Positions 1 to 64,000 of a stretch of 64,000 nucleotides of DNA are shown here, piece by piece; within the stretch, counting starts at the first letter, position 1; the number at the start of each line of letters is the position of its first letter. Both the position numbers and the translations under genes were made by a program. The stretch lies in the IMG/VR virus record IMGVR_UViG_3300009108_000002, positions 62,001-126,000 of that record; one strand, given 5' to 3'. This stretch comes from a virus. The notes beneath the pieces are model-generated. The model worked only from the letters and a program-made list of their open reading frames with translations, did not search any database and was not told where the DNA came from.

Positions 1-217
1 TTTTGTTTCGTATTTTATAAGACGTTGAAAGTATCTAATCGGTTACATCTTGTTTTTTCTCCTTTATTTTTGTTCCTCACTTTATATAACGCAGATGGTA
101 GGTACTTAGTTACACTATTTTGATTTCCATTTTTGCGTTGTACTTACATAGACGAATATGCATTTAGTTCGGTTACATTCCTCTTGCACCTGGTCAGCAG
201 CTACTATGTTATATAGA
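1..217. other. Left-edge region without a gene
   Basis: No credible reading frame with a ribosome site was found on either strand. A 10-bp direct repeat TCGGTTACAT occurs at 39-48 and 169-178. No TTGACA/TATAAT pair is visible to the left of the first 12-mer box, unlike every other cassette, so this may be the outer edge of the early region. Confidence 0.5.
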
Positions 218-229
218 TAAGGAAAAGAT
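218..229 (-). promoter_or_regulatory. Phased 12-mer box, copy 1
   Basis: TAAGGAAAAGAT on the + strand (ATCTTTTCCTTA in the direction of transcription). It is the first of 18 near-identical copies, each lying between the terminator of one leftward cassette and the promoter of the next. Invariant apart from position 11 (A or C). This copy has no obvious promoter beside it. Confidence 0.8.
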
Positions 230-244
230 GATTGCAGCCGGAAT

Positions 245-272
245 AAAAAAATCCTGGGTTTTATCCCAGGAT
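245..272 (-). terminator. Intrinsic terminator
   Basis: Stem ATCCTGGG/CCCAGGAT followed in the leftward direction by a T-run. Ends the transcript of the 181-aa gene. Confidence 0.85.
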
Positions 273-301
273 TCATCTTTTCGGTATAGAAGAATTAGGA
301 A

Positions 302-847
302 TTACATTCCTAATTGCTCCCGACAGATAGGCCCGATACCTATGCGACGGGATTCCTCATCCGTGAGGTCACGACCACATTTGCCACATTTGCCAAGTTC
401 CTGACCAAACCGTGCGAGAGCATCAGAATCATCAGCTATGGCTGAGAGGATGAGGTTGCGAGCATTGCCTTTTATGGCACGGACACCGCCTCCACCGAAT
501 TGTTCAGTGACGAAAGTGAATCCTGACCAGCGACCCTCAGTAGGAGTGTTCACACGGAAGAACCGAAGCTTACCTTCCATCCATACGGCATAACGACCAT
601 CAACGACGTTGACTTGCTCACCTGCGTCACGCTCACGCAGTACCTGCGCTCGTATGCAATTGAGGATGCCACGAACCTGTCCTACGGACAAGTTGTCAGG
701 ATTACGCCGTTTAAGGTCAACGAGGTAGGTGAAATTACCCTCGTAGGTAGCCAGATAGGCGAGGCTAGCTTCACGCAGGTCAGGCGTGACTTGTGAGTCC
801 GTGAATTTTGCTTCGGAATTGAGTGCGCCTGCGACTAGGGTGTTCAT
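302..847 (-). CDS. DUF6011-like zinc-binding protein
   Basis: 181 aa. The C-terminus carries CGKCGRDL, then RRIGIGPICREQLG, the pattern of the DUF6011 zinc-binding family common in phages, where two CxxC-like pairs probably hold one zinc. The N-terminal 150 residues (an RNP-rich stretch, then FVTEQFGGGGVRAIKG) have no function I can name. The start is set by CAGGAG eight bases upstream and by its own promoter 878-906. Single-gene cassette ended by the terminator at 245-272. Early host-interaction role is inferred only from position. Confidence 0.75.
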   Translation of the reverse strand: MNTLVAGALNSEAKFTDSQVTPDLREASLAYLATYEGNFTYLVDLKRRNPDNLSVGQVRGILNCIRAQVLRERDAGEQVNVVDGRYAVWMEGKLRFFRVNTPTEGRWSGFTFVTEQFGGGGVRAIKGNARNLILSAIADDSDALARFGQELGKCGKCGRDLTDEESRRIGIGPICREQLGM

Positions 848-877
848 AGTGGTGTCTCCTGTTTTCTTGATAATTCG

Positions 878-906
878 ATTATACCATACTACTAGATTGA
901 AGTCAA
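878..906 (-). promoter_or_regulatory. Sigma70-type promoter
   Basis: TTGACT, 17-bp spacer, TATAAT, reading leftward into the 181-aa gene. Confidence 0.85.
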
Positions 907-1012
907 TACATTCTTATTTCTTATTATATATAACGAAGTTCTGTTCGACTTGGTTACCAATCACATATTCTAACTTCACCTCCTCCTCCATCTCCTGGCG
1001 GTCCTGCGGATC

Positions 1013-1024
1013 TAAGGAAAAGAT
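1013..1024 (-). promoter_or_regulatory. Phased 12-mer box, copy 2
   Basis: TAAGGAAAAGAT on +. Lies 106 bp upstream of the -35 at 901-906, the longest distance in the set; C-rich pyrimidine tracts lie between. Confidence 0.8.
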
Positions 1025-1036
1025 AATATGGTCCAC

Positions 1037-1066
1037 AAAAAAAATAGGAGCTATTTCTAGCTCCTA
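1037..1066 (-). terminator. Intrinsic terminator
   Basis: Stem TAGGAGCTA/TAGCTCCTA with an 8-T tail in the leftward direction. Confidence 0.85.
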
Positions 1067-1096
1067 TATATCTTTTCGTTTCCTTTATATGGAGGA

Positions 1097-1447
1097 TTAG
1101 TCAGAGACTCCGTGTAAGCCTTTGTATGGAGCATTTTCCAAGACTGTAACGTAGTTGCTATCCAACTGAGACACCCACTCGATATACTCGGTTACTTCTT
1201 GTGTAGATACCCAACCTTTAACATCGTCCGTATCTGACAGAGGATAGTAACGGTCAGCATCCTTATGCCATACTGCAATCTCAGCAGTATTAGATGCATA
1301 CTCGTGGAAGTTTCCGTCGAAAGGATTGTCGTCTGCGTATTGCTCGTCAGTACGAGTGGAGCAGTAATTGTGTGGCCCCCACTGTACTGAAATTAACCAG
1401 CCATTGGTGAAGTCCATGTGAAAGCCGTAAGGAGTATTTTTAAACAT
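1097..1447 (-). CDS. Hypothetical early protein
   Basis: 116 aa from the ATG at 1447. A longer frame exists upstream but runs through the promoter at 1476-1504, so the start beside GAAGGA is used (MFKNTPYGFHMDF). Acidic, rich in Trp, Tyr and Asp, with no membrane segment and no family I recognise. Sole gene of its cassette. Confidence 0.75.
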   Translation of the reverse strand: MFKNTPYGFHMDFTNGWLISVQWGPHNYCSTRTDEQYADDNPFDGNFHEYASNTAEIAVWHKDADRYYPLSDTDDVKGWVSTQEVTEYIEWVSQLDSNYVTVLENAPYKGLHGVSD

Positions 1448-1475
1448 GTTGGTTCCTTCTTTATTTGATACTTGT

Positions 1476-1504
1476 AGTATAGCATAGATATACTCTGATG
1501 TCAA
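1476..1504 (-). promoter_or_regulatory. Sigma70-type promoter
   Basis: TTGACA, 17 bp, TATACT; followed by the recurrent leader TATCAAATAAA and a GAAGGA ribosome site. Confidence 0.85.
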
Positions 1505-1526
1505 GTCTATGAACCTGGAGATGCTT

Positions 1527-1538
1527 TAAGGAAAAGAT
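1527..1538 (-). promoter_or_regulatory. Phased 12-mer box, copy 3
   Basis: TAAGGAAAAGAT on +, 22 bp from the -35 of the next promoter. Confidence 0.8.
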
Positions 1539-1550
1539 CTATACAGTGGT

Positions 1551-1591
1551 AAAAAGAAAGAGCCAGATGTTGGAGGCCATCTGACTCTTTC
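1551..1591 (-). terminator. Intrinsic terminator
   Basis: 14-bp stem with one mismatch (GAAAGAGcCAGATG against CATCTGaCTCTTTC), then CTTTTTAC leftward. Confidence 0.8.
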
Positions 1592-1666
1592 TAAGGAAGT
1601 GGACTATGTTACCAGACTTGAGTTTTATTCTTATCTCTAATCTCTTTATCTATCTCTAAGCTTTGT

Positions 1667-1969
1667 TTAAGTAAGTCGGCTAGGATTGTCAAATTCTGAT
1701 TTATCTTCTGTAGTTCTGTTGCTATATCTGGCATTGTTTTCTGATAAAACCTTTGTCCCATTTGTGTTTGGAAGAATTCTGATGCCATTACCTAAGTATT
1801 CCACCTTATCTCTAGTATCGTGACCTATGTGCCACAGTTCATGTTTGTGGCACCAGTATGGACGTATTGGACTAAATAGTAAGGATACGTCGTCTCTGTA
1901 TTGTTCCGCAAAGCGTTGTGCGTCGTTCCAGATTCTGAAACGGTATTTATTCTTACATTTTTTTGCCAT
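1667..1969 (-). CDS. Hypothetical basic early protein
   Basis: 100 aa, starting MAKKCKNKYRFRIWN. Its ATG overlaps the TGA of the upstream gene (TGATG), with AGGTGA just upstream, so the two are translationally coupled. A CHKHELWHIGH stretch at about residues 39-50 could bind metal. No family recognised. Confidence 0.7.
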   Translation of the reverse strand: MAKKCKNKYRFRIWNDAQRFAEQYRDDVSLLFSPIRPYWCHKHELWHIGHDTRDKVEYLGNGIRILPNTNGTKVLSENNARYSNRTTEDKSEFDNPSRLT

Positions 1970-2256
1970 CAGTTCACCTGATAATGTAATTTTGGATACC
2001 GTCCACCTCCTGATTGTTGTTGCATTTCCCAATATTCTGGTAACTCCACTAGTATACCAGTTTTTATTTGTTGAGATAAACAAGTTCCGCATTGGCGCAT
2101 ATGATGTTGTATACGTCGGATTCTACGGTGGAATTTACCTTCCAGTTGATTAAGTGCCATCTGTATTTCGCCAACTTCACATAGTTCGGAATAAGCTTCG
2201 TCTTTTAAATGGTCGATAAGTTCTTCTGGTATAAATGGATTAAATCCGTGCTCCAT
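1969..2256 (-). CDS. Hypothetical early protein
   Basis: 95 aa, first gene of a two-gene cassette. The N-terminal half is acidic and helical (FIPEELIDHLKDEAY), the middle basic (KFHRRIRRIQHHMRQCGTC). No recognised domain. The stop overlaps the next start. Confidence 0.7.
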   Translation of the reverse strand: MEHGFNPFIPEELIDHLKDEAYSELCEVGEIQMALNQLEGKFHRRIRRIQHHMRQCGTCLSQQIKTGILVELPEYWEMQQQSGGGRYPKLHYQVN

Positions 2257-2287
2257 GTTTTTTCTCCTATTTATTTATTACTCTATT

Positions 2288-2316
2288 AGTATACCATATT
2301 TAAACGTGGATGTCAA
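2288..2316 (-). promoter_or_regulatory. Sigma70-type promoter
   Basis: TTGACA, 17 bp, TATACT. Confidence 0.85.
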
Positions 2317-2338
2317 GGTTTATCTCCCTGGCAGCAGG

Positions 2339-2350
2339 TAAGGAAAAGAT
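2339..2350 (-). promoter_or_regulatory. Phased 12-mer box, copy 4
   Basis: TAAGGAAAAGAT on +, 22 bp from the -35. Confidence 0.8.
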
Positions 2351-2362
2351 CATATACAGTGC

Positions 2363-2423
2363 AAAAAAAACACCCGCCGGAGCGGGTGCTTGTTTTTATA
2401 TTAAAACTCGCTTTTAGCGAGTT
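2363..2423 (-). terminator. Double hairpin terminator
   Basis: CACCCGC/GCGGGTG with an 8-T tail leftward (2363-2388), plus AACTCGC/GCGAGTT at 2405-2423 that overlaps the last codons of the upstream gene. Confidence 0.8.
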
Positions 2424-2668
2424 CCGAAATATAAGTCGTCTAACTCTGGTTCATTATCGAACTCAGCGTTAAGACCGAAATAATCTTCCCGAATAGGGTT
2501 GATTATTACTTCGACTTCGCCATCAGCGAATATTTTAGCGGTATATCCGCACTCATCGCAGTAAAAGTCGAAGTAGTCCAAAACATCGCCGTAGTATTGT
2601 GCCTCAGAAGTAACGAATTCTGCTAGGCAGTCGTTGGGGCAGGTGTTTAGTAAAGTTGCTAAAGTCAT
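2414..2668 (-). CDS. Small zinc-ribbon-like protein
   Basis: 84 aa, acidic. Cysteines C10xxxC14 and CDEC (about residues 45-48) could form one zinc site; YYGDVLDYFDFYC precedes the second pair. Leader is AATATCAAATAAAACGGAG as in the promoter-proximal genes, but no -35/-10 is visible, so it is probably read with the upstream 149-aa gene. Confidence 0.7.
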   Translation of the reverse strand: MTLATLLNTCPNDCLAEFVTSEAQYYGDVLDYFDFYCDECGYTAKIFADGEVEVIINPIREDYFGLNAEFDNEPELDDLYFGTR

Positions 2669-2723
2669 TATAAGTATTCTCCGTTTTATTTGATATTAGG
2701 TTGCCTATTCAGTTGTATAGCTA

Positions 2724-3173
2724 TTACTCCGCTTTTATCCAGTCTGGTTGCCAGTCGTCGTCCCATTCTAGTAATTCTGCGACTGGTTCAATTTTAGCTA
2801 ATTCCGCAATAGTTGGTTCCTCAACTTCAGATAATGGTACTTGGTCAAATTGTATTTCTACATCTACCATATCCCGTTCCACTTGTTCACGTGCATCCAA
2901 TTGTTCCATGATATGGCGTATGGCAGGTTTAGCGTCTACTTTTCCGTTTTTGGTTGGCATATTCCCAATTGCGACTCGGAGTGCCTCAACGTTAACGTCA
3001 GTGGCTTCATCTATCCAGTAACGTGTCCCTTCATCCTCAAGTGCATCTACGCCCAAGTCGTTGATTGATTCTAGAATCACCCGTGCTATCAGTGAAGTGA
3101 ATCCGAATTGTTGGTCAAGTCCTATTTGTATTTCGTTGTGGTTATTGTTTTTGGTATGTAGTTGGTTGTTCAT
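2724..3173 (-). CDS. Hypothetical acidic early protein
   Basis: 149 aa from the ATG at 3173 (MNNQLHTKNNNHNEIQ); a GTG at 3188 is also possible. Contains VEPVAELLEW-type acidic and helical segments and ends in Trp-rich EWDDDWQPDWIKAE. No family recognised. Driven by the promoter at 3207-3235 and perhaps a second one upstream. Confidence 0.7.
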   Translation of the reverse strand: MNNQLHTKNNNHNEIQIGLDQQFGFTSLIARVILESINDLGVDALEDEGTRYWIDEATDVNVEALRVAIGNMPTKNGKVDAKPAIRHIMEQLDAREQVERDMVDVEIQFDQVPLSEVEEPTIAELAKIEPVAELLEWDDDWQPDWIKAE

Positions 3174-3206
3174 ATTTTTTAATCTCACTTTTTATTTCTT
3201 AATAAT

Positions 3207-3235
3207 ATTATAACACATCTATGGCAGTAAGTCAA
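3207..3235 (-). promoter_or_regulatory. Sigma70-type promoter (proximal)
   Basis: TTGACT, 17 bp, TATAAT. Leader contains GTGAGATTAAAAAA, which also occurs after the distal promoter. Confidence 0.8.
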
Positions 3236-3305
3236 CCCCTAAACCGTACCAATTTTTTAGATGTTTTTTTTAATCTCACTATTTTTATTTATTCGTTCTA
3301 CTTAT

Positions 3306-3334
3306 ATTATACCATACTTTTCGCTATTTGTCAA
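3306..3334 (-). promoter_or_regulatory. Sigma70-type promoter (distal, possibly vestigial)
   Basis: TTGACA, 17 bp, TATAAT, followed by a second copy of the GTGAGATTAAAAAA leader but no gene before the proximal promoter. Looks like the remains of a deleted cassette. Confidence 0.7.
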
Positions 3335-3406
3335 GTCCAAAACCTACCAAAATCTACCTAATTTCAATGGATTTTAAAATAGGTCTGACAGAGGTCCGAT
3401 GATCCG

Positions 3407-3418
3407 TAAGGAAAAGAT
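3407..3418 (-). promoter_or_regulatory. Phased 12-mer box, copy 5
   Basis: TAAGGAAAAGAT on +, 72 bp from the -35 of the distal promoter; off the 11-bp series. Confidence 0.8.
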
Positions 3419-3432
3419 AATATGCGGGGTGG

Positions 3433-3467
3433 AAAAAAAATTCCCTAACTCAATGCGAGTTAGAGAA
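3433..3467 (-). terminator. Intrinsic terminator
   Basis: Stem TTCcCTAACT/AGTTAGaGAA with an 8-T tail leftward. Confidence 0.8.
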
Positions 3468-3493
3468 TCTTCTTGCGGAGAGCCGGACTAGGC

Positions 3494-3802
3494 TTAGTCC
3501 TTTTTACGGTCAATCCGCAGTTGCTGGTATTCCGTGGTCTTGAGGATTTCCGCTAAGTACTTCTTAGGAATGACAACCTTAGCAACCTTAGTGTCCACAG
3601 TCTCACGAGAGACTTCTATCAGCTTGACGATATGCTCGCCTACTTCGGCCTCGGTGAGTCCTTCAGTTGCCATGTACGCCTTGAGAGCGTCCTTTGTCTC
3701 ATTGAGACGTTTTTCCGCTTCCTTGGCGATTGCCTGACGTTGCAGATACTCTGCTACGTTGATTGCGAATTCCTCGATTTTTGTGCCATCTAGTGTAGTC
3801 AT
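3494..3802 (-). CDS. Hypothetical helical early protein
   Basis: 102 aa, strongly charged and helical (AIAKEAEKRLNETKDALKAY), suggesting a coiled coil in residues 15-45, then a beta-prone segment EVGEHIVKLIEV. Ribosome site CAGGAG. No family recognised. Sole gene in its cassette. Confidence 0.75.
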   Translation of the reverse strand: MTTLDGTKIEEFAINVAEYLQRQAIAKEAEKRLNETKDALKAYMATEGLTEAEVGEHIVKLIEVSRETVDTKVAKVVIPKKYLAEILKTTEYQQLRIDRKKD

Positions 3803-3834
3803 ATTGGTTTCTCCTGTTTTTATGTTGTACCAAT

Positions 3835-3863
3835 AGTATAGCAGGTATCGTATACGAAGTCAA
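3835..3863 (-). promoter_or_regulatory. Sigma70-type promoter
   Basis: TTGACT, 17 bp, TATACT. Confidence 0.85.
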
Positions 3864-3906
3864 TACTATTTTAGTACCAATTTGTAATCAATTTTTTGGG
3901 GATCAG

Positions 3907-3918
3907 TAAGGAAAAGCT
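3907..3918 (-). promoter_or_regulatory. Phased 12-mer box, copy 6
   Basis: TAAGGAAAAGCT on +, 43 bp from the -35. The flank GATTGAGTAAAAA resembles that of copy 12. Confidence 0.8.
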
Positions 3919-3940
3919 GAGATTGAGTAAAAAGGAGGAC

Positions 3941-3969
3941 AAAAAAATACCTTGTCGATGAACAAGGTA
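3941..3969 (-). terminator. Intrinsic terminator
   Basis: Stem TACCTTGT/ACAAGGTA with a 7-T tail leftward. Confidence 0.85.
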
Positions 3970-3998
3970 TTGAAGAGGTGTGGCTACGAGTAGGGGTT

Positions 3999-4184
3999 CT
4001 ATTTAACTAGAAAGGACGGACGAAGTGCGAGGAGAGTCTTAATGATGTCCTCTTTGGCTTCGTGAACATGTGCGTGGGTGAGTGCGCCTTCGGCCTCCAA
4101 ATCGTAGTAGTACTGGTGGATGTATGCGTCTATGGCTAGTTCTGCCAGTGCCTCGTAGTCGTAGTTGCCGTTTAGGTAAACCAT
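3999..4184 (-). CDS. Small helical early protein, paralogue of 6940-7134
   Basis: 61 aa. Shares the spaced pattern ELAxxAYIxxYYxDLxxExAL followed by EAKxDIIKxLL with the 64-aa gene at 6940-7134, and the two also share leader (CAGGAGAAACAACATG) and 12-mer flanks, so whole cassettes were duplicated. All helical; function unknown. Confidence 0.75.
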   Translation of the reverse strand: MVYLNGNYDYEALAELAIDAYIHQYYYDLEAEGALTHAHVHEAKEDIIKTLLALRPSFLVK

Positions 4185-4219
4185 GTTGTTTCTCCTGTCT
4201 CTCTTGATTTGATAGGTCT

Positions 4220-4249
4220 ATCTTATCATATCTAGTAAAAAACTGTCAA
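4220..4249 (-). promoter_or_regulatory. Sigma70-type promoter
   Basis: TTGACA, 18 bp, TAAGAT; weaker -10 than the others. Confidence 0.65.
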
Positions 4250-4305
4250 GTTCGTCTAGGCACGAATCTGTACGAGTTTTTTAGATACTTTGTTCTAAAG
4301 AAGCC

Positions 4306-4317
4306 TAAGGAAAAGAT
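4306..4317 (-). promoter_or_regulatory. Phased 12-mer box, copy 7
   Basis: TAAGGAAAAGAT on +, 56 bp from the -35. Confidence 0.8.
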
Positions 4318-4329
4318 AATACTCCAGGT

Positions 4330-4358
4330 AAAAAAAAATCCCCCGCTCTCACGGGGGA
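4330..4358 (-). terminator. Intrinsic terminator
   Basis: Stem TCCCCCG/CGGGGGA with a 9-T tail leftward. Confidence 0.85.
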
Positions 4359-4365
4359 CGCTGGC

Positions 4366-4491
4366 TTAGCGATTGTTGAAATCGCAATGTGGACAGTGGA
4401 CGGGGTGTCCGGGGTGGTCGAGGAAGGACAGGAATCGGAAGCCCTTCTGACAGTTCTTGCAACGCATCCACAGGTCGTTGAATCGTACCAT
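4366..4491 (-). CDS. 41-aa zinc-ribbon protein
   Basis: Reads MVRFNDLWMRCKNCQKGF and ends HCPHCDFNNR: two CxxC knuckles 23 residues apart, a minimal zinc ribbon. GGAGG five bases before the ATG is the best ribosome site in the region. Second gene of the cassette, 18 bp after the stop of the 68-aa zinc protein. Nucleic-acid or protein binding is inferred from the fold only. Confidence 0.75.
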   Translation of the reverse strand: MVRFNDLWMRCKNCQKGFRFLSFLDHPGHPVHCPHCDFNNR

Positions 4492-4509
4492 GTTAACCTC
4501 CTTCGGTGG

Positions 4510-4716
4510 TTACCCACCGTATCCCATGAGTATCAACTCTGGTGCGCCGTATACGGCGTACTCACCGCACTCTTCACACTCGTACTTGCGAGCGTCCGGC
4601 TCTACGGCGTAGTTCTCTGCACCGCATCCTAGGCAGAAGCCTATGGACTCCATTCCGAACATGGATTCCTCAGCTGCATCTAGAAGTTCCTGTGGGTCGA
4701 TAAGGTTGCTAATCAT
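4510..4716 (-). CDS. Small CxxC zinc-ribbon early protein
   Basis: 68 aa with FCLGCG at about residues 27-32 and YECEECGEYAVYGA at about 45-58: a compact zinc ribbon of a type often found as a stand-alone phage and host-associated protein, with a VYGAxELIL-like ending. Helical N-terminus IDPQELLDAAEESMF. Acidic. Role unknown. Confidence 0.8.
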   Translation of the reverse strand: MISNLIDPQELLDAAEESMFGMESIGFCLGCGAENYAVEPDARKYECEECGEYAVYGAPELILMGYGG

Positions 4717-4746
4717 TTTGTATCTCCTGATTTATTTGATAGATGT

Positions 4747-4775
4747 ATTATAGCATGCCTAAGGTCTATTGTCAA
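4747..4775 (-). promoter_or_regulatory. Sigma70-type promoter
   Basis: TTGACA, 17 bp, TATAAT: full consensus. Confidence 0.9.
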
Positions 4776-4809
4776 GATTGAGTTTTATACCTGGAACAGA
4801 GATGGATCT

Positions 4810-4821
4810 TAAGGAAAAGAT
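4810..4821 (-). promoter_or_regulatory. Phased 12-mer box, copy 8
   Basis: TAAGGAAAAGAT on +, 34 bp from the -35; followed on + by a purine-rich GGAGGAGGTGGAGGAGG tract. Confidence 0.8.
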
Positions 4822-4870
4822 AGTGGAGGAGGTGGAGGAGGCGGTGAAGTACGAATGTGGGAGTGGTAAC

Positions 4871-4897
4871 AAAAATACTCTAACTTTCGTTAGAGTA
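4871..4897 (-). terminator. Intrinsic terminator
   Basis: Stem TACTCTAAC/GTTAGAGTA, short T tail leftward. Confidence 0.8.
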
Positions 4898-4924
4898 CTT
4901 GGAAAAATTAGTTGAGAGATTAGA

Positions 4925-5167
4925 TTAAGATTCGTTGATAGCTTCGTCTAATGCCTCGATGTCTAAGTTCTGTGACCACAGGCTTATACCGTCTGTCGTC
5001 TTGATATATCCAAAGGTGTGATGCAGAGAGTCTCTAAGGGACTTGTAAGGCGTAGCGTAGCCTTTATGGCCTTTAGCGACGCAGTACAGAGGGTATTCGT
5101 TGAATAACCACAATGCCACATTCCAAGTCTCGTAATTCTTCCAGCCGTTGTAAGTTACGTCCGTCAT
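4925..5167 (-). CDS. Small NYETWNVALWL-family protein
   Basis: 80 aa from the ATG at 5167, preceded by AAGGAG; a longer frame upstream overlaps the neighbour and is not used. The NGWKNYETWNVALWLFNE opening is the signature of a family of small phage proteins of unknown function that I recognise by motif only. Second gene of its cassette. Confidence 0.75.
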   Translation of the reverse strand: MTDVTYNGWKNYETWNVALWLFNEYPLYCVAKGHKGYATPYKSLRDSLHHTFGYIKTTDGISLWSQNLDIEALDEAINES

Positions 5168-5181
5168 TTTTATGTTGCTCC

Positions 5182-5349
5182 TTAATCCTTGTTGTATACG
5201 CTCAGTTCCCAGGCTTTCTCCCAGGCCCACTCCCAGGTAGGTACATCTGACAGAACTTCTATCCCACCTAGCCATTCACGGATTACTCGTATTCCTGGGC
5301 CTAAAAGGTTCTTTTTAACAGTGATTCGGACTCCGTCTTGCGTCTGCAT
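5182..5349 (-). CDS. 55-aa hypothetical early protein
   Basis: Reads MQTQDGVRITVKKNLL and ends with a Trp-rich helix WEWAWEKAWELS. Starts after the standard leader TATCAAATAAATCAGGGG and is first in the cassette; its stop lies 14 bp before the next start, with that gene's ribosome site overlapping its end. No family recognised. Confidence 0.7.
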   Translation of the reverse strand: MQTQDGVRITVKKNLLGPGIRVIREWLGGIEVLSDVPTWEWAWEKAWELSVYNKD

Positions 5350-5379
5350 TTCGTATCCCCTGATTTATTTGATATATGT

Positions 5380-5408
5380 ATTTTAGCATGTCTAGGGGCT
5401 ATTGTCAA
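5380..5408 (-). promoter_or_regulatory. Sigma70-type promoter
   Basis: TTGACA, 17 bp, TAAAAT. Confidence 0.8.
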
Positions 5409-5441
5409 GGTTGAGTTTTACACTTGTAGCAGAGATGACTG

Positions 5442-5453
5442 TAAGGAAAAGCT
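5442..5453 (-). promoter_or_regulatory. Phased 12-mer box, copy 9
   Basis: TAAGGAAAAGCT on +, 33 bp from the -35; a long purine-rich (GGAGG-rich) tract follows on +. Confidence 0.8.
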
Positions 5454-5510
5454 GAGTGGAGGGAGAGGAGAGGGAGGTGATGCGAGTGGAGGTGGTGGAG
5501 GAGGAGGGAC

Positions 5511-5543
5511 AAAAAAATAGGAGTGGATTAATTTCCACTCCTA
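5511..5543 (-). terminator. Intrinsic terminator
   Basis: Stem TAGGAGTGGA/TCCACTCCTA with a 7-T tail leftward. A second palindrome CATCCTAC/GTAGGATG lies at 5554-5571 between it and the gene. Confidence 0.85.
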
Positions 5544-5595
5544 TGGAGCCACCCATCCTACGAGTAGGATGAGAAATATTGATATTGTAATCAGT

Positions 5596-5802
5596 TCACC
5601 TTTCACCATATTTTTCCCCCTTGGTGTCGAATGGTTCTCCAGTGTCTTCTACTAAGAATATGGCGTTGTCCTGACAGCGACTACAGAACCCTGATGGGCC
5701 TCCGTAAGGGACTGATGACATATCCAGTTCAAATGCCGGATATGCGAAACAGCACTCGGATACATATCCTTCTTCGTCTTTAATAAAAGTTATTGGAAAC
5801 AT
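5596..5802 (-). CDS. Hypothetical early protein with four cysteines
   Basis: 68 aa. CCFAYPAFELD at about residues 17-27 and FCSRCQDNAIFL at 39-50 give a possible zinc knuckle. Ribosome site CAGGAG. Sole gene in its cassette; no family recognised. Confidence 0.7.
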   Translation of the reverse strand: MFPITFIKDEEGYVSECCFAYPAFELDMSSVPYGGPSGFCSRCQDNAIFLVEDTGEPFDTKGEKYGER

Positions 5803-5834
5803 TCTAGTTCTCCTGCTTTTTATTTGATACTTAC

Positions 5835-5863
5835 AGTATAGCAGATATCTATGTTGATGTCAA
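5835..5863 (-). promoter_or_regulatory. Sigma70-type promoter
   Basis: TTGACA, 17 bp, TATACT. Confidence 0.85.
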
Positions 5864-5885
5864 GGTTGTACGAGATCCCCTACAT

Positions 5886-5897
5886 TAAGGAAAAGCT
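5886..5897 (-). promoter_or_regulatory. Phased 12-mer box, copy 10
   Basis: TAAGGAAAAGCT on +, 22 bp from the -35. Confidence 0.8.
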
Positions 5898-5909
5898 ACT
5901 GCTGCAGGC

Positions 5910-5938
5910 AAAAAAAAACGGGAGACAAAATCTCCCGT
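5910..5938 (-). terminator. Intrinsic terminator
   Basis: Stem ACGGGAGA/TCTCCCGT with a T tail leftward. A second A8 tract on + lies at 5951-5958. Confidence 0.85.
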
Positions 5939-5958
5939 CGTGAGTGGGATAAAAAAAA

Positions 5959-6108
5959 TCACCGTCGTGGACGATGATTCTTCTTGGCTTTCTCGATGTG
6001 CTTTAGCACCTCGGCCTCGCTAGCCTCACGAGTGTGAGATGCTCCGGCTCCGAAATGACCGTAACGGTCTTTGAAGCGTTTATTCGCTCGCTTGTCTGCT
6101 TTAGTCAT
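5959..6108 (-). CDS. 49-aa very basic protein
   Basis: Reads MTKADKRANKRFKDRYGHFG and ends IEKAKKNHRPRR. Almost every third residue is Lys or Arg, suggesting nucleic-acid binding. GGAGA seven bases upstream. It is the only gene in the early arm with a long (about 115-base) structured leader, which points to post-transcriptional control. Confidence 0.7.
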   Translation of the reverse strand: MTKADKRANKRFKDRYGHFGAGASHTREASEAEVLKHIEKAKKNHRPRR

Positions 6109-6220
6109 TTCTTATCTCCGGCCTTGGGTTGCTGAGAGACTGCCTTCACACCGTGGGACTCGTCACCCGCTAGCTTGAGTGTAGAGTGAAGCCCTCAGGC
6201 ATCTGGGTGTCTCTCAACGT
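6109..6220 (-). ncRNA. Candidate structured 5' leader RNA
   Basis: From the expected transcription start near 6220 to the 49-aa gene, the leftward RNA can form a closing stem GAGAGAC/GTCTCTC (about 6207-6213 with 6139-6145) extended by GTTG/CAAC across a two-base bulge. Inside it are CCC/GGG and CTTCAC/GTGAAG helices and a GGG/CCC hairpin. The ribosome site lies outside the closing stem. It could be a protein-binding or ligand-binding regulator; it matches no riboswitch class I know. Confidence 0.45.
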
Positions 6221-6226
6221 ACTAAT

Positions 6227-6255
6227 AGTATACCACACAGTAGTAGTGATGTCAA
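6227..6255 (-). promoter_or_regulatory. Sigma70-type promoter
   Basis: TTGACA, 17 bp, TATACT. Confidence 0.85.
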
Positions 6256-6302
6256 GTATCCCTGAAGAACTACCTGGAGGAAGTGCGGGACCCCAGGACT
6301 GT

Positions 6303-6314
6303 TAAGGAAAAGCT
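6303..6314 (-). promoter_or_regulatory. Phased 12-mer box, copy 11
   Basis: TAAGGAAAAGCT on +, 47 bp from the -35. Confidence 0.8.
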
Positions 6315-6338
6315 GCCGGGGATCGCTGCAGCGTGTAT

Positions 6339-6364
6339 AAAAAAAATCCCCGTCAAGCGGGGAT
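6339..6364 (-). terminator. Intrinsic terminator
   Basis: Stem ATCCCCG/CGGGGAT with an 8-T tail leftward. Confidence 0.85.
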
Positions 6365-6385
6365 TTTGTGGAGAACAGTGTGATA

Positions 6386-6415
6386 ACTTTACCACGAATA
6401 TCGGTGGCAAGTCAA
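6386..6415 (-). promoter_or_regulatory. Possible promoter between gene and terminator
   Basis: TTGACT, 18 bp, TAAAGT, lying between the stop of the 108-aa gene and the terminator at 6339-6364. A transcript from it would be only about 40 bases. May be a relic. Confidence 0.4.
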
Positions 6416-6438
6416 TCCTTTAGCTTCAAATGTGGAAA

Positions 6439-6765
6439 CTATATCACAGAAACGTTATCTGAATTATCCACCCACGTTTGCACATCCTTTAGAGGAATAC
6501 GTTGCGTTAGTCCCATTTGAGTTCGCCACGCTTTAGGAGTTCCTTCTACTAGTGTAGGACAGAGGCCGAATGACAGCCAACGTTCTGGCGTATATCGTGT
6601 GGCAACTATCGTGGCTGTAAATTCAGAGTTGCCTTCTTCCTGCTGAAGTTCAGCTATGATTCCGTTATCGTAACGTAGCATATCCTTCATGTATTCTTCA
6701 GCGGATGTACAACCTAGCCAAGTCTTGCCTTCGATGTGAATGGTATTTACTTTAATGTTGGACAT
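6439..6765 (-). CDS. Hypothetical early protein
   Basis: 108 aa, mixed alpha/beta, with KTWLGCTSAEEYMKDMLRYD near the N-terminus and a Trp-rich middle. No family recognised. Ribosome site CAGGAG is 11 bases upstream of the ATG. Its last codons read GTGATATAG, an 11-base pattern that recurs near 8957 and 9060. Confidence 0.7.
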   Translation of the reverse strand: MSNIKVNTIHIEGKTWLGCTSAEEYMKDMLRYDNGIIAELQQEEGNSEFTATIVATRYTPERWLSFGLCPTLVEGTPKAWRTQMGLTQRIPLKDVQTWVDNSDNVSVI

Positions 6766-6800
6766 TTCTGTGATATCTCCTGTGTATTTAATCTACTAGT

Positions 6801-6829
6801 AGTATAGCATATGTTATGATATAAGTCAA
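6801..6829 (-). promoter_or_regulatory. Sigma70-type promoter
   Basis: TTGACT, 17 bp, TATACT. Confidence 0.85.
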
Positions 6830-6840
6830 CCAGGAAGGGG

Positions 6841-6852
6841 TAAGGAAAAGCT
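6841..6852 (-). promoter_or_regulatory. Phased 12-mer box, copy 12
   Basis: TAAGGAAAAGCT on +, 11 bp from the -35. Confidence 0.8.
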
Positions 6853-6874
6853 AGAATTGAGTAAAAAAGGTAAC

Positions 6875-6904
6875 AAAAAAACCACTGTGAAAAATACAGT
6901 GGTT
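6875..6904 (-). terminator. Intrinsic terminator
   Basis: Stem AACCACTGT/ACAGTGGTT with a T tail leftward. Confidence 0.85.
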
Positions 6905-6939
6905 TTGTAGTGCCGGATGGAGGTTTATGCCAGGTGAGG

Positions 6940-7134
6940 TTACATCCCTTTCAGAGATGCCACCTGCCCCCAGCGTACACCAACGGAGAGCAGGTGCTTG
7001 ATGATGTCCTGCTTGGCCTCGTAGAGGTGTGTCGTGGAGAGTGCCTCCTCCTCCTTCAGGTCAGAGTAGTACTTGTCGATGTATGCTTCGACTGCTAACT
7101 CTACCAAGCCTTCCCAGTTAGTCGTTCCGTTCAT
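6940..7134 (-). CDS. Small helical early protein, paralogue of 3999-4184
   Basis: 64 aa; matches the 61-aa gene at 3999-4184 through WEGLVELAVEAYIDKYYSDL and EAKQDIIKHLL, with a different C-terminal tail. Leader and ribosome site are nearly identical to its paralogue. Function unknown. Confidence 0.75.
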   Translation of the reverse strand: MNGTTNWEGLVELAVEAYIDKYYSDLKEEEALSTTHLYEAKQDIIKHLLSVGVRWGQVASLKGM

Positions 7135-7168
7135 GTTGTTTCTCCTGCCTCTTTTGATTTGATAACTT

Positions 7169-7197
7169 ATTTTACCATACTTCTAAACATCTGTCAA
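7169..7197 (-). promoter_or_regulatory. Sigma70-type promoter
   Basis: TTGACA, 17 bp, TAAAAT. Confidence 0.8.
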
Positions 7198-7209
7198 GGT
7201 CTATAGGCG

Positions 7210-7221
7210 TAAGGAAAAGCT
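7210..7221 (-). promoter_or_regulatory. Phased 12-mer box, copy 13
   Basis: TAAGGAAAAGCT on +, 12 bp from the -35. Confidence 0.8.
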
Positions 7222-7233
7222 ATACAGCAGGTT

Positions 7234-7260
7234 AAAAAAAACTCCAGCTTACGCTGGAGT
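7234..7260 (-). terminator. Intrinsic terminator overlapping a gene end
   Basis: Stem ACTCCAGC/GCTGGAGT with a T tail; the upstream arm lies in the last codons of the 87-aa gene. Confidence 0.85.
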
Positions 7261-7512
7261 CATTTTGCACCTATTGGTGCATGTGACACCGTCACAGTGT
7301 CCGTGACACTCGTAACGCTCTGGCACGTGAGCACAGATTTGTTCCCATGTTAGGGAATTGTTCTTGTGCTCTGCCATGCGCTTGAATGTGGCCTCACGGA
7401 TGTCTTTCAGGCGGTCTTCCACGCCATCTGTTCCGAGTAGGCGTATGGCCTCTAGGTGAGCCTGTAAGGCTGTTCCTAGTTCGATACCACGGATGGTTTT
7501 TTTGTTGGTCAT
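7249..7512 (-). CDS. Hypothetical early protein with Cys/His C-terminus
   Basis: 87 aa. The C-terminus ERYECHGHCDGVTCTNRC is a Cys/His cluster able to bind zinc; the first 60 residues are helical. GGAGA eight bases upstream. No promoter directly upstream, so probably read through from the 68-aa gene at 7693-7899. Confidence 0.7.
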   Translation of the reverse strand: MTNKKTIRGIELGTALQAHLEAIRLLGTDGVEDRLKDIREATFKRMAEHKNNSLTWEQICAHVPERYECHGHCDGVTCTNRCKMTPA

Positions 7513-7544
7513 ATTCGTAATCTCCGATATTAATTTAAATTAAA

Positions 7545-7670
7545 GTTTGGTCAGAGTACGTTTTATGATTGCCAACAGATTGCCTATTCTATTGTTAATG
7601 TGCCAGTCTGAAAGTACCTCCACACTTTCAAACTTAATTTCTTATATATCTATTATACGTGTCATCGCGG
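7545..7670 (-). pseudogene. Possible degenerate small gene
   Basis: In one leftward frame ATGACACGTATAATAGAT meets a TAA after seven codons, then stays open for about 34 codons (containing ESVEVLSDWHINNRIGNLL) to TAA near 7545. A GGAGG sits inside it. No usable start follows the stop, so it looks like a broken small gene, or simply the 180-base spacer between two genes. Confidence 0.25.
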
Positions 7671-7692
7671 CATTTGTAGGTCTGTGCCTAGC

Positions 7693-7899
7693 TTATATGT
7701 CCCAAGGCACAATCCGTACTTTCAATTTAAAGTCTCGTGCTATCTTACGCCATAGGTCGTGCTTGTCTCGTCGGATGACTAGGATGTTAGTAGCTTCGTG
7801 TAGCCAACGATTGCGAATTTGCTTCAGGTCTTTTTTCGCTTTACGAATAGCGTCTGGTGTGCCTCTGAATTCTACTGCTGTGTGAATGTTCCTTGCCAT
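7693..7899 (-). CDS. Small basic early protein
   Basis: 68 aa, basic, alpha/beta (AVEFRGTPDAIRKAKKDLKQ, then ILVIRRDKHDLWRKIARDF). GGTGG ribosome site. Looks like a compact nucleic-acid-binding fold but matches nothing I can name. Confidence 0.7.
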   Translation of the reverse strand: MARNIHTAVEFRGTPDAIRKAKKDLKQIRNRWLHEATNILVIRRDKHDLWRKIARDFKLKVRIVPWDI

Positions 7900-7934
7900 C
7901 TGTGACCACCGCCCTGTCTTTATTTGATGTAATC

Positions 7935-7963
7935 ATTATAGCATACTTCTAGACATCTGTCAA
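7935..7963 (-). promoter_or_regulatory. Sigma70-type promoter
   Basis: TTGACA, 17 bp, TATAAT: full consensus. Confidence 0.9.
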
Positions 7964-7987
7964 GTACCAATATAATCTCTAGTATAG

Positions 7988-7999
7988 TAAGGAAAAGCT
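7988..7999 (-). promoter_or_regulatory. Phased 12-mer box, copy 14
   Basis: TAAGGAAAAGCT on +, 24 bp from the -35. Confidence 0.8.
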
Positions 8000-8027
8000 A
8001 ACACACCACTAGCAGAGCGCGGGAGGC

Positions 8028-8057
8028 AAAAAAATACCCTGTCGAAGTGACAGGGTA
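8028..8057 (-). terminator. Intrinsic terminator
   Basis: Stem TACCCTGTC/GACAGGGTA with a 7-T tail leftward. Confidence 0.85.
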
Positions 8058-8112
8058 CGCATAATGCCCGACCATTATTTGAGAGTGCCTCAGGCACGGC
8101 CTATTGTAAGTT

Positions 8113-8439
8113 TTACCAGGTCACCTCCCGTGTCCACCATTTAGGATTGAGATAGTCCAGAGCCTCACGCTCTGTGGAACTAATGTCCCGTGGGACATTT
8201 ATATCGTATAGCCATGTGTAGTGTCGCTCTGTGGGAATCACCACTCCTTCCCACTGCTCTGCTTGCCAAGGAGCGTTGAGAATTTCCAGACATTCCGCAC
8301 AAGTGTAAGTCAGATGTTCTAGCCTATTCTCGGCATCGTACTGTAGGTCTGCGGAGATTCCCGTGTGAGAGGCATCCTCTACGCACTCACCGTTGAGGAT
8401 GATTGCCAGTTCAGAGATGCCGTCGATGTTGGGATTCAT
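8113..8439 (-). CDS. Hypothetical early protein
   Basis: 108 aa from the ATG at 8439 (MNPNIDGISELAII), chosen over a GTG three codons upstream because AGGAAG lies at the right distance. Acidic, many Trp, with a TYTCAECLEIL segment near residue 51. No family recognised. Confidence 0.7.
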   Translation of the reverse strand: MNPNIDGISELAIILNGECVEDASHTGISADLQYDAENRLEHLTYTCAECLEILNAPWQAEQWEGVVIPTERHYTWLYDINVPRDISSTEREALDYLNPKWWTREVTW

Positions 8440-8471
8440 TCCAGTCACTTCCTGTTTGATTTGATGCTCTT

Positions 8472-8500
8472 AGTATACCAGAGTATTCTGCGTCTGTCAA
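8472..8500 (-). promoter_or_regulatory. Sigma70-type promoter
   Basis: TTGACA, 17 bp, TATACT. Confidence 0.85.
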
Positions 8501-8545
8501 GGCGTTGCCTGCGCTCTACTGGTGGTGTGATATAGTAAGGACCCT

Positions 8546-8557
8546 TAAGGAAAAGCT
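8546..8557 (-). promoter_or_regulatory. Phased 12-mer box, copy 15
   Basis: TAAGGAAAAGCT on +, 45 bp from the -35. A partial echo, TAGTAAGGACC, lies just before it. Confidence 0.8.
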
Positions 8558-8587
8558 GCTGCAGGACCCGCAGGCGGTGTGAGGCAC

Positions 8588-8621
8588 AAAAAAACCTCCA
8601 CGGAGGTGAAACGTGGAGGTT
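8588..8621 (-). terminator. Intrinsic terminator
   Basis: Stem AACCTCCACG/CGTGGAGGTT with a 7-T tail leftward. Confidence 0.85.
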
Positions 8622-8639
8622 CGGGAGAGTTACCGTGGA

Positions 8640-8894
8640 TTAGGCGTAGAATCCACGAATGTCCTCAGCTACTCGATGCTGTGCTTCCTCTGCGAGGATT
8701 TGGTACTCAGGATGAGTGTCCGTGAGTAGCAGTAGTACCGCTTCCCATTCCCATCCGTGGATTTCCTGTGCTACGACTTCGGAGTCGTATTTTGCCATCA
8801 CTGTGGCGCAGTGGTTGTAGACAGAGTCTACGGTAGCTGGGTCGTTGTGGGATTCCGTGGTGGAGATGCTAGCGATTAGTTGTGAGTCAGTCAT
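8640..8894 (-). CDS. Hypothetical early protein
   Basis: 84 aa, acidic and helical (VYNHCATVMAKYDSEVVAQE, then EWEAVLLLLTDTHPEYQILA). AGGAG ribosome site. No family recognised. Confidence 0.7.
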   Translation of the reverse strand: MTDSQLIASISTTESHNDPATVDSVYNHCATVMAKYDSEVVAQEIHGWEWEAVLLLLTDTHPEYQILAEEAQHRVAEDIRGFYA

Positions 8895-8924
8895 AGTGAT
8901 GCTCCTATATAGTTTGATATTCTT

Positions 8925-8953
8925 AGTATACCTTAGCCTAGGAGCCGTGTCAA
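8925..8953 (-). promoter_or_regulatory. Sigma70-type promoter
   Basis: TTGACA, 17 bp, TATACT. The only early promoter whose upstream side meets the small-RNA cassette instead of a 12-mer box directly. Confidence 0.85.
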
Positions 8954-9071
8954 CTAACTATATCACGTTTATTCCACGTTCAAAATACTAGAAATCGTTC
9001 TGTAAGTCGTTTTAAGGCCACTCAAGTCTGAAAGGTGATGTAGAAGTCCCGAAGAGTGTTAACTATATCAC
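8954..9071. other. Spacer with a repeated 12-mer
   Basis: TAACTATATCAC occurs at about 8957-8968 and 9060-9071, and ACTATATCAC at the end of the gene at 6439. No reading frame is visible. It may be the remains of a deleted gene. Confidence 0.35.
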
Positions 9072-9135
9072 AAAAAAGTAGCAGAAGGATGTGAACCCCG
9101 CTCCCCTTCCCCGTTTGTAGTTACATCCTTCTGCT
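9072..9135 (-). ncRNA. Candidate stand-alone hairpin small RNA
   Basis: A perfect 13-bp stem (AGCAGAAGGATGT with ACATCCTTCTGCT, 9080-9092 and 9123-9135) encloses a 30-base loop holding three GGGG runs in the leftward RNA, then six T. The predicted start of the promoter at 9142-9171 falls on the first base of the stem, so the whole transcript would be the hairpin, about 64 bases. No reading frame fits. It occupies a normal cassette slot, so it is probably a regulatory RNA rather than just a terminator. Confidence 0.6.
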
Positions 9136-9141
9136 GGCAGG

Positions 9142-9171
9142 AGTATAGAGGAGGCGGAACAGTGTTGGCAA
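9142..9171 (-). promoter_or_regulatory. Promoter of the hairpin RNA
   Basis: TTGCCA, 18 bp, TATACT, directly abutting a 12-mer box. Confidence 0.65.
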
Positions 9172-9183
9172 TAAGGAAAAGCT
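9172..9183 (-). promoter_or_regulatory. Phased 12-mer box, copy 16
   Basis: TAAGGAAAAGCT on +, 0 bp from the -35: the closest placement of all. Confidence 0.8.
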
Positions 9184-9207
9184 ACTATAAAGGATAATTT
9201 GTTGCAC

Positions 9208-9237
9208 AAAAAAAATCCTCCCACATTGTGAGAGGAT
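9208..9237 (-). terminator. Intrinsic terminator
   Basis: Stem ATCCTCcCACA/TGTGaGAGGAT with an 8-T tail leftward. Confidence 0.85.
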
Positions 9238-9261
9238 AGGGGGCATCGGGAGGAGCGAGGC

Positions 9262-9495
9262 TTACCAGCCTTGAGGGCCGTCCCCGAAGTCCTCAAGGAA
9301 GTGGAACCCGTCCACGCCGTGAGCGGGATACTGCGGGAGGTCGTCGTCCTCCTCATGGCAGTCGCAGAAGCAGACCTCCATGATTTCGGAGCCATCCGCA
9401 CGGCGGGAGTCGCCACCGTGCCAGCGAACTGGAAAGGTGTCGGCCTCGCACTCGGAGCAGATATTGGAAGGGTTGATGTTGGTTTCGGCTAGCAT
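9262..9495 (-). CDS. Small acidic zinc-binding protein
   Basis: 77 aa from the ATG at 9495; the longer frame upstream would run into the promoter. ICSECEADTFPVRWHGG and EVCFCDCHEEDDDL give a CxxC plus CxCxCH cluster. Very acidic C-terminus ending GDGPQGW. Ribosome site AGAGGTG. Function unknown. Confidence 0.75.
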   Translation of the reverse strand: MLAETNINPSNICSECEADTFPVRWHGGDSRRADGSEIMEVCFCDCHEEDDDLPQYPAHGVDGFHFLEDFGDGPQGW

Positions 9496-9525
9496 TGGGT
9501 CACCTCTGTTAAACTTGATGAACAT

Positions 9526-9554
9526 AGTATAGCACAGTGTTACCTAGTTGTCAA
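9526..9554 (-). promoter_or_regulatory. Sigma70-type promoter
   Basis: TTGACA, 17 bp, TATACT; leader ATGTTCATCAAGTTTAACAG is shared with the next cassette. Confidence 0.85.
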
Positions 9555-9600
9555 GTATTACTGCAGGTCCATCTGCGGGTCCACACAGGACCAGGGTCCA

Positions 9601-9612
9601 TAAGGAAAAGCT
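9601..9612 (-). promoter_or_regulatory. Phased 12-mer box, copy 17
   Basis: TAAGGAAAAGCT on +, 46 bp from the -35. Confidence 0.8.
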
Positions 9613-9661
9613 GTAGGGGGATCGCGCTGCGGGATGGAGGAGTGCGCTGCGTCGTCATGCC

Positions 9662-9693
9662 AAAAAAAATCCCTAGAACGATTGTTCTAGGGA
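9662..9693 (-). terminator. Intrinsic terminator
   Basis: Stem TCCCTAGAAC/GTTCTAGGGA with an 8-T tail leftward. Confidence 0.9.
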
Positions 9694-9722
9694 CTTGACG
9701 CTGCTCGGTTGTTGGTGTGCTA

Positions 9723-9929
9723 CTACTCAGCGAATAGTCGTGGCTCGTAGCGTACCAGGTATCCACCCAGACCCATCATTGCCTTGAGTACCAATTCTTC
9801 TTGGTTGCCGTCGAAGTCCGTGTCGAATGCTTCGTACCCGCTATTGACCTTGTTTACGATGAATCCTGCGTGTCGGAGTTCCTTGAGGGTTCCCTGGGTT
9901 GCTTTCTTAGTCCAGAGTTGTGAGGTCAT
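9723..9929 (-). CDS. Hypothetical small early protein
   Basis: 68 aa with a basic helical N-terminus (WTKKATQGTLKELRHAGF) and a beta-rich remainder (YEAFDTDFDGNQEELVL). AGGAG ribosome site. Resembles a winged-helix-sized fold but no family is recognised. Confidence 0.7.
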   Translation of the reverse strand: MTSQLWTKKATQGTLKELRHAGFIVNKVNSGYEAFDTDFDGNQEELVLKAMMGLGGYLVRYEPRLFAE

Positions 9930-9960
9930 TTCGTATACTCCTGTTTAACTTGATGAACAT

Positions 9961-9989
9961 AGTCTACCCTATCCACAGCCATTTGTCAA
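9961..9989 (-). promoter_or_regulatory. Sigma70-type promoter
   Basis: TTGACA, 17 bp, TAGACT. Confidence 0.75.
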
Positions 9990-10024
9990 TCCCCTATTTC
10001 TCGTGCCTGGAGGCATGGAGGCTG

Positions 10025-10036
10025 TAAGGAAAAGCT
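10025..10036 (-). promoter_or_regulatory. Phased 12-mer box, copy 18 (last)
   Basis: TAAGGAAAAGCT on +, 35 bp from the -35. No further copy is seen to the right. Confidence 0.8.
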
Positions 10037-10065
10037 AGATTTGAGGTATTTGCGGGCTAGAGTAA

Positions 10066-10105
10066 ATAAAAGCCCCCAGTAGTGGTGGGTAGACTACTGA
10101 GGGCT
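10066..10105 (-). terminator. Intrinsic terminator
   Basis: Stem AGCCCcCAGTAGT/ACTACTGaGGGCT, then TTTATTTAC leftward. Confidence 0.85.
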
Positions 10106-10123
10106 TAGTGAGGAGGTATTTAT

Positions 10124-10291
10124 TTAAAATAATGGTAAATGTGTTCGATACTTATCATTCACTGAGAGATGCTTTTGATATGCTTTATCGTATGTGTAAC
10201 CACAAGTGGGATGAGTTACTAAGTAAACTATCCCTGAGATGTAACTTCCAAAACCTGCCACTAGTAGTACCGATGCAAGAGTGGATTCCAT
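10124..10291 (-). CDS. 55-aa small membrane protein
   Basis: Reads MESTLASVLLVAGFGSYISG, one membrane segment at about residues 5-26 (continuing IVYLV), then a polar tail YDKAYQKHLSVNDKYR. AGGTAA lies about ten bases upstream. Preferred over an overlapping + frame because all neighbours are leftward, the frame ends just before the terminator and the hydrophobicity pattern is protein-like. Unknown role. Confidence 0.6.
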   Translation of the reverse strand: MESTLASVLLVAGFGSYISGIVYLVTHPTCGYTYDKAYQKHLSVNDKYRTHLPLF

Positions 10292-10321
10292 GATGTAATC
10301 TTACCTGTCCCATAAATAAAT

Positions 10322-10726
10322 TTATGAAACGCTAACTGCGGGTTGGCTGATTTTAGCCACATTCCATTTTCCAAAATTCCGGCACTGAATACTACAGTAC
10401 ATGAACTTATATCCTCGTGTCTTCTGAGCATTGTAGATAGACTGAAGAATTTCTTTACTCTGTCCACAATAATCACACCGGAATGATACTCTGCAATCTA
10501 CTGACCTGCAGGTAGTAGAACAGTAGGCTTTTCTGCCTGACTTCAAAGCCTCGCCACATACCGTACAATTCCCATAGTCTGGTCGTACTCTAGTGGGTAG
10601 TCCTTCAGTCTTTAGTATCTGTCGTACTCGTTCTCGACTTACCGATAGTAATTCGGCTATCCGTACAGCGGGTAGGTCTGGATGATTGGATCGTAGTGTT
10701 ACGATTCGCTCCCTGGTTGTAGCCAT
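10322..10726 (-). CDS. HTH plus zinc-finger protein
   Basis: 134 aa. Residues 1-45 look like a helix-turn-helix (VRIAELLSVSRERVRQILKT). Then three Cys pairs: CTVCGEALKSG, CDYCGQSKEIL and YCSIQCRNFG. Likely a DNA-binding protein of the HNH/homing-associated HTH type but without a clear nuclease motif. Its start overlaps the upstream gene by 28 bases with CAGGAG inside that gene. Confidence 0.7.
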   Translation of the reverse strand: MATTRERIVTLRSNHPDLPAVRIAELLSVSRERVRQILKTEGLPTRVRPDYGNCTVCGEALKSGRKAYCSTTCRSVDCRVSFRCDYCGQSKEILQSIYNAQKTRGYKFMYCSIQCRNFGKWNVAKISQPAVSVS

Positions 10727-11187
10727 TTAACAGACTCCTGAACAGTCATTACTGACTTAATTGGTCTGCCTCGGCCTCTAGTAGTCCTTTTGGGCTTATT
10801 ATGTTGTCTAGGGTGTTGTGCCTTTGACTCAAATTCCCCAACCTTGCTTGCGCCTAACTTATCAGTTAACGCTTCGAATAGTGCCTCGTAGACTGCATCG
10901 ACAGGGTCGTTATATGCGTGTCTATCGCTATCCACCTTTAAACTAGTACCGTCTATGGCAATCTCAGCACTCCAACCTATCATATCATTCTTCAATACTA
11001 ATGTCAAAGGATATTTAATATTTGTGATAATGTTGTGAAGTGATTTGGTGTGATTCCAGCCTCTACCCTCGCAATGTTGACAGGGCTTCAGCTTATAACT
11101 ATTCAACCCCATACAATGCATACAGGGTATCTGTAGTTCGTCTATCACTGAGGCTACTGCGTTACAAATACTGTTGGTAGTAATCAA
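10699..11187 (-). CDS. DnaJ-type zinc-finger-like protein
   Basis: 162 aa from a TTG preceded by GGGAGAGTGAGGG. CMHCMGLN and CQHCEGRGW near residues 22-45 resemble the CxxCxG repeats of DnaJ, here only two. Ends basic (KPKRTTRGRGRPIKS). Overlaps both neighbours, so a coupled three-gene run. Function unknown. Confidence 0.65.
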   Translation of the reverse strand: MITTNSICNAVASVIDELQIPCMHCMGLNSYKLKPCQHCEGRGWNHTKSLHNIITNIKYPLTLVLKNDMIGWSAEIAIDGTSLKVDSDRHAYNDPVDAVYEALFEALTDKLGASKVGEFESKAQHPRQHNKPKRTTRGRGRPIKSVMTVQESVKWLQPGSES

Positions 11188-11497
11188 CCCTCACTCTCCC
11201 GCCAATATGATTTAATGCTTTAAATATAGCACGACACCCAGCTTCAATGTGAGTTACTCCCTTGGAGGTGAATACTTCGCCCCAGTAGGTGACAGCCTCA
11301 CAGTTGTACTTGCCACGTATCTTACGGCTAAACGTTATAGTTAAGTAGTCAAAGGCTTCTAGTAATGTATCTACAGTGTTATCTAAGTAGCTATCTACGT
11401 ACCGTGCGTTATGCTTCACTAGGTACTGTTGTATAGTACTGAGTGGCAGTGAGTCTATATGTTCGTGTTGTTCTGCCATGTGCTGTGATACATACAT
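11162..11497 (-). CDS. Hypothetical protein
   Basis: 111 aa from ATG 11497, or 105 aa from ATG 11479 (MAEQHEHIDSL). No Shine-Dalgarno is visible before either. The promoter at 11511-11539 predicts a start site near 11504, so the mRNA would be nearly leaderless. Mixed alpha/beta, ends GGRVRVDYYQQYL. No family recognised. Confidence 0.65.
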   Translation of the reverse strand: MYVSQHMAEQHEHIDSLPLSTIQQYLVKHNARYVDSYLDNTVDTLLEAFDYLTITFSRKIRGKYNCEAVTYWGEVFTSKGVTHIEAGCRAIFKALNHIGGRVRVDYYQQYL

Positions 11498-11510
11498 AGT
11501 TAATACTACT

Positions 11511-11539
11511 ATTGTATCACATGCTATGTACAGTGTCAA
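11511..11539 (-). promoter_or_regulatory. Sigma70-type promoter without a 12-mer box
   Basis: TTGACA, 17 bp, TACAAT. Confidence 0.75.
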
Positions 11540-11638
11540 TAGTTATACACACTATACTACTGTACCAGTACATGATTCTGATATCGTTACATGTATACAC
11601 ATACACATGTACACCTATGGACTAGGCGTACAGGTACA

Positions 11639-11872
11639 TTAATGGTCAAGGGGATGATGGCTATTATGTGATCGACGACCTAGTACTTTGTGTAACAATG
11701 CACCCATCACTAGCCATGAGGCGAGTAACCCTATAGCATACATCGCTAACCAGTGAACGGGAGCAAACCTACCTATACTAAGTAGTACTATGTCTTCCAG
11801 GGTGTGTATCCCCACAAACCCTATCATCGCACCACTGAATAGTGTGGTTATGTAACCTTTAATACTTTTCAT
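11639..11872 (-). CDS. Two-helix membrane protein
   Basis: 77 aa. Hydrophobic segments at about residues 7-32 (TTLFSGAMIGFVGIHTL) and 43-62 (WLAMYAIGLLASWLVMGALL), then a His-rich basic tail (RRSHNSHHPLDH). Weak ribosome site. Could be a holin-like or superinfection-exclusion protein; nothing decides between them. Confidence 0.6.
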   Translation of the reverse strand: MKSIKGYITTLFSGAMIGFVGIHTLEDIVLLSIGRFAPVHWLAMYAIGLLASWLVMGALLHKVLGRRSHNSHHPLDH

Positions 11873-11901
11873 CACTATATTCTATCAAACTTTCAGAATA
11901 A

Positions 11902-11926
11902 GAATCTGACATATAAATCAGGATTC
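11902..11926 (-). terminator. Weak hairpin
   Basis: GAATCTGA/TCAGGATTC with one bulge, between two leftward genes; no T-run. Confidence 0.3.
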
Positions 11927-11974
11927 CAGATATCGGTATATGCCCTGCCCTATGCCTGATGCTCTATTTTATAG

Positions 11975-12100
11975 GGGACTCCTAAAGAGACTCCTTTTTC
12001 ACGGGTAAAGGGGTGGAATATAAATGATCTTTTTATTTTTTTTTGTTTAGGAGTCCCAGAAAGAGACTCCTTTTCGAGGGTAAAGAGGCGATATAAAAAT
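11975..12100. repeat. Inverted and direct repeat element
   Basis: Perfect 12-bp inverted repeats GGGACTCCTAAA (11975-11986) and TTTAGGAGTCCC (12046-12057) overlap a roughly 42-bp direct repeat starting AAAGAGACTCC (11984-12025 and 12060-12100, the second copy slightly shorter). GGAGTC/GACTCC at 12050-12070 followed by TTTT could end a rightward transcript. No coding capacity. Confidence 0.6.
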
Positions 12101-12109
12101 TATAGGGAT

Positions 12110-12322
12110 TTAACACCATCGGGGAGGATCTATATTCATCTCAGTACACAGTTGAGTTATAGCTTCTTTGAACTGGGGGAGAGATGAATCGATGCCAGAG
12201 ATCTCTTTAGGGCATTGCTCATGCCATGATTCGATGCAAAGGGTTGCCCAATCTGCCATACGAAGTAGGTTCTTGATAGAGTCTTTTTGGACATTCATGT
12301 CCATCGTAACGTTGGTTTCCAT
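12110..12322 (-). CDS. Hypothetical protein beside the 36-bp array
   Basis: 70 aa from ATG 12322, set by AAGGAG seven bases upstream (ATG 12325 also possible). Helical, with three Cys (ATLCIESWHEQCPKEIS and ITQLCTEM). No family recognised. Its upstream region runs straight into the repeat array. Confidence 0.65.
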   Translation of the reverse strand: METNVTMDMNVQKDSIKNLLRMADWATLCIESWHEQCPKEISGIDSSLPQFKEAITQLCTEMNIDPPRWC

Positions 12323-12338
12323 CATGTTGCTCCTTGTT

Positions 12339-13545
12339 GATTTATTCATTTAGTTATTCTGATATTCTTCATCCAATTGATTCATTCCATTCGCATGGTA
12401 CTCTTCGATCCTCTGATTCATTCTCGTCTATTGGTACTTTTGGGGAGCCTGATTCATTCAAAGCCTTTGAAACTATCGGGATGGGTGATTCATTCTGGCT
12501 ATTTGCTACTATCGAGGAACGTGATTCATTCTTCTTCATTGTGGGTTCAGGAGGAGTGATTCATTTGATGGAAATGATACTATCGTAGTCTATGATTCAT
12601 TACACTTGGTTGATACTTTCGGCTACATTGATTCATTCGTATTATATGTACTGTCATGTAGAGTGATTCATTCTAGATTATAGGTACTATCTGTGGAACT
12701 GATTCATTTGCTTACTGTGATACTCTCCATCAAGGTGATTCATTTACTCTATATGTAATTATCGGAGTGGACGATTCATTTAGTCCGTTTGATACTCTTT
12801 AGCGTTGTGATTCATTCCAACTGGCTGGTACTCTTGCTGATTTTGATTCATTCTTCATATTTGATACTATAGGCTTCAACGATTCATTCGGGCTTTTTGG
12901 TACTGTCTGTTAAAGTGATTCATTCATTTCTAGTGGTACTGTTGCCATGCTCGATTCATTTTTCTAAGCTGGTACTCTTCCTTCTGATAATTAATTGATA
13001 AGTATTGGTACTATTCACTGGTATATGATTCATTTCACAACCGTGGTACTCTTGCCCGTGTTGATTCACTCTAATGAGATGTTACTGTCCGTTGGTAAGG
13101 ATTCATTCATACTCTGTGATACTTTTTTCTACCAATGATTCATTCCAGGTCATCGTTACTATCTGTGGTATTGATTCATTTTCCTTATGTGGTACTTTTT
13201 ACCAAATATGATTCATTCATCAATCGTGTAACTATCTAATCGCAAGATTCATTCAATTTTTACGGCACACACAGTCATACTGATTTCCTCGTTCCATTAG
13301 GTACTTTCGGGCAACGTGGGTCATTAGCGTTTAGTGATACTCTCCCTATCAATGATTCATTCACATTTTGTGATACTGTTCGTAGATTTGATTCATTCAT
13401 GATGCATGGTACTCTACCAAGAGCGGATTCATTCATAAACACTGGTACTCTTCTTTTCCATGATTCATTTGACAGGACTGTTACTCTCTATCTTCCTGAT
13501 TCACTCTATATCCGTGATACTATCACTGGGAATGATTGACAAAAT
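12339..13545. repeat. 36-bp two-box tandem array, block 1
   Basis: About 33 units starting at 12379, 12415, 12451, 12487 and so on, nearly always exactly 36 bp apart (occasional 35 or 37). Each unit is box A (T)GATTCATTC, 7-8 free bases, box B TG[G/A]TACT[C/A]T[C/T], 8-9 free bases. Two decayed units (about 13282 and 13318) keep the phase. Box A has the palindromic core TGA-T-TCA, and the best box B, GATACTATC, is also palindromic. Free bases look random. No sustained frame or Shine-Dalgarno, so it is not coding. Confidence 0.9.
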
Positions 13546-13821
13546 ACATAGTATTTATTAGAAAAAATTTTGGGAAAATAGATGCTCATGTTTGGTGGTA
13601 CGCTGTGCGGTTCTGGTTCATTCTATGTTTGTGGAACTTTTCATACCTGTGATTGACTCGCTATTATTGCCCGATCAGATAGTCTGGTTAATTCAATTTC
13701 TAAATATCTTTGATTTTAAACACATAGTGACCGCCGTTAAATAAGCTATCGGTACCCATAAACATAGTGTAAGAATTAATGTAGTTCTTATTATTAATCT
13801 ACGAATAATCTTCTCCTTATA
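13546..13821. other. Interruption of the array
   Basis: Only traces of boxes remain (GGTTCATTC near 13614, GATTGACTC near 13652). The right part could encode a small membrane peptide, listed separately. Confidence 0.5.
13693..13806 (-). CDS. Possible 37-aa membrane peptide
   Basis: After AAGGAGAAG a frame opens at ATT codons and reads IRRLIIRTTLILTLCLWV then PIAYLTAV, one clear membrane helix, ending TGA. It has no ATG, GTG or TTG; an ATT start would be unusual. Length and hydrophobicity resemble other small membrane genes here, but this could be chance. Confidence 0.3.
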   Translation of the reverse strand: MRRLIIRTTLILTLCLWVPIAYLTAVTMCLKSKIFRN

Positions 13822-14605
13822 GGCTCATTCAATCCACTTGTTACTATCGAAGTAAATAATTCACTTACCCTAATTGAGACTGTTCCTTTTATTGGTTCAT
13901 TCCAAACCTTAGGTACTCTCGTGGCTTGTTGATTCATTCCTGATAATTGTTACTATCGAAGACATTGATTAATTCGACGGATTTGTTACTATTTGTGGTT
14001 AAAATTAATTCGGGTGAAATGGTACTATCGGCATTTGTGATTCATTCAATTCAAGTGATACTCTTCCTGCTCCTGATTCATTCTTGGATGATGTTACTGT
14101 GATGAGTCCTGATTTATTCGGGGAGTATGTCACTATCGTGGGCCATGATTCATTTAGTCAACGTGATACTGTCTCATAAAATGATTCATTATTGTTGATT
14201 GGTACTCGCAATATGGGTGATTCACTCTTATAGAATGGCACTCCTTTAGGCAATGATTCATTTGTTTATCCTGATACTTTCACGAACCGTGATTAATTCA
14301 TTTGCGAAAGTGGGTACTCTCATGCGTGATGATTTACTCGTGGACTCTGATACTCTCGCTCTTCTGTGGTTTACTCCAGCACCGTGGTACTCTAGCCATC
14401 GATGGTTCATTCGTAGTCTCTGATACGCTACATTGCGTTGATTCATTACGTTATGTTGGAACTCGCTATACTGTTGATTGCTCTTGTTTTATTTGTCACG
14501 CTTCAACCTGGATGGATCATTCTTACTGGTTGATACTATCGGCCTTATTGATTCATTTCTTGTCTATGATACTTTTCCATACTTTGTGATTCATTTGCTA
14601 GAGTT
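13822..14605. repeat. 36-bp two-box tandem array, block 2
   Basis: About 22 more units of the same design, more decayed, running into the 3' end of the 72-aa leftward gene. Box A variants include GATTAATTC, GATTTATTC and GATTCACTC; box B variants TGTTACTATC, TGATACTGTC and TGGTACTCTC. Confidence 0.85.
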
Positions 14606-14763
14606 TCTTTGTGTAATTTATCTGCACAATTCCAGCATAATAATTTAACGTCGCCTTCAATATTTTGCCATGAAAAGTACGTAGAATGTACTTGATCTTT
14701 AGCTTTTAAGCCACAAATACATGTAGGAAGTTCTTTCTTTTTATTTTTTGTTGATTTACTCAA
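14545..14763 (-). CDS. Small HNH-like zinc protein whose 3' end is made of array units
   Basis: 72 aa from a TTG overlapping the previous stop. CICGLKAKDQVHSTYFSW followed by LLCWNCADKLHKE resembles a reduced HNH or zinc-ribbon core (CxC, H, CxxC). The last 18 codons (NESQSMEKYHRQEMNQ) are read through two array units and the TAA abuts box A at 14548. Probably an intact gene that entered, or was overrun by, the array. Confidence 0.6.
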   Translation of the reverse strand: MSKSTKNKKKELPTCICGLKAKDQVHSTYFSWQNIEGDVKLLCWNCADKLHKETLANESQSMEKYHRQEMNQ

Positions 14764-14959
14764 TACGTCCTATTAAATCTCGGATATCTGCTAATGTATT
14801 TGCCACTGATTCTAATTCTCCACTATTGATACTGCTGTAACAACGAGTGATTAATGTCTCAGCATTTGTATTATGATTCATTTTTAATAAAGTATTTAAA
14901 TCTTTGTAGGCGTATCTTAGGGTTTTTTCCATTCTCTTGATTTTTTCTTTGTCATCCAT
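14756..14959 (-). CDS. Helical hypothetical protein inserted in the array
   Basis: 67 aa, wholly helical (MDDKEKIKRMEKTLRYAY, ending ANTLADIRDLIGRIE). No Shine-Dalgarno. Its start lies two bases from a box A remnant at 14961. Overlaps the downstream gene by eight bases. Confidence 0.6.
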   Translation of the reverse strand: MDDKEKIKRMEKTLRYAYKDLNTLLKMNHNTNAETLITRCYSSINSGELESVANTLADIRDLIGRIE

Positions 14960-14960
14960 T

Positions 14961-15005
14961 GATTAACTCGTAAAAATTGGAACTCTCTGGTTCTTTGGTT
15001 CATTA
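14961..15005. repeat. Isolated array unit
   Basis: GATTAACTC, box B TGGAACTCTC and then GGTTCATTA exactly 36 bp after the first box. Lies between two small genes and supplies the stop codon of the right-hand one. Confidence 0.7.
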
Positions 15006-15131
15006 ATGTAGTGGGCAAATAGCAATGAATTCTTGAGAACCTTCAGAGGCTAACGTGAATACTATTGCTTGCGCCATCAAAGTGATTAAAGCTAATCCTA
15101 GCAAAGAAAGTGTAAGTCTCTTAGCAAACAT
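15003..15131 (-). CDS. 42-aa signal-peptide or membrane protein
   Basis: Reads MFAKRLTLSLLGLALITLMA then QAIVFTLAS; basic start plus a hydrophobic core at residues 7-27 like a signal peptide or single membrane anchor. Its promoter (15141-15169) predicts a start site three bases before the ATG, so the mRNA would be leaderless. The TAA lies in an array box. Confidence 0.6.
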   Translation of the reverse strand: MFAKRLTLSLLGLALITLMAQAIVFTLASEGSQEFIAICPLH

Positions 15132-15140
15132 AGTATTAGT

Positions 15141-15169
15141 ACTATACCTTATTTAAATACATAAGTCAA
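15141..15169 (-). promoter_or_regulatory. Sigma70-type promoter inside an upstream gene
   Basis: TTGACT, 17 bp, TATAGT, overlapping the 3' end of the HNH-like gene. Confidence 0.75.
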
Positions 15170-15481
15170 TAGAAAAGGCAGCAATAATCGTTTCCAAAAT
15201 CCTCTTTGACGACGTTTTTGCTTTTTAAAATCTTGAGAACGTTTCTTCCAATTACAATTCGCACACAGTAATTGATATCTTTTAGGTTCTTTCAGGATTT
15301 TTGCATACAATTGTGAGCGAGATAACTGACGCTCTAAGTATCCATCACTATTAACATGGTCTATTTGTAATACTCTAGAATCTTTTATTTTACATTTTTT
15401 ACATCTATTGCCTAATAATTTATATATTTTCTCTTTTCTACGTAGTATGTATGAAGTTTTTTTCTTGAATAAATTAAACAT
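15149..15481 (-). CDS. HNH-like endonuclease protein
   Basis: 110 aa. CKKCKIKDSRVLQIDHVNSD then LLCANCNWKKR give the Cx2C ... DH ... Cx2C arrangement of small phage HNH nucleases (H in DHVN as the general base, four Cys for zinc). Very basic. Ends in a hydrophobic LLLPFLLTYVF that is unusual for the family. May be a homing-type or packaging-associated nuclease. Confidence 0.75.
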   Translation of the reverse strand: MFNLFKKKTSYILRRKEKIYKLLGNRCKKCKIKDSRVLQIDHVNSDGYLERQLSRSQLYAKILKEPKRYQLLCANCNWKKRSQDFKKQKRRQRGFWKRLLLPFLLTYVFK

Positions 15482-15485
15482 TGCT

Positions 15486-15710
15486 CTATTTTTTTAACTT
15501 TCTAAGGTCTGGAAAACCTTTAATAACTTGGATAGGAGTAGATGGTACATCTGGTTCTATTTTTTTACGTATTATTATAGTTTCATCTAATAGAATCTTA
15601 CTAACAACTAATAAATCTTCGGATACTCTTAGTATTTTCCAATTTATCCATATTAAAATACCAGTACACCCTAATAAAATTAATCCTGCTAATGTATAAA
15701 TGATTTCCAT
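15486..15710 (-). CDS. Single-pass membrane protein
   Basis: 74 aa. Residues 3-24 (IIYTLAGLILLGCTGILIWI) form one membrane helix, then a cytoplasmic amphipathic region (SEDLLVVSKILLDETIII) and a basic tail. Four bases separate it from the HNH-like gene. Unknown function. Confidence 0.65.
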   Translation of the reverse strand: MEIIYTLAGLILLGCTGILIWINWKILRVSEDLLVVSKILLDETIIIRKKIEPDVPSTPIQVIKGFPDLRKLKK

Positions 15711-15711
15711 A

Positions 15712-16071
15712 TTAAAAGCCTGAAGAGTGATGCGGTGCTAAGCCTGGGAGATACTGTTGGAAAAACTGTTCTTTAGGATGTTTATTCTCTAGTCGTACTA
15801 CTGCTACATCCCAACGTCTAAGTGGAATTGCACGTTTAGCTACTTGCTCAAACCAACTATCTACAGCTTCACAAATTGTTTCTCCTTGTCCGGTATACCA
15901 TGTATTATTTCTAGGATTCACAGCAAATACAAAAAATGATTTTGTCGCATGTTCCCCGTGATCTGTATAACACTTCAGGTGATAGCCATATGTGATGTCC
16001 ATCATTTCATTAATAGCAAGGATATCGTCATCCGTAAGACTATACCTAGTTATATCAGGGTCTGGGAACAT
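15712..16071 (-). CDS. Hypothetical protein
   Basis: 119 aa from the ATG at 16071 that overlaps the stop of the deaminase gene (TAATG), preferred over an in-frame ATG inside that gene. Contains LTDDDILAINEMMDITYGYH and NTWYTGQGETICEAVDSWFE; mixed alpha/beta. Function unknown; coupling suggests co-expression with the deaminase. Confidence 0.65.
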   Translation of the reverse strand: MFPDPDITRYSLTDDDILAINEMMDITYGYHLKCYTDHGEHATKSFFVFAVNPRNNTWYTGQGETICEAVDSWFEQVAKRAIPLRRWDVAVVRLENKHPKEQFFQQYLPGLAPHHSSGF

Positions 16072-16526
16072 TATGGCTGACAGTCCCATTTTTCATCTAT
16101 GTCAGCAGTGATATGTACTTTAATATTAGCTTCTTCTAAAATCTCTTTAACTTCAGGCTGAGGATACCAGACTGAAGCTACAATACGTTTAACTCTGCTA
16201 TTAGCAAGAACTTTAGCGCAGTCAAAACACGGAGTGACTGTTAAGTATGCTGTAAGCGTATCTGTGGACTGTAATTGTAGTAAAGCATTCATCTCTGCGT
16301 GAACAGCTTTACATTCGTTTAAACGGGTTCCTGAGGGCGCATTAGCTCCTTTACAAGGAATATCCAGACAATGCGTAAATCCTGCAGGTACTCCGTTATA
16401 TCCTGTAGCTGCAACATGATTGTTGCTATCAACTAAAACGCATCCTACTTGTCTGCGTACACATGTACTTCGTAAGGATGCGAGTTGTGCCATTTTAAGG
16501 AAGTATTCGTCTATCTCAAGTCTCAC
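16071..16526 (-). CDS. Deoxycytidylate (dCMP) deaminase
   Basis: 151 aa. Zinc-dependent deaminase fold: CKAVHAEMNALLQL (H and catalytic E) and TPCFDCAKVLANS (PCxxC) bind the catalytic zinc, with the N-terminal TCVRRQVGCVLVD typical of ComEB/dCMP deaminases. It would convert dCMP to dUMP for thymidylate synthesis. GTG start after AAAGGACA, overlapping the upstream gene. Confidence 0.92.
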   Translation of the reverse strand: MRLEIDEYFLKMAQLASLRSTCVRRQVGCVLVDSNNHVAATGYNGVPAGFTHCLDIPCKGANAPSGTRLNECKAVHAEMNALLQLQSTDTLTAYLTVTPCFDCAKVLANSRVKRIVASVWYPQPEVKEILEEANIKVHITADIDEKWDCQP

Positions 16527-16701
16527 TGTCCTTTATTCCTTTACGTATTATATCTAGGCCAAATAATACACGGGCTAATTTTTTACCTTCTGCGGTACGT
16601 TCTGTAGTGTTGAATTTAGTCGTAGTGAATGATATGTCATGTACTTCTTCTACTAATTTGCGTATTTCCTGAATTGTTTCTATTATTTGCTGTTGGGTCA
16701 T
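16516..16701 (-). CDS. Small helical protein
   Basis: 61 aa, helical (MTQQQIIETIQEIRKLVEEV). Its ATG sits inside an array box A (GAATGACC). Overlaps the deaminase start. No family recognised. Confidence 0.6.
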   Translation of the reverse strand: MTQQQIIETIQEIRKLVEEVHDISFTTTKFNTTERTAEGKKLARVLFGLDIIRKGIKDSET

Positions 16702-16810
16702 TCTTCAAATTTGTTACTACTACCGCTCTACGATTAGCTCAACTGTCTGTTACTGTGATAGCAGATGGTTCATTTGTTGGTCTGGTACTCTCACATCTTA
16801 CGATTAATGA
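16696..16810. repeat. Outlying array units
   Basis: About three units: GGTCATTC, TTGTTACTAC, GATTAGCTC, CTGTTACTGT, GGTTCATTT, CTGGTACTCTC and GATTAATG in 36-bp phase. They contain the start of the left gene and the stop of the right gene. Confidence 0.75.
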
Positions 16811-17085
16811 AATTTTACATTTTTATATTTATCTCTTAAAAACTTTCTTTCTAGTTCAGCATTTAATTCTAAATCATCTGCATTTAAATTATATTTATCA
16901 TACAATTTAGCTTCATCAACAGAAAAGTACATTTCTATTGGAGAAGCTGCTCTCACATATCCATGTTTATTTTCTATTAAAAATCTTCCTGTTGTGAATC
17001 TTCGTACAATAGTGCAGTCCATATGCCAGCATGATCGTTTATCAGCTTTGCATGATACTGAACACTCTCCTTTTAATGAGGCCAT
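16804..17085 (-). CDS. Hypothetical protein with clustered cysteines
   Basis: 93 aa. GECSVSCKADKRSCWHMDC at the N-terminus has four Cys and one His that may bind zinc; then IVRRFTTGRFLIE and a charged C-terminus. GGAG seven bases upstream. Stop lies in an array box remnant. No family recognised. Confidence 0.65.
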   Translation of the reverse strand: MASLKGECSVSCKADKRSCWHMDCTIVRRFTTGRFLIENKHGYVRAASPIEMYFSVDEAKLYDKYNLNADDLELNAELERKFLRDKYKNVKFH

Positions 17086-17089
17086 ACCG

Positions 17090-18172
17090 TTACTCCATAT
17101 ATTCTTTTAATTTATTTCCTATCACTTTACCCAACATCACTGGCACGGCATTGCCTATTTGACGATATTTGGCTGCGATACTTCCTGCGAATTTCCAATC
17201 ATCAGGGAATCCCTGTATACGGGCATACTCTCGGACACTAAGTGGACGTGTCTCATCGGGATGACACAACCCTGTTGCCTTTTGGATTGGACTAGTAGTT
17301 AAAGTAGGTGACCATTTATCCCATGCTAACCTTCGCCAAAATCCAACACGACCACCACTAGAATTATATGCTCCGCCTAACACTTCTTGTACATATTCCG
17401 TAGTGTATTTAGGGGAATCTCTAAAGTATCTCCAGTTCTCTCCTGCAGGTACTTCACTATATATTTTGGCTCGTGCCTCACTGTACGACATACATTCTTC
17501 CTCATCAGGTAAGTCTGTAAGTACTTCGCACAGTACTTTATAGGGCTTATCAAGTAAGGAGCCTGTTGTTCCATGAGTAGGTGGTAGTAGACGTAAAATT
17601 GGCATACGTTCAGGCCAACTGCCAAATTCATGGTCACGACTGCCTATGATTAAAAAACGTTTTCTATCTTGAGCTATTCCGTAATCTAATGAACTAACTA
17701 AGCCTGTAGCTAATTCATATCCTAATTCATTGAATCTAGGATAAATGGCTTCTTGTAGAACGCTCCCCATTGGTTTATCTGGTAAACTAGCTGACTCTAA
17801 TCCACGTACATTTTCCATAACGAAAAATCGTGGTTTAGTTTCAGATACGATTCTAATAAAATCAAATATTAAACTTCCCCGTGGGTCTTCTAATGCTTCA
17901 CGTTTTCCTGCTGTACTAAAAGATTGACACGGAGGCCCACCAGATACTACGTCAAATAGCCCCTTTTGTCCTTGATACAGTTTTACATCTGTGAATAGCA
18001 TGGGATTGGGTATATTAGTACGTAATGTATCTCTACATTTTTCATCAGATTCTACGTACTGACGTGTTGTAAAACCTGCTTGATGTAAGCCTATATCTAA
18101 TCCACCTGCACCACTAAATAATGAGAGATTAGTCGGAGTGGGAGTCATTTTCTGCACCCATCGTAGGGTCAT
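17090..18172 (-). CDS. DNA cytosine-5 methyltransferase
   Basis: 360 aa (353 aa if the second Met at 18148 is used). Motif I SLFSGAGGLDIGLHQAGF, motif IV GGPPCQSFSTAG with the catalytic Cys, motif VI MENVRGL, motif VIII QDRKRFLIIGS, and motifs IX-X SVREYARIQGFPDDW and QIGNAVP are all present, so it should be active. It methylates C5 of cytosine, probably for restriction escape. No cognate nuclease is adjacent. Overlaps the Nmad1-like gene. Confidence 0.95.
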   Translation of the reverse strand: MTLRWVQKMTPTPTNLSLFSGAGGLDIGLHQAGFTTRQYVESDEKCRDTLRTNIPNPMLFTDVKLYQGQKGLFDVVSGGPPCQSFSTAGKREALEDPRGSLIFDFIRIVSETKPRFFVMENVRGLESASLPDKPMGSVLQEAIYPRFNELGYELATGLVSSLDYGIAQDRKRFLIIGSRDHEFGSWPERMPILRLLPPTHGTTGSLLDKPYKVLCEVLTDLPDEEECMSYSEARAKIYSEVPAGENWRYFRDSPKYTTEYVQEVLGGAYNSSGGRVGFWRRLAWDKWSPTLTTSPIQKATGLCHPDETRPLSVREYARIQGFPDDWKFAGSIAAKYRQIGNAVPVMLGKVIGNKLKEYME

Positions 18173-18485
18173 ACTCTAACGGTAATCCCCAAGTATCTCG
18201 CATCACCATTAAGGCGATAATTCCTGCATAGTTTCCTAAGTCTTTCCATGCGTCTTCACGAGCTTCGTCAGGTAATTCTCGTAATGAACATTCACCTAAG
18301 AAAGAGCAATTTTTATGGTCTTCTTTAATCCTAGCTAATTTATCATTAATACGAACAATTAAGCCATGAATACCCATACCCCTAATGTTTTCTGGCCCGT
18401 ACTTATACTGCCTATCTAACATTAGTTCTCGCATTTCTGCGAGTATGAGATCCATGGCTTGTTCGAAAGTCTCTGGGTGACTCAC
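18129..18485 (-). CDS. Nmad1 (DUF1599)-like protein
   Basis: 118 aa. DRQYKYGPENIRGMGIHGL with IVRINDKLARIK and EDAWKDLGNYAGIIALMV matches the layout of nucleotide-modification-associated domain 1, often found beside phage DNA-modification enzymes. GTG start after AAGGAG with its own promoter at 18514-18543. First gene of a coupled pair with the methyltransferase. Confidence 0.7.
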   Translation of the reverse strand: MSHPETFEQAMDLILAEMRELMLDRQYKYGPENIRGMGIHGLIVRINDKLARIKEDHKNCSFLGECSLRELPDEAREDAWKDLGNYAGIIALMVMRDTWGLPLEYDPTMGAENDSHSD

Positions 18486-18513
18486 TTATGTACTCCTTTA
18501 ATATGATACTAGT

Positions 18514-18543
18514 AGTATACCATATTTAAGTGAGTGAAGTCAA
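18514..18543 (-). promoter_or_regulatory. Sigma70-type promoter
   Basis: TTGACT, 18 bp, TATACT, overlapping the end of the upstream gene. Confidence 0.75.
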
Positions 18544-18783
18544 GTGTGTATCATGTTGATCGGTTAATTCATTGGCTATATGTTTAACTTGGTCTATCAC
18601 GTATCCGCAATGTAAGATTTTGTCGGTAATTTCATGTAAGGTGTGGAGCATTTGTTTCTGCAAAAGATGATGTAATATCCTATCCAGCTGTTCTGGAAAA
18701 TGAGTAGTATCTGCATAATCATGTAGTATTTTCATAGCGTGTTGACGCTCGGCTACCGTAATTATGCTAAATTGGGAATCCAT
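18526..18783 (-). CDS. Helical His-rich protein
   Basis: 85 aa, all-helical and rich in His and Leu (DYADTTHFPEQLDRILHHLL). AGAGGTG ribosome site. No family recognised. Confidence 0.6.
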   Translation of the reverse strand: MDSQFSIITVAERQHAMKILHDYADTTHFPEQLDRILHHLLQKQMLHTLHEITDKILHCGYVIDQVKHIANELTDQHDTHLTSLT

Positions 18784-18808
18784 GCTCGCACCTCTTTATA
18801 TATTTAGT

Positions 18809-19072
18809 TTATATGGGCATGCCTAATCTACGTTTAAAGTCTACTAAGCTCATTACATATATCGGGCAGTTTGGGTTTTCTTGCAGGGCTATTTGATAAT
18901 CTGTGTAAATAGGTAAATACGCAGTTATATCTATAGTCTCTAGAGTAACTGCGCCTGACTGTCCTATCTGTCCATCACCTGATTTTGATGCTTGTGGCGT
19001 TAATACAATGCATATTTGATCCGGCAAATCGCTGGCATTCATCTCGGTCCTTCGGTAATCATATACTGGCAT
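18809..19072 (-). CDS. Hypothetical protein
   Basis: 87 aa. AAGGAG six bases before the ATG. Segments QICIVLTPQASKSGDGQIG and VTLETIDITAYLPI suggest a beta-rich fold. No family recognised. Confidence 0.65.
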   Translation of the reverse strand: MPVYDYRRTEMNASDLPDQICIVLTPQASKSGDGQIGQSGAVTLETIDITAYLPIYTDYQIALQENPNCPIYVMSLVDFKRRLGMPI

Positions 19073-19098
19073 GCATTACTCCTTCGTAACTTAACCAA

Positions 19099-19932
19099 TT
19101 AGATATTAGGAGATGGCTCTACGCCATAATCTTCAAATAAGATTGAACGCAATGCGTTCTTCCTTTTAACTTCTCTACGGTCAATCGCTGAATAATAATC
19201 ATCAGAATCATCATATAGAAATTGTAATTCTTGATGTTCGAAAAATTCATACAATCTATCAGGGTGTGTAGAAAAATTCATCCATGTTTGGACATCTAAT
19301 CCGAATCCTAGTTGATTCACAGTGACACGACTGGTTAATCCTAACAAATGTCCAGTATCTCCATGAAATAATCCGCCACCACTATTTCCAAAGATGCTAG
19401 GAGCATTCGCCATTACGTATGCTTTTTGTTCAATAATTTCTCTAAGGTAAGTGATATTTCCTGGATTAGGGAATGGGTCATGTAAAAGACTGCATCCGCA
19501 GGTAATTGCTGGTTCCCAAACCCTCATATCTTTAATTTCATCATTTGGAATTACGGATGCTATGTGTTCTATTTTTCTAAAATTCTTTAAACGAACTGCA
19601 GCTAAATCATGATTCTTATCATAGGCGATAATATCAGCTTGTGACGAATTGCTTGATATTAACGTAGATCCCTCATAATCAAATATTTCAACTGAAACTT
19701 CTTCAAAGTGGTCAGTTTTTCGTTGTTGTTTTAAGACGGGATCAAATTCTTCTCTGATTTTAATAGCAGCATCTATTACGTGTTGACATGTTAATGCAAT
19801 ATTAATATATCGTGAGGGGTCTTTTGGATCCGGCTCACTATATACTAAAACTCCACTTCCGCCAGAATTTCCAGTTCGTACTCTGACTACGGGGTATAAA
19901 ACTTTATCGTGTACCTCTTGTACTGATAGCAT
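19099..19932 (-). CDS. Trypsin-like serine protease
   Basis: 277 aa. Catalytic triad readable: His in LTCQHVIDAA (about residue 51), Asp in KNHDLAAVRL (about 109), Ser in IFGNSGGGLF (about 184), the chymotrypsin-fold order seen in DegP/HtrA-like S1 proteases, without a PDZ domain or signal peptide. It likely acts in the cytoplasm on host or virion proteins. GAGGGAA upstream. Substrate unknown. Confidence 0.85.
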   Translation of the reverse strand: MLSVQEVHDKVLYPVVRVRTGNSGGSGVLVYSEPDPKDPSRYINIALTCQHVIDAAIKIREEFDPVLKQQRKTDHFEEVSVEIFDYEGSTLISSNSSQADIIAYDKNHDLAAVRLKNFRKIEHIASVIPNDEIKDMRVWEPAITCGCSLLHDPFPNPGNITYLREIIEQKAYVMANAPSIFGNSGGGLFHGDTGHLLGLTSRVTVNQLGFGLDVQTWMNFSTHPDRLYEFFEHQELQFLYDDSDDYYSAIDRREVKRKNALRSILFEDYGVEPSPNI

Positions 19933-19945
19933 AATTCCCTCACGT

Positions 19946-20269
19946 TCATTCCGTAGCTACTAATTGTTCTACTAATTGTTCTTGTTGTTCTTTCTGTTTT
20001 TGTTCTTCTTCATATTGACGTTGCTGGTAGCCACCCCATCCATAATTTATGGAATTTTCAAATTGTTTAGTTAGACCGCATTTTATACAAGAACCTGCAC
20101 TTAGTGGCCCATTAGACACACCAATTTGAAAATGATGTGGAGGACAATCAGCAAAAGCTAAATGTGCTTTAGTTGTAAGATGTTTTTTTAAACTTTTACG
20201 TTTATCCGCAATGGTTACTCCGCATATACATTTATATACTTCTGGAATCCTACCTTGCCTATCGGGCAT
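19946..20269 (-). CDS. Zinc-finger protein with Gln-rich tail
   Basis: 107 aa. YKCICGVTIADKRKSLKKHL with THLAF-like second His gives a C2H2/BED-like finger at residues 12-38, and SCIKCGLTKQF a second CxxC. C-terminal Gln/Glu-rich coil. Start abuts the upstream stop. Confidence 0.65.
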   Translation of the reverse strand: MPDRQGRIPEVYKCICGVTIADKRKSLKKHLTTKAHLAFADCPPHHFQIGVSNGPLSAGSCIKCGLTKQFENSINYGWGGYQQRQYEEEQKQKEQQEQLVEQLVATE

Positions 20270-20587
20270 TTATTCATCCTCTCCGCTAATATCATCAAGT
20301 AAGTCTTTAGTTATTGTTGCACAATCTAACGATACTTGATGAGAGATTCCCTCTCTTAGTATTTCAAGCATTCCATCATATTCTTTTTTCTTTCTCATAG
20401 GAGGCAATGGGTCTTTATGTTGTATTAGATGAGGTCGCCATCTAGCTGAACCCATAGTTTTCCCTATGATATGGAACCTAATTGGACGAGGTTGAGGCTC
20501 CTGAGTGAACCACTTACCTTCGTCAAAATAATATAAGATTACATCTACCACATCAGGTGTAGGATCTTGGTGTTTACCTTTGCTCAT
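20270..20587 (-). CDS. Hypothetical protein
   Basis: 105 aa, basic, with VVDVILYYFDEGKWFTQEPQ and LIQHKDPLPPMRKKKEYDGM. No recognised domain. Abuts both neighbours, so a coupled operon. Confidence 0.65.
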   Translation of the reverse strand: MSKGKHQDPTPDVVDVILYYFDEGKWFTQEPQPRPIRFHIIGKTMGSARWRPHLIQHKDPLPPMRKKKEYDGMLEILREGISHQVSLDCATITKDLLDDISGEDE

Positions 20588-20827
20588 TTAAATGCGTCCC
20601 TCTACGGCTGCTTTTGCCGTATTAAGACGGAAAGTCTTAGCTTGTTTGACAGCACAAGGAGAGCATAGTCTTTTCGTATTATTTACTGGATTCAATGCTG
20701 ATTTTTTTCTAGCCCATCGTTCTTCTAAACAACCAGGACATTGAACCCAAACAAACCAAATTCGTGCAGAACCCTTAGTGGTATACCCTATTTCGTTTCC
20801 TCTTATTTCATCACCAACAATAGGCAT
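20588..20827 (-). CDS. Zinc-ribbon protein, paralogue of 22029-22190
   Basis: 79 aa. VQCPGCLEERWARKKSAL and RLCSPCAVKQAKTF share spacing and residues with the 53-aa protein downstream (CPxCxE ... C.PC...xAKxF). One zinc ribbon with a basic surface. ATG overlaps the upstream TAA by one base (TAATG). Confidence 0.75.
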   Translation of the reverse strand: MPIVGDEIRGNEIGYTTKGSARIWFVWVQCPGCLEERWARKKSALNPVNNTKRLCSPCAVKQAKTFRLNTAKAAVEGRI

Positions 20828-21303
20828 TAGATTAAAATCTTTCCTTCTTCAAATTTATATTGACCTGTCCCAACCCTCGCCCATCGATCCGTTTGTGGCT
20901 CAAATAAACGCACTGAGCCGTCATTAAAGACCATAATGTTGTAAGCATGTCCACCAGAATAGTCCACAACTAGTCCAACATTATTTATTCCAAATCTTCT
21001 GTCAACCATTGCTTTGAAACTAAATGCGAAGTTGTCACAGTCGTATTTTTCTGCGACGTATTTTTTATTATCTGTCCAATCCCAATCAATAATCTTTCTC
21101 ATATCTTTTTGGGTGGTTACTTGATACTTATTGTCTAGTGCAAAGATGTCCATTCCATATGTAATGCCTTTTTTATTCGCATAATTTAATCCGAATTGAG
21201 TAATACTGGAACGAACAAAGAATCCATTTTGTTCTGTAGAGGCAACCGTAGGAGCCTCAAATATACTTAGACAATGTTCTAAGTTACTTATTAACTCATC
21301 CAT
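20827..21303 (-). CDS. Papain-like, MOA C-terminal-type protein
   Basis: 158 aa. KYDCDNFAFSFKAMVD (candidate catalytic Cys at about residue 88), then VVDYSGGHAYNIMVF (His at about 119) and RLFEPQTDRW. The C/H order and EPQTD ending resemble the agglutinin_C cysteine-protease domain of Marasmius oreades agglutinin, here without a lectin part. Assignment is from motif memory only; a non-catalytic role is possible. Confidence 0.55.
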   Translation of the reverse strand: MDELISNLEHCLSIFEAPTVASTEQNGFFVRSSITQFGLNYANKKGITYGMDIFALDNKYQVTTQKDMRKIIDWDWTDNKKYVAEKYDCDNFAFSFKAMVDRRFGINNVGLVVDYSGGHAYNIMVFNDGSVRLFEPQTDRWARVGTGQYKFEEGKILI

Positions 21304-21689
21304 TTCGATAATGCCTCTTTTAGTTTAGTGGATAACTCTGTCGCAGTTAACATTTCTGTTTGTAATGCTGAATATTGTTGGGTAGCTACTTCTTCTGCTG
21401 TTACAGCTTCTGTTTTTTCTTGGTAAAGAGTTTTAATTCGACTTTCTGCAGCTTTCAAGTTTTCTTTCGCTTCATTTTCTGCGAGAAAAGAATCTTGATA
21501 TCGTTTTTCCATATCTTTTAATTCTTTTTTAGCATTCGTTAAGTTTTCAGAATGCCGAAGGTTTACTTTACTTAATTGTTGTAATTCATCTTCTAGAATA
21601 GTGATATCATGTTGAGTCATTAACTGACTTTTAGGAATCAACTTAAACATTATAAGAATTGCTACAACGAATTTTACTAATGCAAACAT
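21291..21689 (-). CDS. Membrane-anchored coiled-coil protein
   Basis: 132 aa. Residues 1-18 (MFALVKFVVAILIMFKLI) form an N-terminal anchor; residues 25-130 are a long heptad-rich coiled coil. The layout is that of an inner-membrane spanin, but no outer partner or endolysin is nearby, so the role is open. Confidence 0.6.
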   Translation of the reverse strand: MFALVKFVVAILIMFKLIPKSQLMTQHDITILEDELQQLSKVNLRHSENLTNAKKELKDMEKRYQDSFLAENEAKENLKAAESRIKTLYQEKTEAVTAEEVATQQYSALQTEMLTATELSTKLKEALSKWMS

Positions 21690-21691
21690 TA

Positions 21692-22039
21692 TTATCCTCG
21701 TTTAAAGCTTCTTAACCATTGAGACATTCGAACACAATGCTCTTCAGCTGTTTCCTCGATGCCTTTATCATTGTTAGCTGATATAGACACTGCAAACCAG
21801 CTATTAGCAAGTCTACGTTTTTTCACAGGGGTGTAACAAAGATAAGGCTCGATGCAGTCTTCATCTCCACATCGAGTCCATTCTTCTAGTACACCTGTTG
21901 CAGGACGTAAATCATTTTTAATCCAATAGCCTTTAGCGAGTCTATTTTCTTTTTGTATGCGTCTAGCTGCTTGCTCAAACGTTATAAAAGTACCATCTTT
22001 AAATTCAATACGTTTGATATTTATAATATCAGCGGTCAT
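21692..22039 (-). CDS. Hypothetical protein
   Basis: 115 aa. RIEFKDGTFITFEQAARRIQ then CGDEDCIEPYLCYTPVKKRR (three Cys) and a basic end. Its start overlaps the zinc-ribbon gene at 22029. No family recognised. Confidence 0.65.
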   Translation of the reverse strand: MTADIINIKRIEFKDGTFITFEQAARRIQKENRLAKGYWIKNDLRPATGVLEEWTRCGDEDCIEPYLCYTPVKKRRLANSWFAVSISANNDKGIEETAEEHCVRMSQWLRSFKRG

Positions 22040-22190
22040 TTTTCCTAAACATATTTTTATTTAGAAAATGCTTTGCTCTTTGTATAGAACAGGGTCTACA
22101 GGGTCGTTCTGCATTGTCATATTGATTTCTTTTTTGAATAGTACGTATCTCTTTACAATATGGACATGTTGCTTCAATTAATTTACCCAT
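22029..22190 (-). CDS. 53-aa zinc-ribbon protein
   Basis: Reads MGKLIEATCPYCKEIRTIQ, then RPCRPCSIQRAKHF. Clear paralogue of the 79-aa zinc-ribbon at 20588-20827 with the same CPxC ... CxPC ... AKxF pattern. GGAGAAG just upstream of the ATG. Overlaps the next gene by 11 bases. Confidence 0.75.
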   Translation of the reverse strand: MGKLIEATCPYCKEIRTIQKRNQYDNAERPCRPCSIQRAKHFLNKNMFRKNDR

Positions 22191-22202
22191 TCTTCTCCTG
22201 CT

Positions 22203-22697
22203 CTAAGAATCAATCCACTCACGACGATCACACACTACTGGTCTAGCTTGAATGGCTAGGTCGTATGCGTCATCAATAGACATGTCATGATAAGTGTGTA
22301 AATACCACACTACTGTGAGAGGACTGCGTTCCATTCCCATAGCGCAGTGTACAACTACTTTTGAATCATCAGATTCTGTAAGTACTTTATGTATCAATGC
22401 TGCTAATTCTGTTAAATCGTCGGTAACTCGTCCTGAATACGGATCTAAGTCAGCTTTTATTTGGGCAGAAGAATCTAATTCTCCAGCAACACAAATAGTG
22501 AAATAGTTTTGTAGTACAGATTCTTCACTACCTTCAAAATCCGTTATTCCTAGGCGATCTGTTACCCAACTAATTTCATCAACATCAAAATCATCAGGAA
22601 TAGTACGTCCCTGATTTTCTACTAACTTTTTAAGCCATTCTAATCTACTTCTAGATGCGCTATTCTCTTGATAATATTGTGGAGTTATTCTAGTCAT
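22203..22697 (-). CDS. Dual-specificity or tyrosine protein phosphatase
   Basis: 164 aa. VVHCAMGMERSPLTVVWYL holds the HCx5RS active site (Cys about residue 118, Arg about 124), and an upstream Asp-rich loop (RVTDDLTELAALIH) precedes it. Would remove phosphate from proteins or other substrates through a Cys-phosphate intermediate. Cytoplasmic. Substrate unknown; a host-takeover role is inferred. Confidence 0.85.
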   Translation of the reverse strand: MTRITPQYYQENSASRSRLEWLKKLVENQGRTIPDDFDVDEISWVTDRLGITDFEGSEESVLQNYFTICVAGELDSSAQIKADLDPYSGRVTDDLTELAALIHKVLTESDDSKVVVHCAMGMERSPLTVVWYLHTYHDMSIDDAYDLAIQARPVVCDRREWIDS

Positions 22698-22709
22698 TAA
22701 TCTTTTACC

Positions 22710-23078
22710 TTATACCCACGGGATTTTTTTACCACCAAAATAAGGTCGAGCATGTCCTTCGATACATAATTGATTATTACAATCAGTTTCCGTACCATCT
22801 TCAGCTACAGTAATAACGGTAGCTAAAACTCGACCAAATTTACCTTTTTCTTTGCTACATGCAATCTTAACTTTTTGGCCTTTAAGCATGTCTTTTAGAC
22901 GCTGCTTGCTCGCCAAGCCTAGTGCTTTTTCTGCTTTGTTACGTGTTCTGCTTTCAGGAGTGTCTATCCCTAGCATTCGCACACGAGCTTTATGCCAGAT
23001 TTGAAATCCTAAATCGATATTCACATCGATAGTGTCGCCATCTACAACACGAGTAACTTTACAAAAATATTCAAACAT
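22710..23078 (-). CDS. Thermonuclease (SNase-like)
   Basis: 122 aa. RVVDGDTIDVNIDLGF, RVRMLGIDTPESR and KGKFGRVLA are the catalytic blocks of staphylococcal-nuclease-like enzymes (Asp, Arg, Glu and second Arg present). No signal peptide, so it acts inside the cell, perhaps on host DNA or RNA. Confidence 0.9.
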   Translation of the reverse strand: MFEYFCKVTRVVDGDTIDVNIDLGFQIWHKARVRMLGIDTPESRTRNKAEKALGLASKQRLKDMLKGQKVKIACSKEKGKFGRVLATVITVAEDGTETDCNNQLCIEGHARPYFGGKKIPWV

Positions 23079-23085
23079 TAGTGAG

Positions 23086-23316
23086 CTACTTTACTGTCAT
23101 GTATTTAAGAAGGAAGTTGTCTACTTTCTTAAACGCATCTAAAGAAGACGTAACGATAACAGTACGTTCATCTTTCGTTGCACGTCCCTTAGATTCTAAG
23201 ACTGTGGACAGTTCTTCTTGTATGCGGTGAATTTCGTTGCGTAATGCGTATGCATTATCTTTGAGAGGGGATTCCGTAGTAGTAGTAGCCTTTTTTCCGC
23301 CAAATAGTCCGAACAT
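23086..23316 (-). CDS. Small helical protein
   Basis: 76 aa: MFGLFGGKKATTTT start, then a helical stretch (ALRNEIHRIQEELSTVLES). AGGAG ribosome site. No family recognised. Confidence 0.65.
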   Translation of the reverse strand: MFGLFGGKKATTTTESPLKDNAYALRNEIHRIQEELSTVLESKGRATKDERTVIVTSSLDAFKKVDNFLLKYMTVK

Positions 23317-23333
23317 CGTCGTTCTCCTAACCT

Positions 23334-23645
23334 TTATTTACCGTTTTCCCTATAAAATGAATTGAGATTATCTACCTGATTATCCCAATCATCTCCTTCA
23401 GCTAATATGTTATATCTAAAATAGGTTCCGTTATTGCCCGATACCCATATAGAGGATGGATCTTCTGGAGTAAATGGCGAAGGCTCTCTATCAAAGCGTC
23501 CCCATTCTGTTTTATTCATTAACCAACGATATGGAAGTCCTATAAGTCCTCTAAATAAGGATATCATAAATCCTAGAATTTTCCAAAAAGTTGACCAAAG
23601 AATGACTATTAAAATTATTGTTAGAGCTAGTATTAGTAGTGACAT
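23334..23645 (-). CDS. N-terminally anchored membrane protein
   Basis: 103 aa. Residues 2-36 are strongly hydrophobic (SLLILALTIILIVILWSTF), then a soluble tail with WGRFDREPSPFTPEDP. Unknown function. Confidence 0.6.
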   Translation of the reverse strand: MSLLILALTIILIVILWSTFWKILGFMISLFRGLIGLPYRWLMNKTEWGRFDREPSPFTPEDPSSIWVSGNNGTYFRYNILAEGDDWDNQVDNLNSFYRENGK

Positions 23646-23737
23646 AATAATATTTTAGACCCCCCTAGGCTTCGTCATATATTCAATCAATCCGCACAGG
23701 AGCACGGCTTCCGCCTTCGGGGGGATGTTTCTTAACC
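23646..23737. other. Intergenic spacer
   Basis: 92 bp with a C-run and a GGC/GCC mini-hairpin; no convincing gene or terminator. Confidence 0.4.
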
Positions 23738-24190
23738 TTACTTTTTCTTTTCTGTTTTTGTATTGATAGGTAGTTTTATAGATTCGGGGGATTTCGATAG
23801 ACGAGGTGTCGTAAGGGTTAATATTCCATTAGACAAATCTACCGTCGTCTGTTCGATATCATAATCTGAGGTCATACGAAATGACTTTTGTACTCGATTA
23901 GCATATACATGCGTTAGTACGTCATTAGTATCTGTCTCATTCACATTAACTACTATATTAATAACGTGAGCAGTTGAATTTACTGAGACATCAACTTGAT
24001 CGGATGTAACACCTGGTAGGAACATATATGTAAGTGCTATATCTCGTTCTTCATCTAATTTTTGAACTACATCAAAGACAGAAGGTTGAGACGTATATGA
24101 GTCCTTGTTGACCGTCGGAGATAGAAATTCTTCAATTAGATTAGAAAAGAGAGGCCGTCTTCTAGGAAAAGTTTGTCTACGTGATAGCAT
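23738..24190 (-). CDS. Hsp20-family small heat shock protein
   Basis: 150 aa. The alpha-crystallin domain covers about residues 45-140: FLPGVTSDQVDVSVNS, VQKSFRMTSDYDIEQ and LSNGILTLTTPR are the conserved strands. Short Arg-rich N-terminus and lysine-rich tail. ATP-independent chaperone that would hold unfolding proteins. Own promoter at 24228-24256 and AAAGGAG ribosome site. Confidence 0.9.
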   Translation of the reverse strand: MLSRRQTFPRRRPLFSNLIEEFLSPTVNKDSYTSQPSVFDVVQKLDEERDIALTYMFLPGVTSDQVDVSVNSTAHVINIVVNVNETDTNDVLTHVYANRVQKSFRMTSDYDIEQTTVDLSNGILTLTTPRLSKSPESIKLPINTKTEKKK

Positions 24191-24227
24191 TTATGCGAAA
24201 ACTCCTTTACTTTAGTTTGTATTTAGT

Positions 24228-24256
24228 ACTATACCATATTTTCTAGACTAAGTCAA
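24228..24256 (-). promoter_or_regulatory. Sigma70-type promoter of the Hsp20 gene
   Basis: TTGACT, 17 bp, TATAGT. Confidence 0.8.
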
Positions 24257-24265
24257 TACTGACTC

Positions 24266-24306
24266 GATTCAAATGGTACTCTAGTTTCTCTAGGGTCACT
24301 CATTCT
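24266..24306. repeat. Isolated array unit
   Basis: GATTCAAA, TGGTACTCTA and GGTCACTCATTC, a decayed unit of the 36-bp array more than 9 kb from its main body, between the Hsp20 promoter and the 59-aa gene. Confidence 0.6.
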
Positions 24307-24316
24307 TTCTGACCAA

Positions 24317-24496
24317 TCAGGCGGAGTGGCTAGAGGATTCCTCTGCACTTATATTTAATCTAAACCAATTCACATAACAGTATGGACACACTACTCCTGA
24401 ATTGTATTCAGGGTCATCTTCTACTGCGATGATAATTGGAGATTCCGTTGCAAAAGTATGTCCTCTTGGACATTGATATTCTTTTTTCTCAGCCAT
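24317..24496 (-). CDS. 59-aa zinc-ribbon protein
   Basis: Reads MAEKKEYQCPRGHTFATE and later SGVVCPYCYVNWFRLN: C/H and CxxC ligands about 28 residues apart, a zinc ribbon. Ends Ser/His-rich next to the array remnant. Follows the hairpin at 24511-24540. Confidence 0.7.
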   Translation of the reverse strand: MAEKKEYQCPRGHTFATESPIIIAVEDDPEYNSGVVCPYCYVNWFRLNISAEESSSHSA

Positions 24497-24510
24497 AGTT
24501 AATCCTAGCT

Positions 24511-24540
24511 AGGCCACCCCACCTTTCAATGAGGTGGCCT
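24511..24540 (-). terminator. Hairpin without T-run
   Basis: AGGCCACC/GGTGGCCT just after the stop of the 362-aa gene. Strong stem but no uridine tail. Confidence 0.5.
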
Positions 24541-24546
24541 ATTGAT

Positions 24547-25635
24547 TTACGCCATAGGCCAATTAGGGGGAGCAATATAATGCGTATGGCCTTCTTGGTT
24601 CAAGATATATGGCTTTGGCGGAGGTGTGCCGAATGTTGCTTCATGGTTTACATGATGCCAATGTGCCAAGAATAGTTTTACAGCATACCGTTTAGCTCGT
24701 GCATGTAAGTGAGCAGGAGGTAGTTTACCTAATACATACGACTTATATGCATCGGTAGAACGTCCTACACGTTCCAGTTTCTTAGCAGCTTGTTCTGCAT
24801 ACTTACCCGATTCGTTATTCTGAGTCTCTAGCATTTTTCGTGCTTGGTAGACTTTACCGTATATATCTTCTGGATGGTTTGAAACCTTTACAAAGGATTC
24901 ACCCAACTTCCAACATATTAATTTCAAATCAGCATTCCAAGGACGCTTTGAAAGGGTTTTAACTATATTATCTTTGGTTAAGTAAGAACCCTTTCCTGTT
25001 GAAGTAGCAAAATTCTGAACTTGTTCCATGAAAGTATCTGCTTTGCGATTAGCTGCAGTAGCAATCTGAGCAAACTGTTCTTCAGTAACTTCGGCTCCAC
25101 GGCCTTCTATGAGTTCAGATACCAACTTGGAGGACTTATCTCGTCCTAGCCATTCCAATGTTGGGTCTAATCCCGCAAACCGCCATATATGTCCAACCGT
25201 AGGAGCTTTATTCATATCAATATGAGCAAGTAAACCTGCGGAAATAACTGGCCCAATGCCTCGTATAGACTCTGCCCACTGTCCGATTACTTCCTGACCG
25301 CTAGCAACTGCTAGGAATTTTTGAATATTTTTCTCGGTAGTTTCAATACCATCAGAAACAAAAGAGAACATAGAAGCAGGATCATCTTGCTTTGAGAGAG
25401 CCGAAACTCGATTCTTTAGTAGCTTACGTAGTTCTTGAACGCCATAATAAGAACTAACTAGAAAACGAATTTCATCCTTTGACATACCTTGAGGATTCGA
25501 ACCAATTTTATCGAGAGCATCCTTAGTGATTCGATTTACAAGTTCTATCTGAAAGGATCGAATACTATTCATATCCAGAGAAAACTCTTCATCGTCTCCC
25601 ATGATATCGGTAACCATCTCCTGTGCTTTTACCAT
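24547..25635 (-). CDS. IS110-type C-terminal (Transposase_20) helix-hairpin-helix protein
   Basis: 362 aa from the ATG at 25635, which follows GGAGAAAGG; an ATG at 25647 would overlap that ribosome site. SIRGIGPVISAGLLAHIDM and GHIWRFAGLDPT at about residues 125-160 match the helix-hairpin-helix core of the IS110/IS116 transposase C-terminal domain. The N-terminal RuvC-like DEDD domain of those enzymes is absent, replaced by a helical region, and the C-terminus (HARAKRYAVKLFLAHWHHVN) is extended. Probably a DNA-binding phage protein, not a mobile element. Confidence 0.6.
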   Translation of the reverse strand: MVKAQEMVTDIMGDDEEFSLDMNSIRSFQIELVNRITKDALDKIGSNPQGMSKDEIRFLVSSYYGVQELRKLLKNRVSALSKQDDPASMFSFVSDGIETTEKNIQKFLAVASGQEVIGQWAESIRGIGPVISAGLLAHIDMNKAPTVGHIWRFAGLDPTLEWLGRDKSSKLVSELIEGRGAEVTEEQFAQIATAANRKADTFMEQVQNFATSTGKGSYLTKDNIVKTLSKRPWNADLKLICWKLGESFVKVSNHPEDIYGKVYQARKMLETQNNESGKYAEQAAKKLERVGRSTDAYKSYVLGKLPPAHLHARAKRYAVKLFLAHWHHVNHEATFGTPPPKPYILNQEGHTHYIAPPNWPMA

Positions 25636-25705
25636 ACCTTTCTCCATGCAGTTATAGTCTTACATTGACTTTTGAATTTGACCCCATTTCTGAGGACATG
25701 GCAGT

Positions 25706-25734
25706 AGTATACCAAATATAATCGATGAAGTCAA
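25706..25734 (-). promoter_or_regulatory. Sigma70-type promoter
   Basis: TTGACT, 17 bp, TATACT. Confidence 0.8.
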
Positions 25735-25742
25735 TACGTCAT

Positions 25743-26633
25743 TTAGGTATGGTTTTCGGGAGATAATTCGATGAGAAGTTCATTAGCATATTGAGATGCT
25801 AAGACTCTGTACTGTCGGCCTAATCCTTCGATTTCTTTATATTCTTTAATGGACGTTAAGAAGATATTAGTGGTTAAGAATGTAATGTTGTAATGCTGTT
25901 TAATAATTTCTAACCATCTTCCTAGTCCATTAGTTTTACCTATTCTAGTTCGAATAAATTCCCTGAATCCATCTTCTAGCGGATTTGCAGTATAGGTTTC
26001 AGGAGTAGGTAATTCACTACGGCATGTTAAACATGCCCAAGTAATGTCTAAAGGATTACGGTAATCTGAATGTACTGCTTGGGTTTTTGAAGCGTTACAT
26101 CTAAAACAAGGTTGCTTAGAGATAATTCCATTTTTTAATGCTTTGTAAACTTGATAATATGCTCGTTGTCGTTCAGGATGTTTCTGAGATAGAGCACGAG
26201 TTGTTTTAATGTGACTCTGTTTACCTCTCTCCGTTTTGTAATAATTACGTTGCCACTTAGCTCTGCAATCTAAACAACGAGTTTCATATCCTGATGATGA
26301 AATATTACTCTTAGCAAATTGTTCTAATACTTTATGTTGTTGACATACTCTACATTGGTAGTATGCGCCAGGATGTCGTTCAATAATTTTAGCGTGAGTT
26401 CTACAGAACGTTGCATGCTTACTGATAGGTTTTTTGCAAGTTTTACAATGATTAATCAGAGCAGGGAGTCTATGATGTCTATCTTCTCCCATTGTATCTA
26501 ATAGATTACATATACGTTGACGAGAAACTCCCAATGCTCTGCTAAGTTCTGCGGTATTTATTCTTCCTGTAGGGTTATCAACTAGGTATTTTTCTAAACT
26601 TTGGCGTGTGTTTAGCTCTACCAAAAATGCCAC
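25743..26633 (-). CDS. HTH and HNH-like zinc protein
   Basis: 296 aa, GTG start after AAGGTG. Residues 20-50 are a helix-turn-helix (NTAELSRALGVSRQRICNLL). Then CKTCKKPISKH, YQCRVCQQHKVLEQF and CLDCRAKWQ zinc knuckles, and PCFRCNASKTQAVHSDY with WACLTCRSE as an HNH-like core (D in place of the second catalytic residue). Likely a site-specific DNA-binding protein or homing-type nuclease. Confidence 0.7.
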   Translation of the reverse strand: MAFLVELNTRQSLEKYLVDNPTGRINTAELSRALGVSRQRICNLLDTMGEDRHHRLPALINHCKTCKKPISKHATFCRTHAKIIERHPGAYYQCRVCQQHKVLEQFAKSNISSSGYETRCLDCRAKWQRNYYKTERGKQSHIKTTRALSQKHPERQRAYYQVYKALKNGIISKQPCFRCNASKTQAVHSDYRNPLDITWACLTCRSELPTPETYTANPLEDGFREFIRTRIGKTNGLGRWLEIIKQHYNITFLTTNIFLTSIKEYKEIEGLGRQYRVLASQYANELLIELSPENHT

Positions 26634-26685
26634 CTTTCACCTTGTGATACTTTTAGTATCTTACTTAAAACAGTGAGTTTGTATA

Positions 26686-26714
26686 ATTATACCAAGCGTA
26701 AACTTGAAATGCAA
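26686..26714 (-). promoter_or_regulatory. Sigma70-type promoter
   Basis: TTGCAT, 17 bp, TATAAT. Confidence 0.7.
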
Positions 26715-26717
26715 TCC

Positions 26718-27290
26718 CTATCTGTGTATGTTAGCTATATAAGGCAGTAAGGCCCAATACGCCTTAGTAAGAACGACTACGTCCATTTCACAATGTTTAA
26801 CAACATCTTTCATAGCTTTAGGACTGCCCCGCATGGCGGATTTCCATGTATCCCAAGTTAGCGGAGTTTTACCTTCTTCAGGATTAATACCTAAGAATTG
26901 TTGAACTGATATTAATCGTCGGCTACCAATTCTATTTGCAGTACCTCCGGCATAGTACATTGCGTCTATGTGAAATTGTGGTTTTACCGGACGCTCGCCG
27001 TGGAACATTAAACGGGAGTTGATGAAAGGAACATCAAACATTTTCCCATTCCATGTAACGATACCGTTATATTTCTCTACTTCATCTCTAATAGCTATTA
27101 CTAACGCTTTATCAGGATTAGGATCGTAGGGGTCCTCTATTTTTAGTTTTAAGGTATAGGGTTTATTTGGGGTATCGTGATGATTAGAATAATAACCAGG
27201 TGGAACAATTTCATGAAAACTTGCACACAGTACAATTCCCATGTTAGCTTTCAAGTCCGTCGTTTCAATATCAAACGATGCTATTCTCAT
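26718..27290 (-). CDS. DnaQ/RNase H-fold 3'-5' exonuclease
   Basis: 190 aa. ExoI SFDIETTD, ExoII VTWNGKMFDVPFIN and ExoIII KHCEMDVVVLTKAYW supply the acidic DEDD residues, in the style of YprB/RNase_H_2 nucleases. Probably proofreading or end-processing. The ATG at 27290 with GGAGG five bases upstream is used; an in-frame TTG four codons earlier would sit in that ribosome site. Confidence 0.85.
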   Translation of the reverse strand: MRIASFDIETTDLKANMGIVLCASFHEIVPPGYYSNHHDTPNKPYTLKLKIEDPYDPNPDKALVIAIRDEVEKYNGIVTWNGKMFDVPFINSRLMFHGERPVKPQFHIDAMYYAGGTANRIGSRRLISVQQFLGINPEEGKTPLTWDTWKSAMRGSPKAMKDVVKHCEMDVVVLTKAYWALLPYIANIHR

Positions 27291-27316
27291 ATATACCTCC
27301 AAATGCGTTAAATTAT

Positions 27317-27364
27317 ACGCACTTGATATATCATCTAACTTTTTGTAGAAATTATCAAGTGCGT
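27317..27364. promoter_or_regulatory. Inverted-repeat operator between divergent arms
   Basis: ACGCACTTGATA at 27317-27328 and its perfect complement TATCAAGTGCGT at 27353-27364, centred between the leftward exonuclease gene and the rightward operon. A weak leftward -10 (TATAAT) overlaps the left arm. Likely a repressor or activator site, or a hairpin in the leader. Confidence 0.55.
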
Positions 27365-27458
27365 TATGTAGATATATAAAGATATATGTCTTTAAATGAG
27401 TAATATATAGTTAATATATATAGATACAATCTTAGGTTATGGTAAAAGGAGAAATGGT

Positions 27459-27680
27459 ATGGTTCAGGTTTATTTTTCGGTAAATGAGAATACAGACGGT
27501 ACTACTCAGCACGAATGTTGTCCTCAGTGTGGTTCAATTGGAGTCACACATTTTGAGGATGCTACTATGACTCCCAATCTTCCTCATCGATGTTTACGCT
27601 GTGATTGGAAATGGGACGGATGTACCTTTTCTGCGGGGACTACCCCTCTAGAACGATTAAACTCAGTATTGACTTCGTGA
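27459..27680 (+). CDS. Zinc-ribbon protein
   Basis: 73 aa. ECCPQCGSIGVTHFED and HRCLRCDWKWDGCTF form a CxxC/CxxC zinc ribbon with the Trp-rich ending typical of DNA-binding ribbons. AAAGGAG ribosome site. First rightward gene. Confidence 0.75.
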   Translation: MVQVYFSVNENTDGTTQHECCPQCGSIGVTHFEDATMTPNLPHRCLRCDWKWDGCTFSAGTTPLERLNSVLTS

Positions 27681-27697
27681 TTTAAATTTGGTATACT
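27669..27697 (+). promoter_or_regulatory. Sigma70-type promoter of the dnaX operon
   Basis: TTGACT, 17 bp, TATACT, beginning inside the end of the zinc-ribbon gene. Confidence 0.85.
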
Positions 27698-27734
27698 TAT
27701 AACATCTAATCAAAGAAAGGTACAAGGTAAAGGT

Positions 27735-28229
27735 ATGGACACACAATTAAAGGAGTGGAGCTTTGTCTTTTTCGACATGGGGTCAAAAGAATCGGCCCGT
27801 AGGGTGCGGTTGCTTCGTGGTTTACGGCGTGTTGGCGCAGCCTTACGTAATCAAAGCGTGTACTGCATGCCGTATTCGTCGAATAGTTTTAAGTCCCTTA
27901 AAACATTGGATAAAAATCTATTCGTGGTTAAAGCCGATGTTGAAGAAGACGATATTGAGGAATTGGTGGAAGCGTACAACATATTTATCTCCGATGTGAT
28001 GCGAGAAGTTAACGTGAAATTAGAAGCTTTGGAAGATGCTAAAGCTTCAGCCACTGATATGAAGACTAAGCGGGGGTACACAAAACGTCTTAATAAAATG
28101 TATGAACGTATTGATCATTTAGAACATATTGCTCGCATCGGTCAAAATACTGAAGTATTAGATAAGGTTGAAGAATTTAAACGTCAAATAATTGAGATTG
28201 ATGATGGTCACCCAGGTAAACTTATTTAA
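27735..28229 (+). CDS. ChrB N-terminal/Cas2-like fold protein (tentative)
   Basis: 164 aa. FVFFDMGSKESARRVRLLRG, then VGAALRNQSVYCMPYS, resembles the N-terminus of ChrB-type and PaaX-like proteins (ferredoxin-like fold, Arg-rich first helix). The C-terminal half is a coiled coil (YTKRLNKMYERIDHLEHIAR). Could be nucleic-acid binding. Overlaps dnaX, so co-translated. Confidence 0.5.
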   Translation: MDTQLKEWSFVFFDMGSKESARRVRLLRGLRRVGAALRNQSVYCMPYSSNSFKSLKTLDKNLFVVKADVEEDDIEELVEAYNIFISDVMREVNVKLEALEDAKASATDMKTKRGYTKRLNKMYERIDHLEHIARIGQNTEVLDKVEEFKRQIIEIDDGHPGKLI

Positions 28230-29331
28230 TAGATATAGACCTCAGAATTTAAATGAAATTGTTGGACAAGATGCAATTTCTCGTGTTCTATCCAATGCTG
28301 TTTTAAAACAACGACTTGCAGGTGCGTACTTATTTCGTGGGCCACGTGGAAGTGGGAAAACATCAATAGCTAGAATATTGTGCAAAGTTGCAAACTGCGA
28401 GCAATTAAAAGGATTTACAGCATGTGGTACATGTGTGGGATGTAAATTCGCAATACACGACGCTATGGAAATAGATGCAGCATCGAATAGAGGAATAGAA
28501 GCAGTTCGTGAGTTAATCGAGACTGTACATCTTCGCCCCCAGCATGTTGATAAGAAATTTATTATTATCGATGAAGCTCATCAATTAACTGCAGCAGCAT
28601 TAAATGCTCTATTAAAAATAGTTGAAGAGCCTCCTAAGCATGTTCATTTTGTCTTCTGCACAACAGAGAATCCTTCGTCGGAGACAGATACTGATAAAGC
28701 ATTCGTTACATTATCTTCTAGATGCCAGATTCTTTTGTTTAAAAAAGTTCTACCTAAAGCAATGTTAGATAAGTTGGCTAGAATTTGCGTATCAGAGCAA
28801 CGAACTGTGTCTCGTGATATTTTAATTAGTATTATCGGAAAATCTGATGGTTCTTTAAGAGATGCGGAAAATATTTTAGATATGGTGCTTACGTTATCTG
28901 ATTCAGAGCCTCCAGAGCAGGTAATTAAGTTTTTATATGGTGAAATTGAGCAAGTATCGCTTGAATTGTTTCAAATTTGCTGTACTGGTACATTAACTGA
29001 AGGGTTCTTACTTATTAGACAATTATGGGATTTAGGGGCTAATCCGGTAGAAGTTGCTGAATTTATGGTTAAATTGGCAGCAGATTGTATGTATATTATG
29101 AATGAATTGACAGTTTATCGCCCATCTGATACGGTTGAACGATTAAAAGAAATTTCTAAGAATGTGAAACAAAGTAAGCTTTCTAGAATTGCTACTATGT
29201 TCACTCAGCTACAAAAATCAAATAGTGATGATTTATTATCCTTAGAGTTGACAGTATGTGATATATTTACTGACCACAATGAGGAAATATTCGAAGAAGT
29301 AGCTGTAGATTCAGACATTGAGGAATGGTAA
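28201..29331 (+). CDS. dnaX: Clamp-loader subunit (DNA polymerase III gamma/tau-like)
   Basis: 376 aa; ATG 28201 or 28204. NLFNRYRPQNLNEIVGQD, Walker A FRGPRGSGKTSIA, the four-Cys zinc module (CEQLKGFTACGTCVGC), Walker B IIDEAHQL and the SRC motif LSSRC are all present, so this is a full AAA+ clamp-loader ATPase without the long tau tail. It would load the sliding clamp during phage replication. No polymerase or clamp gene is in the window. Confidence 0.92.
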   Translation: MMVTQVNLFNRYRPQNLNEIVGQDAISRVLSNAVLKQRLAGAYLFRGPRGSGKTSIARILCKVANCEQLKGFTACGTCVGCKFAIHDAMEIDAASNRGIEAVRELIETVHLRPQHVDKKFIIIDEAHQLTAAALNALLKIVEEPPKHVHFVFCTTENPSSETDTDKAFVTLSSRCQILLFKKVLPKAMLDKLARICVSEQRTVSRDILISIIGKSDGSLRDAENILDMVLTLSDSEPPEQVIKFLYGEIEQVSLELFQICCTGTLTEGFLLIRQLWDLGANPVEVAEFMVKLAADCMYIMNELTVYRPSDTVERLKEISKNVKQSKLSRIATMFTQLQKSNSDDLLSLELTVCDIFTDHNEEIFEEVAVDSDIEEW

Positions 29332-29919
29332 TTGCCTGAATTAACTACTGTGAATATTGATACAGATCCTGAATGGAAAAAATGGTATAGGGCTGTAGAA
29401 AATAAAACTTATGTAATTAGGCATGATTTAGATAAGTGGCACACATCGGGTAATTCTTCTTCTAAATGTCGATTACATACTCGTATTAAACATAAATTTC
29501 AAACTTGGAAAGGAGCTAAATGTCTAATTAGGCATAATCCTACTCAAGAAGAATTATGGGTTACGGTTAAAGTTCCTGATAACTATTGTGAGTGTGGGAA
29601 ATTAATTAAAGTAGATAAGACGTATTGTATGCCGTGTACGGTATCTAAGACTAAGTCTAGTCGTCCATTTTATGATACGTACCAATTACGAGAGATTACA
29701 GTATTAACTCAAGATTTTGAATATGTATATCGGCTTTTTAAATATATGGATGTAAAACATAAGTTAGTAGTACATCATTTAGATTGCGATATAAACGTTA
29801 CACAACGTAAACGTTGTGAGCATGTACGTTCTTTTATTCAGCATAACCAATCAGCATTGCCTAAATATTCTAGTCGAGTTAGAGGTAATGTTACCTCAGT
29901 GGTCAAGCTTATACGATGA
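29332..29919 (+). CDS. Hypothetical zinc-containing protein
   Basis: 195 aa from a TTG directly after the dnaX stop. CECGKLIKVDKTYCMPCT (about residues 83-101) is a four-Cys zinc knuckle; later VVHHLDCDINVTQRKRCEHV. Basic. No family recognised. Its TGA overlaps the next ATG. Confidence 0.65.
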   Translation: MPELTTVNIDTDPEWKKWYRAVENKTYVIRHDLDKWHTSGNSSSKCRLHTRIKHKFQTWKGAKCLIRHNPTQEELWVTVKVPDNYCECGKLIKVDKTYCMPCTVSKTKSSRPFYDTYQLREITVLTQDFEYVYRLFKYMDVKHKLVVHHLDCDINVTQRKRCEHVRSFIQHNQSALPKYSSRVRGNVTSVVKLIR

Positions 29920-30065
29920 GATGTACAATTTGTAGCGATTGGACAGAAGATGCCATAGAATGTGATTACTGTGAGTCTATGGTATGTGATATATGTGTGG
30001 TAGATGGAGATTCTGGAGAAACCTTTTGCTCTGAAGACTGCCAATCTGAGTTTTACGTGAATTAA
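29916..30065 (+). CDS. 49-aa double zinc-finger protein
   Basis: Reads MRCTICSDWTEDAIECDYC, then MVCDICVVDGDSGETFCSED and ending CQSEFYVN: eight Cys in four pairs, spaced like a miniature RING, PHD or FYVE cross-brace holding two zincs. Overlaps the upstream stop as ATGA. Protein-protein binding is the likeliest role. Confidence 0.75.
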   Translation: MRCTICSDWTEDAIECDYCESMVCDICVVDGDSGETFCSEDCQSEFYVN

Positions 30066-30106
30066 TTCTCAGAATGTGGTAAAATTGTTTTACATGAGTT
30101 AAATTA

Positions 30107-30316
30107 ATGGAAGATACGAATAGCTGGGACGCTAAGTACGATAAGGCTGTTTCTGCTATAGTTAGGGAAACCTTAACTATTGTAGAAGGTTTTTACGTTG
30201 AATCGGGTCAGCGTAATGCATTGCGACGGCTAATTCGTAAATCTATCTATAATATTACGGATAATTTAAAAAGAGAACTTGTGGAAGAGTTTAGCGTGGA
30301 GGAGAATGATGCCTGA
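30107..30316 (+). CDS. Small helical protein
   Basis: 69 aa, helical and charged (VSAIVRETLTIVEGFYVES, LRRLIRKSIYNITDNLKREL). Weak ribosome site. Carries the ribosome site of the next gene in its last codons. Confidence 0.65.
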   Translation: MEDTNSWDAKYDKAVSAIVRETLTIVEGFYVESGQRNALRRLIRKSIYNITDNLKRELVEEFSVEENDA

Positions 30317-30944
30317 TTTTAAAGGAAGGAAGGATTTTCCCGAAGTGGCGGATGACAAGATTCGTATCGGTGATTACAGCGGTATGAATCGTTTAGCTGT
30401 TACTGATATTTATTCTCCTAAAGGAGAACCTGGTCTTAAAGATCAGATATTGGAGCCTGTAAAGGGCGCAACTAATAATTATGATTCTCCGATTCTTTCT
30501 CAACAGCCTGTAATAGTTCTCTCTGATGATGAGTCGGAAGAAGCTACTTTAATCAAAGCCATTGAACAATATGTAGAGAAAGAAACTGACTACGATGCGG
30601 AATATGGTCATTTGCAAGAGCCATATGACGCTCAGATGGGTAGCGAGACACGTGGTGTTAGATCTCCGAAGATGGCTCCTGATTTCAAACGGAATCGCTC
30701 AGGCCCGCCGGAATCTAGAAAAATTTCACAAGCTCATGGCATGATGAGTGCTGCCGATGAGGAAGAGGCTAAAACTAATATCGGTGAAGGCCATCAGAGT
30801 GAGATGGGACATGCGGTAGACACTGAGACAGGTGAACGTTTTTTGACACCTCCTCGTACTCCTACTAGTGATGTAGCTTCTCGTAAAATACTTAAGAGTG
30901 ATGATTTAGAAGAAGGTTCTCGCTCTTGGTCTTATCAAGGATAA
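30309..30944 (+). CDS. Acidic hypothetical protein
   Basis: 211 aa from the second of two adjacent ATGs after GGAGGAG (MPDFKGRKDFPEVAD). Acidic and disordered-looking, with repeated PDFK elements (PDFKGRKDF near the start, APDFKRNRSG later). Possibly a virion or scaffold-related protein by position. Confidence 0.65.
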   Translation: MPDFKGRKDFPEVADDKIRIGDYSGMNRLAVTDIYSPKGEPGLKDQILEPVKGATNNYDSPILSQQPVIVLSDDESEEATLIKAIEQYVEKETDYDAEYGHLQEPYDAQMGSETRGVRSPKMAPDFKRNRSGPPESRKISQAHGMMSAADEEEAKTNIGEGHQSEMGHAVDTETGERFLTPPRTPTSDVASRKILKSDDLEEGSRSWSYQG

Positions 30945-31487
30945 ATGCCAGCTAAATCAGAGAAACAACGTCGATTTATGGGTGCTGAGCTTGCTCGTGC
31001 TCGTGCTGGTAAGAAGACTAAAACTAGCATGAGTGAAGACAAGCTTAGTGATTTTGCGTCTAAATCTATGATAGTTTCATTAATTAAGAAAGCTATCGAT
31101 GGTTATGTAGAAAAACATGAACATACTTTTCCTTGTGGGCATGAAAAAGGCTCTGAAATAGGCAAAGCGTGTACTCAGAATATGTGTGGGGCAGTAGGAG
31201 CTTCAGGCACTATTGGACGTTCTGGTACTGTATATCAGGCTCCTACTACTAATTGGGGTAGTGCTCCTGGTGGCGGCTCAATGGGTATCCATGCTACCTC
31301 ACAGCCGGGATCAGGGGGAGGCAGTACGGGTCCATCTGCTGCTTCATTTGCGACCTATGGCCCACAGGAAGGCGGTTTTAATCGATCTGCTGACCCTGTT
31401 ACGTTAATTAATAGATATTTGGATAAACAATCTCGTGCTAAATGTAAGCATAAAAAAGGCGATCCAAGTCATTTAGAAGCTGCTTGA
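30945..31487 (+). CDS. DUF3008-like protein with Gly-rich tail
   Basis: 180 aa. MPAKSEKQRRFMGAELAR followed by KLSDFASKS is the hallmark of the small DUF3008-type phage proteins, here fused to a long Gly/Ser-rich region (residues 90-150) and a Cys/His segment FPCGHEKG ... CKHKKGD. ATG abuts the upstream TAA. Confidence 0.65.
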   Translation: MPAKSEKQRRFMGAELARARAGKKTKTSMSEDKLSDFASKSMIVSLIKKAIDGYVEKHEHTFPCGHEKGSEIGKACTQNMCGAVGASGTIGRSGTVYQAPTTNWGSAPGGGSMGIHATSQPGSGGGSTGPSAASFATYGPQEGGFNRSADPVTLINRYLDKQSRAKCKHKKGDPSHLEAA

Positions 31488-31524
31488 GGCGGTATTTAGC
31501 TGCCGTAGGCATGCGAGGTAGTAT

Positions 31525-31977
31525 ATGGTACTAGGGGATGACGGCTGGGAACTTCCAGTTGTAGAAAACATTACGGTTACAGAAGAAGAGCTTCTTCTTT
31601 TGGATTGGGTTATGTGTTCTGGCTCAGGACTAATACCGAATGCTCCTCTAGAAGATTTAGTCACCAATTGGTCATCTTTTAGATATGATGTTTGGAGAGG
31701 AATTAGTTCTTTAACTAGACAAAAGAAAGGGCAACCTACTCAGATTTCTTCACTTACTGAGTCTTTGCCCATTGATGAATTTTTAGCAAGAACACTGTTA
31801 GCTATTGTTCCTACGACTTTTCGTTGGGGAACAGGATCAGATGCGGGATACGATTTAAAATTAAAACTATATAAATTCCTTGCTAAGGAGATAGAGATAG
31901 ATGCCAACATCACCGAAGACGAAACCGACAGTAGTACCAAAGACGAATCCACGGATTCAGCCGGATCCGGAACCTAA
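31525..31977 (+). CDS. Hypothetical acidic protein
   Basis: 150 aa. NITVTEEELLLLDWVMCSG, SSFRYDVWRGISSLTRQ, and a very acidic Ser/Asp tail. The last 25 codons overlap another gene in a different frame. No family recognised. Confidence 0.65.
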   Translation: MVLGDDGWELPVVENITVTEEELLLLDWVMCSGSGLIPNAPLEDLVTNWSSFRYDVWRGISSLTRQKKGQPTQISSLTESLPIDEFLARTLLAIVPTTFRWGTGSDAGYDLKLKLYKFLAKEIEIDANITEDETDSSTKDESTDSAGSGT

Positions 31978-32038
31978 TTTTGAGCCTGCTCGTTGGTGTC
32001 CAAACCAAATAGAGAAAATAGCTCCTATAGAGCCGTAA
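31901..32038 (+). CDS. 45-aa overlapping proline-rich protein
   Basis: Reads MPTSPKTKPTVVPKTNPRIQ then PDPEPNFEPARWCPNQIEKI in the +1 frame over the end of the upstream gene. AAGGAG lies upstream, and the TAA directly abuts the next ATG, which argues that it is translated and couples the two neighbours. Confidence 0.5.
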   Translation: MPTSPKTKPTVVPKTNPRIQPDPEPNFEPARWCPNQIEKIAPIEP

Positions 32039-32464
32039 ATGAAACAGACTAAGCATCAGCCTGGATTAGTTGTTTCTAGACAATTCCATAATTACAATGA
32101 ATTTCAAGACGCATTATGGGATGCGTTTGATGATTTTTATTATGCTGACGTAGGAGGCTATGGAGAAACTCGTATGCCTACGCCAGGTAAAGTTATTGAA
32201 CCAAAGAACTCATATAATTTAGATTTTAATGATTGGAAATTACGAGTTTTAGAACGTTGGAAGGCAGAAGCCGGACGAGATGCTCAAACACGTGGTTGTA
32301 CAGTAGAGGAATTTTCTGAGAATCTTTGGTATTATTTATATGAACGATTTTTAGATGCGACTAATAAATATTATATTCCTAAGAATTCGACACCGATAAA
32401 TAATACGTGTCCAGATCCTGGACTACAGTCTTTAAATTCTTATAATCAAGAATATCTTGGGTAA
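32039..32464 (+). CDS. Hypothetical protein
   Basis: 141 aa, aromatic-rich (EFQDALWDAFDDFYYADVGG, WKLRVLERWKAEAGRDA). No family recognised. Abuts the upstream stop. Confidence 0.65.
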   Translation: MKQTKHQPGLVVSRQFHNYNEFQDALWDAFDDFYYADVGGYGETRMPTPGKVIEPKNSYNLDFNDWKLRVLERWKAEAGRDAQTRGCTVEEFSENLWYYLYERFLDATNKYYIPKNSTPINNTCPDPGLQSLNSYNQEYLG

Positions 32465-32478
32465 TGGTAAGGTAAGGT

Positions 32479-32805
32479 ATGGTTTTGTCAAAGGTAAGGA
32501 AGGAGATAGGTAAGGCTAAAATGAAAGCAGAAGTTGAAATTAATCGGTCAGCAAATGTGCAATGGTTATTGAGCAATAGGTCTGATTTAATTGAGAATTA
32601 TCCAAATCGTTGGGCAGCGATTGATGTAGGTGTTGATGGCCCAGCAGTACAATTTGTGGATATTGAATTATTTGAAGTATTCAAGATAATGGCTATGAGA
32701 GAAGCATCGTCTTCTACTATTTATCATCTTTGTAATGCATATCATCCACCTGTGATATTGGTGGCACCGCCGGAGGTTTGGCAAAATGACGCAGTCCCAA
32801 GCTGA
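32479..32805 (+). CDS. DUF5678-like protein
   Basis: 108 aa. WLLSNRSDLIENYPNRWAAI with the following DVGVDGPAVQFVD resembles the DUF5678 pattern (W..N...L...Y...WVAI..G). Overlaps the next gene by 20 bases. Function of the family unknown. Confidence 0.55.
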   Translation: MVLSKVRKEIGKAKMKAEVEINRSANVQWLLSNRSDLIENYPNRWAAIDVGVDGPAVQFVDIELFEVFKIMAMREASSSTIYHLCNAYHPPVILVAPPEVWQNDAVPS

Positions 32806-33748
32806 TTTAGATTTCGTAAATGGCCTACATTTAATGATTGATTCTATTGAGTCTTCGCATTTGCAGAAGACCGAAGATGAATTGCCTGAGGCTGACCATT
32901 GGTGTCCTGATGTTATGCACTGGCATACGTCAGACCACCAGCCTGCTAAAGCTCCGTCTGTGCATGTAAATGTGGATAGTACTAACGGGGATGATCCTTA
33001 TCAGTCTGAAAACGAAGTAGAGAAATCTGGCTTAATGGGTACAGTAGCTAGAGCAGCTGCTCCTGCTATTGGAGAAGCTATTGGAGATAAAATATCTTCA
33101 AAGATTCAAGGTGATGATGTAGAAAAAGGGGAATATGATCAGAATACTAACTTAGAGAGACATGAGCAGGAAAATTCTGAATCCAGTATTGCTGAACCCT
33201 TTTTAAATCGATACGCTACTACTGAAGATGACGAAGATGAGACGAATGATGTTACAAAATCAAATGATTTTGTGAGTTCTGTAGTCCGTACTCATGCTAA
33301 ATCTATTGATATTCTGAAAATTTGGGGTTCCGTGGATCGTGTATTGCCTAAACAGGATGGCGATACTGCTTTAGTTGATGATATTAGTATTTTAAAATCA
33401 TTTGATTTAGATGAAAGTATTAATGCAGAAGATTTGGTCGAAGGAACAATAGTTCATCAGATGCTAACAAATCGATCGACACGTCCTACTAAAGATTGGT
33501 GGGAATCTAGTATGAATATAGCGAAAAGTATAGATACAGTGAACGAACCTGCCTTTTTATCCGCCTTCCTATACTATGAGCCAGATGTTTTTGAATTATC
33601 TGATTTTTTGTCGGTGGAAAAAGCTAACGCTGTCTCTCAAGATTTGGAAATGATGCCTAATAGTAGTGGAGGCTCCGCCATAGATGGTTTGGGCATGTCT
33701 GCCGATGGTCTGGAGACAGGTCCTGAAGACGAAGACTGCGATAAATGA
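32786..33748 (+). CDS. Acidic protein with possible stop read-through
   Basis: 320 aa. Acidic, with a hydrophobic/amphipathic segment LMGTVARAAAPAIGEAIGDK at about residues 85-105 that echoes one in the next large gene, and VEKG/VEKSG linkers. After the TGA the same frame stays open for 74 more codons to 33973, and a TGTTCAGG/CCTGAACA hairpin starts 11 bases past the stop. Probably structural or assembly-related by position. Confidence 0.65.
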   Translation: MTQSQADLDFVNGLHLMIDSIESSHLQKTEDELPEADHWCPDVMHWHTSDHQPAKAPSVHVNVDSTNGDDPYQSENEVEKSGLMGTVARAAAPAIGEAIGDKISSKIQGDDVEKGEYDQNTNLERHEQENSESSIAEPFLNRYATTEDDEDETNDVTKSNDFVSSVVRTHAKSIDILKIWGSVDRVLPKQDGDTALVDDISILKSFDLDESINAEDLVEGTIVHQMLTNRSTRPTKDWWESSMNIAKSIDTVNEPAFLSAFLYYEPDVFELSDFLSVEKANAVSQDLEMMPNSSGGSAIDGLGMSADGLETGPEDEDCDK

Positions 33749-33759
33749 CCCTCTCATAA

Positions 33760-33780
33760 TGTTCAGGAGTCTCCTGAACA
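33760..33780 (+). other. Hairpin just after a stop codon
   Basis: TGTTCAGG, loop AGTCT, CCTGAACA; begins 11 bases after the TGA at 33746-33748. No T-run, so it is not a standard terminator. Confidence 0.6.
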
Positions 33781-33823
33781 AGAGGGAATAGAGAAGCAGA
33801 CGGGAGGCGAGCAGGTCTATGCT

Positions 33824-33973
33824 ATGACTCCAGGCGGAGGATCACGTGCTCTTCCTGGTAATGTAAATGAAGCTACCGCAATGAGAGAGACAGGCGCACG
33901 TCATGCTCCGCTATTTGGGGGTTCTAGTCCATCGGCTCCCACACAACGTGCCATCCAACCAAGTATAGGATGA
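33824..33973 (+). CDS. 49-aa frame, or end of a read-through product
   Basis: MTPGGGSRALPGNVNEATAM ending APTQRAIQPSIG, in the same frame as the 320-aa gene and continuous with its stop. GGGAGG lies 14 bases upstream, rather far. Either a small gene or the C-terminus of a recoded longer protein. Confidence 0.45.
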   Translation: MTPGGGSRALPGNVNEATAMRETGARHAPLFGGSSPSAPTQRAIQPSIG

Positions 33974-33982
33974 CTTTAGTTA

Positions 33983-36895
33983 ATGACTGACTTAAACGCT
34001 TTAGATGCATTAATAAAAGAATTAGAGGATATTGATATCCTCAGTCTTTATCAAGATCAATCCCATGCTGTGGAATTAGCACATCATAATGATGTGTTTT
34101 TTGTGCGTCTAGACGGAAATAATCTTTATGCTGGTCCTGATGGGGAGAAAGCAGCTTCTGTATTTTATAATCAAGTTGCTCAGATTCATGACGATGAAGA
34201 GAAAGGTTCTGATCCTTCTTTTGCTGCGTTAAGGGAAATTCTTCAGGCACGTAATGACCATGTTAGGGATATGCTAGCAGCTATAGGACATGATCATTTA
34301 GCTTCGTCTTTAGATGGTATTGAATTAGTTAAAGAATTTTCTGAAGAGAGTTTTCTCAACCTAATTAAACATAATCGTAGTAATTTAGACGTTTTAGATT
34401 TTATTAATTATCGTCCTTCTGAGAAAGAAGCTGAAGAATGTCATACCTGTATCTTTTTTGCTGCAGGCGGATATTGTACAAAGATAGACCTTCCTGTCAA
34501 AGAAGAGATGTATTGTGATCTTTTTAAGCCTGTACCTATGGCTGAGAGGAACGAAAAATGGGCAGAAGTTTCTGAACAGCCGTGGGAAGCCGGAGAACAT
34601 AAAGAAGAAGAAATAGAGGGCGTACAAAAAGATGTACGTGACCTTATCTATACCAGTGACGAAGATTTAGAGAGTCCTGCTAATTATAAAACTGATGAAA
34701 AGAAACCTAACGTTATCATGCGGGAATATATTCCTAATGATGCGGAAGAAGGTTTTGCTTTCTTAGTTAAGAATGCTGATGCTGGCGGAGTTGAGATTAG
34801 ATTAACTCAACAAGATGGAGAATGGTTCGCTTTTAGTAAACAGCGAGATGTTTCTGATTTAGGAGATCCTTTTAGTTCTGTTGGGGATGTATTTACTCCT
34901 AATAAAGTAAAGCTTAAAGAAGGCGATGATGTAGAGGGGCAAGATAAGCTTCATCAGGTCCGTGGACAAGAAATAGAAAAGATTCTTCCTGCTTTGGGTG
35001 CAATTGCTGGAGGAGTAGCTCGTGGAGTCGGGGCTGTTGCATCAGGTATTGGCAGTGCAGTTGGTAATGTTGTTGAGGGAGCAACTTCTTCTTTCAGCAC
35101 AGGAGATGATGATCAGGGCATCCAGCAATCAAATAAAAATGACCGTAAACCTAATCAATTAGGCACTGCTACCGTTCCGAGTCGTATTAAAGCTCAACAT
35201 GATAACTTTAAAAATCTGGAATATTCAGATATAGATGAAGGTCGGGTTCCTTCTAAGCCTATACAAAAGCAATCTAATGAAGGTGGATTAGGCGTAGACG
35301 ATCCTGAAGCTTTAAATGACGGAACAATGGCTTCTTCTCAGCATTATCGTCGGATAAAAGAAGAGGAGGAAAATAAAAAATCCTCCTTAGCTATGAAGGC
35401 ATATGCTAATAATGAAAGGGATGCTCAAAAGCCTATTGATCCTGATGAGGATGGACGAGAAGCTCTTTCCAGTGCAGAAACTGGTACAGGAACACAAGCT
35501 TTTTCATCTGGTGCTGTTATAGATATTTCTCCTGAAGAAACTGATGGAGTAGATGTAAATACGAAAGCTTCTGGTGGTACGGGCGGAGAGGGGGTTGAAG
35601 GCGGAGGTGATGGCAGTGTTACCATGATTGCTCCTGCTGATGCTACAGATACCGATTTAGAATCTGATTATGATTCTAATTTAAAGCCTATTAATCGTAC
35701 TCCTGTTTTGAAAGAAGGTGGGGGCGGAGGTGGCGCAGGTGGAGGCGGAGGTGCTGGAGGCGACGGAGGCGGTGGAGGATTTAGTGGAGGTACTGCTATG
35801 TCCACTGGAGGAAGCGGAGGAGATGCAACTCATACCGCTACACATGGTGGACGTACTGGACGAGAACGTAAATATAATTCAGCTTTACAATTGAAAGACT
35901 CAATGGATGCTGGATCTTATGAAGGTGTATCTCAACTTCCATATCCATCTGATGATAATACTCGTCCTCCTCGTTCTGTAGAGCGACATAAGCCTGGAGA
36001 TTCCGAAGATGATGATGCGGAGCAAAGAGCTTCAGATCAGGAACATCAAATTCCGAAAGAACAGCAGCCTATTGGACTAGATCAAGCTAGTAGTTATGTG
36101 ATTGCTGACGATGAAGAAGCATATGCTCCTACGGCAATATCTCAGAAACCAGAACATGAACGAGCTACTAGACAATTTATAGATGAAGACCATCGATTAC
36201 GCAGTATTAATGATAATGCAGCGGAACAATACACCAATTTGGCGTTATTGTCTCAAGATTTAGGTAGCTATGTGTTAGGTAAGGGTGATACGCCAGAATC
36301 TTTGGGAGAGCATGAAGCGTTTAAAGTATTAACTGAGAATTCCATTCAAAAAATGGATACAGGTCGTACTTTAGTGGTTGCTGGATGGGGTAATTATTAT
36401 ATTGTAGACCGTGAAGGTCATCGTATTGGTTTGGATGGCATGCGACGGGCTATGAATAAATTCTTAGGTAAAAAAGAATTTGCCAATATGAACATTTTCC
36501 ATTCGGGCATCCAGGTTGGTCAAATTCTACGTAGATTTGTAGATGCCACGGGGAAAGAATGGAAAACCGAGGTTCGACCTGAAGGACTGTTTGTGGTTGC
36601 AGCGTTTAGAACTGATTTAGAAGTTTCTAGAAAAGCTATGGCTGAGGTCTTAAAAGGCGGAATGCGAGGATTTTCTATTGCAGGTAATGCAAAAGATAAG
36701 AAAACTATTTGTGAACATGGTAAATGTTGGACGGAAGTAACTGATTTGGAGATTTATGAAGTAACGTTGTGTGTTACTCCAATGAATCCTAAATCATATA
36801 TTACAGATATCATACAAAAACCAGATCCTATGATTTGTCCAGAATGTTATAACATTAAAGAATTAGAGTTTGATTCAAGTTTACGACCTAGATAA
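33983..36895 (+). CDS. Prohead protease with very long N-terminal extension
   Basis: 970 aa. The C-terminal 200 residues carry an XkdF-like HK97 prohead protease: NIFHSGIQVG (His about 840), EGLFVVAAF, GGMRGFSIAGNA (Ser about 898) and YEVTLCVTPMNP. The first 750 residues include a Cys cluster CHTCIFFAAGGYC (about 153-165), a hydrophobic glycine-zipper-like segment LPALGAIAGGVARGVGAVAS (about 335-355), a poly-Gly stretch near 580-610 and long acidic linkers. The usual protease is about 200 aa. The extension may be a scaffold, portal-adaptor or internal protein removed on maturation. Confidence 0.8.
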   Translation: MTDLNALDALIKELEDIDILSLYQDQSHAVELAHHNDVFFVRLDGNNLYAGPDGEKAASVFYNQVAQIHDDEEKGSDPSFAALREILQARNDHVRDMLAAIGHDHLASSLDGIELVKEFSEESFLNLIKHNRSNLDVLDFINYRPSEKEAEECHTCIFFAAGGYCTKIDLPVKEEMYCDLFKPVPMAERNEKWAEVSEQPWEAGEHKEEEIEGVQKDVRDLIYTSDEDLESPANYKTDEKKPNVIMREYIPNDAEEGFAFLVKNADAGGVEIRLTQQDGEWFAFSKQRDVSDLGDPFSSVGDVFTPNKVKLKEGDDVEGQDKLHQVRGQEIEKILPALGAIAGGVARGVGAVASGIGSAVGNVVEGATSSFSTGDDDQGIQQSNKNDRKPNQLGTATVPSRIKAQHDNFKNLEYSDIDEGRVPSKPIQKQSNEGGLGVDDPEALNDGTMASSQHYRRIKEEEENKKSSLAMKAYANNERDAQKPIDPDEDGREALSSAETGTGTQAFSSGAVIDISPEETDGVDVNTKASGGTGGEGVEGGGDGSVTMIAPADATDTDLESDYDSNLKPINRTPVLKEGGGGGGAGGGGGAGGDGGGGGFSGGTAMSTGGSGGDATHTATHGGRTGRERKYNSALQLKDSMDAGSYEGVSQLPYPSDDNTRPPRSVERHKPGDSEDDDAEQRASDQEHQIPKEQQPIGLDQASSYVIADDEEAYAPTAISQKPEHERATRQFIDEDHRLRSINDNAAEQYTNLALLSQDLGSYVLGKGDTPESLGEHEAFKVLTENSIQKMDTGRTLVVAGWGNYYIVDREGHRIGLDGMRRAMNKFLGKKEFANMNIFHSGIQVGQILRRFVDATGKEWKTEVRPEGLFVVAAFRTDLEVSRKAMAEVLKGGMRGFSIAGNAKDKKTICEHGKCWTEVTDLEIYEVTLCVTPMNPKSYITDIIQKPDPMICPECYNIKELEFDSSLRPR

Positions 36896-36911
36896 AAATA
36901 ATTATTGCAAT

Positions 36912-36940
36912 TTTTTGGTAAAAATATAGACACCTATAAT
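36912..36940 (+). promoter_or_regulatory. Possible late promoter
   Basis: TATAAT at 36935-36940 with a poor -35 (TTTTTG) 17 bp upstream, and a second TATAAT at 36953. Lies in the only sizeable gap of the capsid block. Confidence 0.35.
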
Positions 36941-36985
36941 ATTTTATACTATTATAATAGTTAGTCCTATTAGGAGGGGCAAAGT

Positions 36986-38002
36986 ATGGCTTCCAATACT
37001 TCAGAACTTCTGCCCATCTTGAAGGCTTTGCGAGAGTATATCGTCAAAGAGTATGGAGTGAATTATCCACCCCATGTTCGTGGCGAAGATGCCTCTCAGA
37101 AAGCATTGCCGGATGATTGGGTGGACAAGTTAAATCCCCTTAGTGGTGGCGATACAGTAGGTCGGAATCAGATGGGTTCATCTGGTACCAATTCTACCAA
37201 AGCTGGTGCTCAGGGAACTGATCCATACCTCCATAAGAGCGATCTTGAAGCTATTTTGGCTGACTTCGCAAAACATATGGTTGATGGACAAGCAGTGCAA
37301 GCTGGTGGCCCACGGGCTGATGGCATGCATGGAGCCGGAGGATACTCGTATCCTGGCGATTCCAGTCGGATTCCAGAAGGTCTAGAAAAAGATCATCATG
37401 AGAATGGTGATGACGAAGACATAATGGAAGACGAAGTCGAAGATATCGAAGAAGATGTTGCCGACGATGAAGAAATGATGGACGAAGAAGACGAGGACAT
37501 GGAAAAGAATTACATGGCCCGCAGTGCCGATGGCATCAACGAACTTCTAAAGGACATCAAAGGTCTTCTAAGTTCTCGTGAGCAAGAAAAGCAACATTAT
37601 GCTTCAATGCAAGGCGAGATTTCTGAACTCAAAAAGTCCGTTGCTAAAGATGTCAAAGATGGCATACGCAAAGGCTTGAAGAGCTTCAATCTTAATCCTT
37701 CTCACGGTGATATGGCTACTCGCACTCCCATTTATGGTGAAGAGCAGCAAGCTGAAGCCGTTTCTACACAAATGATGCCAGACCAGCGCATCGGTGTAGA
37801 AGGTGAGTCTTTCCAAAAGTCTGATGAAGAGCAAGTTGCTGAACAATTCGTTGACGGCATCGAACAAATCGTCAAACAGACGGATGCTAATGACCTCCGA
37901 GGGCATTTCAAACTGGTAAACGGGATGCGTAATCAGTCTGGTGAGCTTACTCCTCAGACCTTGTATTACTATCCACGACCTTCAAATGGGAGGTCTAGCT
38001 AA
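36986..38002 (+). CDS. Scaffold-like capsid assembly protein
   Basis: 338 aa. Position between protease and capsid genes, a highly acidic Asp/Glu middle (about residues 135-175, EDEVEDIEEDVADDEEM), and a coiled-coil region (LLKDIKGLLSSREQEKQHYA) fit a scaffolding protein. AGGAGGGG ribosome site. Its TAA overlaps the capsid ATG. Codon use shifts to more C-ending codons as in the capsid gene, a sign of high expression. Confidence 0.65.
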   Translation: MASNTSELLPILKALREYIVKEYGVNYPPHVRGEDASQKALPDDWVDKLNPLSGGDTVGRNQMGSSGTNSTKAGAQGTDPYLHKSDLEAILADFAKHMVDGQAVQAGGPRADGMHGAGGYSYPGDSSRIPEGLEKDHHENGDDEDIMEDEVEDIEEDVADDEEMMDEEDEDMEKNYMARSADGINELLKDIKGLLSSREQEKQHYASMQGEISELKKSVAKDVKDGIRKGLKSFNLNPSHGDMATRTPIYGEEQQAEAVSTQMMPDQRIGVEGESFQKSDEEQVAEQFVDGIEQIVKQTDANDLRGHFKLVNGMRNQSGELTPQTLYYYPRPSNGRSS

Positions 38003-39306
38003 TGGCTGATCTAAGCATAGCGCAGTATATATCTTCTGCGGAGCGAAATCTGCGTAGCTCACTGATGCCACCTGGTTACTTTGCTAAGCAAACGTACCTT
38101 CAGGTATCAGATGTGTTCACTGCAACTTACGGACGTAAAGTCTGGGACGCATTGAACAACCAGACACGATTTTGGAACATTCTTCGGAAAGTACAATGGG
38201 GACCCACCACTGGTTGGCGTTTGCGGTCAGATAGGGGCGATAGCCGTTCCCGTCCCGTAACTGAAACTGGTGCGCTTCCCACTGTCGATGTCAGCAATTA
38301 CGTCAACGTGGACTCTGCTCCTCGTATCGTAGCTACTGACTTCGGTGTCTCACTCAAGTCCCAGATCATGAGCGGTCTGGAAGGTGGTATGGGGGACAAC
38401 CTGGCAGTTGAGCAAGAAGCTGCTGCTAGGGACCACATAAAAGAGTTGAACCAGGAACTCCTGCTTCGCTCGATGACCATCGCCTCGACTGCTGGTGCCT
38501 CTGGTACTGGTGAAATAATCTCCGCTGGTAACACTCTCCGTGTTGGTGACACTTTCGGTGGAACCACCATCGGTGATACTGCTCTTACTTATAGCGGTCT
38601 TGACGCTCAGAGTGACGCTACTTGGACAGGTGGCGGAAACTTGACTGACGGTGAGATTGTTTATGTAAAGAGCCGTGCTGGCTTCACTTCTCTTGACGAC
38701 ATCGTCGAACAAGATGCTCGTGTCGTAGCTGGCGTGACTGTTACTAACGGCGTAGACGTATATAACCAAACTACTCGTGCTGCTGGAGCGCACAATGCTG
38801 CTGCTACCGTTCTTGGTAATAGTGGTACTGGGCGTAACCTCACGTTGGCCCTGCTAGACCAGGCCATTCGTGAAGTTCGTGTAAACGGTGCTGACCCTGA
38901 CGTAATTCTGATGGGTTATGACCAGTTTGACCGTCTATCTTCCCTGTTGCAAGCTCAGCAACGTTATCTGGACTGGGGCGAATTTGTTGTCAAAGTCGGC
39001 GACGAATCCACTCTTCCAGGTTCCCACGCTGGCTTCCAGGTGGCTACTTATAGGGGTATCCCAGTCATTGTCGATCCTGATGTTCAGGGTTCGTTCACGG
39101 CTGCAGATGCTAACCTTGGTAGCAATGTCTATGTCATGGATACACGGTACTTGGAACTCGCTATTGCTGCTCCTACGCAGTATATCGACAACCGAGACTT
39201 CTTCCAGGCAAACGCATTCGTCCTTCGTGGATTGTTCTACACCATCGGTGAACTACGATCCTTGCGTTTGGACGCACACGCCAAGATTACTGACCTGAAC
39301 GCCTAA
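38002..39306 (+). CDS. Major capsid protein (HK97 fold)
   Basis: 434 aa. N-terminal helix (IAQYISSAERNLRSSL), E-loop-like RSDRGDSRSRPVTETGALP, spine-helix region and C-terminal P/A-domain segment PDVILMGYDQFDRLS ... YRGIPVIVDPDV ... VYVMDTRYLELA fit HK97-type capsid proteins. An extra Gly/Thr-rich insertion at about residues 165-270 may be a surface domain. Codons are strongly biased, consistent with the most abundant virion protein. Confidence 0.85.
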   Translation: MADLSIAQYISSAERNLRSSLMPPGYFAKQTYLQVSDVFTATYGRKVWDALNNQTRFWNILRKVQWGPTTGWRLRSDRGDSRSRPVTETGALPTVDVSNYVNVDSAPRIVATDFGVSLKSQIMSGLEGGMGDNLAVEQEAAARDHIKELNQELLLRSMTIASTAGASGTGEIISAGNTLRVGDTFGGTTIGDTALTYSGLDAQSDATWTGGGNLTDGEIVYVKSRAGFTSLDDIVEQDARVVAGVTVTNGVDVYNQTTRAAGAHNAAATVLGNSGTGRNLTLALLDQAIREVRVNGADPDVILMGYDQFDRLSSLLQAQQRYLDWGEFVVKVGDESTLPGSHAGFQVATYRGIPVIVDPDVQGSFTAADANLGSNVYVMDTRYLELAIAAPTQYIDNRDFFQANAFVLRGLFYTIGELRSLRLDAHAKITDLNA

Positions 39307-39331
39307 TTTAGTCCTTCAGTCGGTACATAAT

Positions 39332-39368
39332 ATAGGGAAGTTAGTCTTGTACTGACTTCCCTATTTAT
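39332..39368 (+). terminator. Terminator after the capsid gene
   Basis: 14-bp stem ATAGGGAAGTTAGT/ACTGACTTCCCTAT (one G-U pair), then TTTAT. Confidence 0.75.
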
Positions 39369-39449
39369 CTATAAACACATTCTGATGCTGGAAGTAAGAG
39401 GGAAACCTCTGAGGGCGGGATTGGTGGTATCCAGTAAGGGAGTATTAAC

Positions 39450-39803
39450 ATGGCACTAACTATTACGGAAATTCACCGTTCAGTTTTCGGTAACAAGAGA
39501 ATTGTTACTGCAGACATTGATATGGATTCCAGTTATCCCACTGCTGGTGAGTCTTTGACTCCTGCGGATATGGGATTGATTGGGTTTGACATAGTCTTGC
39601 TAACTCCTCAGTCAATCAGTAATACTTCTGATGAGGATGCAGCTGCAGACTTAGGACACAGTCCTACGTTTGATTACACTAATAATAAACTGATAATGAC
39701 CTATTCTGACCTTAACGCTTCGGCTGACGGTCCGAGTATTCAGGTTGCTAACGCTGTTGACCTGACTGGTGTTCGTATCAGGGCATTGATAGTCGGCTTT
39801 TAA
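39450..39803 (+). CDS. Small virion protein, possible capsid decoration
   Basis: 117 aa. MALTITEIHRSVFGNKRIVT, beta-rich, ending RIRALIVGF; resembles small virion prote­ins coded just after capsid genes. GGGAG ribosome site and its own flanking terminators indicate separate dosage control. Confidence 0.6.
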   Translation: MALTITEIHRSVFGNKRIVTADIDMDSSYPTAGESLTPADMGLIGFDIVLLTPQSISNTSDEDAAADLGHSPTFDYTNNKLIMTYSDLNASADGPSIQVANAVDLTGVRIRALIVGF

Positions 39804-39877
39804 TAGTTTAAAATTTAAACGGTAGTACGAGTCAGCTCGACTGTTGTTCAAAATTTAGAATTTATTCTGTAATTGAG

Positions 39878-39907
39878 AAGGGTAGTCGAGTTTGACTACC
39901 CTTTTTT
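39878..39907 (+). terminator. Strong intrinsic terminator
   Basis: AAGGGTAGTC/GACTACCCTT with a T6 tail. Confidence 0.9.
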
Positions 39908-39921
39908 CATGGAGTAATTCT

Positions 39922-40173
39922 ATGAAGAAAGACGTACAGCGGGGTCTTATGAGTCCGATTTTAAATGGTATAGGCGACATACTTAAGCGAATTAGACCTA
40001 ACATAATGTTAGGGATGATTATCATTGCGGTGTTGGGGTTAGGGGTATCTTGGATTGGTTGGCAAATGGAAATGGAAGGTATTATCAGCGCAGCTGGTGT
40101 TGGTAGTATCGTTGCTATCTCCAATTTGGCAGGCAAAATTTTAGAGACTGAGCGTGGTTCAGGAGAGAGGTAA
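39922..40173 (+). CDS. Two-helix membrane protein, holin candidate
   Basis: 83 aa from the ATG after GGAG (MKKDVQRGLMSPIL). Hydrophobic segments at about 27-46 (MLGMIIIAVLGLGVSWIGW) and 50-70 (GIISAAGVGSIVAISNLAG). Size and topology suit a holin, but no endolysin is next to it. Confidence 0.5.
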   Translation: MKKDVQRGLMSPILNGIGDILKRIRPNIMLGMIIIAVLGLGVSWIGWQMEMEGIISAAGVGSIVAISNLAGKILETERGSGER

Positions 40174-40176
40174 GGA

Positions 40177-40359
40177 ATGTTTGAAATATTTACAGCAATT
40201 AAATTAGGTAAGGCTGTTCTTAAAAGACTTAAGAATGTGGAAAATCGAGATGAATTATTAAATTCTATTATTGCTGCGATGGGCGATGGGCAGATTAAAC
40301 CTACCGAATGGGCAAGAATTGGAAAGCAATTGGGCGTATTTGACAAGTTGGAGGACTAA
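40177..40359 (+). CDS. Small helical protein
   Basis: 60 aa (MFEIFTAIKLGKAVLKRLKN), with GQIKPTEWARIGKQLGVF typical of small proteins coded beside phage holins. AGAGG ribosome site. Three bases after the upstream stop. Confidence 0.6.
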   Translation: MFEIFTAIKLGKAVLKRLKNVENRDELLNSIIAAMGDGQIKPTEWARIGKQLGVFDKLED

Positions 40360-40361
40360 GA

Positions 40362-40580
40362 GTGAATTTACTAAGTAAATTAGCTACTTGGTTCATGATT
40401 CGGGTCAAACGAGAGAAATTAGGGCAATATGATTTTGGCGTAGTTCAATTCGGCGACCATGAGTTGCCGATAGTTGGATATCGACATCAGCATATTGGGC
40501 AGCCTAAATTGTTCTATGTTGATTCTTTAACTTTGGCTAGGCTATCAGGACAAGATAATGACAACAATAGCGTCACTTAG
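40362..40580 (+). CDS. Hypothetical protein
   Basis: 72 aa, GTG start after GGAGGACTAAGA. LATWFMIRVKREKLGQYDF and VGYRHQHIGQPKLFYVD. Overlaps the next gene by 23 bases. No family recognised. Confidence 0.6.
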   Translation: MNLLSKLATWFMIRVKREKLGQYDFGVVQFGDHELPIVGYRHQHIGQPKLFYVDSLTLARLSGQDNDNNSVT

Positions 40581-40890
40581 GTCCCAGATTGAATTAGAAC
40601 AACCGTTGCCTCAGTTTAGAGGATTTACGTTTACTACTTCTGATGCTAATGCTGCTACGGTATTAACAGTATCCAGCTTAATGGAAGAAGCTAATCGTAT
40701 TACGTTTGTTGTAGAATTTGGGGATATGTATATTAATTTTGGTGGAACAGCTACTAGTGATGGTTCTTCTATGTTAGTTCCTGCAGGTACTGGTTACACC
40801 GAAGAAAATATTAAAATTACTGGAATTATCTCTGTTATGAGAGCGGGTACTACGAATAGTCGTATTCGTGGGTCTATTTGGGGCAGGTAG
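40558..40890 (+). CDS. Beta-rich virion protein, tandem copy 1
   Basis: 110 aa. Shares ATVLTVSSLMEEANRITFVV, the GGTATSDGSSMLVPAGTGYT block and a final IRGSIWGR with the gene that follows. Probably an adhesin or fibre-associated subunit that arose by tandem duplication. Confidence 0.65.
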   Translation: MTTIASLRSQIELEQPLPQFRGFTFTTSDANAATVLTVSSLMEEANRITFVVEFGDMYINFGGTATSDGSSMLVPAGTGYTEENIKITGIISVMRAGTTNSRIRGSIWGR

Positions 40891-41213
40891 TGGCTAAATT
40901 ACGACAAACAATTGAATTAGTTCAACCGTATACTAAATTTAAACCTTTTACATTAACGACTAATAGTGCTGATGCCTCTACTATATTAACAGTGTCTGAT
41001 TATATGGAAGAAGCAAATCGCATTACTCTTGTGGTTGACCGTGATGACTTATATGTCAATCTAGGTGGCGATGCGACTGCTGATGGTAGTTCTATGTTAA
41101 TGCCTGCTGGAACTGGTTATACAGAAACAGGTATTTCTTTTAGTGGATCTATTTCTGTTATTCGGGCCAATCAAGCTAATGGACGAATAATTGGGGCAAT
41201 CTGGGGACGTTAG
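40890..41213 (+). CDS. Beta-rich virion protein, tandem copy 2
   Basis: 107 aa from a GTG sharing its G with the upstream TAG. Paralogue of copy 1 through STILTVSDYMEEANRITLVV and GGDATADGSSMLMPAGTGYT, ending GRIIGAIWGR. Confidence 0.65.
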   Translation: MAKLRQTIELVQPYTKFKPFTLTTNSADASTILTVSDYMEEANRITLVVDRDDLYVNLGGDATADGSSMLMPAGTGYTETGISFSGSISVIRANQANGRIIGAIWGR

Positions 41214-41236
41214 CCCTGTAATTTAGGAGAATACTA

Positions 41237-42196
41237 ATGCCAATTGACCGAGGATTTGAGTACAGGTTTTCAGAGCATGAATTTCGAACAGTTCGTGAGT
41301 CCGTAGGTACTCTTTCTAAGTTTATTCCTATTAATAAGACATTAGCTTCTGCTAATACGGCAGAAGATTTGATTAGTTTAGAGAATAATACTCCTCCTGC
41401 TATGAATTTAATTACAAATCCTAGCATGGAAATAGGAACTCCTCCTACTGGGTGGACAGCGAGTGGTTCAACGATGACCCGTCAGACTACTACACCTCGT
41501 ACTGGTACCTATAGTATGAGATGTGTGACTGCTGACGCTGCTGCTAACGAGGGCGCATACTATAGTGTTACAGGCTTACCACGTGGATGGTATTCATGTT
41601 CCGCTTATGTGCGTCATAGTGGCGGAGGAACAGTGATTGGACGAGCTACTAGTGACGGTGGCACTACTTTTGTTAATGGTCCGCAAGTCACTATGGGTAA
41701 TAACTGGAATGGTAGAGTTACTGTCAATCATCAAGTTACAACAGATAATGCTACTTTAGATTTTTATGTTGTTACTGATTCTCAACAAGATATTACATTC
41801 TTGGTAGACGATGCTCAGGTTGAACCTGCCTGGGCGTATGTAATGGGTATGGCAGGAACAAATGATCCTAACCCTCCCACATCTCAGGTTACTACGTTTG
41901 TAGATCCTCTTATTGAGCGATTTTCTCGTTGGATAGGAACGGAAGATGCGTCAGTATCGATTCGTGAACCTGGTATGTCGGAAATTCATGATATTTATTT
42001 GTATTCGTTAACTAACGATGCAGTAATTGACTTTAATAGAACGGCTACGAATACAGGCGATGCTGTTGGTTTTGTGTTAAAAGCTGGCGTAGCTAACGCT
42101 ATTAATTTACGACATATAGTGAAACATAGTATTAGTTTTAGAAATAATACAAATGGTGAAACCTGTAACATAATAGGTTACGTCCGAGGAATCTAG
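41237..42196 (+). CDS. Virion protein with carbohydrate-binding-like domain
   Basis: 319 aa. Residues 57-205 (NLITNPSMEIGTPPTGWTAS, then TYSMRCV and FYVVTDSQQDITFLVDDAQV) match the CBM_4_9-type jelly roll used to bind glycans. The remaining C-terminal part is a separate beta domain. AGGAG ribosome site. Likely receptor or capsule contact. Confidence 0.65.
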   Translation: MPIDRGFEYRFSEHEFRTVRESVGTLSKFIPINKTLASANTAEDLISLENNTPPAMNLITNPSMEIGTPPTGWTASGSTMTRQTTTPRTGTYSMRCVTADAAANEGAYYSVTGLPRGWYSCSAYVRHSGGGTVIGRATSDGGTTFVNGPQVTMGNNWNGRVTVNHQVTTDNATLDFYVVTDSQQDITFLVDDAQVEPAWAYVMGMAGTNDPNPPTSQVTTFVDPLIERFSRWIGTEDASVSIREPGMSEIHDIYLYSLTNDAVIDFNRTATNTGDAVGFVLKAGVANAINLRHIVKHSISFRNNTNGETCNIIGYVRGI

Positions 42197-42234
42197 TCCT
42201 AGAATTAATTTTAGGTAGGGTATAAAATATAGAT

Positions 42235-42930
42235 ATGGGTTTTTTCAACGTTTATACAACGTCTAATTCGTATCTGTCAGATTATTTCCAATATTTAACG
42301 GAACAATGGGCTTCTTCTGATAATACGTTTACAGGTGCGTGGAATAGAGACACTGGATCTAATTCTACTATTGAGCGTGTAACTAGCGACGCTGATATGC
42401 CTAAAGTGGCATTGACGGTTCCAGCTAGTGATACTGCTCGTTTACGTACTTTATTTCAATTTAGAGTTACTCCTAGTAAGTTCTCCTATCAGAATAATAC
42501 ATCTATGATTCGTGGTGTGTTTGCGGAATGGGAGGCGAAGTTCGCTAACGTTGCTAATATCAATAATTCAACGTTTTTTATGGGATTTAGTGACTCTACT
42601 TCGGGACTACGTACTACCAATGATCTTATTGGTTTTGGATTGTCCAGTGATGCTATTCAGACAGTTACTGATAGTGCTGGAACTGAAACAGTTAACTTAC
42701 CTTCGTCTATTACATTAACTGATAGAAATCTATTTAAGATTTCTATTACTGAGAATCAAGTAGAATTTTGGATTAATGGTAATCAGGTAGCTACGCATAC
42801 TACTAATTTGCCTGATATCCAGCCGTATTTCATGATTTATAACGCATCAGAAGCCGGGGGAGCATCTACAGTAGATTTAGGATTCTGTAGAGTCTTCTAC
42901 CGAGGCTTTGACGATGCCCGTTCATTCTAA
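42235..42930 (+). CDS. Concanavalin-like lectin/glucanase-fold protein
   Basis: 231 aa. FAEWEAKFANVANINNSTFF with MGFSD, NLFKISITENQVEFWINGNQ and GFCRVFYRG follow the strand pattern of laminin-G/concanavalin jelly rolls. Probable adhesin. Weak ribosome site. Confidence 0.6.
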   Translation: MGFFNVYTTSNSYLSDYFQYLTEQWASSDNTFTGAWNRDTGSNSTIERVTSDADMPKVALTVPASDTARLRTLFQFRVTPSKFSYQNNTSMIRGVFAEWEAKFANVANINNSTFFMGFSDSTSGLRTTNDLIGFGLSSDAIQTVTDSAGTETVNLPSSITLTDRNLFKISITENQVEFWINGNQVATHTTNLPDIQPYFMIYNASEAGGASTVDLGFCRVFYRGFDDARSF

Positions 42931-42944
42931 TAAGGGGCTAATAA

Positions 42945-44276
42945 ATGCCATCAGAACTTCGACAAATATATCCCTTACGGGTATTTTCCTTTGCTGATAG
43001 TGAGCCATCATTAACTGCTACGGCTAACTCAACTGGTGCAGCTTTATCGGTACAAAATGCTAATGATGCTGCATCTAATCAAGTAGCTATTTTTAAGGGA
43101 GCTAATCGAGGCACCGCTGCGGATGGGGATAATGGTTATATAACGTATACATTAGAAGATTCAGGCGGTTCACAATCTGAATTTGCTCGTATGACTTGGA
43201 CGGCGAATGATGTTACTTCTAATACTAAAGATTCTAAAGTAGTTTGGGCGGTTCAAACAGGTAATACTCTAACTGACGTATGGGAAATTAGTTCTTCTTC
43301 TGCAGGTAATGTAACCACTAGTTTTTCTAGTGGAGATATTGTTCTACCTGACAATGTTTCTATCCAGTTAGGAAATAGTGGAGCCGATACAGATTTATCG
43401 TCTGATGGAACTGATATAAAATGGATAGTTCCAGGCACGGCTGATGTAATTCTAGGTCGTACAGGTGCTCCAAGTCCTGACACTCTTTTACATTTATGGG
43501 GTGCTACCGCTGGTTCTGTTGTTGCTGCAACTAATACCCTATTAACTTTAGAAGATAGTGGCACAGCTTTAATCTCCATCTTAGCTCCTACACAAGGTGG
43601 AATTCTATTTGGAGATGCTGCAGATAATAACGTTGGACAGATTACCTATACACATAATGACAATTCATTAGGAATTACTGTCGGGGCTACTAGTCAGTTA
43701 GTATGGACTGATGGAATTATGGCCTTTCAGAGAGCAATGACTTTATCTTCAACTGCAGCCTTCACTCTTAATGCTACAGGCATTAGCGGTACGGCGATTA
43801 AAGATGAAGATAATATGGCTTCCAATTCAGCTACACACTTAGCTTCACAACAAAGTATTAAAGCGTATGTAGATACAGTCGCTGCTGCTCAGGATACATT
43901 AGCTGAAATGGATGATGTGACCATCTCTTCTGCTGCTGATGATAACTTTTTACAGTATACAGGAAGTGCTTGGGTCAATCAGACTTATTTAGAATTTTCA
44001 AAAATATCTGCTCCATCTAATCCAGGTGGAGAACAAGGTCGGCTTTATCTGAAAGAGGTGAATGCTGCTAATAATGCTTTAGCAATTAAATTACAAAAAG
44101 CTTCAAACATAGTTGAAGTTGAACTCACTTCTCCGGGTGCGATTTGCGCTGAATGTGGGAGTGATGATGGAGCCAAGGACCCCACGTATGACTTCCAAAA
44201 AGGTGTCATGAGGGTGAATTTGTGGTGTGGTCATGAATACGAAATTGATTTACCTGAATGGCGGAGGGTTAGTTAA
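42945..44276 (+). CDS. Fibre protein with C-terminal zinc-ribbon domain
   Basis: 443 aa. Beta-rich repeats, then a C-terminal module (about residues 355-443) with LYLKEVNAANNALAIKLQK, ICAECGSDDGAKDP and RVNLWCGHEYEIDLP: CxxC plus CGH zinc ligands. The same module ends the next gene. GGGG ribosome site; its stop overlaps the next ATG. Confidence 0.65.
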   Translation: MPSELRQIYPLRVFSFADSEPSLTATANSTGAALSVQNANDAASNQVAIFKGANRGTAADGDNGYITYTLEDSGGSQSEFARMTWTANDVTSNTKDSKVVWAVQTGNTLTDVWEISSSSAGNVTTSFSSGDIVLPDNVSIQLGNSGADTDLSSDGTDIKWIVPGTADVILGRTGAPSPDTLLHLWGATAGSVVAATNTLLTLEDSGTALISILAPTQGGILFGDAADNNVGQITYTHNDNSLGITVGATSQLVWTDGIMAFQRAMTLSSTAAFTLNATGISGTAIKDEDNMASNSATHLASQQSIKAYVDTVAAAQDTLAEMDDVTISSAADDNFLQYTGSAWVNQTYLEFSKISAPSNPGGEQGRLYLKEVNAANNALAIKLQKASNIVEVELTSPGAICAECGSDDGAKDPTYDFQKGVMRVNLWCGHEYEIDLPEWRRVS

Positions 44277-46477
44277 TGGCTATCACGTATCTAGCTGGTA
44301 ATAATATTGCGGGATTAGCCAGTGATCGGGCTAGTTTAACAACAACCTATTTGTTGACCGGAACTACATTCCTTGAGACTGATACAGATGATATGTATCA
44401 GTGGGATGGGGATTCGTGGAATGTAATTGCTGGAGATACAATTGCTCAAACTCTTTCTAATAAAACATTAACTAGTCCTGTTCTAAATACACCTACGGTG
44501 GGTACATCTTTAAGTATGTTAGAAGATGCAACCATCATATTTGAAGGTGCTACAGACAATACTAATGAAACGATATTAACTGTTGTAGATCCAACAGGTG
44601 ATCGAACAATTTCAATACCTGATGCAACTGATACTTTAGTCGGTAAAGCCACTACTGATATATTAACCAATAAAACATTAACTAGTCCTGTTCTGACTAC
44701 CCCTCAGATTAATGACACTTCGGCTAATCATCAGTATGTTTTTGGAGTTAATGAACTAGCAGCTGATAGGACAGTAACATTACCGTTGCTTACGGGAAAT
44801 GACACGTTCACTTTTAATGCGTTTGCTGCCACATTAACGAATAAGACTATAGATTCTGATAGTAATACTATTACTAATATCGTAAATGCAGATATTAAGG
44901 CTTCTGCAGCGATAGTTGATACTAAATTAGCTACTATTACTACAGGAAATAAGGTTTCAGGATCAGCCGTTCAACTTGCAAGTACCTCTGCTATAGAAGA
45001 TTCTAGTGGTTTGAGGCTAAAATCTGCGGTTGCAGGTGATGGATTAGCTTTATCTTCCCAAGTTTTAGCTATAAATGTGGATGATAGTTCTATTGAAACC
45101 AATAGTGATGCTATCCGTGTAAAAGCTTCGGGCGTGACTAATGCAATGTTGGCGGGAAGTATAGCTAATGGTAAGCTTTCTGGTCCTTCAATAGCAGTTA
45201 CGGATGGGTCTACTGCTTCAAATATTGCTCCAGGTGGTACATTAACTTTCGCAGCTACAGCAAATGAAACTACTGTGGCTCAATCGGGTGGAACAGTTAC
45301 TGTTGGATTGCCTAATAACGTCACAGTAGGCGGTGTTCTAACTGTTACTGGTAATTTAATAGTAAATGGAACCACTACTACGGTAAATTCGACAGTAACA
45401 ACAGTTGATGATCCGGTACTTACCCTTGGCGGAGACTCTGCACCTGGCTCAGATGATGATAAAGATAGGGGAATTGAGTTCCGTTATCATACAGGATCGG
45501 CTGCAGCGGTTGGTTTCTTTGGTTATGATGACTCCGCAGGAGTATTTACAGGGTTTACCGGAGCGACTAATAGCTCTGAAGTGTTCTCTGGAACAGTAAT
45601 AAATGCCACATTTGGTGATATTGCTGGAACTTTGACTACAGCTGCTCAAGCTAACATCACATCTGTAGGAACTTTATCAGCTATTACAGTATCAGGAGCT
45701 ACAACTCTCAATGGTGACATTGATTTAGGTAACGCTACTAGTGACACAATCACTGCTACAGGTAGATTTGATAGTGATTTAGTCCCATCTAGTGATGGTG
45801 CTAGAGATTTAGGCACAGCTTCTTTAGAATGGCAAGATTTATTTATCGATGGTACTGCTAATATCGATACTCTGACTGCGGATGCTGGCACCGTAGGTGG
45901 CGCAGACATAGTTACAGTGTCAGCCACGCAAACATTGACTGCTAAAACTCTAACTGCTCCTAAATTTGCTGATGGAGGCTTCATTGCCGATGCAGCGGGA
46001 CTTCAAGTACTGATATTTGATTCGGTTTCTTCGGCAGTTAATGAACTTACGGTTGCAAATACAGCAGCTAATGGCAGTCCCAGTGTTTCAGCCACTGGGG
46101 ATGATACGAATATTGCGCTTACGTTAAAGAGTAAGGGAACTGATGGTGTAATTATTGGCAGTACTGCGGATAATGGGGCGTATTTAGAGTTTCAACAGAA
46201 AGCTGCTGCTGCCGATCCTAGTACTGAATATGCTCGTATGTACTTAAAGCAGGTTGATGCGAATAATAATGCTATGGCTGTGAAATTACAGAAGGGTGGA
46301 TCGATTCAAGAGGTCGAAATCACCTCTCCTAGAGCAGTGTGTGCTCAATGTGGGCGTAAAGACGGAGCGAAAGACCCATTATATGATTTTGAACGAGGAG
46401 TTATGGTCTTAGACCTTTGGTGTGGACATTCTTTTGAAGTACCTATGCAATGGAGTCCTGTAAATGGCAATAACTAG
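44276..46477 (+). CDS. Long tail-fibre protein with zinc-ribbon end
   Basis: 733 aa. The N-terminal module (YLLTGTTFLETDTDDMYQWD, TIAQTLSNKTLTSPVL) is shared with the next gene. The middle has the common fibre block LIVNGTTTTVNSTVTTVDDP and DKDRGIEFRYH known from aquatic phage fibres. The C-terminal zinc module holds VCAQCGRKDGAKDP and LDLWCGHSFEVP. Overlaps the next gene by 14 bases. Confidence 0.7.
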   Translation: MAITYLAGNNIAGLASDRASLTTTYLLTGTTFLETDTDDMYQWDGDSWNVIAGDTIAQTLSNKTLTSPVLNTPTVGTSLSMLEDATIIFEGATDNTNETILTVVDPTGDRTISIPDATDTLVGKATTDILTNKTLTSPVLTTPQINDTSANHQYVFGVNELAADRTVTLPLLTGNDTFTFNAFAATLTNKTIDSDSNTITNIVNADIKASAAIVDTKLATITTGNKVSGSAVQLASTSAIEDSSGLRLKSAVAGDGLALSSQVLAINVDDSSIETNSDAIRVKASGVTNAMLAGSIANGKLSGPSIAVTDGSTASNIAPGGTLTFAATANETTVAQSGGTVTVGLPNNVTVGGVLTVTGNLIVNGTTTTVNSTVTTVDDPVLTLGGDSAPGSDDDKDRGIEFRYHTGSAAAVGFFGYDDSAGVFTGFTGATNSSEVFSGTVINATFGDIAGTLTTAAQANITSVGTLSAITVSGATTLNGDIDLGNATSDTITATGRFDSDLVPSSDGARDLGTASLEWQDLFIDGTANIDTLTADAGTVGGADIVTVSATQTLTAKTLTAPKFADGGFIADAAGLQVLIFDSVSSAVNELTVANTAANGSPSVSATGDDTNIALTLKSKGTDGVIIGSTADNGAYLEFQQKAAAADPSTEYARMYLKQVDANNNAMAVKLQKGGSIQEVEITSPRAVCAQCGRKDGAKDPLYDFERGVMVLDLWCGHSFEVPMQWSPVNGNN

Positions 46478-48500
46478 ATACGCAGGAAACCGAATGACAG
46501 GGCTTAGTAGTGATACTAAGCCTACAAGTAACCTTATTACGGGTACTACGTTCCATGAGACTAATACCGATGATTTATACATCTGGGATAGTGATTCGTG
46601 GAACATAGTTGCTGGTAATACGATTGCCCAAACATTAAGCAATAAGACCTTTTCAGATCATCTGACTGTTGCGGAAATTTCGGCTCCAAGTACTCCTGCT
46701 AGTGGGTTTGGAGCTATTTATATTAAGTCTAGCGATAGTAAAATCTACTTTAAAAATGATGGTGGGACGGAATATAACTTAACTGAAGGTCAATCCGAAG
46801 GAGGTGAAGCCAACCAGAACGCTTTCTCCAATGTTGCCGTTTCAGGGCAAAGTACTGTAGTAGCAGATGCTGAAACTGATACATTGACGTTGGCAGCAGG
46901 AACTAACATTACTCTGACTACAAATGCTAGTACAGATACAGTTACTATTGCAGCGTCTTCTTCTTCATCGACAGTTACAGTTACTGATAATGAAAATACT
47001 AATGAAAATAATTTAATCTCCTTTGTTGCAGGTGCAGCTACCGCTACAGGCACTCATGGTTTAGAAATGGATGGGGATTTTCACTATAATCCCTCCACAG
47101 GACGATTAACTGCTACTCAACTAGCTGGAACACTGCAAACTGCTTCTCAGACCAATATTACATCGGTTGGAGCCTTAGATGCTGGATCGATTACCTCTAA
47201 TTTTGGCTCCATAAACGTTGGATCTTCGACTATTACCACTTCAGGAGTTGTGACTGCGGGTGGTTTTACTATTGGAAGTGCAGTAATTACTGAGGCGGAG
47301 TTAGAAATCCTTGATGGAGCTTCAGTAACTACCGCTGAATTAAATATTATAGATGGAAATACTTCTGCTACTTCTACTACATTAGCTGATGCGGATAGAG
47401 TAGTAGTCAATGATGCCGGAACAATGGTTCAGGTGGCTCTTACAGACTTTGAAACCTATTTTGAGTCTGCTTTAGATACATTATCTAACGTAACTACTGT
47501 AGGAGCCTTAGATGCAGGCAGTATTACTAGTGGATTTGGGTCTATTGACGTAGGTTCCAGTGCTATTACTACTACAGGAACCATTACTGCGGGTAATTTA
47601 ACGGTTAATGGGACTACAACGACGGTAAATTCTACAACAGTAACCGTTGATGACCCTATTTTTACGATAGGTGGTGATTCTGCCCCTAGTTCTGATGATA
47701 ATAAAGACCGTGGTATTGAATTTAGATGGCATAATGGGAGCGCAGCTAAAGTAGGTTTCTTCGGATTTGATGATTCTACTGGCAAATTTACTTTTATTCC
47801 CGATGCTACGAACAGTTCTGAAGTATTTTCTGGTTCTGCGGGAACAATAGTAGCTGCATTAGAAGGTAATGCTACTACCGCTACCACTTTAGAGACAGCA
47901 AGGACTATTGGTGGAACATCTTTTGATGGTTCCGCAAATATATCAGTGGCTTTGGCAGCCACAGCGACTGCTTTGGCGACGGCTAGGACGATTGGAGGTA
48001 CATCCTTTGACGGTTCAGCGAACATTGTACCCGCTACGATTACGGTTGCTGATACTACTGATACTACTTCTTTCGTAGCGTTATTTGAGAGTGCTACCGG
48101 AGATCTAGCTCCCAAGACTGATGCCGGAATTACTTACAATGCAGGTACTGGGATGCTTACGGCAACAGGATTTACAGGTCCATTGACTGGTAACGTCACA
48201 GGTAACGCTTCAGGTACGGCAGCTACGGTTACAGGCGGTACTCAAGCTGCTATTACTGCTGCTGCGAATCTTGTAACAGTTGGTACAATCGGTACTGGCG
48301 TGTGGCAAGGTACAGCGATTGCTCAAACATACATCGCAGACCAGGCCATCAATGAAGCCAAATTGCAGGTCAGTAATGCTCCCACTAATGGATATGTCTT
48401 AACTGCTAGGTCAGGTAACACTGGTGGGATGACATGGGAAGCTTCTAGTGCTGCTGGAGCTTCGGAATCATTCGCCATCGCAATGGCAGTTGCATTGTAA
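46464..48500 (+). CDS. Long tail-fibre protein
   Basis: 678 aa. Shares N-terminal LITGTTFHETNTDDLYIWDS and the middle block LTVNGTTTTVNSTTVTVDDP with the previous gene, plus internal repeats (TSVGALDAGSITSNFGSI twice; ARTIGGTSFDGSANI twice). Ends with the NAPTNGYVLTARSGNTGGMT linker found in several fibres, then a short hydrophobic tail in place of the zinc module. Confidence 0.7.
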   Translation: MAITRYAGNRMTGLSSDTKPTSNLITGTTFHETNTDDLYIWDSDSWNIVAGNTIAQTLSNKTFSDHLTVAEISAPSTPASGFGAIYIKSSDSKIYFKNDGGTEYNLTEGQSEGGEANQNAFSNVAVSGQSTVVADAETDTLTLAAGTNITLTTNASTDTVTIAASSSSSTVTVTDNENTNENNLISFVAGAATATGTHGLEMDGDFHYNPSTGRLTATQLAGTLQTASQTNITSVGALDAGSITSNFGSINVGSSTITTSGVVTAGGFTIGSAVITEAELEILDGASVTTAELNIIDGNTSATSTTLADADRVVVNDAGTMVQVALTDFETYFESALDTLSNVTTVGALDAGSITSGFGSIDVGSSAITTTGTITAGNLTVNGTTTTVNSTTVTVDDPIFTIGGDSAPSSDDNKDRGIEFRWHNGSAAKVGFFGFDDSTGKFTFIPDATNSSEVFSGSAGTIVAALEGNATTATTLETARTIGGTSFDGSANISVALAATATALATARTIGGTSFDGSANIVPATITVADTTDTTSFVALFESATGDLAPKTDAGITYNAGTGMLTATGFTGPLTGNVTGNASGTAATVTGGTQAAITAAANLVTVGTIGTGVWQGTAIAQTYIADQAINEAKLQVSNAPTNGYVLTARSGNTGGMTWEASSAAGASESFAIAMAVAL

Positions 48501-48510
48501 GGAGATATAA

Positions 48511-48879
48511 ATGGCAACTGAGTTTAAACGAGCAACAATGGCAGATGTAATCACTACTGCTTTGCCTAATACAAGTAATGCTAACAGTGATTTGTATACT
48601 GTTCCTGCTAATTGCGATACTGTAATTATCGGAATGCTTTTAACCAATAAAATAGGTCAAAGTGTTAATGCTGATGTGATGATCGAAGTTCAAAGTGGTC
48701 AAGGGGAGAATGTTTATCTAGTTAAGGGAGTACAAGTACCTGCTGGGTCATCTCTTGAAATCATTTCGGGTAAAGTAGTGGTAGCTAATACAGGCTCAGG
48801 CACGGGAGATACAGTTCAGGTACGATGTGATACAGCTAGTGCATTAGATGTAACCCTAAGCATATTGGAGAATACATAG
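48511..48879 (+). CDS. Small beta-sandwich virion protein
   Basis: 122 aa. NSDLYTVPANCDTVIIGMLL shares the YTVPANT-type core with the small proteins at 49238 and 53028. Probable fibre or baseplate-tip subunit. GGAG ribosome site. Confidence 0.6.
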   Translation: MATEFKRATMADVITTALPNTSNANSDLYTVPANCDTVIIGMLLTNKIGQSVNADVMIEVQSGQGENVYLVKGVQVPAGSSLEIISGKVVVANTGSGTGDTVQVRCDTASALDVTLSILENT

Positions 48880-48880
48880 A

Positions 48881-49228
48881 ATGCCATATATAGGTAAAGA
48901 ACCAGAACATGGAAATTATCAGAGGCTTGATGATATAAGTAGTAGTTTTAATGGATCTACCACTACTTTTAATCTTACAGCGGATTCTGTAGCTGTATAT
49001 CCTACGAGTCCATCTACGATGATTGTGTCGTTAGGTGGTGTTGTGCAGGAACCAGTTACTGCATATACCGTAAGTGCAGGAGCAATAACCTTTACTACGG
49101 CTCCTGTCGCTAACACTGATTTTTGGGCCGTTTCTTTGGGAGATACTCTAGACATTGGTGTCCCATCTGATGGGACGGTGACGAGTGCAAAACTAGCTAC
49201 AACTAGCTTTTCGTTCTTCATTTCATAG
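48881..49228 (+). CDS. Fibre head module protein (MPYIGK type)
   Basis: 115 aa. MPYIGKEPEHGNYQRLDDIS and VVQEPVTAYTVSAGAITFT match the first 100 residues of the 531-aa fibre at 60277. Here it stands alone, a truncated or stripped-down fibre. Confidence 0.65.
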   Translation: MPYIGKEPEHGNYQRLDDISSSFNGSTTTFNLTADSVAVYPTSPSTMIVSLGGVVQEPVTAYTVSAGAITFTTAPVANTDFWAVSLGDTLDIGVPSDGTVTSAKLATTSFSFFIS

Positions 49229-49237
49229 GAGAAGGAT

Positions 49238-49573
49238 ATGGCGGAAACATATAAAAAATTGGGTCAGGCTCTTATTGGCGATACCAATGCTAATACGATG
49301 TATACCTGTCCAGCGAATACGAGTGCTATTGTAAAGCACATTAGGCTTACTAATGTTGATACAGGCAATAGCTGTCATGTGAAGCTATATCACTTAGATT
49401 CGGGAGGAACGGCAGGCACGGGGAATCAAATTTTACCTCAAACTACAGTACAAGCTGGCGGTTGGGCGGAATTTGAAGGGACCATAATCATGGAAGCAGC
49501 TGATTTCCTTCAGATTCAATGTGAAAACGCTAGTGATATCAATTATGTAGTTTATGGAATGGAGTTAACGTAA
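49238..49573 (+). CDS. Small virion protein (MAETYKKL type), copy 1
   Basis: 111 aa. MAETYKKLGQALIGD, TSAIVKHIRLTNVD and AGGWAEFEGTIIMEA; paralogue of the 105-aa gene at 53028. Jelly-roll-like. Always followed by an MPW-type fibre whose ATG overlaps its stop. Confidence 0.65.
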   Translation: MAETYKKLGQALIGDTNANTMYTCPANTSAIVKHIRLTNVDTGNSCHVKLYHLDSGGTAGTGNQILPQTTVQAGGWAEFEGTIIMEAADFLQIQCENASDINYVVYGMELT

Positions 49574-50202
49574 TGCCCTGGTATTTTTATGACTCAAATG
49601 GAAATTATCTATCACAAGCAAGAGGTACGCAGGCTGTTACTGATGGCGGGACTGGGGCCACTAGCCTTACTGATGGCGGTGTCCTGCTTGGAAGTGGAAC
49701 AGGCGCAATAACAGCTATGGCTGTCCTTGCTGATGGTGAATTGATTGTTGGTGACGGTACGACCGATCCGGTAGCTGAATCTGGTGCTACGCTCCGTACT
49801 AGCATAGGGGTTGGTACAGGCAATAGTCCTCAATTTACAGGTATTGAATTAGGACATGCTACAGACACCACTATTGCGAGAGCTAGCTCAGGTGATATCA
49901 CTATTGAAGGAAATGCTGTTTATCGAGCACAAGGAACTGATGTTCCTGTATCAGATGGCGGTACTGGTGTAAGTACGTTAACTCAGAATGGTGCATTGAT
50001 TGGTAATGGTCAAAACGATGTTACAGCCGTCGATATGTCCACTAAAGGTGGATTGTTGGTTGGAGATGGTACTGGAAATCCAAGCGTATTAGCTGTAGGG
50101 GCTAATGGTTTGGCCCTTGTAGCTGATTCTGGTGAAGCCACTGGTCTAAAGTACGCTTCGGCTGGTGTAGGACTTGGCATGGTAATAGCGTTAGGAGGCT
50201 AA
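49573..50202 (+). CDS. MPW-type fibre protein, copy 1
   Basis: 209 aa. MPWYFYDSNGNYLSQARG opening as in the genes at 53345 and 54481, then TVTDGGTGAT- and VSDGGTGVSTLTQNG-type beta-helix repeats. Likely short fibre. Confidence 0.65.
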   Translation: MPWYFYDSNGNYLSQARGTQAVTDGGTGATSLTDGGVLLGSGTGAITAMAVLADGELIVGDGTTDPVAESGATLRTSIGVGTGNSPQFTGIELGHATDTTIARASSGDITIEGNAVYRAQGTDVPVSDGGTGVSTLTQNGALIGNGQNDVTAVDMSTKGGLLVGDGTGNPSVLAVGANGLALVADSGEATGLKYASAGVGLGMVIALGG

Positions 50203-50203
50203 C

Positions 50204-50875
50204 ATGGCAGATACGTTAGTTAATAAATTTAGTACGGAAGCTTCAGCAAACACTGATGAGACAATTACTGATGCTTTAGGTTCTGCTGAAGTGCTAACTG
50301 TCCTCTCAATATCTATTTGTAATACTCATGCTAGTACGGATACTACCTTTGATTTGCGTATAGATGTATCGGGGGGCACAGATGGCTATATTTATTTGAA
50401 TCAATCCCTTCCAGCAAAAAGTACTTTCATTCACAATTCTAAAATTGTCTTAAAACAGAATGATACTTTAGTATTCCAAACAAGTGCTGCTGTTACTTGC
50501 AATATGGTTGTCAGTGCATTAAAGCAAACTGCCGTAGCCACTTCTTCTGGTTCTGATTATTTAGATAGGGTTATTCTTCACGATACTAGTGGAAGTGCAG
50601 CACCGATAACGCCAGATAACGTAACTGACATTAAAACAGTATTAGCGTTTACTGTGTGTAATAAAGATGTAAATACGGCAACGACATTTGACGCATATGT
50701 TAGAAATAGTGGTGGTACGGCATTTAAGATTTATGAAGACCAATCTATTCCAGCAGCATCAACCTTTGAGCATTCAGATAAAATTATTTTAGTAGCTAAT
50801 GAAGAATTGGTATTTGACCAAGCTGCTTCTGTAGAAATGGATGTCGTCTGTAGTATGTTAAGACAGGTGCCATAA
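50204..50875 (+). CDS. Two-repeat beta-sandwich virion protein
   Basis: 223 aa made of two related halves: SICNTHASTDTTFDLRIDVS ... TFIHNSKIVLKQNDTLVFQT and TVCNKDVNTATTFDAYVRNS ... TFEHSDKIILVANEELVFDQ. Internal duplication of one roughly 100-aa domain. Confidence 0.65.
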   Translation: MADTLVNKFSTEASANTDETITDALGSAEVLTVLSISICNTHASTDTTFDLRIDVSGGTDGYIYLNQSLPAKSTFIHNSKIVLKQNDTLVFQTSAAVTCNMVVSALKQTAVATSSGSDYLDRVILHDTSGSAAPITPDNVTDIKTVLAFTVCNKDVNTATTFDAYVRNSGGTAFKIYEDQSIPAASTFEHSDKIILVANEELVFDQAASVEMDVVCSMLRQVP

Positions 50876-50876
50876 C

Positions 50877-51365
50877 ATGAGTGCATTAGTAGGACATAAA
50901 GGTTCTAAATCAGCATTGGTGGGAGATGGTGGAAGAGTACGAGTAGATGCACTTGATGTTTCTCGTACACAGTCAGAAAGTACTGGGACAGTTTCCTATA
51001 GTCTAGATTTTCAACCCAAAGCAGGAGTTAATATGGGTTGTAATGGCACTTCTACCATTTATGGTGTAGGCTGGGGCATCTTTTCTAGTACACCTTTAGC
51101 TTCTGGCAGTAATAATAGCATAGGAAATTCAACTTCTAGTGTACGAAATGCTACTTCGGATTGGGGGAGATGGGAAGGCCCGTGGATAAGTCATAATGAT
51201 AGTAGCCCTAGCAATGAAGGTCAAATGTATAGACAAACTGCTGGTTCTAACTATATGTGGCAATATAAGATAACTGCTCTTAATACTTCTGGTGTGGATA
51301 TATATTGGCACAGACCAGTAGCAACTTCATCGACAGGATTTTGTCGAACATTAATGTTGAGGTAA
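50877..51365 (+). CDS. MSALVG-type adhesin, copy 1
   Basis: 162 aa. MSALVGHKGSKSALVGDGGR opening, VSYSLDFQPKAGVNMGCNGT, ending in hydrophobic LMLR. First of three tandem paralogues. Confidence 0.65.
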   Translation: MSALVGHKGSKSALVGDGGRVRVDALDVSRTQSESTGTVSYSLDFQPKAGVNMGCNGTSTIYGVGWGIFSSTPLASGSNNSIGNSTSSVRNATSDWGRWEGPWISHNDSSPSNEGQMYRQTAGSNYMWQYKITALNTSGVDIYWHRPVATSSTGFCRTLMLR

Positions 51366-51367
51366 TT

Positions 51368-51856
51368 ATGAGCGGATTAGTAGGAATAGACGGGGTATAT
51401 GATGGAGTAATTGGGGATGTACGCACCCTTCAAACCAAATTGATAGCGTATCAACATGCTTATGGTCAGGGTGATGCAGATATTAGTCTTACGGGATGTG
51501 GTTTTGCTCCTACTGCCTGTGTCATCGTTGGCGCAAATCAACCACATGCTTTCGGTATGGGCATAGCTTCCAAGCAAGGGCTAATGAATACCCCTGTAGA
51601 AGATTTTGCAGCATGTTTTGCTGTACGTGGAAGTGGGTTTGGAACGTCCACAGAGTTTGGTAGATTTAATAATACTGAGGGAGTACCGAATGTGTCAGGA
51701 ACCGATGGAGCAGTTGTATATAAATGTTCGATGGGAACAAGCCATACTTGGTATTTATCCATAAAAAGCTGGGATAGTGATGGGGCTACCTTTCATTGTG
51801 AAACTGTAGGTACGCAGTCCTCTAATCTAGAATGGTCTGCATTATTTATGAGGTGA
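51368..51856 (+). CDS. MSGLVG-type adhesin, copy 2
   Basis: 162 aa from ATG 51368, two bases after the previous stop, with AGG just upstream. LTGCGFAPTACVIVGANQPH resembles the ITGAGFTP core of copy 3 and of the 561-aa fibre. Ends ALFMR. Confidence 0.65.
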   Translation: MSGLVGIDGVYDGVIGDVRTLQTKLIAYQHAYGQGDADISLTGCGFAPTACVIVGANQPHAFGMGIASKQGLMNTPVEDFAACFAVRGSGFGTSTEFGRFNNTEGVPNVSGTDGAVVYKCSMGTSHTWYLSIKSWDSDGATFHCETVGTQSSNLEWSALFMR

Positions 51857-51858
51857 TT

Positions 51859-52287
51859 ATGAGTGGACTTGTAACATTAACAGGAACAGATGATGGTATT
51901 GTTGGTAGCCAACATTCCATTCGTTCCAAAGTAGTATATTATGAGAGAACTACTGGTGAGGGGTATGGGTCAGCCACCCTCACAGGTGCAGGATTTACTC
52001 CTGTAGCTTGTATTTTTGTAGGCTCTAACCAATATTTTGGGTTTGGTGGAGGATATGCTGCTGAACAAGAGGATGGAACGATAATTCAAGCCACTTCTAC
52101 TGTTTATTACAGTACATCAGACTTAGGTAGGGGTGATTCTACCAAAATATATAGACAAACCGCAGGGAGTACAGAAGGGTGGCAAGCTTCTGTAACGGCT
52201 TTTACGGTAGATGGGGCAACAATATTATTTGACCCCGAATATACTCCATCTTCCAGTTTAGTATTCGCAATTATGTGGTTACGATAG
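51859..52287 (+). CDS. MSGLV-type adhesin, copy 3
   Basis: 142 aa from ATG 51859. LTGAGFTPVACIFVGSNQYF and IYRQTAGSTEGWQASVTAF relate it to copies 1 and 2. Tandem expansion. Confidence 0.65.
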   Translation: MSGLVTLTGTDDGIVGSQHSIRSKVVYYERTTGEGYGSATLTGAGFTPVACIFVGSNQYFGFGGGYAAEQEDGTIIQATSTVYYSTSDLGRGDSTKIYRQTAGSTEGWQASVTAFTVDGATILFDPEYTPSSSLVFAIMWLR

Positions 52288-52298
52288 GAGATAACTAA

Positions 52299-53024
52299 AT
52301 GGCACAGACAACGATTGCTGGTGGTTTTGTTGATTCCGATCTTGTATCGGCTCAAACTGCTTTAACTGCTGGATTAGTTTCCACTGACGAACTTATTATC
52401 TCCGATGCTGGGGTCCTAAAACGGATGGATATTTCCGTTTTAGAGGATTATATAGTCACTAATCTGGGTGATAACAACATTGATGTCGCTCAGAGTAGTC
52501 ATGGTTTTGCAGTAGGCGATGTTATTCGCATGACGACTACTAATAATACTTATGCCAAAGCGTTAGCTGATACTGCTGCCAATGCAGAAGTCATTGGAAT
52601 TGTGATAGATGTAACTGATTCTAATAATTTCACTTATGCCACTTCAGGTGAGATCACTGTTGCTGCTGCCGTGCCTAATAGTACAACTGCTGGAGATATA
52701 GTTTATCTTTCTACATCTTCTGCTGGAGGTACACAGACTACTGAACCGAGTACTACTAACCAAATATCTAAACCAGTCGCAATTATTACTGAAGCTAACA
52801 ATAAAATGGTGTTAGTTCCATTTCGTGGGGAAATTATCAGTGGTGGAGCAACTAGTTTTGCCCCAGTTGATGCTACTTATGTAACTTTAGGGGTCAATGG
52901 AACCTTATCAGGAGAACGTGTCCTTACTGGTGGTAATGGAATTGCAGTAACTGATGCAGGTGCGAATGGTGCAGCTACTGTTGTAAGTACTAGAGCGTTT
53001 GGTTACTTTACGTGGAGCGGATAA
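52299..53024 (+). CDS. Fibre protein with SSHGF domain
   Basis: 241 aa. VAQSSHGFAVGDVIRMTTTN through ISKPVAIITEANNKMVLVPF and RGEIIS is the roughly 110-aa domain also found twice at 57044 and once at 60277. Ends NGTLSGERVLTGGNGIAVTD-like. GGAG ribosome site. Confidence 0.65.
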   Translation: MAQTTIAGGFVDSDLVSAQTALTAGLVSTDELIISDAGVLKRMDISVLEDYIVTNLGDNNIDVAQSSHGFAVGDVIRMTTTNNTYAKALADTAANAEVIGIVIDVTDSNNFTYATSGEITVAAAVPNSTTAGDIVYLSTSSAGGTQTTEPSTTNQISKPVAIITEANNKMVLVPFRGEIISGGATSFAPVDATYVTLGVNGTLSGERVLTGGNGIAVTDAGANGAATVVSTRAFGYFTWSG

Positions 53025-53027
53025 ATA

Positions 53028-53345
53028 ATGGCAGAAACTTATAAAAAGTTAGCTCAAGGCCAATTAGCCAATTCAACTGGGACTTTATATACGGTTCCTG
53101 CTAATACTTCGGCTCTTATTGGGCATATTAGGCTAGTAAATAATACTGGAGCTAATCATACCGCAAAGCTTTATCATGATGGTACTACTGATGCTCAAGC
53201 TATCTTACCTACGATGACTATTGAGGCTGGCGGATGGGCTGAATTCAGCGGTGGAATAGTCATGGAAGCCTCAGATACGATGTCAGGTGTAGCAGATGCA
53301 GCCACCTCAATCACATATACCATCTATGGGATGGAGATTACTTAA
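53028..53345 (+). CDS. Small virion protein (MAETYKKL type), copy 2
   Basis: 105 aa. Paralogue of 49238: MAETYKKLAQGQLAN, IGHIRLVNNTGANH, AGGWAEFSGGIVMEA, YGMEIT. Stop overlaps the next ATG. Confidence 0.65.
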   Translation: MAETYKKLAQGQLANSTGTLYTVPANTSALIGHIRLVNNTGANHTAKLYHDGTTDAQAILPTMTIEAGGWAEFSGGIVMEASDTMSGVADAATSITYTIYGMEIT

Positions 53346-53926
53346 TGCCTTGGTCTGTATATAACTCTAACGGAAAATTATTACAGAGTTTAGCTATTGC
53401 TGACGATTCGATCGTTGAAGGTAAGCTCGATGTAAGCAATGCTCCAACAAATGGGTATTTTCTTCAAGCGCAGTCTGGAGAAGGTGGAGGTTTGACTTGG
53501 GCTGCCGTTACTGCTCCAACTGAAGCAACACAAGCCAATATGGAAGCGGAAGCAACTGGGTCTTTATTTGTTCCGCCTGACCTAGTTAAGAACTCACCTG
53601 GGGTGGCGAAGGCGTGGGCTATCTGGGAAATGACTGGCTCCCACGGTTATGAAGGCGGCACTACTGAAGGCACACACGAATGGAACTTCGATTCAGTTAC
53701 TGATGGAGGGGACACTGGTGAGACTGACCATATACTTACAACCGATTTCAGCACAGCATACTACTCGATTATAGCAACAGTAGAAACGCAGACTAATGGA
53801 GCGTATATGTATGTCACGACTACTCCTGCCCAAGCCGCTGGTACTTTTACAACCGTTTGTCGAGAGCATGATGGAACTAGAATCGACACCATCGCTTTCG
53901 TAGCCTGTTTTGGAAAACAAGCATAA
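53345..53926 (+). CDS. MPW-type fibre protein with swapped end
   Basis: 193 aa. MPWSVYNSNGKLLQSLAI, linker NAPTNGYFLQAQSGEGGGLT, then VPPDLVKNSPGVAKAWAIWE. From this point DNA composition becomes more GC-rich and codon use changes. Same junction motif as in the fibre at 60277, but a different tip. Confidence 0.65.
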   Translation: MPWSVYNSNGKLLQSLAIADDSIVEGKLDVSNAPTNGYFLQAQSGEGGGLTWAAVTAPTEATQANMEAEATGSLFVPPDLVKNSPGVAKAWAIWEMTGSHGYEGGTTEGTHEWNFDSVTDGGDTGETDHILTTDFSTAYYSIIATVETQTNGAYMYVTTTPAQAAGTFTTVCREHDGTRIDTIAFVACFGKQA

Positions 53927-54477
53927 TGCCTAAAGTAATTACATGGGTGGATTTGCAAGGACGTTATCGAGTTACATCCCCTGCCTATAAAGAGGGAGAA
54001 ACCGAAGAAGCATGTTTGGAACGTGTGTGGGCCAGGCTAGTTGCGGTAGGTGGCTATGGTATCGCAATCGACCATCCTCACCATTACGTTGAAAGTGCTG
54101 ACCAAACAGCAAAAATCAACGCTGAGTGTTCGGGCCAGGATTTCAGATATGCTGGTATGCCAGACAGTAATGGCAACCAGAGTGCTGAACGAGGAGCCTG
54201 GGAGATGGACACCGACGGCACTCCCAAGGTCAACATGGAGAAAGCCAGGGCCGTCCACATGGACAAGATTCGGGTAGTCAGAAACGCGGAACTGGTGAAG
54301 GAAGACCTCAATATGCTCAAGGCTTTAGAAGCTGGAGATAGTTCAGCACAAGAGGCTGTAAATACCAAGAAGCAGACTCTGAGAGACATCCCTGCAACCT
54401 TCGATATCACTACCGACGTGGATACACCGGAGAAACTCAAGGCCAAGTGGCCTGCCGAATTACCGGCAAGGGAGTAA
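53926..54477 (+). CDS. Tail-fibre assembly chaperone-like protein (fused form)
   Basis: 183 aa. The N-terminal half (MPKVITWVDLQGRYRVTSPA) parallels the 131-aa gene at 61873; the C-terminal half (VNMEKARAVHMDKIRVVRNA, KQTLRDIPATFDITTDVDTP) is nearly colinear with the 87-aa gene at 62265. Layout recalls phage fibre-assembly chaperones. Coupled to the fibre before it by an ATG/TAA overlap. Confidence 0.65.
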   Translation: MPKVITWVDLQGRYRVTSPAYKEGETEEACLERVWARLVAVGGYGIAIDHPHHYVESADQTAKINAECSGQDFRYAGMPDSNGNQSAERGAWEMDTDGTPKVNMEKARAVHMDKIRVVRNAELVKEDLNMLKALEAGDSSAQEAVNTKKQTLRDIPATFDITTDVDTPEKLKAKWPAELPARE

Positions 54478-54480
54478 TTT

Positions 54481-55191
54481 ATGCCCTGGCAAGTATACAA
54501 TTCTGCTGGACAATTATTACAAGCTACAGATCTGCCAGATAATGCTGTTACTAATGCAAAAGTAGCTGATGATGCTATTGGTGTTGCGGAATTATCTGCT
54601 TCTGGGACAGCGTCTAACTCTACCTTTTTAAGAGGAGATAACGCTTGGGCTGCTGCTGGCGGTGGAGCTTTAACACTTGTTAATACCACGACTATCTCTA
54701 GTGCTTCTGATGTCACTATTACAGGTTTAACCAATACCTATGATGCTTTTTTGATAGTAGGTTCTGAAATTACATTAGCTACTCATTCAGCACAATTACA
54801 ACTTAGGTGTGGAGATTCTAGCGGTGTAGATAGTGGTTCAAGTGATTATTCGTATTCAGTAGAATATTTACAAGCTGGGAGTACTGCCCATACTGCGTAT
54901 TCTAGTGAAGGGGCTACATTTATTTTAGTCCTTAATTATATGAGTTCTCAGTCTCAGTCTTGGCATGGAGGAGGATTTCATTGTTGGTTATATAGAAATG
55001 GAGGAAGCGGTGGTTCAACAATGGCTACGTTTACAGGTCAAGGAGTTTCTTATTACGGGGCTAATATGATTGGGGGTACATTTATCGGGGCTAGAAATAC
55101 AACTATTGATATAGACCGTATTCAAATTAGGGCAAATTCAGGAAATGTCGCTACTGGACGGTTAACTGTTTGGGGGTTGAAACATACATAA
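54481..55191 (+). CDS. MPW-type fibre protein, copy 3
   Basis: 236 aa. MPWQVYNSAGQLLQATDLPD, trimeric linker DNAVTNAKVADDAIG, FLRGDNAWAA, then a beta-sandwich tip (SDVTITGLTNTYDAFLIVGS, GRLTVWGLKHT). Likely receptor-binding tip. Confidence 0.65.
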   Translation: MPWQVYNSAGQLLQATDLPDNAVTNAKVADDAIGVAELSASGTASNSTFLRGDNAWAAAGGGALTLVNTTTISSASDVTITGLTNTYDAFLIVGSEITLATHSAQLQLRCGDSSGVDSGSSDYSYSVEYLQAGSTAHTAYSSEGATFILVLNYMSSQSQSWHGGGFHCWLYRNGGSGGSTMATFTGQGVSYYGANMIGGTFIGARNTTIDIDRIQIRANSGNVATGRLTVWGLKHT

Positions 55192-55397
55192 TGCCTAGAT
55201 TTCATAATATAGATGGTGAAATGATTCAATTTACCCCTGAAGAAGAAACCACAAGGGATGCTGAAGAAGTTCAAGTTGCTATCGATATGGCTGCTAGAGA
55301 TGAACTTCAAACAAGACAAGATGTTTTAGAAGCTAAGTTGGCTGACGATAGTATTTCTTTTGACGAAATGAAAGAACTTATGAGATTACGGAGATAA
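55191..55397 (+). CDS. Small helical fibre-associated protein
   Basis: 68 aa from the ATG overlapping the previous TAA (TAATG). Ends RQDVLEAKLADDSISFDEMK, shared with the 44-aa gene at 60131. Both directly follow a fibre gene, so it may be a fibre-specific accessory or chaperone. Confidence 0.65.
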   Translation: MPRFHNIDGEMIQFTPEEETTRDAEEVQVAIDMAARDELQTRQDVLEAKLADDSISFDEMKELMRLRR

Positions 55398-55400
55398 TCA

Positions 55401-56759
55401 ATGGCTAATACGGCAATAAATCATGATCCTGTAGCTACTTTTCCTGGCAGTAGTACAAATACTGCTGTAGTTAAGTGGTCTGGGACCAGTGGAAACGCAT
55501 TATTAGATAGTGGAGTCATTATTGATGGTTCTAATAACGTTACTGGTCTAAATAACGTCACGGCTACTGGATATCTTCATTTAACTGGTGATGAGAAGGA
55601 ATTACGGTTTTATGAAGGCGCAAATTATATTGCTATAGCTGCACCTTCTGGTTTGGGTGCTGATTATACGTTTACATTACCTCTGAACGATGGGGCAGCG
55701 GATGAATTTTTGCAGACTAATGGCTCAGGTGTGCTGACTTGGGCAGCTGCAGCCGGAACAACTATTAATAATAATGCTAATAACTTTGTTATAACAGGTT
55801 CTGGAACCGCAAGCACTTTAGAAGCTGAATCTACTTTTACCTATACGGGAACAGCTATGATGATAGGATTAGCTTCTTCTCCCCCTACCCCTGACCATAC
55901 ATCAGTACATATTTGGGAAGGAAGTGCTGGCTCATTAACGTCATCTACAGATATGCAATTAGTAGTTGAAAATAGTGGTAATGCTGGAATTGCCATAATG
56001 TCTCCAAATGCTAATACTACTCAGTTAGCCTTTGGTTCTCCCCAGGATAATAGGCAAGGTGGGGTTTTATATGACCATAATAATAATACCTTGCAATTAC
56101 GTGCTAGTGGCACAACTCGCACTACTATTTCTTCTTCTGTCGTTACTTTGGCAGCAGGCAATACACTTCTCATAGAGCATACAGGTGCTGCTGGAGCTTT
56201 AATAGACATTAAACATACTAGTCAATCGGGTACAGGTGCTAACGGTACGGTACGGATACAAGACCAGAATAATACTCAAGTAGGATATATGGGTAAAGGT
56301 TCGTCTAATGGAACTTTCCAAGTTCTAAATGAAAGTGCTGCTGAGATGACCTTTGGAACTTCTGGATATACCCGTTTAACAATTGCAGCAAATGGAACTC
56401 TCTCCGGTTCTGCGACCAATGATATTTCAGACCAACGAATTAAGGAAAATATAGAAGATACTACAGTAGGATTAGCTGAAGTTCTTCAATTACGTCCTGT
56501 GAAATATAATTTCATGGCTGGCAAAGGTTGGGGAGAGCCTGGTCAAAAATTCTATGGGTTCCTAGCTCAAGAAGTAGAGGCAATTATTCCTGAAGCGGTT
56601 GAGACTGCTGATATAGATATTGATGAAGAACAAGCAGGCAGTAAACGTGACCCAAATGGTATACCTGACCTTAAATCAGTGACTATGACACAAATTACTA
56701 CGGCACTAGTGAAAGCAGTCCAAGAATTGGACGCTAAAGTTACTGCATTAGGAGGATAG
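55401..56759 (+). CDS. Tail fibre with S74 intramolecular chaperone
   Basis: 452 aa. N-terminal 150 residues (MANTAINHDPVATFPGSSTN, VVKWSGTSGN, YLHLTGDEKELRFYEGANYI) match 62532 almost exactly. The C-terminal 110 residues, from NDISDQRIKENIEDTTVGL through VKYNFMAGKG and FYGFLAQEVEAIIPEAV, are a peptidase S74 self-cleaving chaperone that trimerises the fibre (Ser and Lys of SDQRIKEN as dyad). Confidence 0.85.
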   Translation: MANTAINHDPVATFPGSSTNTAVVKWSGTSGNALLDSGVIIDGSNNVTGLNNVTATGYLHLTGDEKELRFYEGANYIAIAAPSGLGADYTFTLPLNDGAADEFLQTNGSGVLTWAAAAGTTINNNANNFVITGSGTASTLEAESTFTYTGTAMMIGLASSPPTPDHTSVHIWEGSAGSLTSSTDMQLVVENSGNAGIAIMSPNANTTQLAFGSPQDNRQGGVLYDHNNNTLQLRASGTTRTTISSSVVTLAAGNTLLIEHTGAAGALIDIKHTSQSGTGANGTVRIQDQNNTQVGYMGKGSSNGTFQVLNESAAEMTFGTSGYTRLTIAANGTLSGSATNDISDQRIKENIEDTTVGLAEVLQLRPVKYNFMAGKGWGEPGQKFYGFLAQEVEAIIPEAVETADIDIDEEQAGSKRDPNGIPDLKSVTMTQITTALVKAVQELDAKVTALGG

Positions 56760-56975
56760 ATGCCTACAGCAATAGCACATGCACCACCTTTTACAGTTCC
56801 AGGGAGTAGCACTAGTACTGCTCTAGTTCGTTGGAATGGGACCGGTGGGAATCAGATTCAAGATTCTACTATTCTTGTCGGTGCCACTACTATGGGATTG
56901 GCTGCTGATACGGATCTAATTACATTTGGTAATGGCACTTTGACTATTACTGGTGTTGCTTTGGGATGGCATTAA
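56760..56975 (+). CDS. Truncated fibre head module
   Basis: 71 aa. MPTAIAHAPPFTVPGSSTST, then ALVRWNGTGGNQIQDSTIL, is the first part of the MANTA-type head seen at 55401, 58744 and 62532, ending shortly after. A stump left by recombination or a minimal attachment protein. Followed by a 68-bp gap. Confidence 0.6.
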   Translation: MPTAIAHAPPFTVPGSSTSTALVRWNGTGGNQIQDSTILVGATTMGLAADTDLITFGNGTLTITGVALGWH

Positions 56976-57043
56976 TTCGTGAGTAATTAAACTCTATTTA
57001 TGGTAAAATAGATAGGCTAAAGTGATAACTTGGAGCATTCTGC

Positions 57044-58729
57044 ATGACCCTAACTAAGATTGGAGCCTCACTTTCGGGTGGGGCCGATTTAGTCACGATT
57101 ACACAGTCAAGCCACGGGTTTACAGTTGGAAAAGTACTGAAATCCAGTGGCTCTGATGGTACTTATGCTACTGCTTTAGCTAATACTGCTGCAAATGCTG
57201 AAGTTGTAGGCATTGTTGTCCAGGTTATTGATGCAAATACCTTCACTATGGCCCTTTCAGGCCGAATTACCGTTGATGGGGCTGTTCCTAATGTCACTGC
57301 TGGGTCTGTTTTGTTTTTATCTGCCTCTAGTGCGGGGGATTTAACCTCAACTGAGCCTACTACGGCTGCTCAGATCTCCAAACCCGTTGCTGTAGTCACT
57401 ACTGCTAATTCTGAGATGTTGATGGTTAACTATCGTGGTGAAGTTATCTCATCTGCAACAGAATCATGGGATGTGAATGGTTCAGAACTGATTTTAGATG
57501 TAGATGGGGATACATCTATACATGCAAACACCGATGATCAGATCGATGTACAGATTTCGGGTGCTGATGACTTCAGATTCACTGCAAATACACTAAATGT
57601 GCTTAATGGGTCCACTTTATCCATTGATTCCGGGGCTACTTTAGCGAATAGTGGCACTATAACAGGATTTAATAGCACTTCTTATGCTGTGACACAGTCT
57701 AGTCATGGTTTTGCGGTAGGAAAAGTACTTAAATCCAGTGGTTCTGCTGGTGCATATGCTACTGCACAGGCTGATTCAGCCGCAAATGCCGAAGTTATTG
57801 GTATTGTGACCGTTGTTGCGGATATTAATAACTTCACATTAACCATAGCTGGTGAGATTGATGTCGCTGCAGCCGTTCCAGATGTAGCAGCAGGTACAGT
57901 TGTCTTCTTAAGTGCTTCAGCGGCAGGTGATTTAACAGCTACAGAGCCATCAACCACTGGACAGATCTCTAAACCTGTCGGAATAGTCACTACGCAGAAC
58001 GCTAAGATGCTTTTACTTCCATATCGTGGTGAAGTTATTGGTGCTAGTACGGCTGCGATAGCTGATGATGCTGTTACTAATGCTAAATTAGCAAATATGG
58101 CAGCTAATACGGTTAAAGTTAGAGATGCTAACTCTTCTGGTGATGCAAGTGATAAAGCGGTAGCTGACACACAGATACTTATTGGTGATGGTACTGGATT
58201 TACCGCAGCAGCTTTGAGTGGTGAGGCCACTATGACTAATGCTGGGGTTGTTTCAATCACCGATAATATAATAGATGAAGCGAATTTAAAAGTTAGTAAC
58301 GCACCTACCAATGGACAGTTTTTATCAGCACAATCGGGAAATACTGGTGGATTAACTTGGGCTGCTGCTAGTAGTGCTTTAAGTACAAAGAGAGTTTATA
58401 CCTCTTATACTCAAGGAACTACTAGTGACCCCCAATCTATTACAGGAGCAGGGTTTACGCCAACAAAAGTGGAGATTATTGCTTCTACAGGCACTACTAC
58501 TGGTGGCTCATCTATAGGTCATTCTGACGAAGATGATTCTGAGTTCTGTACTAGTTTACAGTCTAATGGCTATTATGGGGCTAGAAATGGAAAGATTGTC
58601 CATATTTCTAATGGGACATGGTCATTATCAGCTACTTGCACTATTACTAGTGATGGGTGTTCATTAGATTGGACTGCTGGTAGTACTGGATGGGAAGCAG
58701 TAAATTTATCCGTAATGTTTAGTAGGTAA
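57044..58729 (+). CDS. Fibre protein with two SSHGF domains
   Basis: 561 aa. ITQSSHGFTVGKVLKSSGSD and VTQSSHGFAVGKVLKSSGSA begin two roughly 110-aa repeats. Then linker NAPTNGQFLSAQSGNTGGLT and a tip with ITGAGFTPTKVEIIASTG related to the MSGLV adhesins. GGAG ribosome site. Confidence 0.7.
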   Translation: MTLTKIGASLSGGADLVTITQSSHGFTVGKVLKSSGSDGTYATALANTAANAEVVGIVVQVIDANTFTMALSGRITVDGAVPNVTAGSVLFLSASSAGDLTSTEPTTAAQISKPVAVVTTANSEMLMVNYRGEVISSATESWDVNGSELILDVDGDTSIHANTDDQIDVQISGADDFRFTANTLNVLNGSTLSIDSGATLANSGTITGFNSTSYAVTQSSHGFAVGKVLKSSGSAGAYATAQADSAANAEVIGIVTVVADINNFTLTIAGEIDVAAAVPDVAAGTVVFLSASAAGDLTATEPSTTGQISKPVGIVTTQNAKMLLLPYRGEVIGASTAAIADDAVTNAKLANMAANTVKVRDANSSGDASDKAVADTQILIGDGTGFTAAALSGEATMTNAGVVSITDNIIDEANLKVSNAPTNGQFLSAQSGNTGGLTWAAASSALSTKRVYTSYTQGTTSDPQSITGAGFTPTKVEIIASTGTTTGGSSIGHSDEDDSEFCTSLQSNGYYGARNGKIVHISNGTWSLSATCTITSDGCSLDWTAGSTGWEAVNLSVMFSR

Positions 58730-58743
58730 TAAGGGAGTAATAA

Positions 58744-60120
58744 ATGGCTAATACGGCATTTGATCATGCATCTGCCTTAACACTCCCAGGTAGTACGACT
58801 AATAATGGTTTAGTACGCTGGGGTGATACCAGTGCGGGTAGTTTTGGAAATATAACTGGTATTACTAGTGATGGTAGTAATCTAACTCTCCTTACACGGG
58901 GCGAGATTAGATTTTCAGATGCTGATTCGTCCCACTATATAGCTTTAGAGTCTCCAGCCACTGTTAGTACGTCTTATACAATGGCTCTTCCGGCAGCGGT
59001 CCCTTCAGCTAATGATTATCTGAAGGTTACTTCCTATAGTGGTGGAGCAGGCGTATTAGAATGGGCCTCTGTTTCTGCTGATACTAATACTACTTACAGC
59101 ACTAGTTGGGTAGATTCTACTAATGATGCTATTTTACGATTAACCCCTAGTACTGGTAGTGCTGATGATCTAACTATAGTAGCTGGGTCCAATATTACTT
59201 TGACTCCATCTGGAGATAATTTAACTATTGCTGCTACTGGTGGTGGAAGCCCAGGTGGGTCAAATACACATGTTCAATTTAATAACAGTAGTGCTTTCGG
59301 GGGAAGTGCAGATTTTACTTGGGACGCTTCTGCTCTTGCCATTAGAACAGCAGGAACAGCTACTACTGGATTAAGAGTCGAAGCATATACTACTAGCAAT
59401 TATCCTGCTCGATTAGTTTTACAAAAATCTAATAACGCTACAAAAGGTAGTCATACCACTTTAGAGGCCAATGAGATTTTAGGAGCAATAGATTTTCTAG
59501 CATCTGATGGAGATTCATTTGAGTTAGGGGCTAGAATTAGAGTCGATAGTGTTGATAACGCATGGAGTGCAAGCAATCGTGGTTCAAAAATGCGTTTTTA
59601 TACCGTTCCAGATGGAGCAACAGGTGAAGTACTAGCACTAACTCTTAATGAGGACGGTTCTATTAATAAGCCTAAAAGTCCTTGTTTTGGAACAAGAGTT
59701 ACTTCTACTATCTCTAATATAACTGGAAATCACGATGGTTATGTAGTTGTTTGGGATACTGAGCTTTGGGACTACGGTGCAAATTTAAGCGGTTCTACCT
59801 TTACTGCTCCCGTAGATGGAATATACTGGTTTGAAGCAGCATTAACATTAACAGGCATTTCATCTAGTCACGATGAAGGTTACATTAGAATTAAAACAAC
59901 ATCATCCCCGTGGTTAGAATATATAAATTATTTTGACCCCTACAATGCGGGGGTTACAGGAACAAATAGTTTCACGCCAATATCAATCACTTGTATGATG
60001 GATTTGAATGCTGGACAAGGTGTTGTTGTTGACTTGAAAATTAGCAATGGTAGTAAGACTGTTGATATTAATGGTTCAACCAATATCCACTCAAGGTGGG
60101 AAGGTATGTTAGTAGCATAA
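58744..60120 (+). CDS. Fibre protein with C1q-like tip
   Basis: 458 aa. MANTAFDHASALTLPGSTTN head; C-terminal 140 residues with VVVWDTELWDYGANLSGSTF, TAPVDGIYWFEAALTL and SRWEGMLVA follow the C1q/TNF-like jelly roll. Probable receptor-binding tip. GGGAG ribosome site. Confidence 0.7.
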   Translation: MANTAFDHASALTLPGSTTNNGLVRWGDTSAGSFGNITGITSDGSNLTLLTRGEIRFSDADSSHYIALESPATVSTSYTMALPAAVPSANDYLKVTSYSGGAGVLEWASVSADTNTTYSTSWVDSTNDAILRLTPSTGSADDLTIVAGSNITLTPSGDNLTIAATGGGSPGGSNTHVQFNNSSAFGGSADFTWDASALAIRTAGTATTGLRVEAYTTSNYPARLVLQKSNNATKGSHTTLEANEILGAIDFLASDGDSFELGARIRVDSVDNAWSASNRGSKMRFYTVPDGATGEVLALTLNEDGSINKPKSPCFGTRVTSTISNITGNHDGYVVVWDTELWDYGANLSGSTFTAPVDGIYWFEAALTLTGISSSHDEGYIRIKTTSSPWLEYINYFDPYNAGVTGTNSFTPISITCMMDLNAGQGVVVDLKISNGSKTVDINGSTNIHSRWEGMLVA

Positions 60121-60130
60121 AGGATGATTA

Positions 60131-60265
60131 ATGACTGAAGAAGAAGAGGCTCAAGCTGCTATTGTACGAAATGAACGTATAGCAAGACTAGAGATTTTAG
60201 AAGCTAAATTAGCAGATGACAGTATTACGTTTGAAGAGATGAAAGAGCTTATGAGGATGAGATAA
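60131..60265 (+). CDS. 44-aa helical fibre-associated protein
   Basis: Reads MTEEEEAQAAIVRNERIARL then EILEAKLADDSITFEEMKEL and MRMR. Its C-terminus is nearly identical to that of the 68-aa gene at 55191, and both end a fibre cassette. Confidence 0.7.
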   Translation: MTEEEEAQAAIVRNERIARLEILEAKLADDSITFEEMKELMRMR

Positions 60266-60276
60266 GAGGATAAGTA

Positions 60277-61872
60277 ATGCCTTATATAGGACGAGCACCT
60301 AGTAAATCAGGTGCATTTCGAATATTAGATGACATTTCTTCCGGCTTTAACGGAAGTACTGTTGCTTTTACCCTTCAGGTAAGTAGTTCTAATATTTATG
60401 TTGTTCGTGATGCTACCTTAATGATTGCTGTTGATGGTGTAATGCAAGAACCAGGGTCTGCTTTCACAGTTTCTGGCTCTACAATCACTTTCGGATCTGC
60501 TCCTTTAGCTGGTGCTAGTTTCTGGGGAGTGGAATTAGGTGATGTAGGCGGAATAAGTAGTATGGCGGATGCTATTACTGCTACAGCTATCACTAATGCT
60601 ACTGATTTAGGTGCTGCTCCTGCTACAGGTGATAGTGTACTGGTTCATGATTCGTCGGCTGGGGCCGTTAAAGAGATGACTGTTGCGAATCTTTTTACTG
60701 CTCCGGCTATTACTGGAAATGCTACTGCTGTAACTCAAACTTCTGGCAATGATTCGACTAGAATCGCCACTACTGCCTTTGTACAGGCTGCAATTACAGG
60801 CGATTTCCAGATTGCAGTTACTCAAAGTAGTCATGGATTAGCTGTAGGCGAAGCCGTAAAGGTTACTGGTAATGATACTTATGCTAAAGCACAAGCTGAT
60901 TCGGCAGCGAATTCTGAAGTTGTCGGAGTAGTAACTTCAGTATCGGGTAATGACTTTACTATTACTCTTAATGGAGAGATTGCTACAGGTGGTGCCATTT
61001 CAGCAGCTAACGTAGCAGCGGGAACGGTTCTGTTCTTGTCCCAGACTACGGCAGGGCTGTTAACGGCGACTGAACCTAGCACGGCTGGTCAAGTTTCTAA
61101 GCCTGTAGCGTTAGTTACTTCTCAAAATGCTAGGATGGTACTTCTTCACTATCGTGGGGAGATAATATCTACGGGTGTGCAAACAAATGCCCCTAATGAT
61201 GCTACTTATGTCACGTTGAGTACTAATGGTTCATTAACGTCTGAACGAACATTAGCTGCGGGATCAGGTATTACATTAACTGATGCAGGAGCTAATGGAG
61301 CAGCTACAATTAGTATTGCTAATGATGCGATTGATTCACAGCATTATGCTGCTGGAAGTATTGACCTTGAACATATGTCTAGCCAATCGGTGGATGAAGA
61401 TAATCTTCATATCTCAAATGCTGGTAATAATGGAGAATTTTTATCTAAACAAAGTGGAAATGCGGGTGGATTAACGTGGGCTGCTGTCAGTTCTGGCCCT
61501 TCTCAAGCAACTAAAGCAGCAATGGAAGCTGAAACTAATGAAGATACCTATGTTCCCCCTGATTTAGTTAAGGATTCTCCTGGGGTAGCTAAGGCATGGG
61601 GGGAAGCGTCCGCCGACGGTGCGACTTTACTCGCTAATTATAACGTTGGATCGTTAACGGACAACGGAAACGGCGACGTTGAATTTAATTATACGACCGC
61701 TTTTTCTTCTGCTAATTACGGCGCAGCCACTTATGTGATGGGGGATAATGACGCTGTATATAATTCCTGGGGATATCAAAAGACGGCTTCCAAACTGCGA
61801 TTGTTTGCGGGGAAAGAGGGTTCGATTACCTCAGATCATCAACAAGGTTTTGCCGCCTTCGGAGATCAATAA
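60277..61872 (+). CDS. Mosaic tail fibre
   Basis: 531 aa. MPYIGRAPSKSGAFRILDDI head as at 48881, one SSHGF domain (VTQSSHGLAVGEAVKVTGND), linker NAGNNGEFLSKQSGNAGGLT, junction VPPDLVKDSPGVAKAWGEAS, then a tip with CG-rich codons unlike the rest of the gene. Coupled to the split chaperone genes that follow. Confidence 0.7.
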   Translation: MPYIGRAPSKSGAFRILDDISSGFNGSTVAFTLQVSSSNIYVVRDATLMIAVDGVMQEPGSAFTVSGSTITFGSAPLAGASFWGVELGDVGGISSMADAITATAITNATDLGAAPATGDSVLVHDSSAGAVKEMTVANLFTAPAITGNATAVTQTSGNDSTRIATTAFVQAAITGDFQIAVTQSSHGLAVGEAVKVTGNDTYAKAQADSAANSEVVGVVTSVSGNDFTITLNGEIATGGAISAANVAAGTVLFLSQTTAGLLTATEPSTAGQVSKPVALVTSQNARMVLLHYRGEIISTGVQTNAPNDATYVTLSTNGSLTSERTLAAGSGITLTDAGANGAATISIANDAIDSQHYAAGSIDLEHMSSQSVDEDNLHISNAGNNGEFLSKQSGNAGGLTWAAVSSGPSQATKAAMEAETNEDTYVPPDLVKDSPGVAKAWGEASADGATLLANYNVGSLTDNGNGDVEFNYTTAFSSANYGAATYVMGDNDAVYNSWGYQKTASKLRLFAGKEGSITSDHQQGFAAFGDQ

Positions 61873-62268
61873 ATGAAAGTCATAGTGTTTTTGAGGGAGG
61901 ATAATTCGGTCGCAATTGGGCATATTTCGCCGGTCATTCTTGACGCTTTAACTGGTAGTGGTGAATTTATACAAGAATCAAGAATCGAACAAGAGATTGC
62001 GAAACATTTGATAGGATCGGATTCTGACTCAGAAAAAGCATACGCAGTCAGTTGGGAAAACTTTTTAACTTCTAAAAAGGGTTCCGACCGAGAAATAAAG
62101 GCGAGAAGATTTGTCGAAGGTTTGGTTCGCGGCGGTTTAAGCGAATCAGAGGCCATTGTGATAATGGCAGATTTTACGATACCGGATGATTGCACATCAT
62201 ACCAAATAGCCGAGGACACCGAGATTCCAACGGACAGGTATTTTAGAAACTCTTGGGAGTGGAGTTGA
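61873..62268 (+). CDS. Fibre assembly chaperone, N-terminal part (split form)
   Basis: 131 aa. MKVIVFLREDNSVAIGHISP opening, helical middle (RRFVEGLVRGGLSESEAIVI), ending FRNSWEWS. Corresponds in place and length to the front of the 183-aa fused chaperone. CG-rich codons. Confidence 0.6.
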   Translation: MKVIVFLREDNSVAIGHISPVILDALTGSGEFIQESRIEQEIAKHLIGSDSDSEKAYAVSWENFLTSKKGSDREIKARRFVEGLVRGGLSESEAIVIMADFTIPDDCTSYQIAEDTEIPTDRYFRNSWEWS

Positions 62269-62528
62269 AATTGGCGATTACTGTGAATATGGCAAAAGCA
62301 CGAATGATACACATGAACAATATTAGAGCAATTCGCGACCGAGAACTGGCGGCCAAAGATATTACGTTTATGCGGGCGGTCGAAGATGGGAACGCGGATG
62401 CTCAGGCAACCATTAAAACCGAGAAACAAAACCTCCGAGATATACCACAAACATTCGATATAACCACGGGCGTCGATACGCCCGAACAACTCAAAGCAAA
62501 ATGGCCCGAAGGCTTACCTAAGGAATAA
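62265..62528 (+). CDS. Fibre assembly chaperone, C-terminal part (split form)
   Basis: 87 aa from a TTG overlapping the previous TGA with GGAG just upstream (a second TTG at 62271 is possible). VNMAKARMIHMNNIRAIRDR and KQNLRDIPQTFDITTGVDTP align with the back half of the 183-aa protein at 53926. Confidence 0.65.
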   Translation: MKLAITVNMAKARMIHMNNIRAIRDRELAAKDITFMRAVEDGNADAQATIKTEKQNLRDIPQTFDITTGVDTPEQLKAKWPEGLPKE

Positions 62529-62531
62529 TTA

Positions 62532-63662
62532 ATGGCTAATACAGCAATAAATCATGATCCTGCAGCTACTTTTCCTGGCAGTAGTACCGATACTGCGGTA
62601 GTTAAGTGGTCAGGGACCGGTGGAAAGACGTTAGTTAATAGTGGAGTTCTTGTTGATGCCTCCAATAATATTACTGGTCTAAATAACGTCACGGCTACTG
62701 GTTATCTTCATTTAACTGGTGATGAGAAGGAATTAAGGTTTTATGAAGGTGCAAATTATATTGCTATCAAAACTAATGCTAGTTTAGCTGCCGATTATAC
62801 CTTTACTTTGCCCTTAAACGACGGAAATGCAGACGAATTTTTACAGACTAATGGCTCAGGTGTGCTGACCTGGGCAGCTGCAGCTGGAACAACCATTAAT
62901 AGTAATGCTGATAATAGGGTTATAACTGGTTCTGGTACTGCTAATACGTTAAATGGTGAAGCCAATCTGACATTTGATGGTACACATTTATCTGTTCCTG
63001 CACAAAGCAAGATATTTTTTGACGGTGGCAGTAATACATATATTCAAGAATTAACTGCCAATAATCTGGCTTTTTATGCTGACGGTGCTAAACAACTAAC
63101 GATTGGTGCTGGTTTAATTATGAATTCCGATATATCAGCACAAAATATTACTTTTCAAAATGGTACTGGAAACATAACTTTTCCTGCTTCCGTTACTCTT
63201 TCTTCAAATGCTAATACTCTTGATGACTATGAAGAAGGTACGTTTACACCTGTATTTCAAGATTGGTCTTATAGTAATAGCGAAGGCCAAACGTACACAA
63301 ATCAAGTTGGACGTTATGTGAAAATAGGAAGATGGGTCACTATTCAAATATATATTGCGTCTAATCTAGACAGTAGTACATTAGCTGATGGTAGCCAAGC
63401 AAAAATTGATGGTTTACCATTTGCTGCTTCAACAGGAACTGGTTTTAATTATGCTATATGTTGTTCCTATTCTTATGGAGCTACTCTATCTAATACAGGT
63501 TCAGCAAGTCAAAATATCACTGGTATGGTAAATGCTAATACTGCATATGTGATTTTACATAAATGGTCAACATATCAAGGTGTGCAACCACTTAATTACT
63601 CTCATATAGATGATAGGGCATTTTCAATGGTTTTTACTGGTCAATACGAAACCGATGCATAG
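62532..63662 (+). CDS. Tail fibre with MANTA head and new tip
   Basis: 376 aa. The first 150 residues repeat 55401 with near-identical DNA in places. Then EEGTFTPVFQDWSYSNSEGQ and YVKIGRWVTIQIYI form the TFTP-type fibre tip common in phage collars. No S74 domain here. Confidence 0.7.
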   Translation: MANTAINHDPAATFPGSSTDTAVVKWSGTGGKTLVNSGVLVDASNNITGLNNVTATGYLHLTGDEKELRFYEGANYIAIKTNASLAADYTFTLPLNDGNADEFLQTNGSGVLTWAAAAGTTINSNADNRVITGSGTANTLNGEANLTFDGTHLSVPAQSKIFFDGGSNTYIQELTANNLAFYADGAKQLTIGAGLIMNSDISAQNITFQNGTGNITFPASVTLSSNANTLDDYEEGTFTPVFQDWSYSNSEGQTYTNQVGRYVKIGRWVTIQIYIASNLDSSTLADGSQAKIDGLPFAASTGTGFNYAICCSYSYGATLSNTGSASQNITGMVNANTAYVILHKWSTYQGVQPLNYSHIDDRAFSMVFTGQYETDA

Positions 63663-63671
63663 GGAGGAAAC

Positions 63672-63923
63672 ATGGCATTAGAAGAAAAAACAATAACTGG
63701 TTCCTGTGAGGTTCTACCTGACGGACAGATACAAGTCAGAACTGACACGATTATAGAAAAAGATGGTGTGGAAATATCGAGAACCTACCACAGACATGTA
63801 ATTGTTCCTGGTGCTGATGTAAGTGGTGAAGATGCTACCGTACAGAATGTAGCAAGGGCGGTACATACAGCAGAGGTTATTGCTGATTTTAGGGCAGCGA
63901 ATGTGCCTGAAGAATTTAGATAG
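63672..63923 (+). CDS. Small virion-associated protein
   Basis: 83 aa. DTIIEKDGVEISRTYHRHVI then VPGADVSGEDATVQNVARAV is a pattern often seen in small proteins coded beside phage tail fibres. GGGAGG ribosome site. Role unknown. Confidence 0.6.
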   Translation: MALEEKTITGSCEVLPDGQIQVRTDTIIEKDGVEISRTYHRHVIVPGADVSGEDATVQNVARAVHTAEVIADFRAANVPEEFR

Positions 63924-63953
63924 GTGATAGATTAAACTAAGGAAGTTATTAAA

Positions 63954-64000
63954 TGCCATCTGCACTTAGTCATGACCCATCAATAAGTACTCCTGGAGCC
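63954..64000 (+). CDS. Fibre head module, cut by the window edge
   Basis: Starts MPSALSHDPSISTPGA, the head of the MANTA/MPTAIA fibre family (NHDPxxTFPGSS). Partial at the right edge. Confidence 0.6.

Follow-up and report, generated by a model that had tools for sequence, protein, structure and literature searches.

Few small RNAs encoded by phages are known, mostly from prophages, and the function of those of T4 was, according to PMC4933390, still unknown in 2016. The same source describes two RNAs of phage PAK_P3, sRNA1 and sRNA2, which are about 100 nt long and late, and one of which lies between tRNA genes (PMC4933390). As presented there, these RNAs and the band C/D RNAs of T4 resemble the candidate considered here in being short non-coding RNAs of lytic phages, with functions or targets that are unknown or hypothetical (PMC4933390). 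The RNAs of PAK_P3 and T4 were detected, whereas our candidate is predicted from sequence only, as a single hairpin of about 64 nt. The PeSLs of T4-type phages, described as cassettes of promoter and stem-loop that shuffle genes (PMC4503421, PMC3950731), offer a likeness of organization. As far as those descriptions go, the common features are promoters and stem-loops around small genes and cassettes that are swapped between related phages. The likeness concerns the zone rather than the hairpin: it is for the zone that cassette structure and presence or absence between relatives are observed. Unlike in the PeSLs so described, the promoters and terminators of our phage surround a 12-mer box, and the hairpin follows a promoter-like site as its putative transcribed body.

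Phage-encoded anti-sRNAs of pathogenic E. coli, attributed to Tree et al. in 2014, reportedly act as decoys for host small RNAs. The candidate, also a phage RNA, would likewise act through capture, but its pairing is non-specific within the phage's own box zone. With ordinary intrinsic terminators the hairpin shares a perfect stem followed by a U-tract. It differs from them in its 30-nt G-rich loop, in a promoter-like site that would start transcription on the stem, and in its place after a box instead of before one. Our literature search found no published description of the locus, which is not proof of its absence in print.

A zone of small boxed cassettes

The window, a stretch of 64,000 bases to which unprefixed coordinates refer, comprises bases 62,001–126,000 of the 141,341-base IMG/VR virus record (G000) of an uncultured phage and has a G+C content of 39.8%. 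Its left part is filled with small genes that point leftward, many of them equipped with a sigma-70-type promoter and a terminator of their own, and its right part carries head and tail genes. In the phage collection, the major capsid protein (38002–39306) matches haloarchaeal tailed viruses only, with an identity of about 31% across 38% of the query, yet the promoters and terminators of the record are of bacterial type. A transposase-like protein (24547–25647; phrog_4285, E 1.7e-45) lies within a block of phage genes.

The box pattern TAAGGAAAAG[AC]T (+ strand) occurs 23 times in the 141-kb record, in one orientation throughout and confined to 55.8–72.0 kb; 18 of the boxes lie at window 218–10036 and five more at G000 55,832–60,452. 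The usual position of a box is between the terminator of one gene and the next promoter. In 20 of 23 cases in G000 and in nine of nine in the related record G001, a strict promoter stands no more than 260 nt after the box. Boxes are not strict promoter markers; three of those in G000 have no strict promoter within that distance. Neither of two boxes that lie 59 bases apart, at G000 55,832 and 55,891, is followed by one, and a box can thus exist without a promoter. Elsewhere, tandem strong promoters (3334 and 3235, 99 bases apart) stand ahead of a single gene. A repeated gene family with the motif HCxMGMER (22203–22697; G000 59,180–59,779; L235 8977–9630; L236 7734–8267), which by eye resembles tyrosine or dual-specificity phosphatases, has one copy among the boxed cassettes of each virus.

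A hairpin unit between a box and the next gene

An earlier note had drawn attention to one box that is followed by the promoter TTGCCA-18-TATACT, a predicted start on the first base of a perfect 13-bp stem, a 30-base loop and a T6 tract, and we found every one of these elements in place (Table 1).

Table 1. Coordinates of the hairpin unit and its neighbours in the window
Feature	Position	Strand	Remarks
Terminator of preceding gene	9215..9237	-	10-bp stem, 3-nt loop, T-run; 5' of box
12-mer box AGCTTTTCCTTA (TAAGGAAAAGCT on +)	9172..9183	-	Cassette head
-35-like hexamer TTGCCA	9166..9171	-	Abuts box
-10-like hexamer TATACT	9142..9147	-	18-nt spacer; no TG ahead (no extended -10)
5' arm of perfect 13-bp stem, AGCAGAAGGATGT	9123..9135	-	Predicted +1 at 9135
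30-nt loop	9093..9122	-	Three GGGG runs
3' arm of stem, ACATCCTTCTGCT	9080..9092	-	
T6 tract	9072..9077	-	AC (two bases) between stem and tract
Promoter TTGACA-17-TATACT of protein gene	8925..8953	-	Consensus, 11/12 match; same box-to-box cassette
Protein gene, 84 aa	8640..8894	-	No PHROG match; same box-to-box cassette as hairpin

The segment from box to stem measures 36 nt, which is exactly the sum of the −35 hexamer, the 18-nt spacer, the −10 hexamer and the 6 nt that separate TATACT from the 5′ arm; the +1 was placed from the position of the −10. Judged by its sequence, the candidate gene would have a promoter of its own, matching the consensus at 10 of 12 positions with an 18-nt spacer. 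None of 20,000 mononucleotide shuffles of the segment equalled this match, and 16 reached nine. On the opposite strand, taken as background, 10-of-12 sites number two in the 16.5-kb box zone and eight in 54 kb. Scored with a matrix built from 29 box-linked promoters, the candidate reaches 13.1 bits, while 19 of the 20 box-linked promoters of G000 score 22.5–28.9 and one scores 13.4; it is the weakest of the phage's set. The spacer is 17 in 28 of the 29 box-linked promoters against 18 here, and the distance from box to −35 is zero, compared with 11–106 for the box-linked promoters of the other 19 G000 boxes and 43–135 in G001.

Scores equal to or above that of the candidate occur at 48 of 182,000 positions (both strands, 91 kb). 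Three of these sites are on the plus strand; among those on the minus strand, the candidate takes rank 45. We inspected the downstream regions of 41 of these 45 minus-strand sites, the candidate included, leaving out four lower-scoring ones. At 33 of the 41, a rule-based search found a Shine-Dalgarno-like site and a frame of at least 25 aa. Among the remaining eight, six have by eye a start codon near the predicted +1 followed by an open frame, one, at 65334, has a second promoter downstream, and the last is the candidate itself.

The hairpin locus is real and non-random. Its stem is the longest perfect one in the window among 22 stems of at least 10 bp with loops of 3–60. Thirty simulated 64-kb windows, generated by a first-order Markov chain trained on the window, contained on average 0.033 stems of at least 13 bp (one in total), none of them T-tailed. 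For the predicted RNA, with its stem of 13 bp at 46% G+C and U6 after 2 nt, the fold energy is −23.9 kcal/mol (z = −3.97); the opposite strand folds too (z = −6.1), but without a T tail. T-tailed perfect hairpins (stem of at least 9, loop 3–60) number 13 on the minus strand of the whole record and two on the plus strand, and the loop of 30 stands against 4–19 in the other 12 on the minus strand. Nowhere else in the 141,341 bases do three GGGG runs cluster.

The 64-base RNA has a single ATG, located in the 5′ arm, with TAA immediately after it and a Shine-Dalgarno-like AGAAGG touching it; because these bases adjoin the AUG directly, its use is unlikely. Inspection of all six frames of the 64 nt gave no usable reading frame, the sense strand yielding AUG-UAA only, and thereby ruled out a hidden peptide. 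No Rfam match in the window exceeded the gathering threshold. In a permissive Rfam search of 8940–9240, the only match in contact with the hairpin was to a snoRNA, on the plus strand and at the hairpin's edge (E 2.6).

The unit is not alone in its cassette. The next box lies at 8557–8546, and between the two boxes stand both the hairpin unit and gene 8640–8894, whose promoter begins 218 nt from the box, the longest box-promoter distance observed. The view that the cassette encodes only a hairpin RNA and nothing else therefore had to be abandoned, as it also holds this gene with its own TTGACA-17-TATACT at 8953. Because gene and consensus promoter share the cassette of the hairpin, the unit looks like an addition between box and promoter, or like a cassette followed by an unboxed one. 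The 12-base sequence GTGATATAGTTA occurs as a direct repeat on either side of the segment that follows the hairpin on the minus strand (9071–9060 and 8966–8955, 105 bases apart), and a near-copy lies on the plus strand at 8527–8538, after the next box.

Boxes and cassettes in related viruses

G001 and its twin G049, which is the same virus (99.98% over 19 kb), carry nine boxes with cassettes other than those of G000. A blastn comparison of the first 18 kb of the window with the first 19 kb of G001 gave no match, though G000 and G001/G049 do share a few related proteins in the wider region. The box, which stands in one orientation at cassette borders, is kept in G001/G049; because it is kept where the cassettes otherwise differ, its conservation suggests that it serves in the exchange of cassettes or in regulation.

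G010 is the nearest syntenic relative, with 84% DNA identity over window 35,903–38,741, and matches the window on both sides of the hairpin zone: its bases 1062–1637 match window 10,311–10,896, and its bases 398–491 match window 6,515–6,608. Between these flanks we saw by eye one terminator, one promoter and no box, and the whole G010 record holds none. The stretch of seven boxes and seven small genes, with the hairpin, is thus absent from G010. The seven boxed cassettes are missing as one block (stretch L290 of G010, 1–1100, against window 6,500–10,900), which we take as sequence evidence that the array was gained or lost.

No homologue of the hairpin was found by blastn and pattern searches of the collections tried, and protein searches with the two flanking genes found no relatives in viral_contigs. 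A 16-mer of the 5′ arm occurred in 13 stretches; a script found no box in any of them, and inspection by eye no second arm. With both arms required and the loop left free, the viral contigs gave one stretch, L271, in which no T tail was seen by eye in 190 bases. The genome contigs also gave one, L297, a terminator-like hairpin; we judged this match to be chance, by rough reasoning from the commonness of perfect stems. Scans of viral_contigs for the box pattern showed no further many-box contig stretch among the matches listed, nor among the 35 stretches of a second scan. We looked for boxes in the records of 48 of 79 major-capsid loci (the remaining 31 are mostly short contigs), and one record, G001, had them. 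A search with the phosphatase-like protein led to five records: G010, G004, G016 and G015, which the capsid-based set already covered, and G049, the only new one, which has nine boxes; G015 has a single match to a laxer pattern, by eye inside an open frame.

Candidate targets of the loop

The earlier note had suggested that the G-rich loop pairs with pyrimidine tracts near the boxes or folds as a G-rich structure. The first suggestion did not survive shuffling. On the sense strand of the 16.5-kb box zone, 22.4% of near-box windows fall within the best-pairing 5%, compared with 3.6% of other windows; loops shuffled with their G-runs kept gave a near-box share of 17.2% on average, and 11 of 100 reached the real value. 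The best energy (−30.4) was matched by 47 of 100 such shuffles. Since these shuffles do nearly as well, the pairing is not specific and is explained by G-richness alone. The tracts themselves are probably outside transcripts, because they are located between a terminator and the next promoter. The best sense-strand site, at the 3′ end of the neighbouring gene (9264–9235, −30.4 kcal/mol), was rejected as a target, as 11 of 100 G-run-keeping and 3 of 100 plain shuffles paired there equally well or better.

A G-rich structure within one molecule is disfavoured, the loop having three G-runs and not four; an intramolecular four-strand quadruplex is not formed by three. Two further functions were discarded. 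The CsrA/RsmA consensus is matched at 10 or more of 12 positions at 26 places in the record, and so common a match carries no weight. A link to the start of replication found no support in the cumulative GC skew, which does not turn at 71.1 kb.

Small RNA gene or terminator

We tentatively read 9171–9072 (minus strand), at close to even chances, as a small RNA gene of about 64 nt that is self-contained and self-terminating, and attach lower confidence to a trans role exerted by its loop. A sigma-70-type promoter abutting the box would start the transcript on the first base of the 13-bp stem. Transcription would end on the T6 tract, about 64 bases further on, and one hairpin would thus be RNA body and terminator alike. 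The product would be a hairpin with a paired 5′ end, likely resistant to decay, that exposes one unpaired G-rich loop. We infer its transcription, termination and stability from parts of a compact unit that the earlier note had proposed and that all appear to be present: a promoter, weak at 13.1 bits, a predicted start on the stem, no usable frame and a U-tract. Also in support of an RNA gene, these parts abut (box, one promoter length of 36 nt, stem), and the boxed zone has RNA genes, a tRNA-Leu in G000 (60,549–60,634) and a tRNA-Tyr in G001. Counting against it are the weakest promoter of the set, the lack of any homologue or Rfam match in our searches, and a loop pairing that G-richness explains. 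The trans role is placed in the loop because the loop is the only free and odd part of the RNA. That it captures a C/U-rich host RNA or an RNA-binding protein, as decoy or antisense, is doubtful, and its target is speculative.

The main rival to a small RNA gene, and a serious one, is a special terminator. Acting in cis only, the hairpin would be an unusual intrinsic terminator or insulator that halts read-through from gene 9262–9525, or from weak promoters, ahead of the strong promoter of gene 8640–8894, the promoter-like site being coincidental or weak. We hold this to be somewhat unlikely. The stem and U-tract do lie on the correct strand, in a zone dense in perfect stem-loop terminators, and the identical arm pair in the cellular genome L297, where it encloses a 15-nt loop, looks by eye like an ordinary terminator; such arms can thus serve as plain terminator stems. 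Yet a normal terminator already precedes the box (9237–9215), and at no other box does a T-tailed hairpin stand between box and promoter (perfect stems of at least 9 in G000; by eye in G001). The 30-nt G-rich loop is atypical, and a terminator leaves both the promoter-length gap of 36 nt and the start on the stem unexplained.

It is very improbable that the TTGCCA promoter makes a long leader of gene 8640–8894, with hairpin and T6 as a conditional terminator that would open when the 5′ arm or loop is bound by a protein or ribosome. Such an attenuator would fit a hairpin that lies between promoter and gene with no intervening box, and the start-stop AGAAGG-AUG-UAA in the 5′ arm. However, an 11-of-12 promoter that belongs to the gene itself stands 218 nt from the box, the 117 nt from T6 to that promoter are unstructured (z = +1.6), the AUG adjoins its Shine-Dalgarno-like bases too closely for likely use, and the CsrA match, being one of 26, adds nothing. 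We also think it improbable that the locus is a feature of the DNA itself or a relic, either a palindrome recognized by a DNA-binding protein or a scar left where cassettes were exchanged. The hypervariability of the zone would suit such an origin, as would the absence of the hairpin from syntenic G010, together with that of seven boxes and seven small genes, and the direct repeat GTGATATAGTTA around the segment just downstream; against it, the arms have no second copy in the record, T6 and promoter share a strand and have the correct positions on it, and the skew shows no turn at the site.

A wider proposal built on the small RNA gene is that boxed, exchangeable cassettes also carry an RNA-only payload, whose G-rich loop would be a trans decoy for C-rich regulatory RNAs of the host, rRNA or an RNA-binding protein during takeover; we regard it as quite unlikely. 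If the locus is not transcribed, it is an odd terminator of little weight. If it is transcribed, it would be a very compact RNA gene that packs promoter and terminator into 100 bases, within a zone of cassettes that vary from one relative to another, and would suggest that hypervariable phage cassettes be screened for RNA payloads besides small proteins.

What the first reader, a model, noticed from the sequence alone, without database searches (positions are those of the whole stretch)
12339..14605. Noncoding array of about 55 units with strict 36-bp phase and two alternating boxes
Box A (GATTCATTC) and box B (TGRTACTMTC) alternate with random-looking bases between. The phase survives decay: GATTCATTC at 13246 and 13354 are exactly 3 x 36 apart although the two units between are nearly unreadable. 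Only the boxes are conserved, so selection acts on regularly spaced short sites, not on copy identity. That does not match CRISPR, satellite or coding repeats. Box A has a palindromic TGA-T-TCA core and strong box B copies read GATACTATC, also palindromic, suggesting a platform for dimeric DNA-binding proteins (partition, packaging, compaction or sponge).
Basis: partly seen in the sequence, partly recalled or inferred. Interest (0 to 1): 0.92.

Follow-up and report, generated by a model that had tools for sequence, protein, structure and literature searches.

The report
Phage-borne TIGR guide-RNA array
The repeat array is a guide-RNA bank of a recently described RNA-guided DNA-binding system (TIGR-Tas), carried by an uncultured tailed virus that also encodes the matching Tas protein about 10 kb away; it is a large new example of a known kind whose targets are still unknown.

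Summary
In detail: 46 box-A/box-B pairs at the stated spacing lie in the window against 0.09 expected by chance, and all but one of them lie between 12378 and 14576. The interpretation as a DNA platform is not right. The array is a TIGR array (Tandem Interspaced Guide RNA; Faure et al. 2025, PMC12045711). It has two alternating 10-nt repeats and two 8-nt spacers in a 36-nt unit, begins and ends with the same repeat, and occurs with a Tas gene. The Tas gene is window 24547-25647 (-), a nuclease-less Nop-domain protein (TasA type). Its profile and predicted fold best match solved TasR and TasH. All eight array-bearing records examined encode Tas. Of 80 other Tas-encoding viral loci, 69 show such an array, 57 at exactly 36 bp. 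Across 56 arrays, the 3' half of one edge repeat covaries with the 5' half of the next (z about 19-20) but not with its own other half. G-U pairs mark the tas-sense strand as the RNA. Between relatives, spacers diverge 4-8 times faster than repeats. No spacer targets could be found. This is a new member of a known kind.

The parts
12342..14597 (-). TIGR array, about 54 units; tas-sense unit = edge repeat GAATGAATCA, spacer A (8 nt), loop repeat GANAGTAYCA, spacer B (8 nt); starts and ends with an edge repeat
   Evidence: anatomy and chance; same design in 56 arrays; strand
13534..13821 (.). interruption: mostly non-array DNA with degenerate unit remnants (e.g. 13614-13641)
14960..14987 (-). 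isolated TIGR unit outside the main array
16694..16721 (-). isolated degenerate TIGR unit
   Evidence: score 18.8; one null position in 139 kb exceeded 8, maximum 9.7
24260..24301 (-). degenerate TIGR unit just downstream of the tas gene (loop TGGTACTCTA at 24274-24283 on +, edge-like AGGGTCACTC at 24292-24301)
   Evidence: sequence; spacing as in the array; recognised by eye, below the PWM cut-off
24547..25647 (-). tas gene, 366 aa, nuclease-less Nop-domain (TasA-type) protein, same strand as the tigRNA
   Evidence: Pfam Transposase_20 only; profile hits TasR 9mty E 7e-26 and TasH 21kl E 2e-10; predicted fold best matches TasH and TasR
25743..26633 (-). gene just upstream of tas, winged-helix-like N-terminus plus zinc-binding endonuclease-VII/HNH-like region; conserved neighbour of tas in this virus clade only; role unknown

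Best explanation
The array is a TIGR array working with the virus's own TasA protein. It is transcribed from the minus strand (tas sense) as a precursor RNA. That RNA is cut in the middle of each edge repeat into 36-nt tigRNAs (3' half edge, spacer A, loop, spacer B, 5' half edge). The edge halves pair end to end and the loop closes on itself, so a TasA dimer can hold one tigRNA. Spacer A would pair with one strand of a DNA target and spacer B with the other, as shown for TasR and TasH. With no nuclease domain, the likely outcome is binding, opening and bending of the target, blocking its transcription or replication, most plausibly of competing mobile elements or host genes. Supported here: array anatomy, Tas homology and fold, co-occurrence, shared orientation, end-to-end pairing of each unit and its strand, fast spacer turnover. 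Inferred from the published system: processing, DNA binding and effect. Unknown: the targets.
For: Array anatomy equals the published one: alternating 8-12-nt repeats, 16 nt of spacer as in SpTIGR, 36-nt unit, edge repeat at both ends (vs PMC12045711). Tas homolog in the same genome: profile best hits TasR 9mty (E 7e-26) and TasH (2e-10) ahead of IS110 transposases; all 11 top fold matches are TasH or TasR. All eight array-bearing records have Tas, against 4 of 22 others. 69 of 80 other Tas loci have a 33-45-bp array, 57 at 36 bp, against 4 of 95 control loci at 36 bp. Arrays keep one orientation relative to tas. Unit-wise covariation: edge pos 8 x next edge pos 3, 88.7% Watson-Crick vs 73.5% in within-array shuffles (z 18.7); pos 7 x pos 4, 94.7% vs 79.2% (z 20.2); same-edge pairs z -0.3 and 2.2; loop pos 8 x pos 3 z 9.9. 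G-U pairs are tolerated and A-C pairs are not in tas sense (67 vs 18, 28 vs 4).
Against: The main array lies about 10 kb from tas, where the paper describes adjacency (only a degenerate unit is adjacent here). It has about 54 units where 5-15 are usual. No rho-independent terminator was found at its 3' end. No spacer pair has a convincing target: matches in the virus's own genome and in about 2.8 Mb of viral DNA are at the level of mispaired controls. No expression data exist for this virus.
Confidence: 0.96

Rival explanations
1. DNA platform: the boxes are double-stranded sites for dimeric proteins (partition, packaging, compaction or sponge).
For: Regular spacing, many copies, palindromic-looking cores.
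Against: The symmetry is not within a box: bases covary between the end of one edge repeat and the start of the next, with G-U but not A-C tolerance on one strand only, an RNA signature. 36 bp is not a whole number of helical turns. The array travels with a gene for an RNA-binding Nop protein.
Confidence: 0.02
2. The array is a decaying relic of a TIGR array, no longer used; Tas serves the other mini-arrays or another role.
For: A 290-bp interruption, degenerate units, steps of 35-40 bp, distance from tas.
Against: In the window the pairing positions are kept: 42 of 44 unit pairs at positions 8-3 are Watson-Crick and the other two are G-U; all 44 at 7-4 are Watson-Crick. Repeats hold more than 1 bit at most positions while the spacers hold almost none. 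Relatives G016 and G007 keep arrays with wholly different spacers.
Confidence: 0.08
3. IS110-like transposon with a bridge RNA; the array is made of repeated bridge-RNA fragments.
For: The Tas protein hits Pfam Transposase_20 of IS110.
Against: No DEDD catalytic domain is found. TasR and TasH match far better than IS621 or ISCro4. Bridge RNAs are single two-stem units, not 54-unit arrays (PMC12045711).
Confidence: 0.01
4. The TIGR system acts on the virus's own genome, as gene regulation or a partition/recombination aid, rather than on other DNA.
For: TasA lacks a nuclease, so self-targeting would not be lethal. The paper (PMC12045711) notes TasA beside ParB-like genes and suggests an aid to integrases.
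Against: Spacer pairs matched to the virus's own genome give 0 exact and 1 one-mismatch hit against 0 and 0.5 in mispaired controls (+ strand reading); the tas-sense geometry gave none above controls in larger sets that include this genome. Fast spacer turnover does not fit fixed self-sites.
Confidence: 0.15

Closest known systems
TIGR-TasA systems with dual-repeat arrays (Faure et al. 2025, Science, PMC12045711)
   Same: Two alternating repeats, two short spacers, 36-nt unit, edge repeats at both ends, Nop-domain protein without nuclease, phage host
   Different: About 54 units instead of the usual 5-15; main array about 10 kb from tas; repeats start with GA rather than UG in tas sense; 366-aa TasA with a roughly 70-aa insertion absent from compact relatives
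TIGR-TasR and TIGR-TasH (PDB 9mty, 21kl)
   Same: Nop domain, tandem-spacer design, repeats ending in box C (CCA)
   Different: No RuvC or HNH domain in the window protein
IS110/IS1111 transposases with bridge or seek RNA
   Same: Shared Transposase_20 (Nop-like RNA-binding) region
   Different: No DEDD domain; no single bridge RNA
CRISPR arrays
   Same: Repeats alternating with variable spacers; spacer units gained and lost between relatives
   Different: Two different 10-nt repeats, split 8-nt spacers; no cas gene was identified among the ORFs searched, but no systematic Cas search was run
Acidianus tailed spindle virus repeat array (Hochstein et al. 2016, cited in PMC12045711 as an earlier sighting)
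   Same: Similar array structure in a virus genome, according to PMC12045711
   Different: Not examined here; unrelated virus

Membership tests
TIGR dual-repeat array | Two distinct alternating 8-12-nt repeats separated by short (about 8-12-nt) spacers, about 36-nt unit | tested here: met
   10-nt boxes, 8-nt spacers, 36-bp unit
TIGR dual-repeat array | Array begins and ends with a (truncated) edge repeat | tested here: met
   both ends carry box A; the 12342 end is degenerate (AAATGAATAA in tas sense)
TIGR dual-repeat array | Rho-independent terminator after the array (typical, not universal, in the paper) | tested here: not met
   only 2 terminator-like sites, both on the + strand inside the array, no more than in shuffles
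TIGR dual-repeat array | Box C/D motifs shared by edge and loop repeats | tested here: met
   both repeats start GA and end YCA in tas sense, and vary together between arrays
TIGR dual-repeat array | Edge-repeat base pairs joining the two ends of one tigRNA, supported by covariation | tested here: met
   z 18.7 and 20.2 for unit-wise pairs, about 0 and 2 for same-edge pairs; window alone 2x2 Fisher p 0.0017
TIGR dual-repeat array | Associated Tas (Nop-domain) gene nearby | tested here: met
   always present in array-bearing records. In the window it is about 10 kb away, same strand
TIGR dual-repeat array | Processing into 36-nt RNAs bound by Tas | not testable with these tools
   needs small-RNA sequencing; the covariation frame fits mid-edge cutting
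TIGR dual-repeat array | Spacers A and B direct binding to opposite strands of a DNA target | tested here: inconclusive
   no excess of spacer A + revcomp(spacer B) matches over mispaired controls
TasA (nuclease-less Tas) | Nop domain related to TasR/TasH/IS110 | tested here: met
TasA (nuclease-less Tas) | No RuvC or HNH domain | tested here: met
   N-terminus disordered then helices; the profile aligns from TasR residue 115 onward
CRISPR array | One repeat of 25-36 nt separated by spacers of similar length | tested here: not met
IS110 transposon | DEDD catalytic domain in the transposase | tested here: not met
   only Transposase_20 found

The most novel reading that the evidence does not exclude
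TIGR-TasA arrays of these phages renew guides in place. Single spacers or spacer pairs at fixed positions in an otherwise identical array are replaced while their neighbours stay unchanged (L194/L195/L198), unlike end-on CRISPR acquisition. This would give large guide banks against fast-changing DNA by an unknown spacer-editing mechanism. In this marine clade a conserved endonuclease-VII/HNH-like protein encoded just upstream of tas could supply cleavage in trans.
Probability: 0.2. Interest if true: 0.8.

Novelty: new member of a known kind. Interest (0 to 1): 0.47.

Why it matters
TIGR-Tas was described only in 2025, and its authors list array growth, spacer origin and natural targets as open. 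This is one of the longer arrays (54 units against the usual 5-15), on a 141-kb virus record. The comparison set built around it gives an independent, sequence-only demonstration that the functional unit is an RNA running from mid-edge to mid-edge on the tas strand. It also shows that spacers turn over several times faster than repeats, with replacements at fixed positions. That makes the spacer-origin question testable on existing metagenomes.

Tried and rejected
Coding repeat: all six frames are full of stops and indels of 1-4 bp break the frame. DNA-binding platform: see rivals. Rfam: no family in the window. blastn of the array against annotated phages: only chance 30-bp matches. Own-genome targets: 17 hits at two mismatches against 16.9 in mispaired controls, 1 at one mismatch against 0.5. 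Targets in about 1.5 Mb of related viruses: an apparent excess in one geometry (11 vs 5.9) vanished after removing redundant copies (8 vs 5.5). About 1,060 spacer pairs from 56 arrays against 2.8 Mb: 5 exact hits against 1-7 in controls. Promoter scan of the array: at chance level. One scan of viral contigs with the window Tas protein alone found nothing; the 12-protein alignment found 462 relatives, of which 80 were kept. Four control loci with 36-bp periodicity (L003, L005-L007) are close relatives of this virus; I attribute them to the repeats at 37376-37567 inside the gene 36986-38002, without checking each.

Full report
OBSERVATION. TGATTCATTC-N8-TGNTACTNTC with up to three mismatches occurs 46 times in the window against 0.09 expected in dinucleotide shuffles; 45 of the 46 lie in 12378-14576 and one at 14960. 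A looser caller gives 54 units. The two boxes carry about 0.5-1.8 bits per position, except two weak positions in box B, and the two 8-nt gaps almost none. The phase is 36 bp with occasional steps of 35, 37, 38 and 40 and one interruption (13534-13821). No reading frame runs through it.

WHAT IT IS. A scan of IMG/VR with one exact unit pulled out five further, different viruses with the same kind of array and unrelated spacers, besides relative G016. In several of them the array abuts a gene of IS110-like ancestry, and a homolog of that gene is in this window at 24547-25647 (-). The combination is the TIGR-Tas system of Faure et al. 2025 (PMC12045711; [quoted passage not shown] 36-nt RNAs cut in mid-edge; a Nop-domain protein that may be nuclease-less (TasA). 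The window protein has Pfam Transposase_20 but no DEDD, RuvC or HNH domain. A 12-member profile hits solved TasR (9mty, E 7e-26) and TasH (21kl, 2e-10) ahead of IS621 (1e-6). Its predicted structure (mean pLDDT 80) best matches TasH and TasR entries, TM-score 0.5-0.65 on the target, then IS110 recombinases much more weakly. It is therefore filed as TasA.

CO-OCCURRENCE AND ORIENTATION. All eight records with this array type (G000, G007, G016, G024-G028) encode Tas; only 4 of the other 22 do, with more divergent copies. Among 80 further viral loci found through the Tas alignment, 69 have a 33-45-bp periodic array and 57 peak at exactly 36 bp; in 95 control loci only 4 reach the 36-bp criterion. 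In tas-oriented loci the repeats read GA...CCA or GA...TCA on the tas strand, often starting right at the end of tas. In the window this makes the minus strand the guide strand. The array lies about 10 kb downstream of tas in the direction of transcription, and the larger ORFs between them are also on the minus strand.

RNA EVIDENCE. In 1,060 units from 56 arrays I asked whether edge-repeat positions 3-4 and 7-8, which look palindromic, pair. Within one contiguous edge repeat they do not covary beyond within-array shuffles (z -0.3 and 2.2). Between the 3' half of an edge and the 5' half of the next edge, which are the two ends of one processed tigRNA, they do (88.7% and 94.7% Watson-Crick; z 18.7 and 20.2). 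Loop positions 8 and 3 also covary (z 9.9). Mispairs are asymmetric: G-U 67 vs A-C 18, and 28 vs 4, when read in tas sense, which marks that strand as the RNA. In the window alone, 44 unit pairs are all Watson-Crick or G-U at both positions. Copying of units as blocks could create correlation between the two ends, but not specifically Watson-Crick complementarity with G-U tolerance on one strand.

ARRAY EVOLUTION. In closely related viruses, spacers change much faster than repeats: 0.113 vs 0.029 (L194/L198, tas divergence 0.031), 0.456 vs 0.069 (L201/L205, 0.032) and 0.608 vs 0.081 (L241/L253, 0.064). Many units are kept as intact spacer pairs in the same order, some are gained, lost or duplicated, and some spacers are replaced at a fixed position between unchanged neighbours. 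The window shares no unit with its relatives G016 (Tas 79% identical) and G007. The global alignments behind these rates mix substitution and misaligned replaced units, so they measure turnover, not a mutation rate.

TARGETS. By the published cleavage geometry a target should read spacer A followed by the reverse complement of spacer B with a gap of 0-2. Neither the virus's own genome, related viruses, nor 2.8 Mb of viral DNA with spacer pairs from 56 arrays gives more matches than mispaired controls. The targets remain unknown; hosts and co-occurring elements were not searchable here.

HOW IT LIKELY WORKS. Minus-strand transcription, mid-edge processing, a TasA dimer with one tigRNA, tandem pairing to both strands of a DNA site, and, without a nuclease, obstruction or bending of that site. 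The anatomy, Tas identity, strand and unit pairing are supported by the calculations above. Processing, DNA binding and effect are inferred from the published TasR, TasH and TasA experiments. A protein with a winged-helix-like start and endonuclease-VII/HNH-like zinc region is encoded just upstream of tas in six of the seven marine-clade records that carry both genes. Its canonical HNH histidines look degenerate in the window copy, so a role in cleavage is only a guess.

VERDICT. A real and well-made TIGR array with its TasA: a new member of a known kind, unusually long, and separated from its gene.

Noticed in passing
25743-26633 (-): Conserved neighbour upstream of tas: winged-helix-like N-terminus and endonuclease-VII/HNH-like zinc region with degenerate HNH residues; restricted to this marine virus clade and once present without tas (G013).
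   Followed up: partly
G000:C1:38266-38409 and 47990: A four-unit TIGR mini-array and a single unit far outside the window in the same genome.
   Followed up: partly
37376-37567: A second 36-bp periodicity inside an ORF (36986-38002) near the major capsid gene; probably a coding repeat, not TIGR.
   Followed up: no
38002-39306: Major capsid protein with about 31% identity over part of its length to haloarchaeal tailed viruses (HCTV/HVTV) only; more than 80 IMG/VR relatives. DNA polymerase A, ribonucleotide reductase and poly-A polymerase-like genes elsewhere in the genome suggest a bacterial host.
   Followed up: partly
L083:7615-10353 (G000:C1:27615-30353): 912-aa virus protein with a PI3/PI4-kinase-like domain (PF00454, E 2.8e-7).
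   Followed up: no
20827-21303 (-), 22203-22697 (-), 23738-24190 (-): Ricin-type lectin C-terminal domain, dual-specificity phosphatase and HSP20-like genes between the array and tas.
   Followed up: no
L192, L190, L259, L207, L217: Some Tas-encoding viruses carry several TIGR arrays spread over more than 5 kb (up to about 107 units in L207).
   Followed up: no
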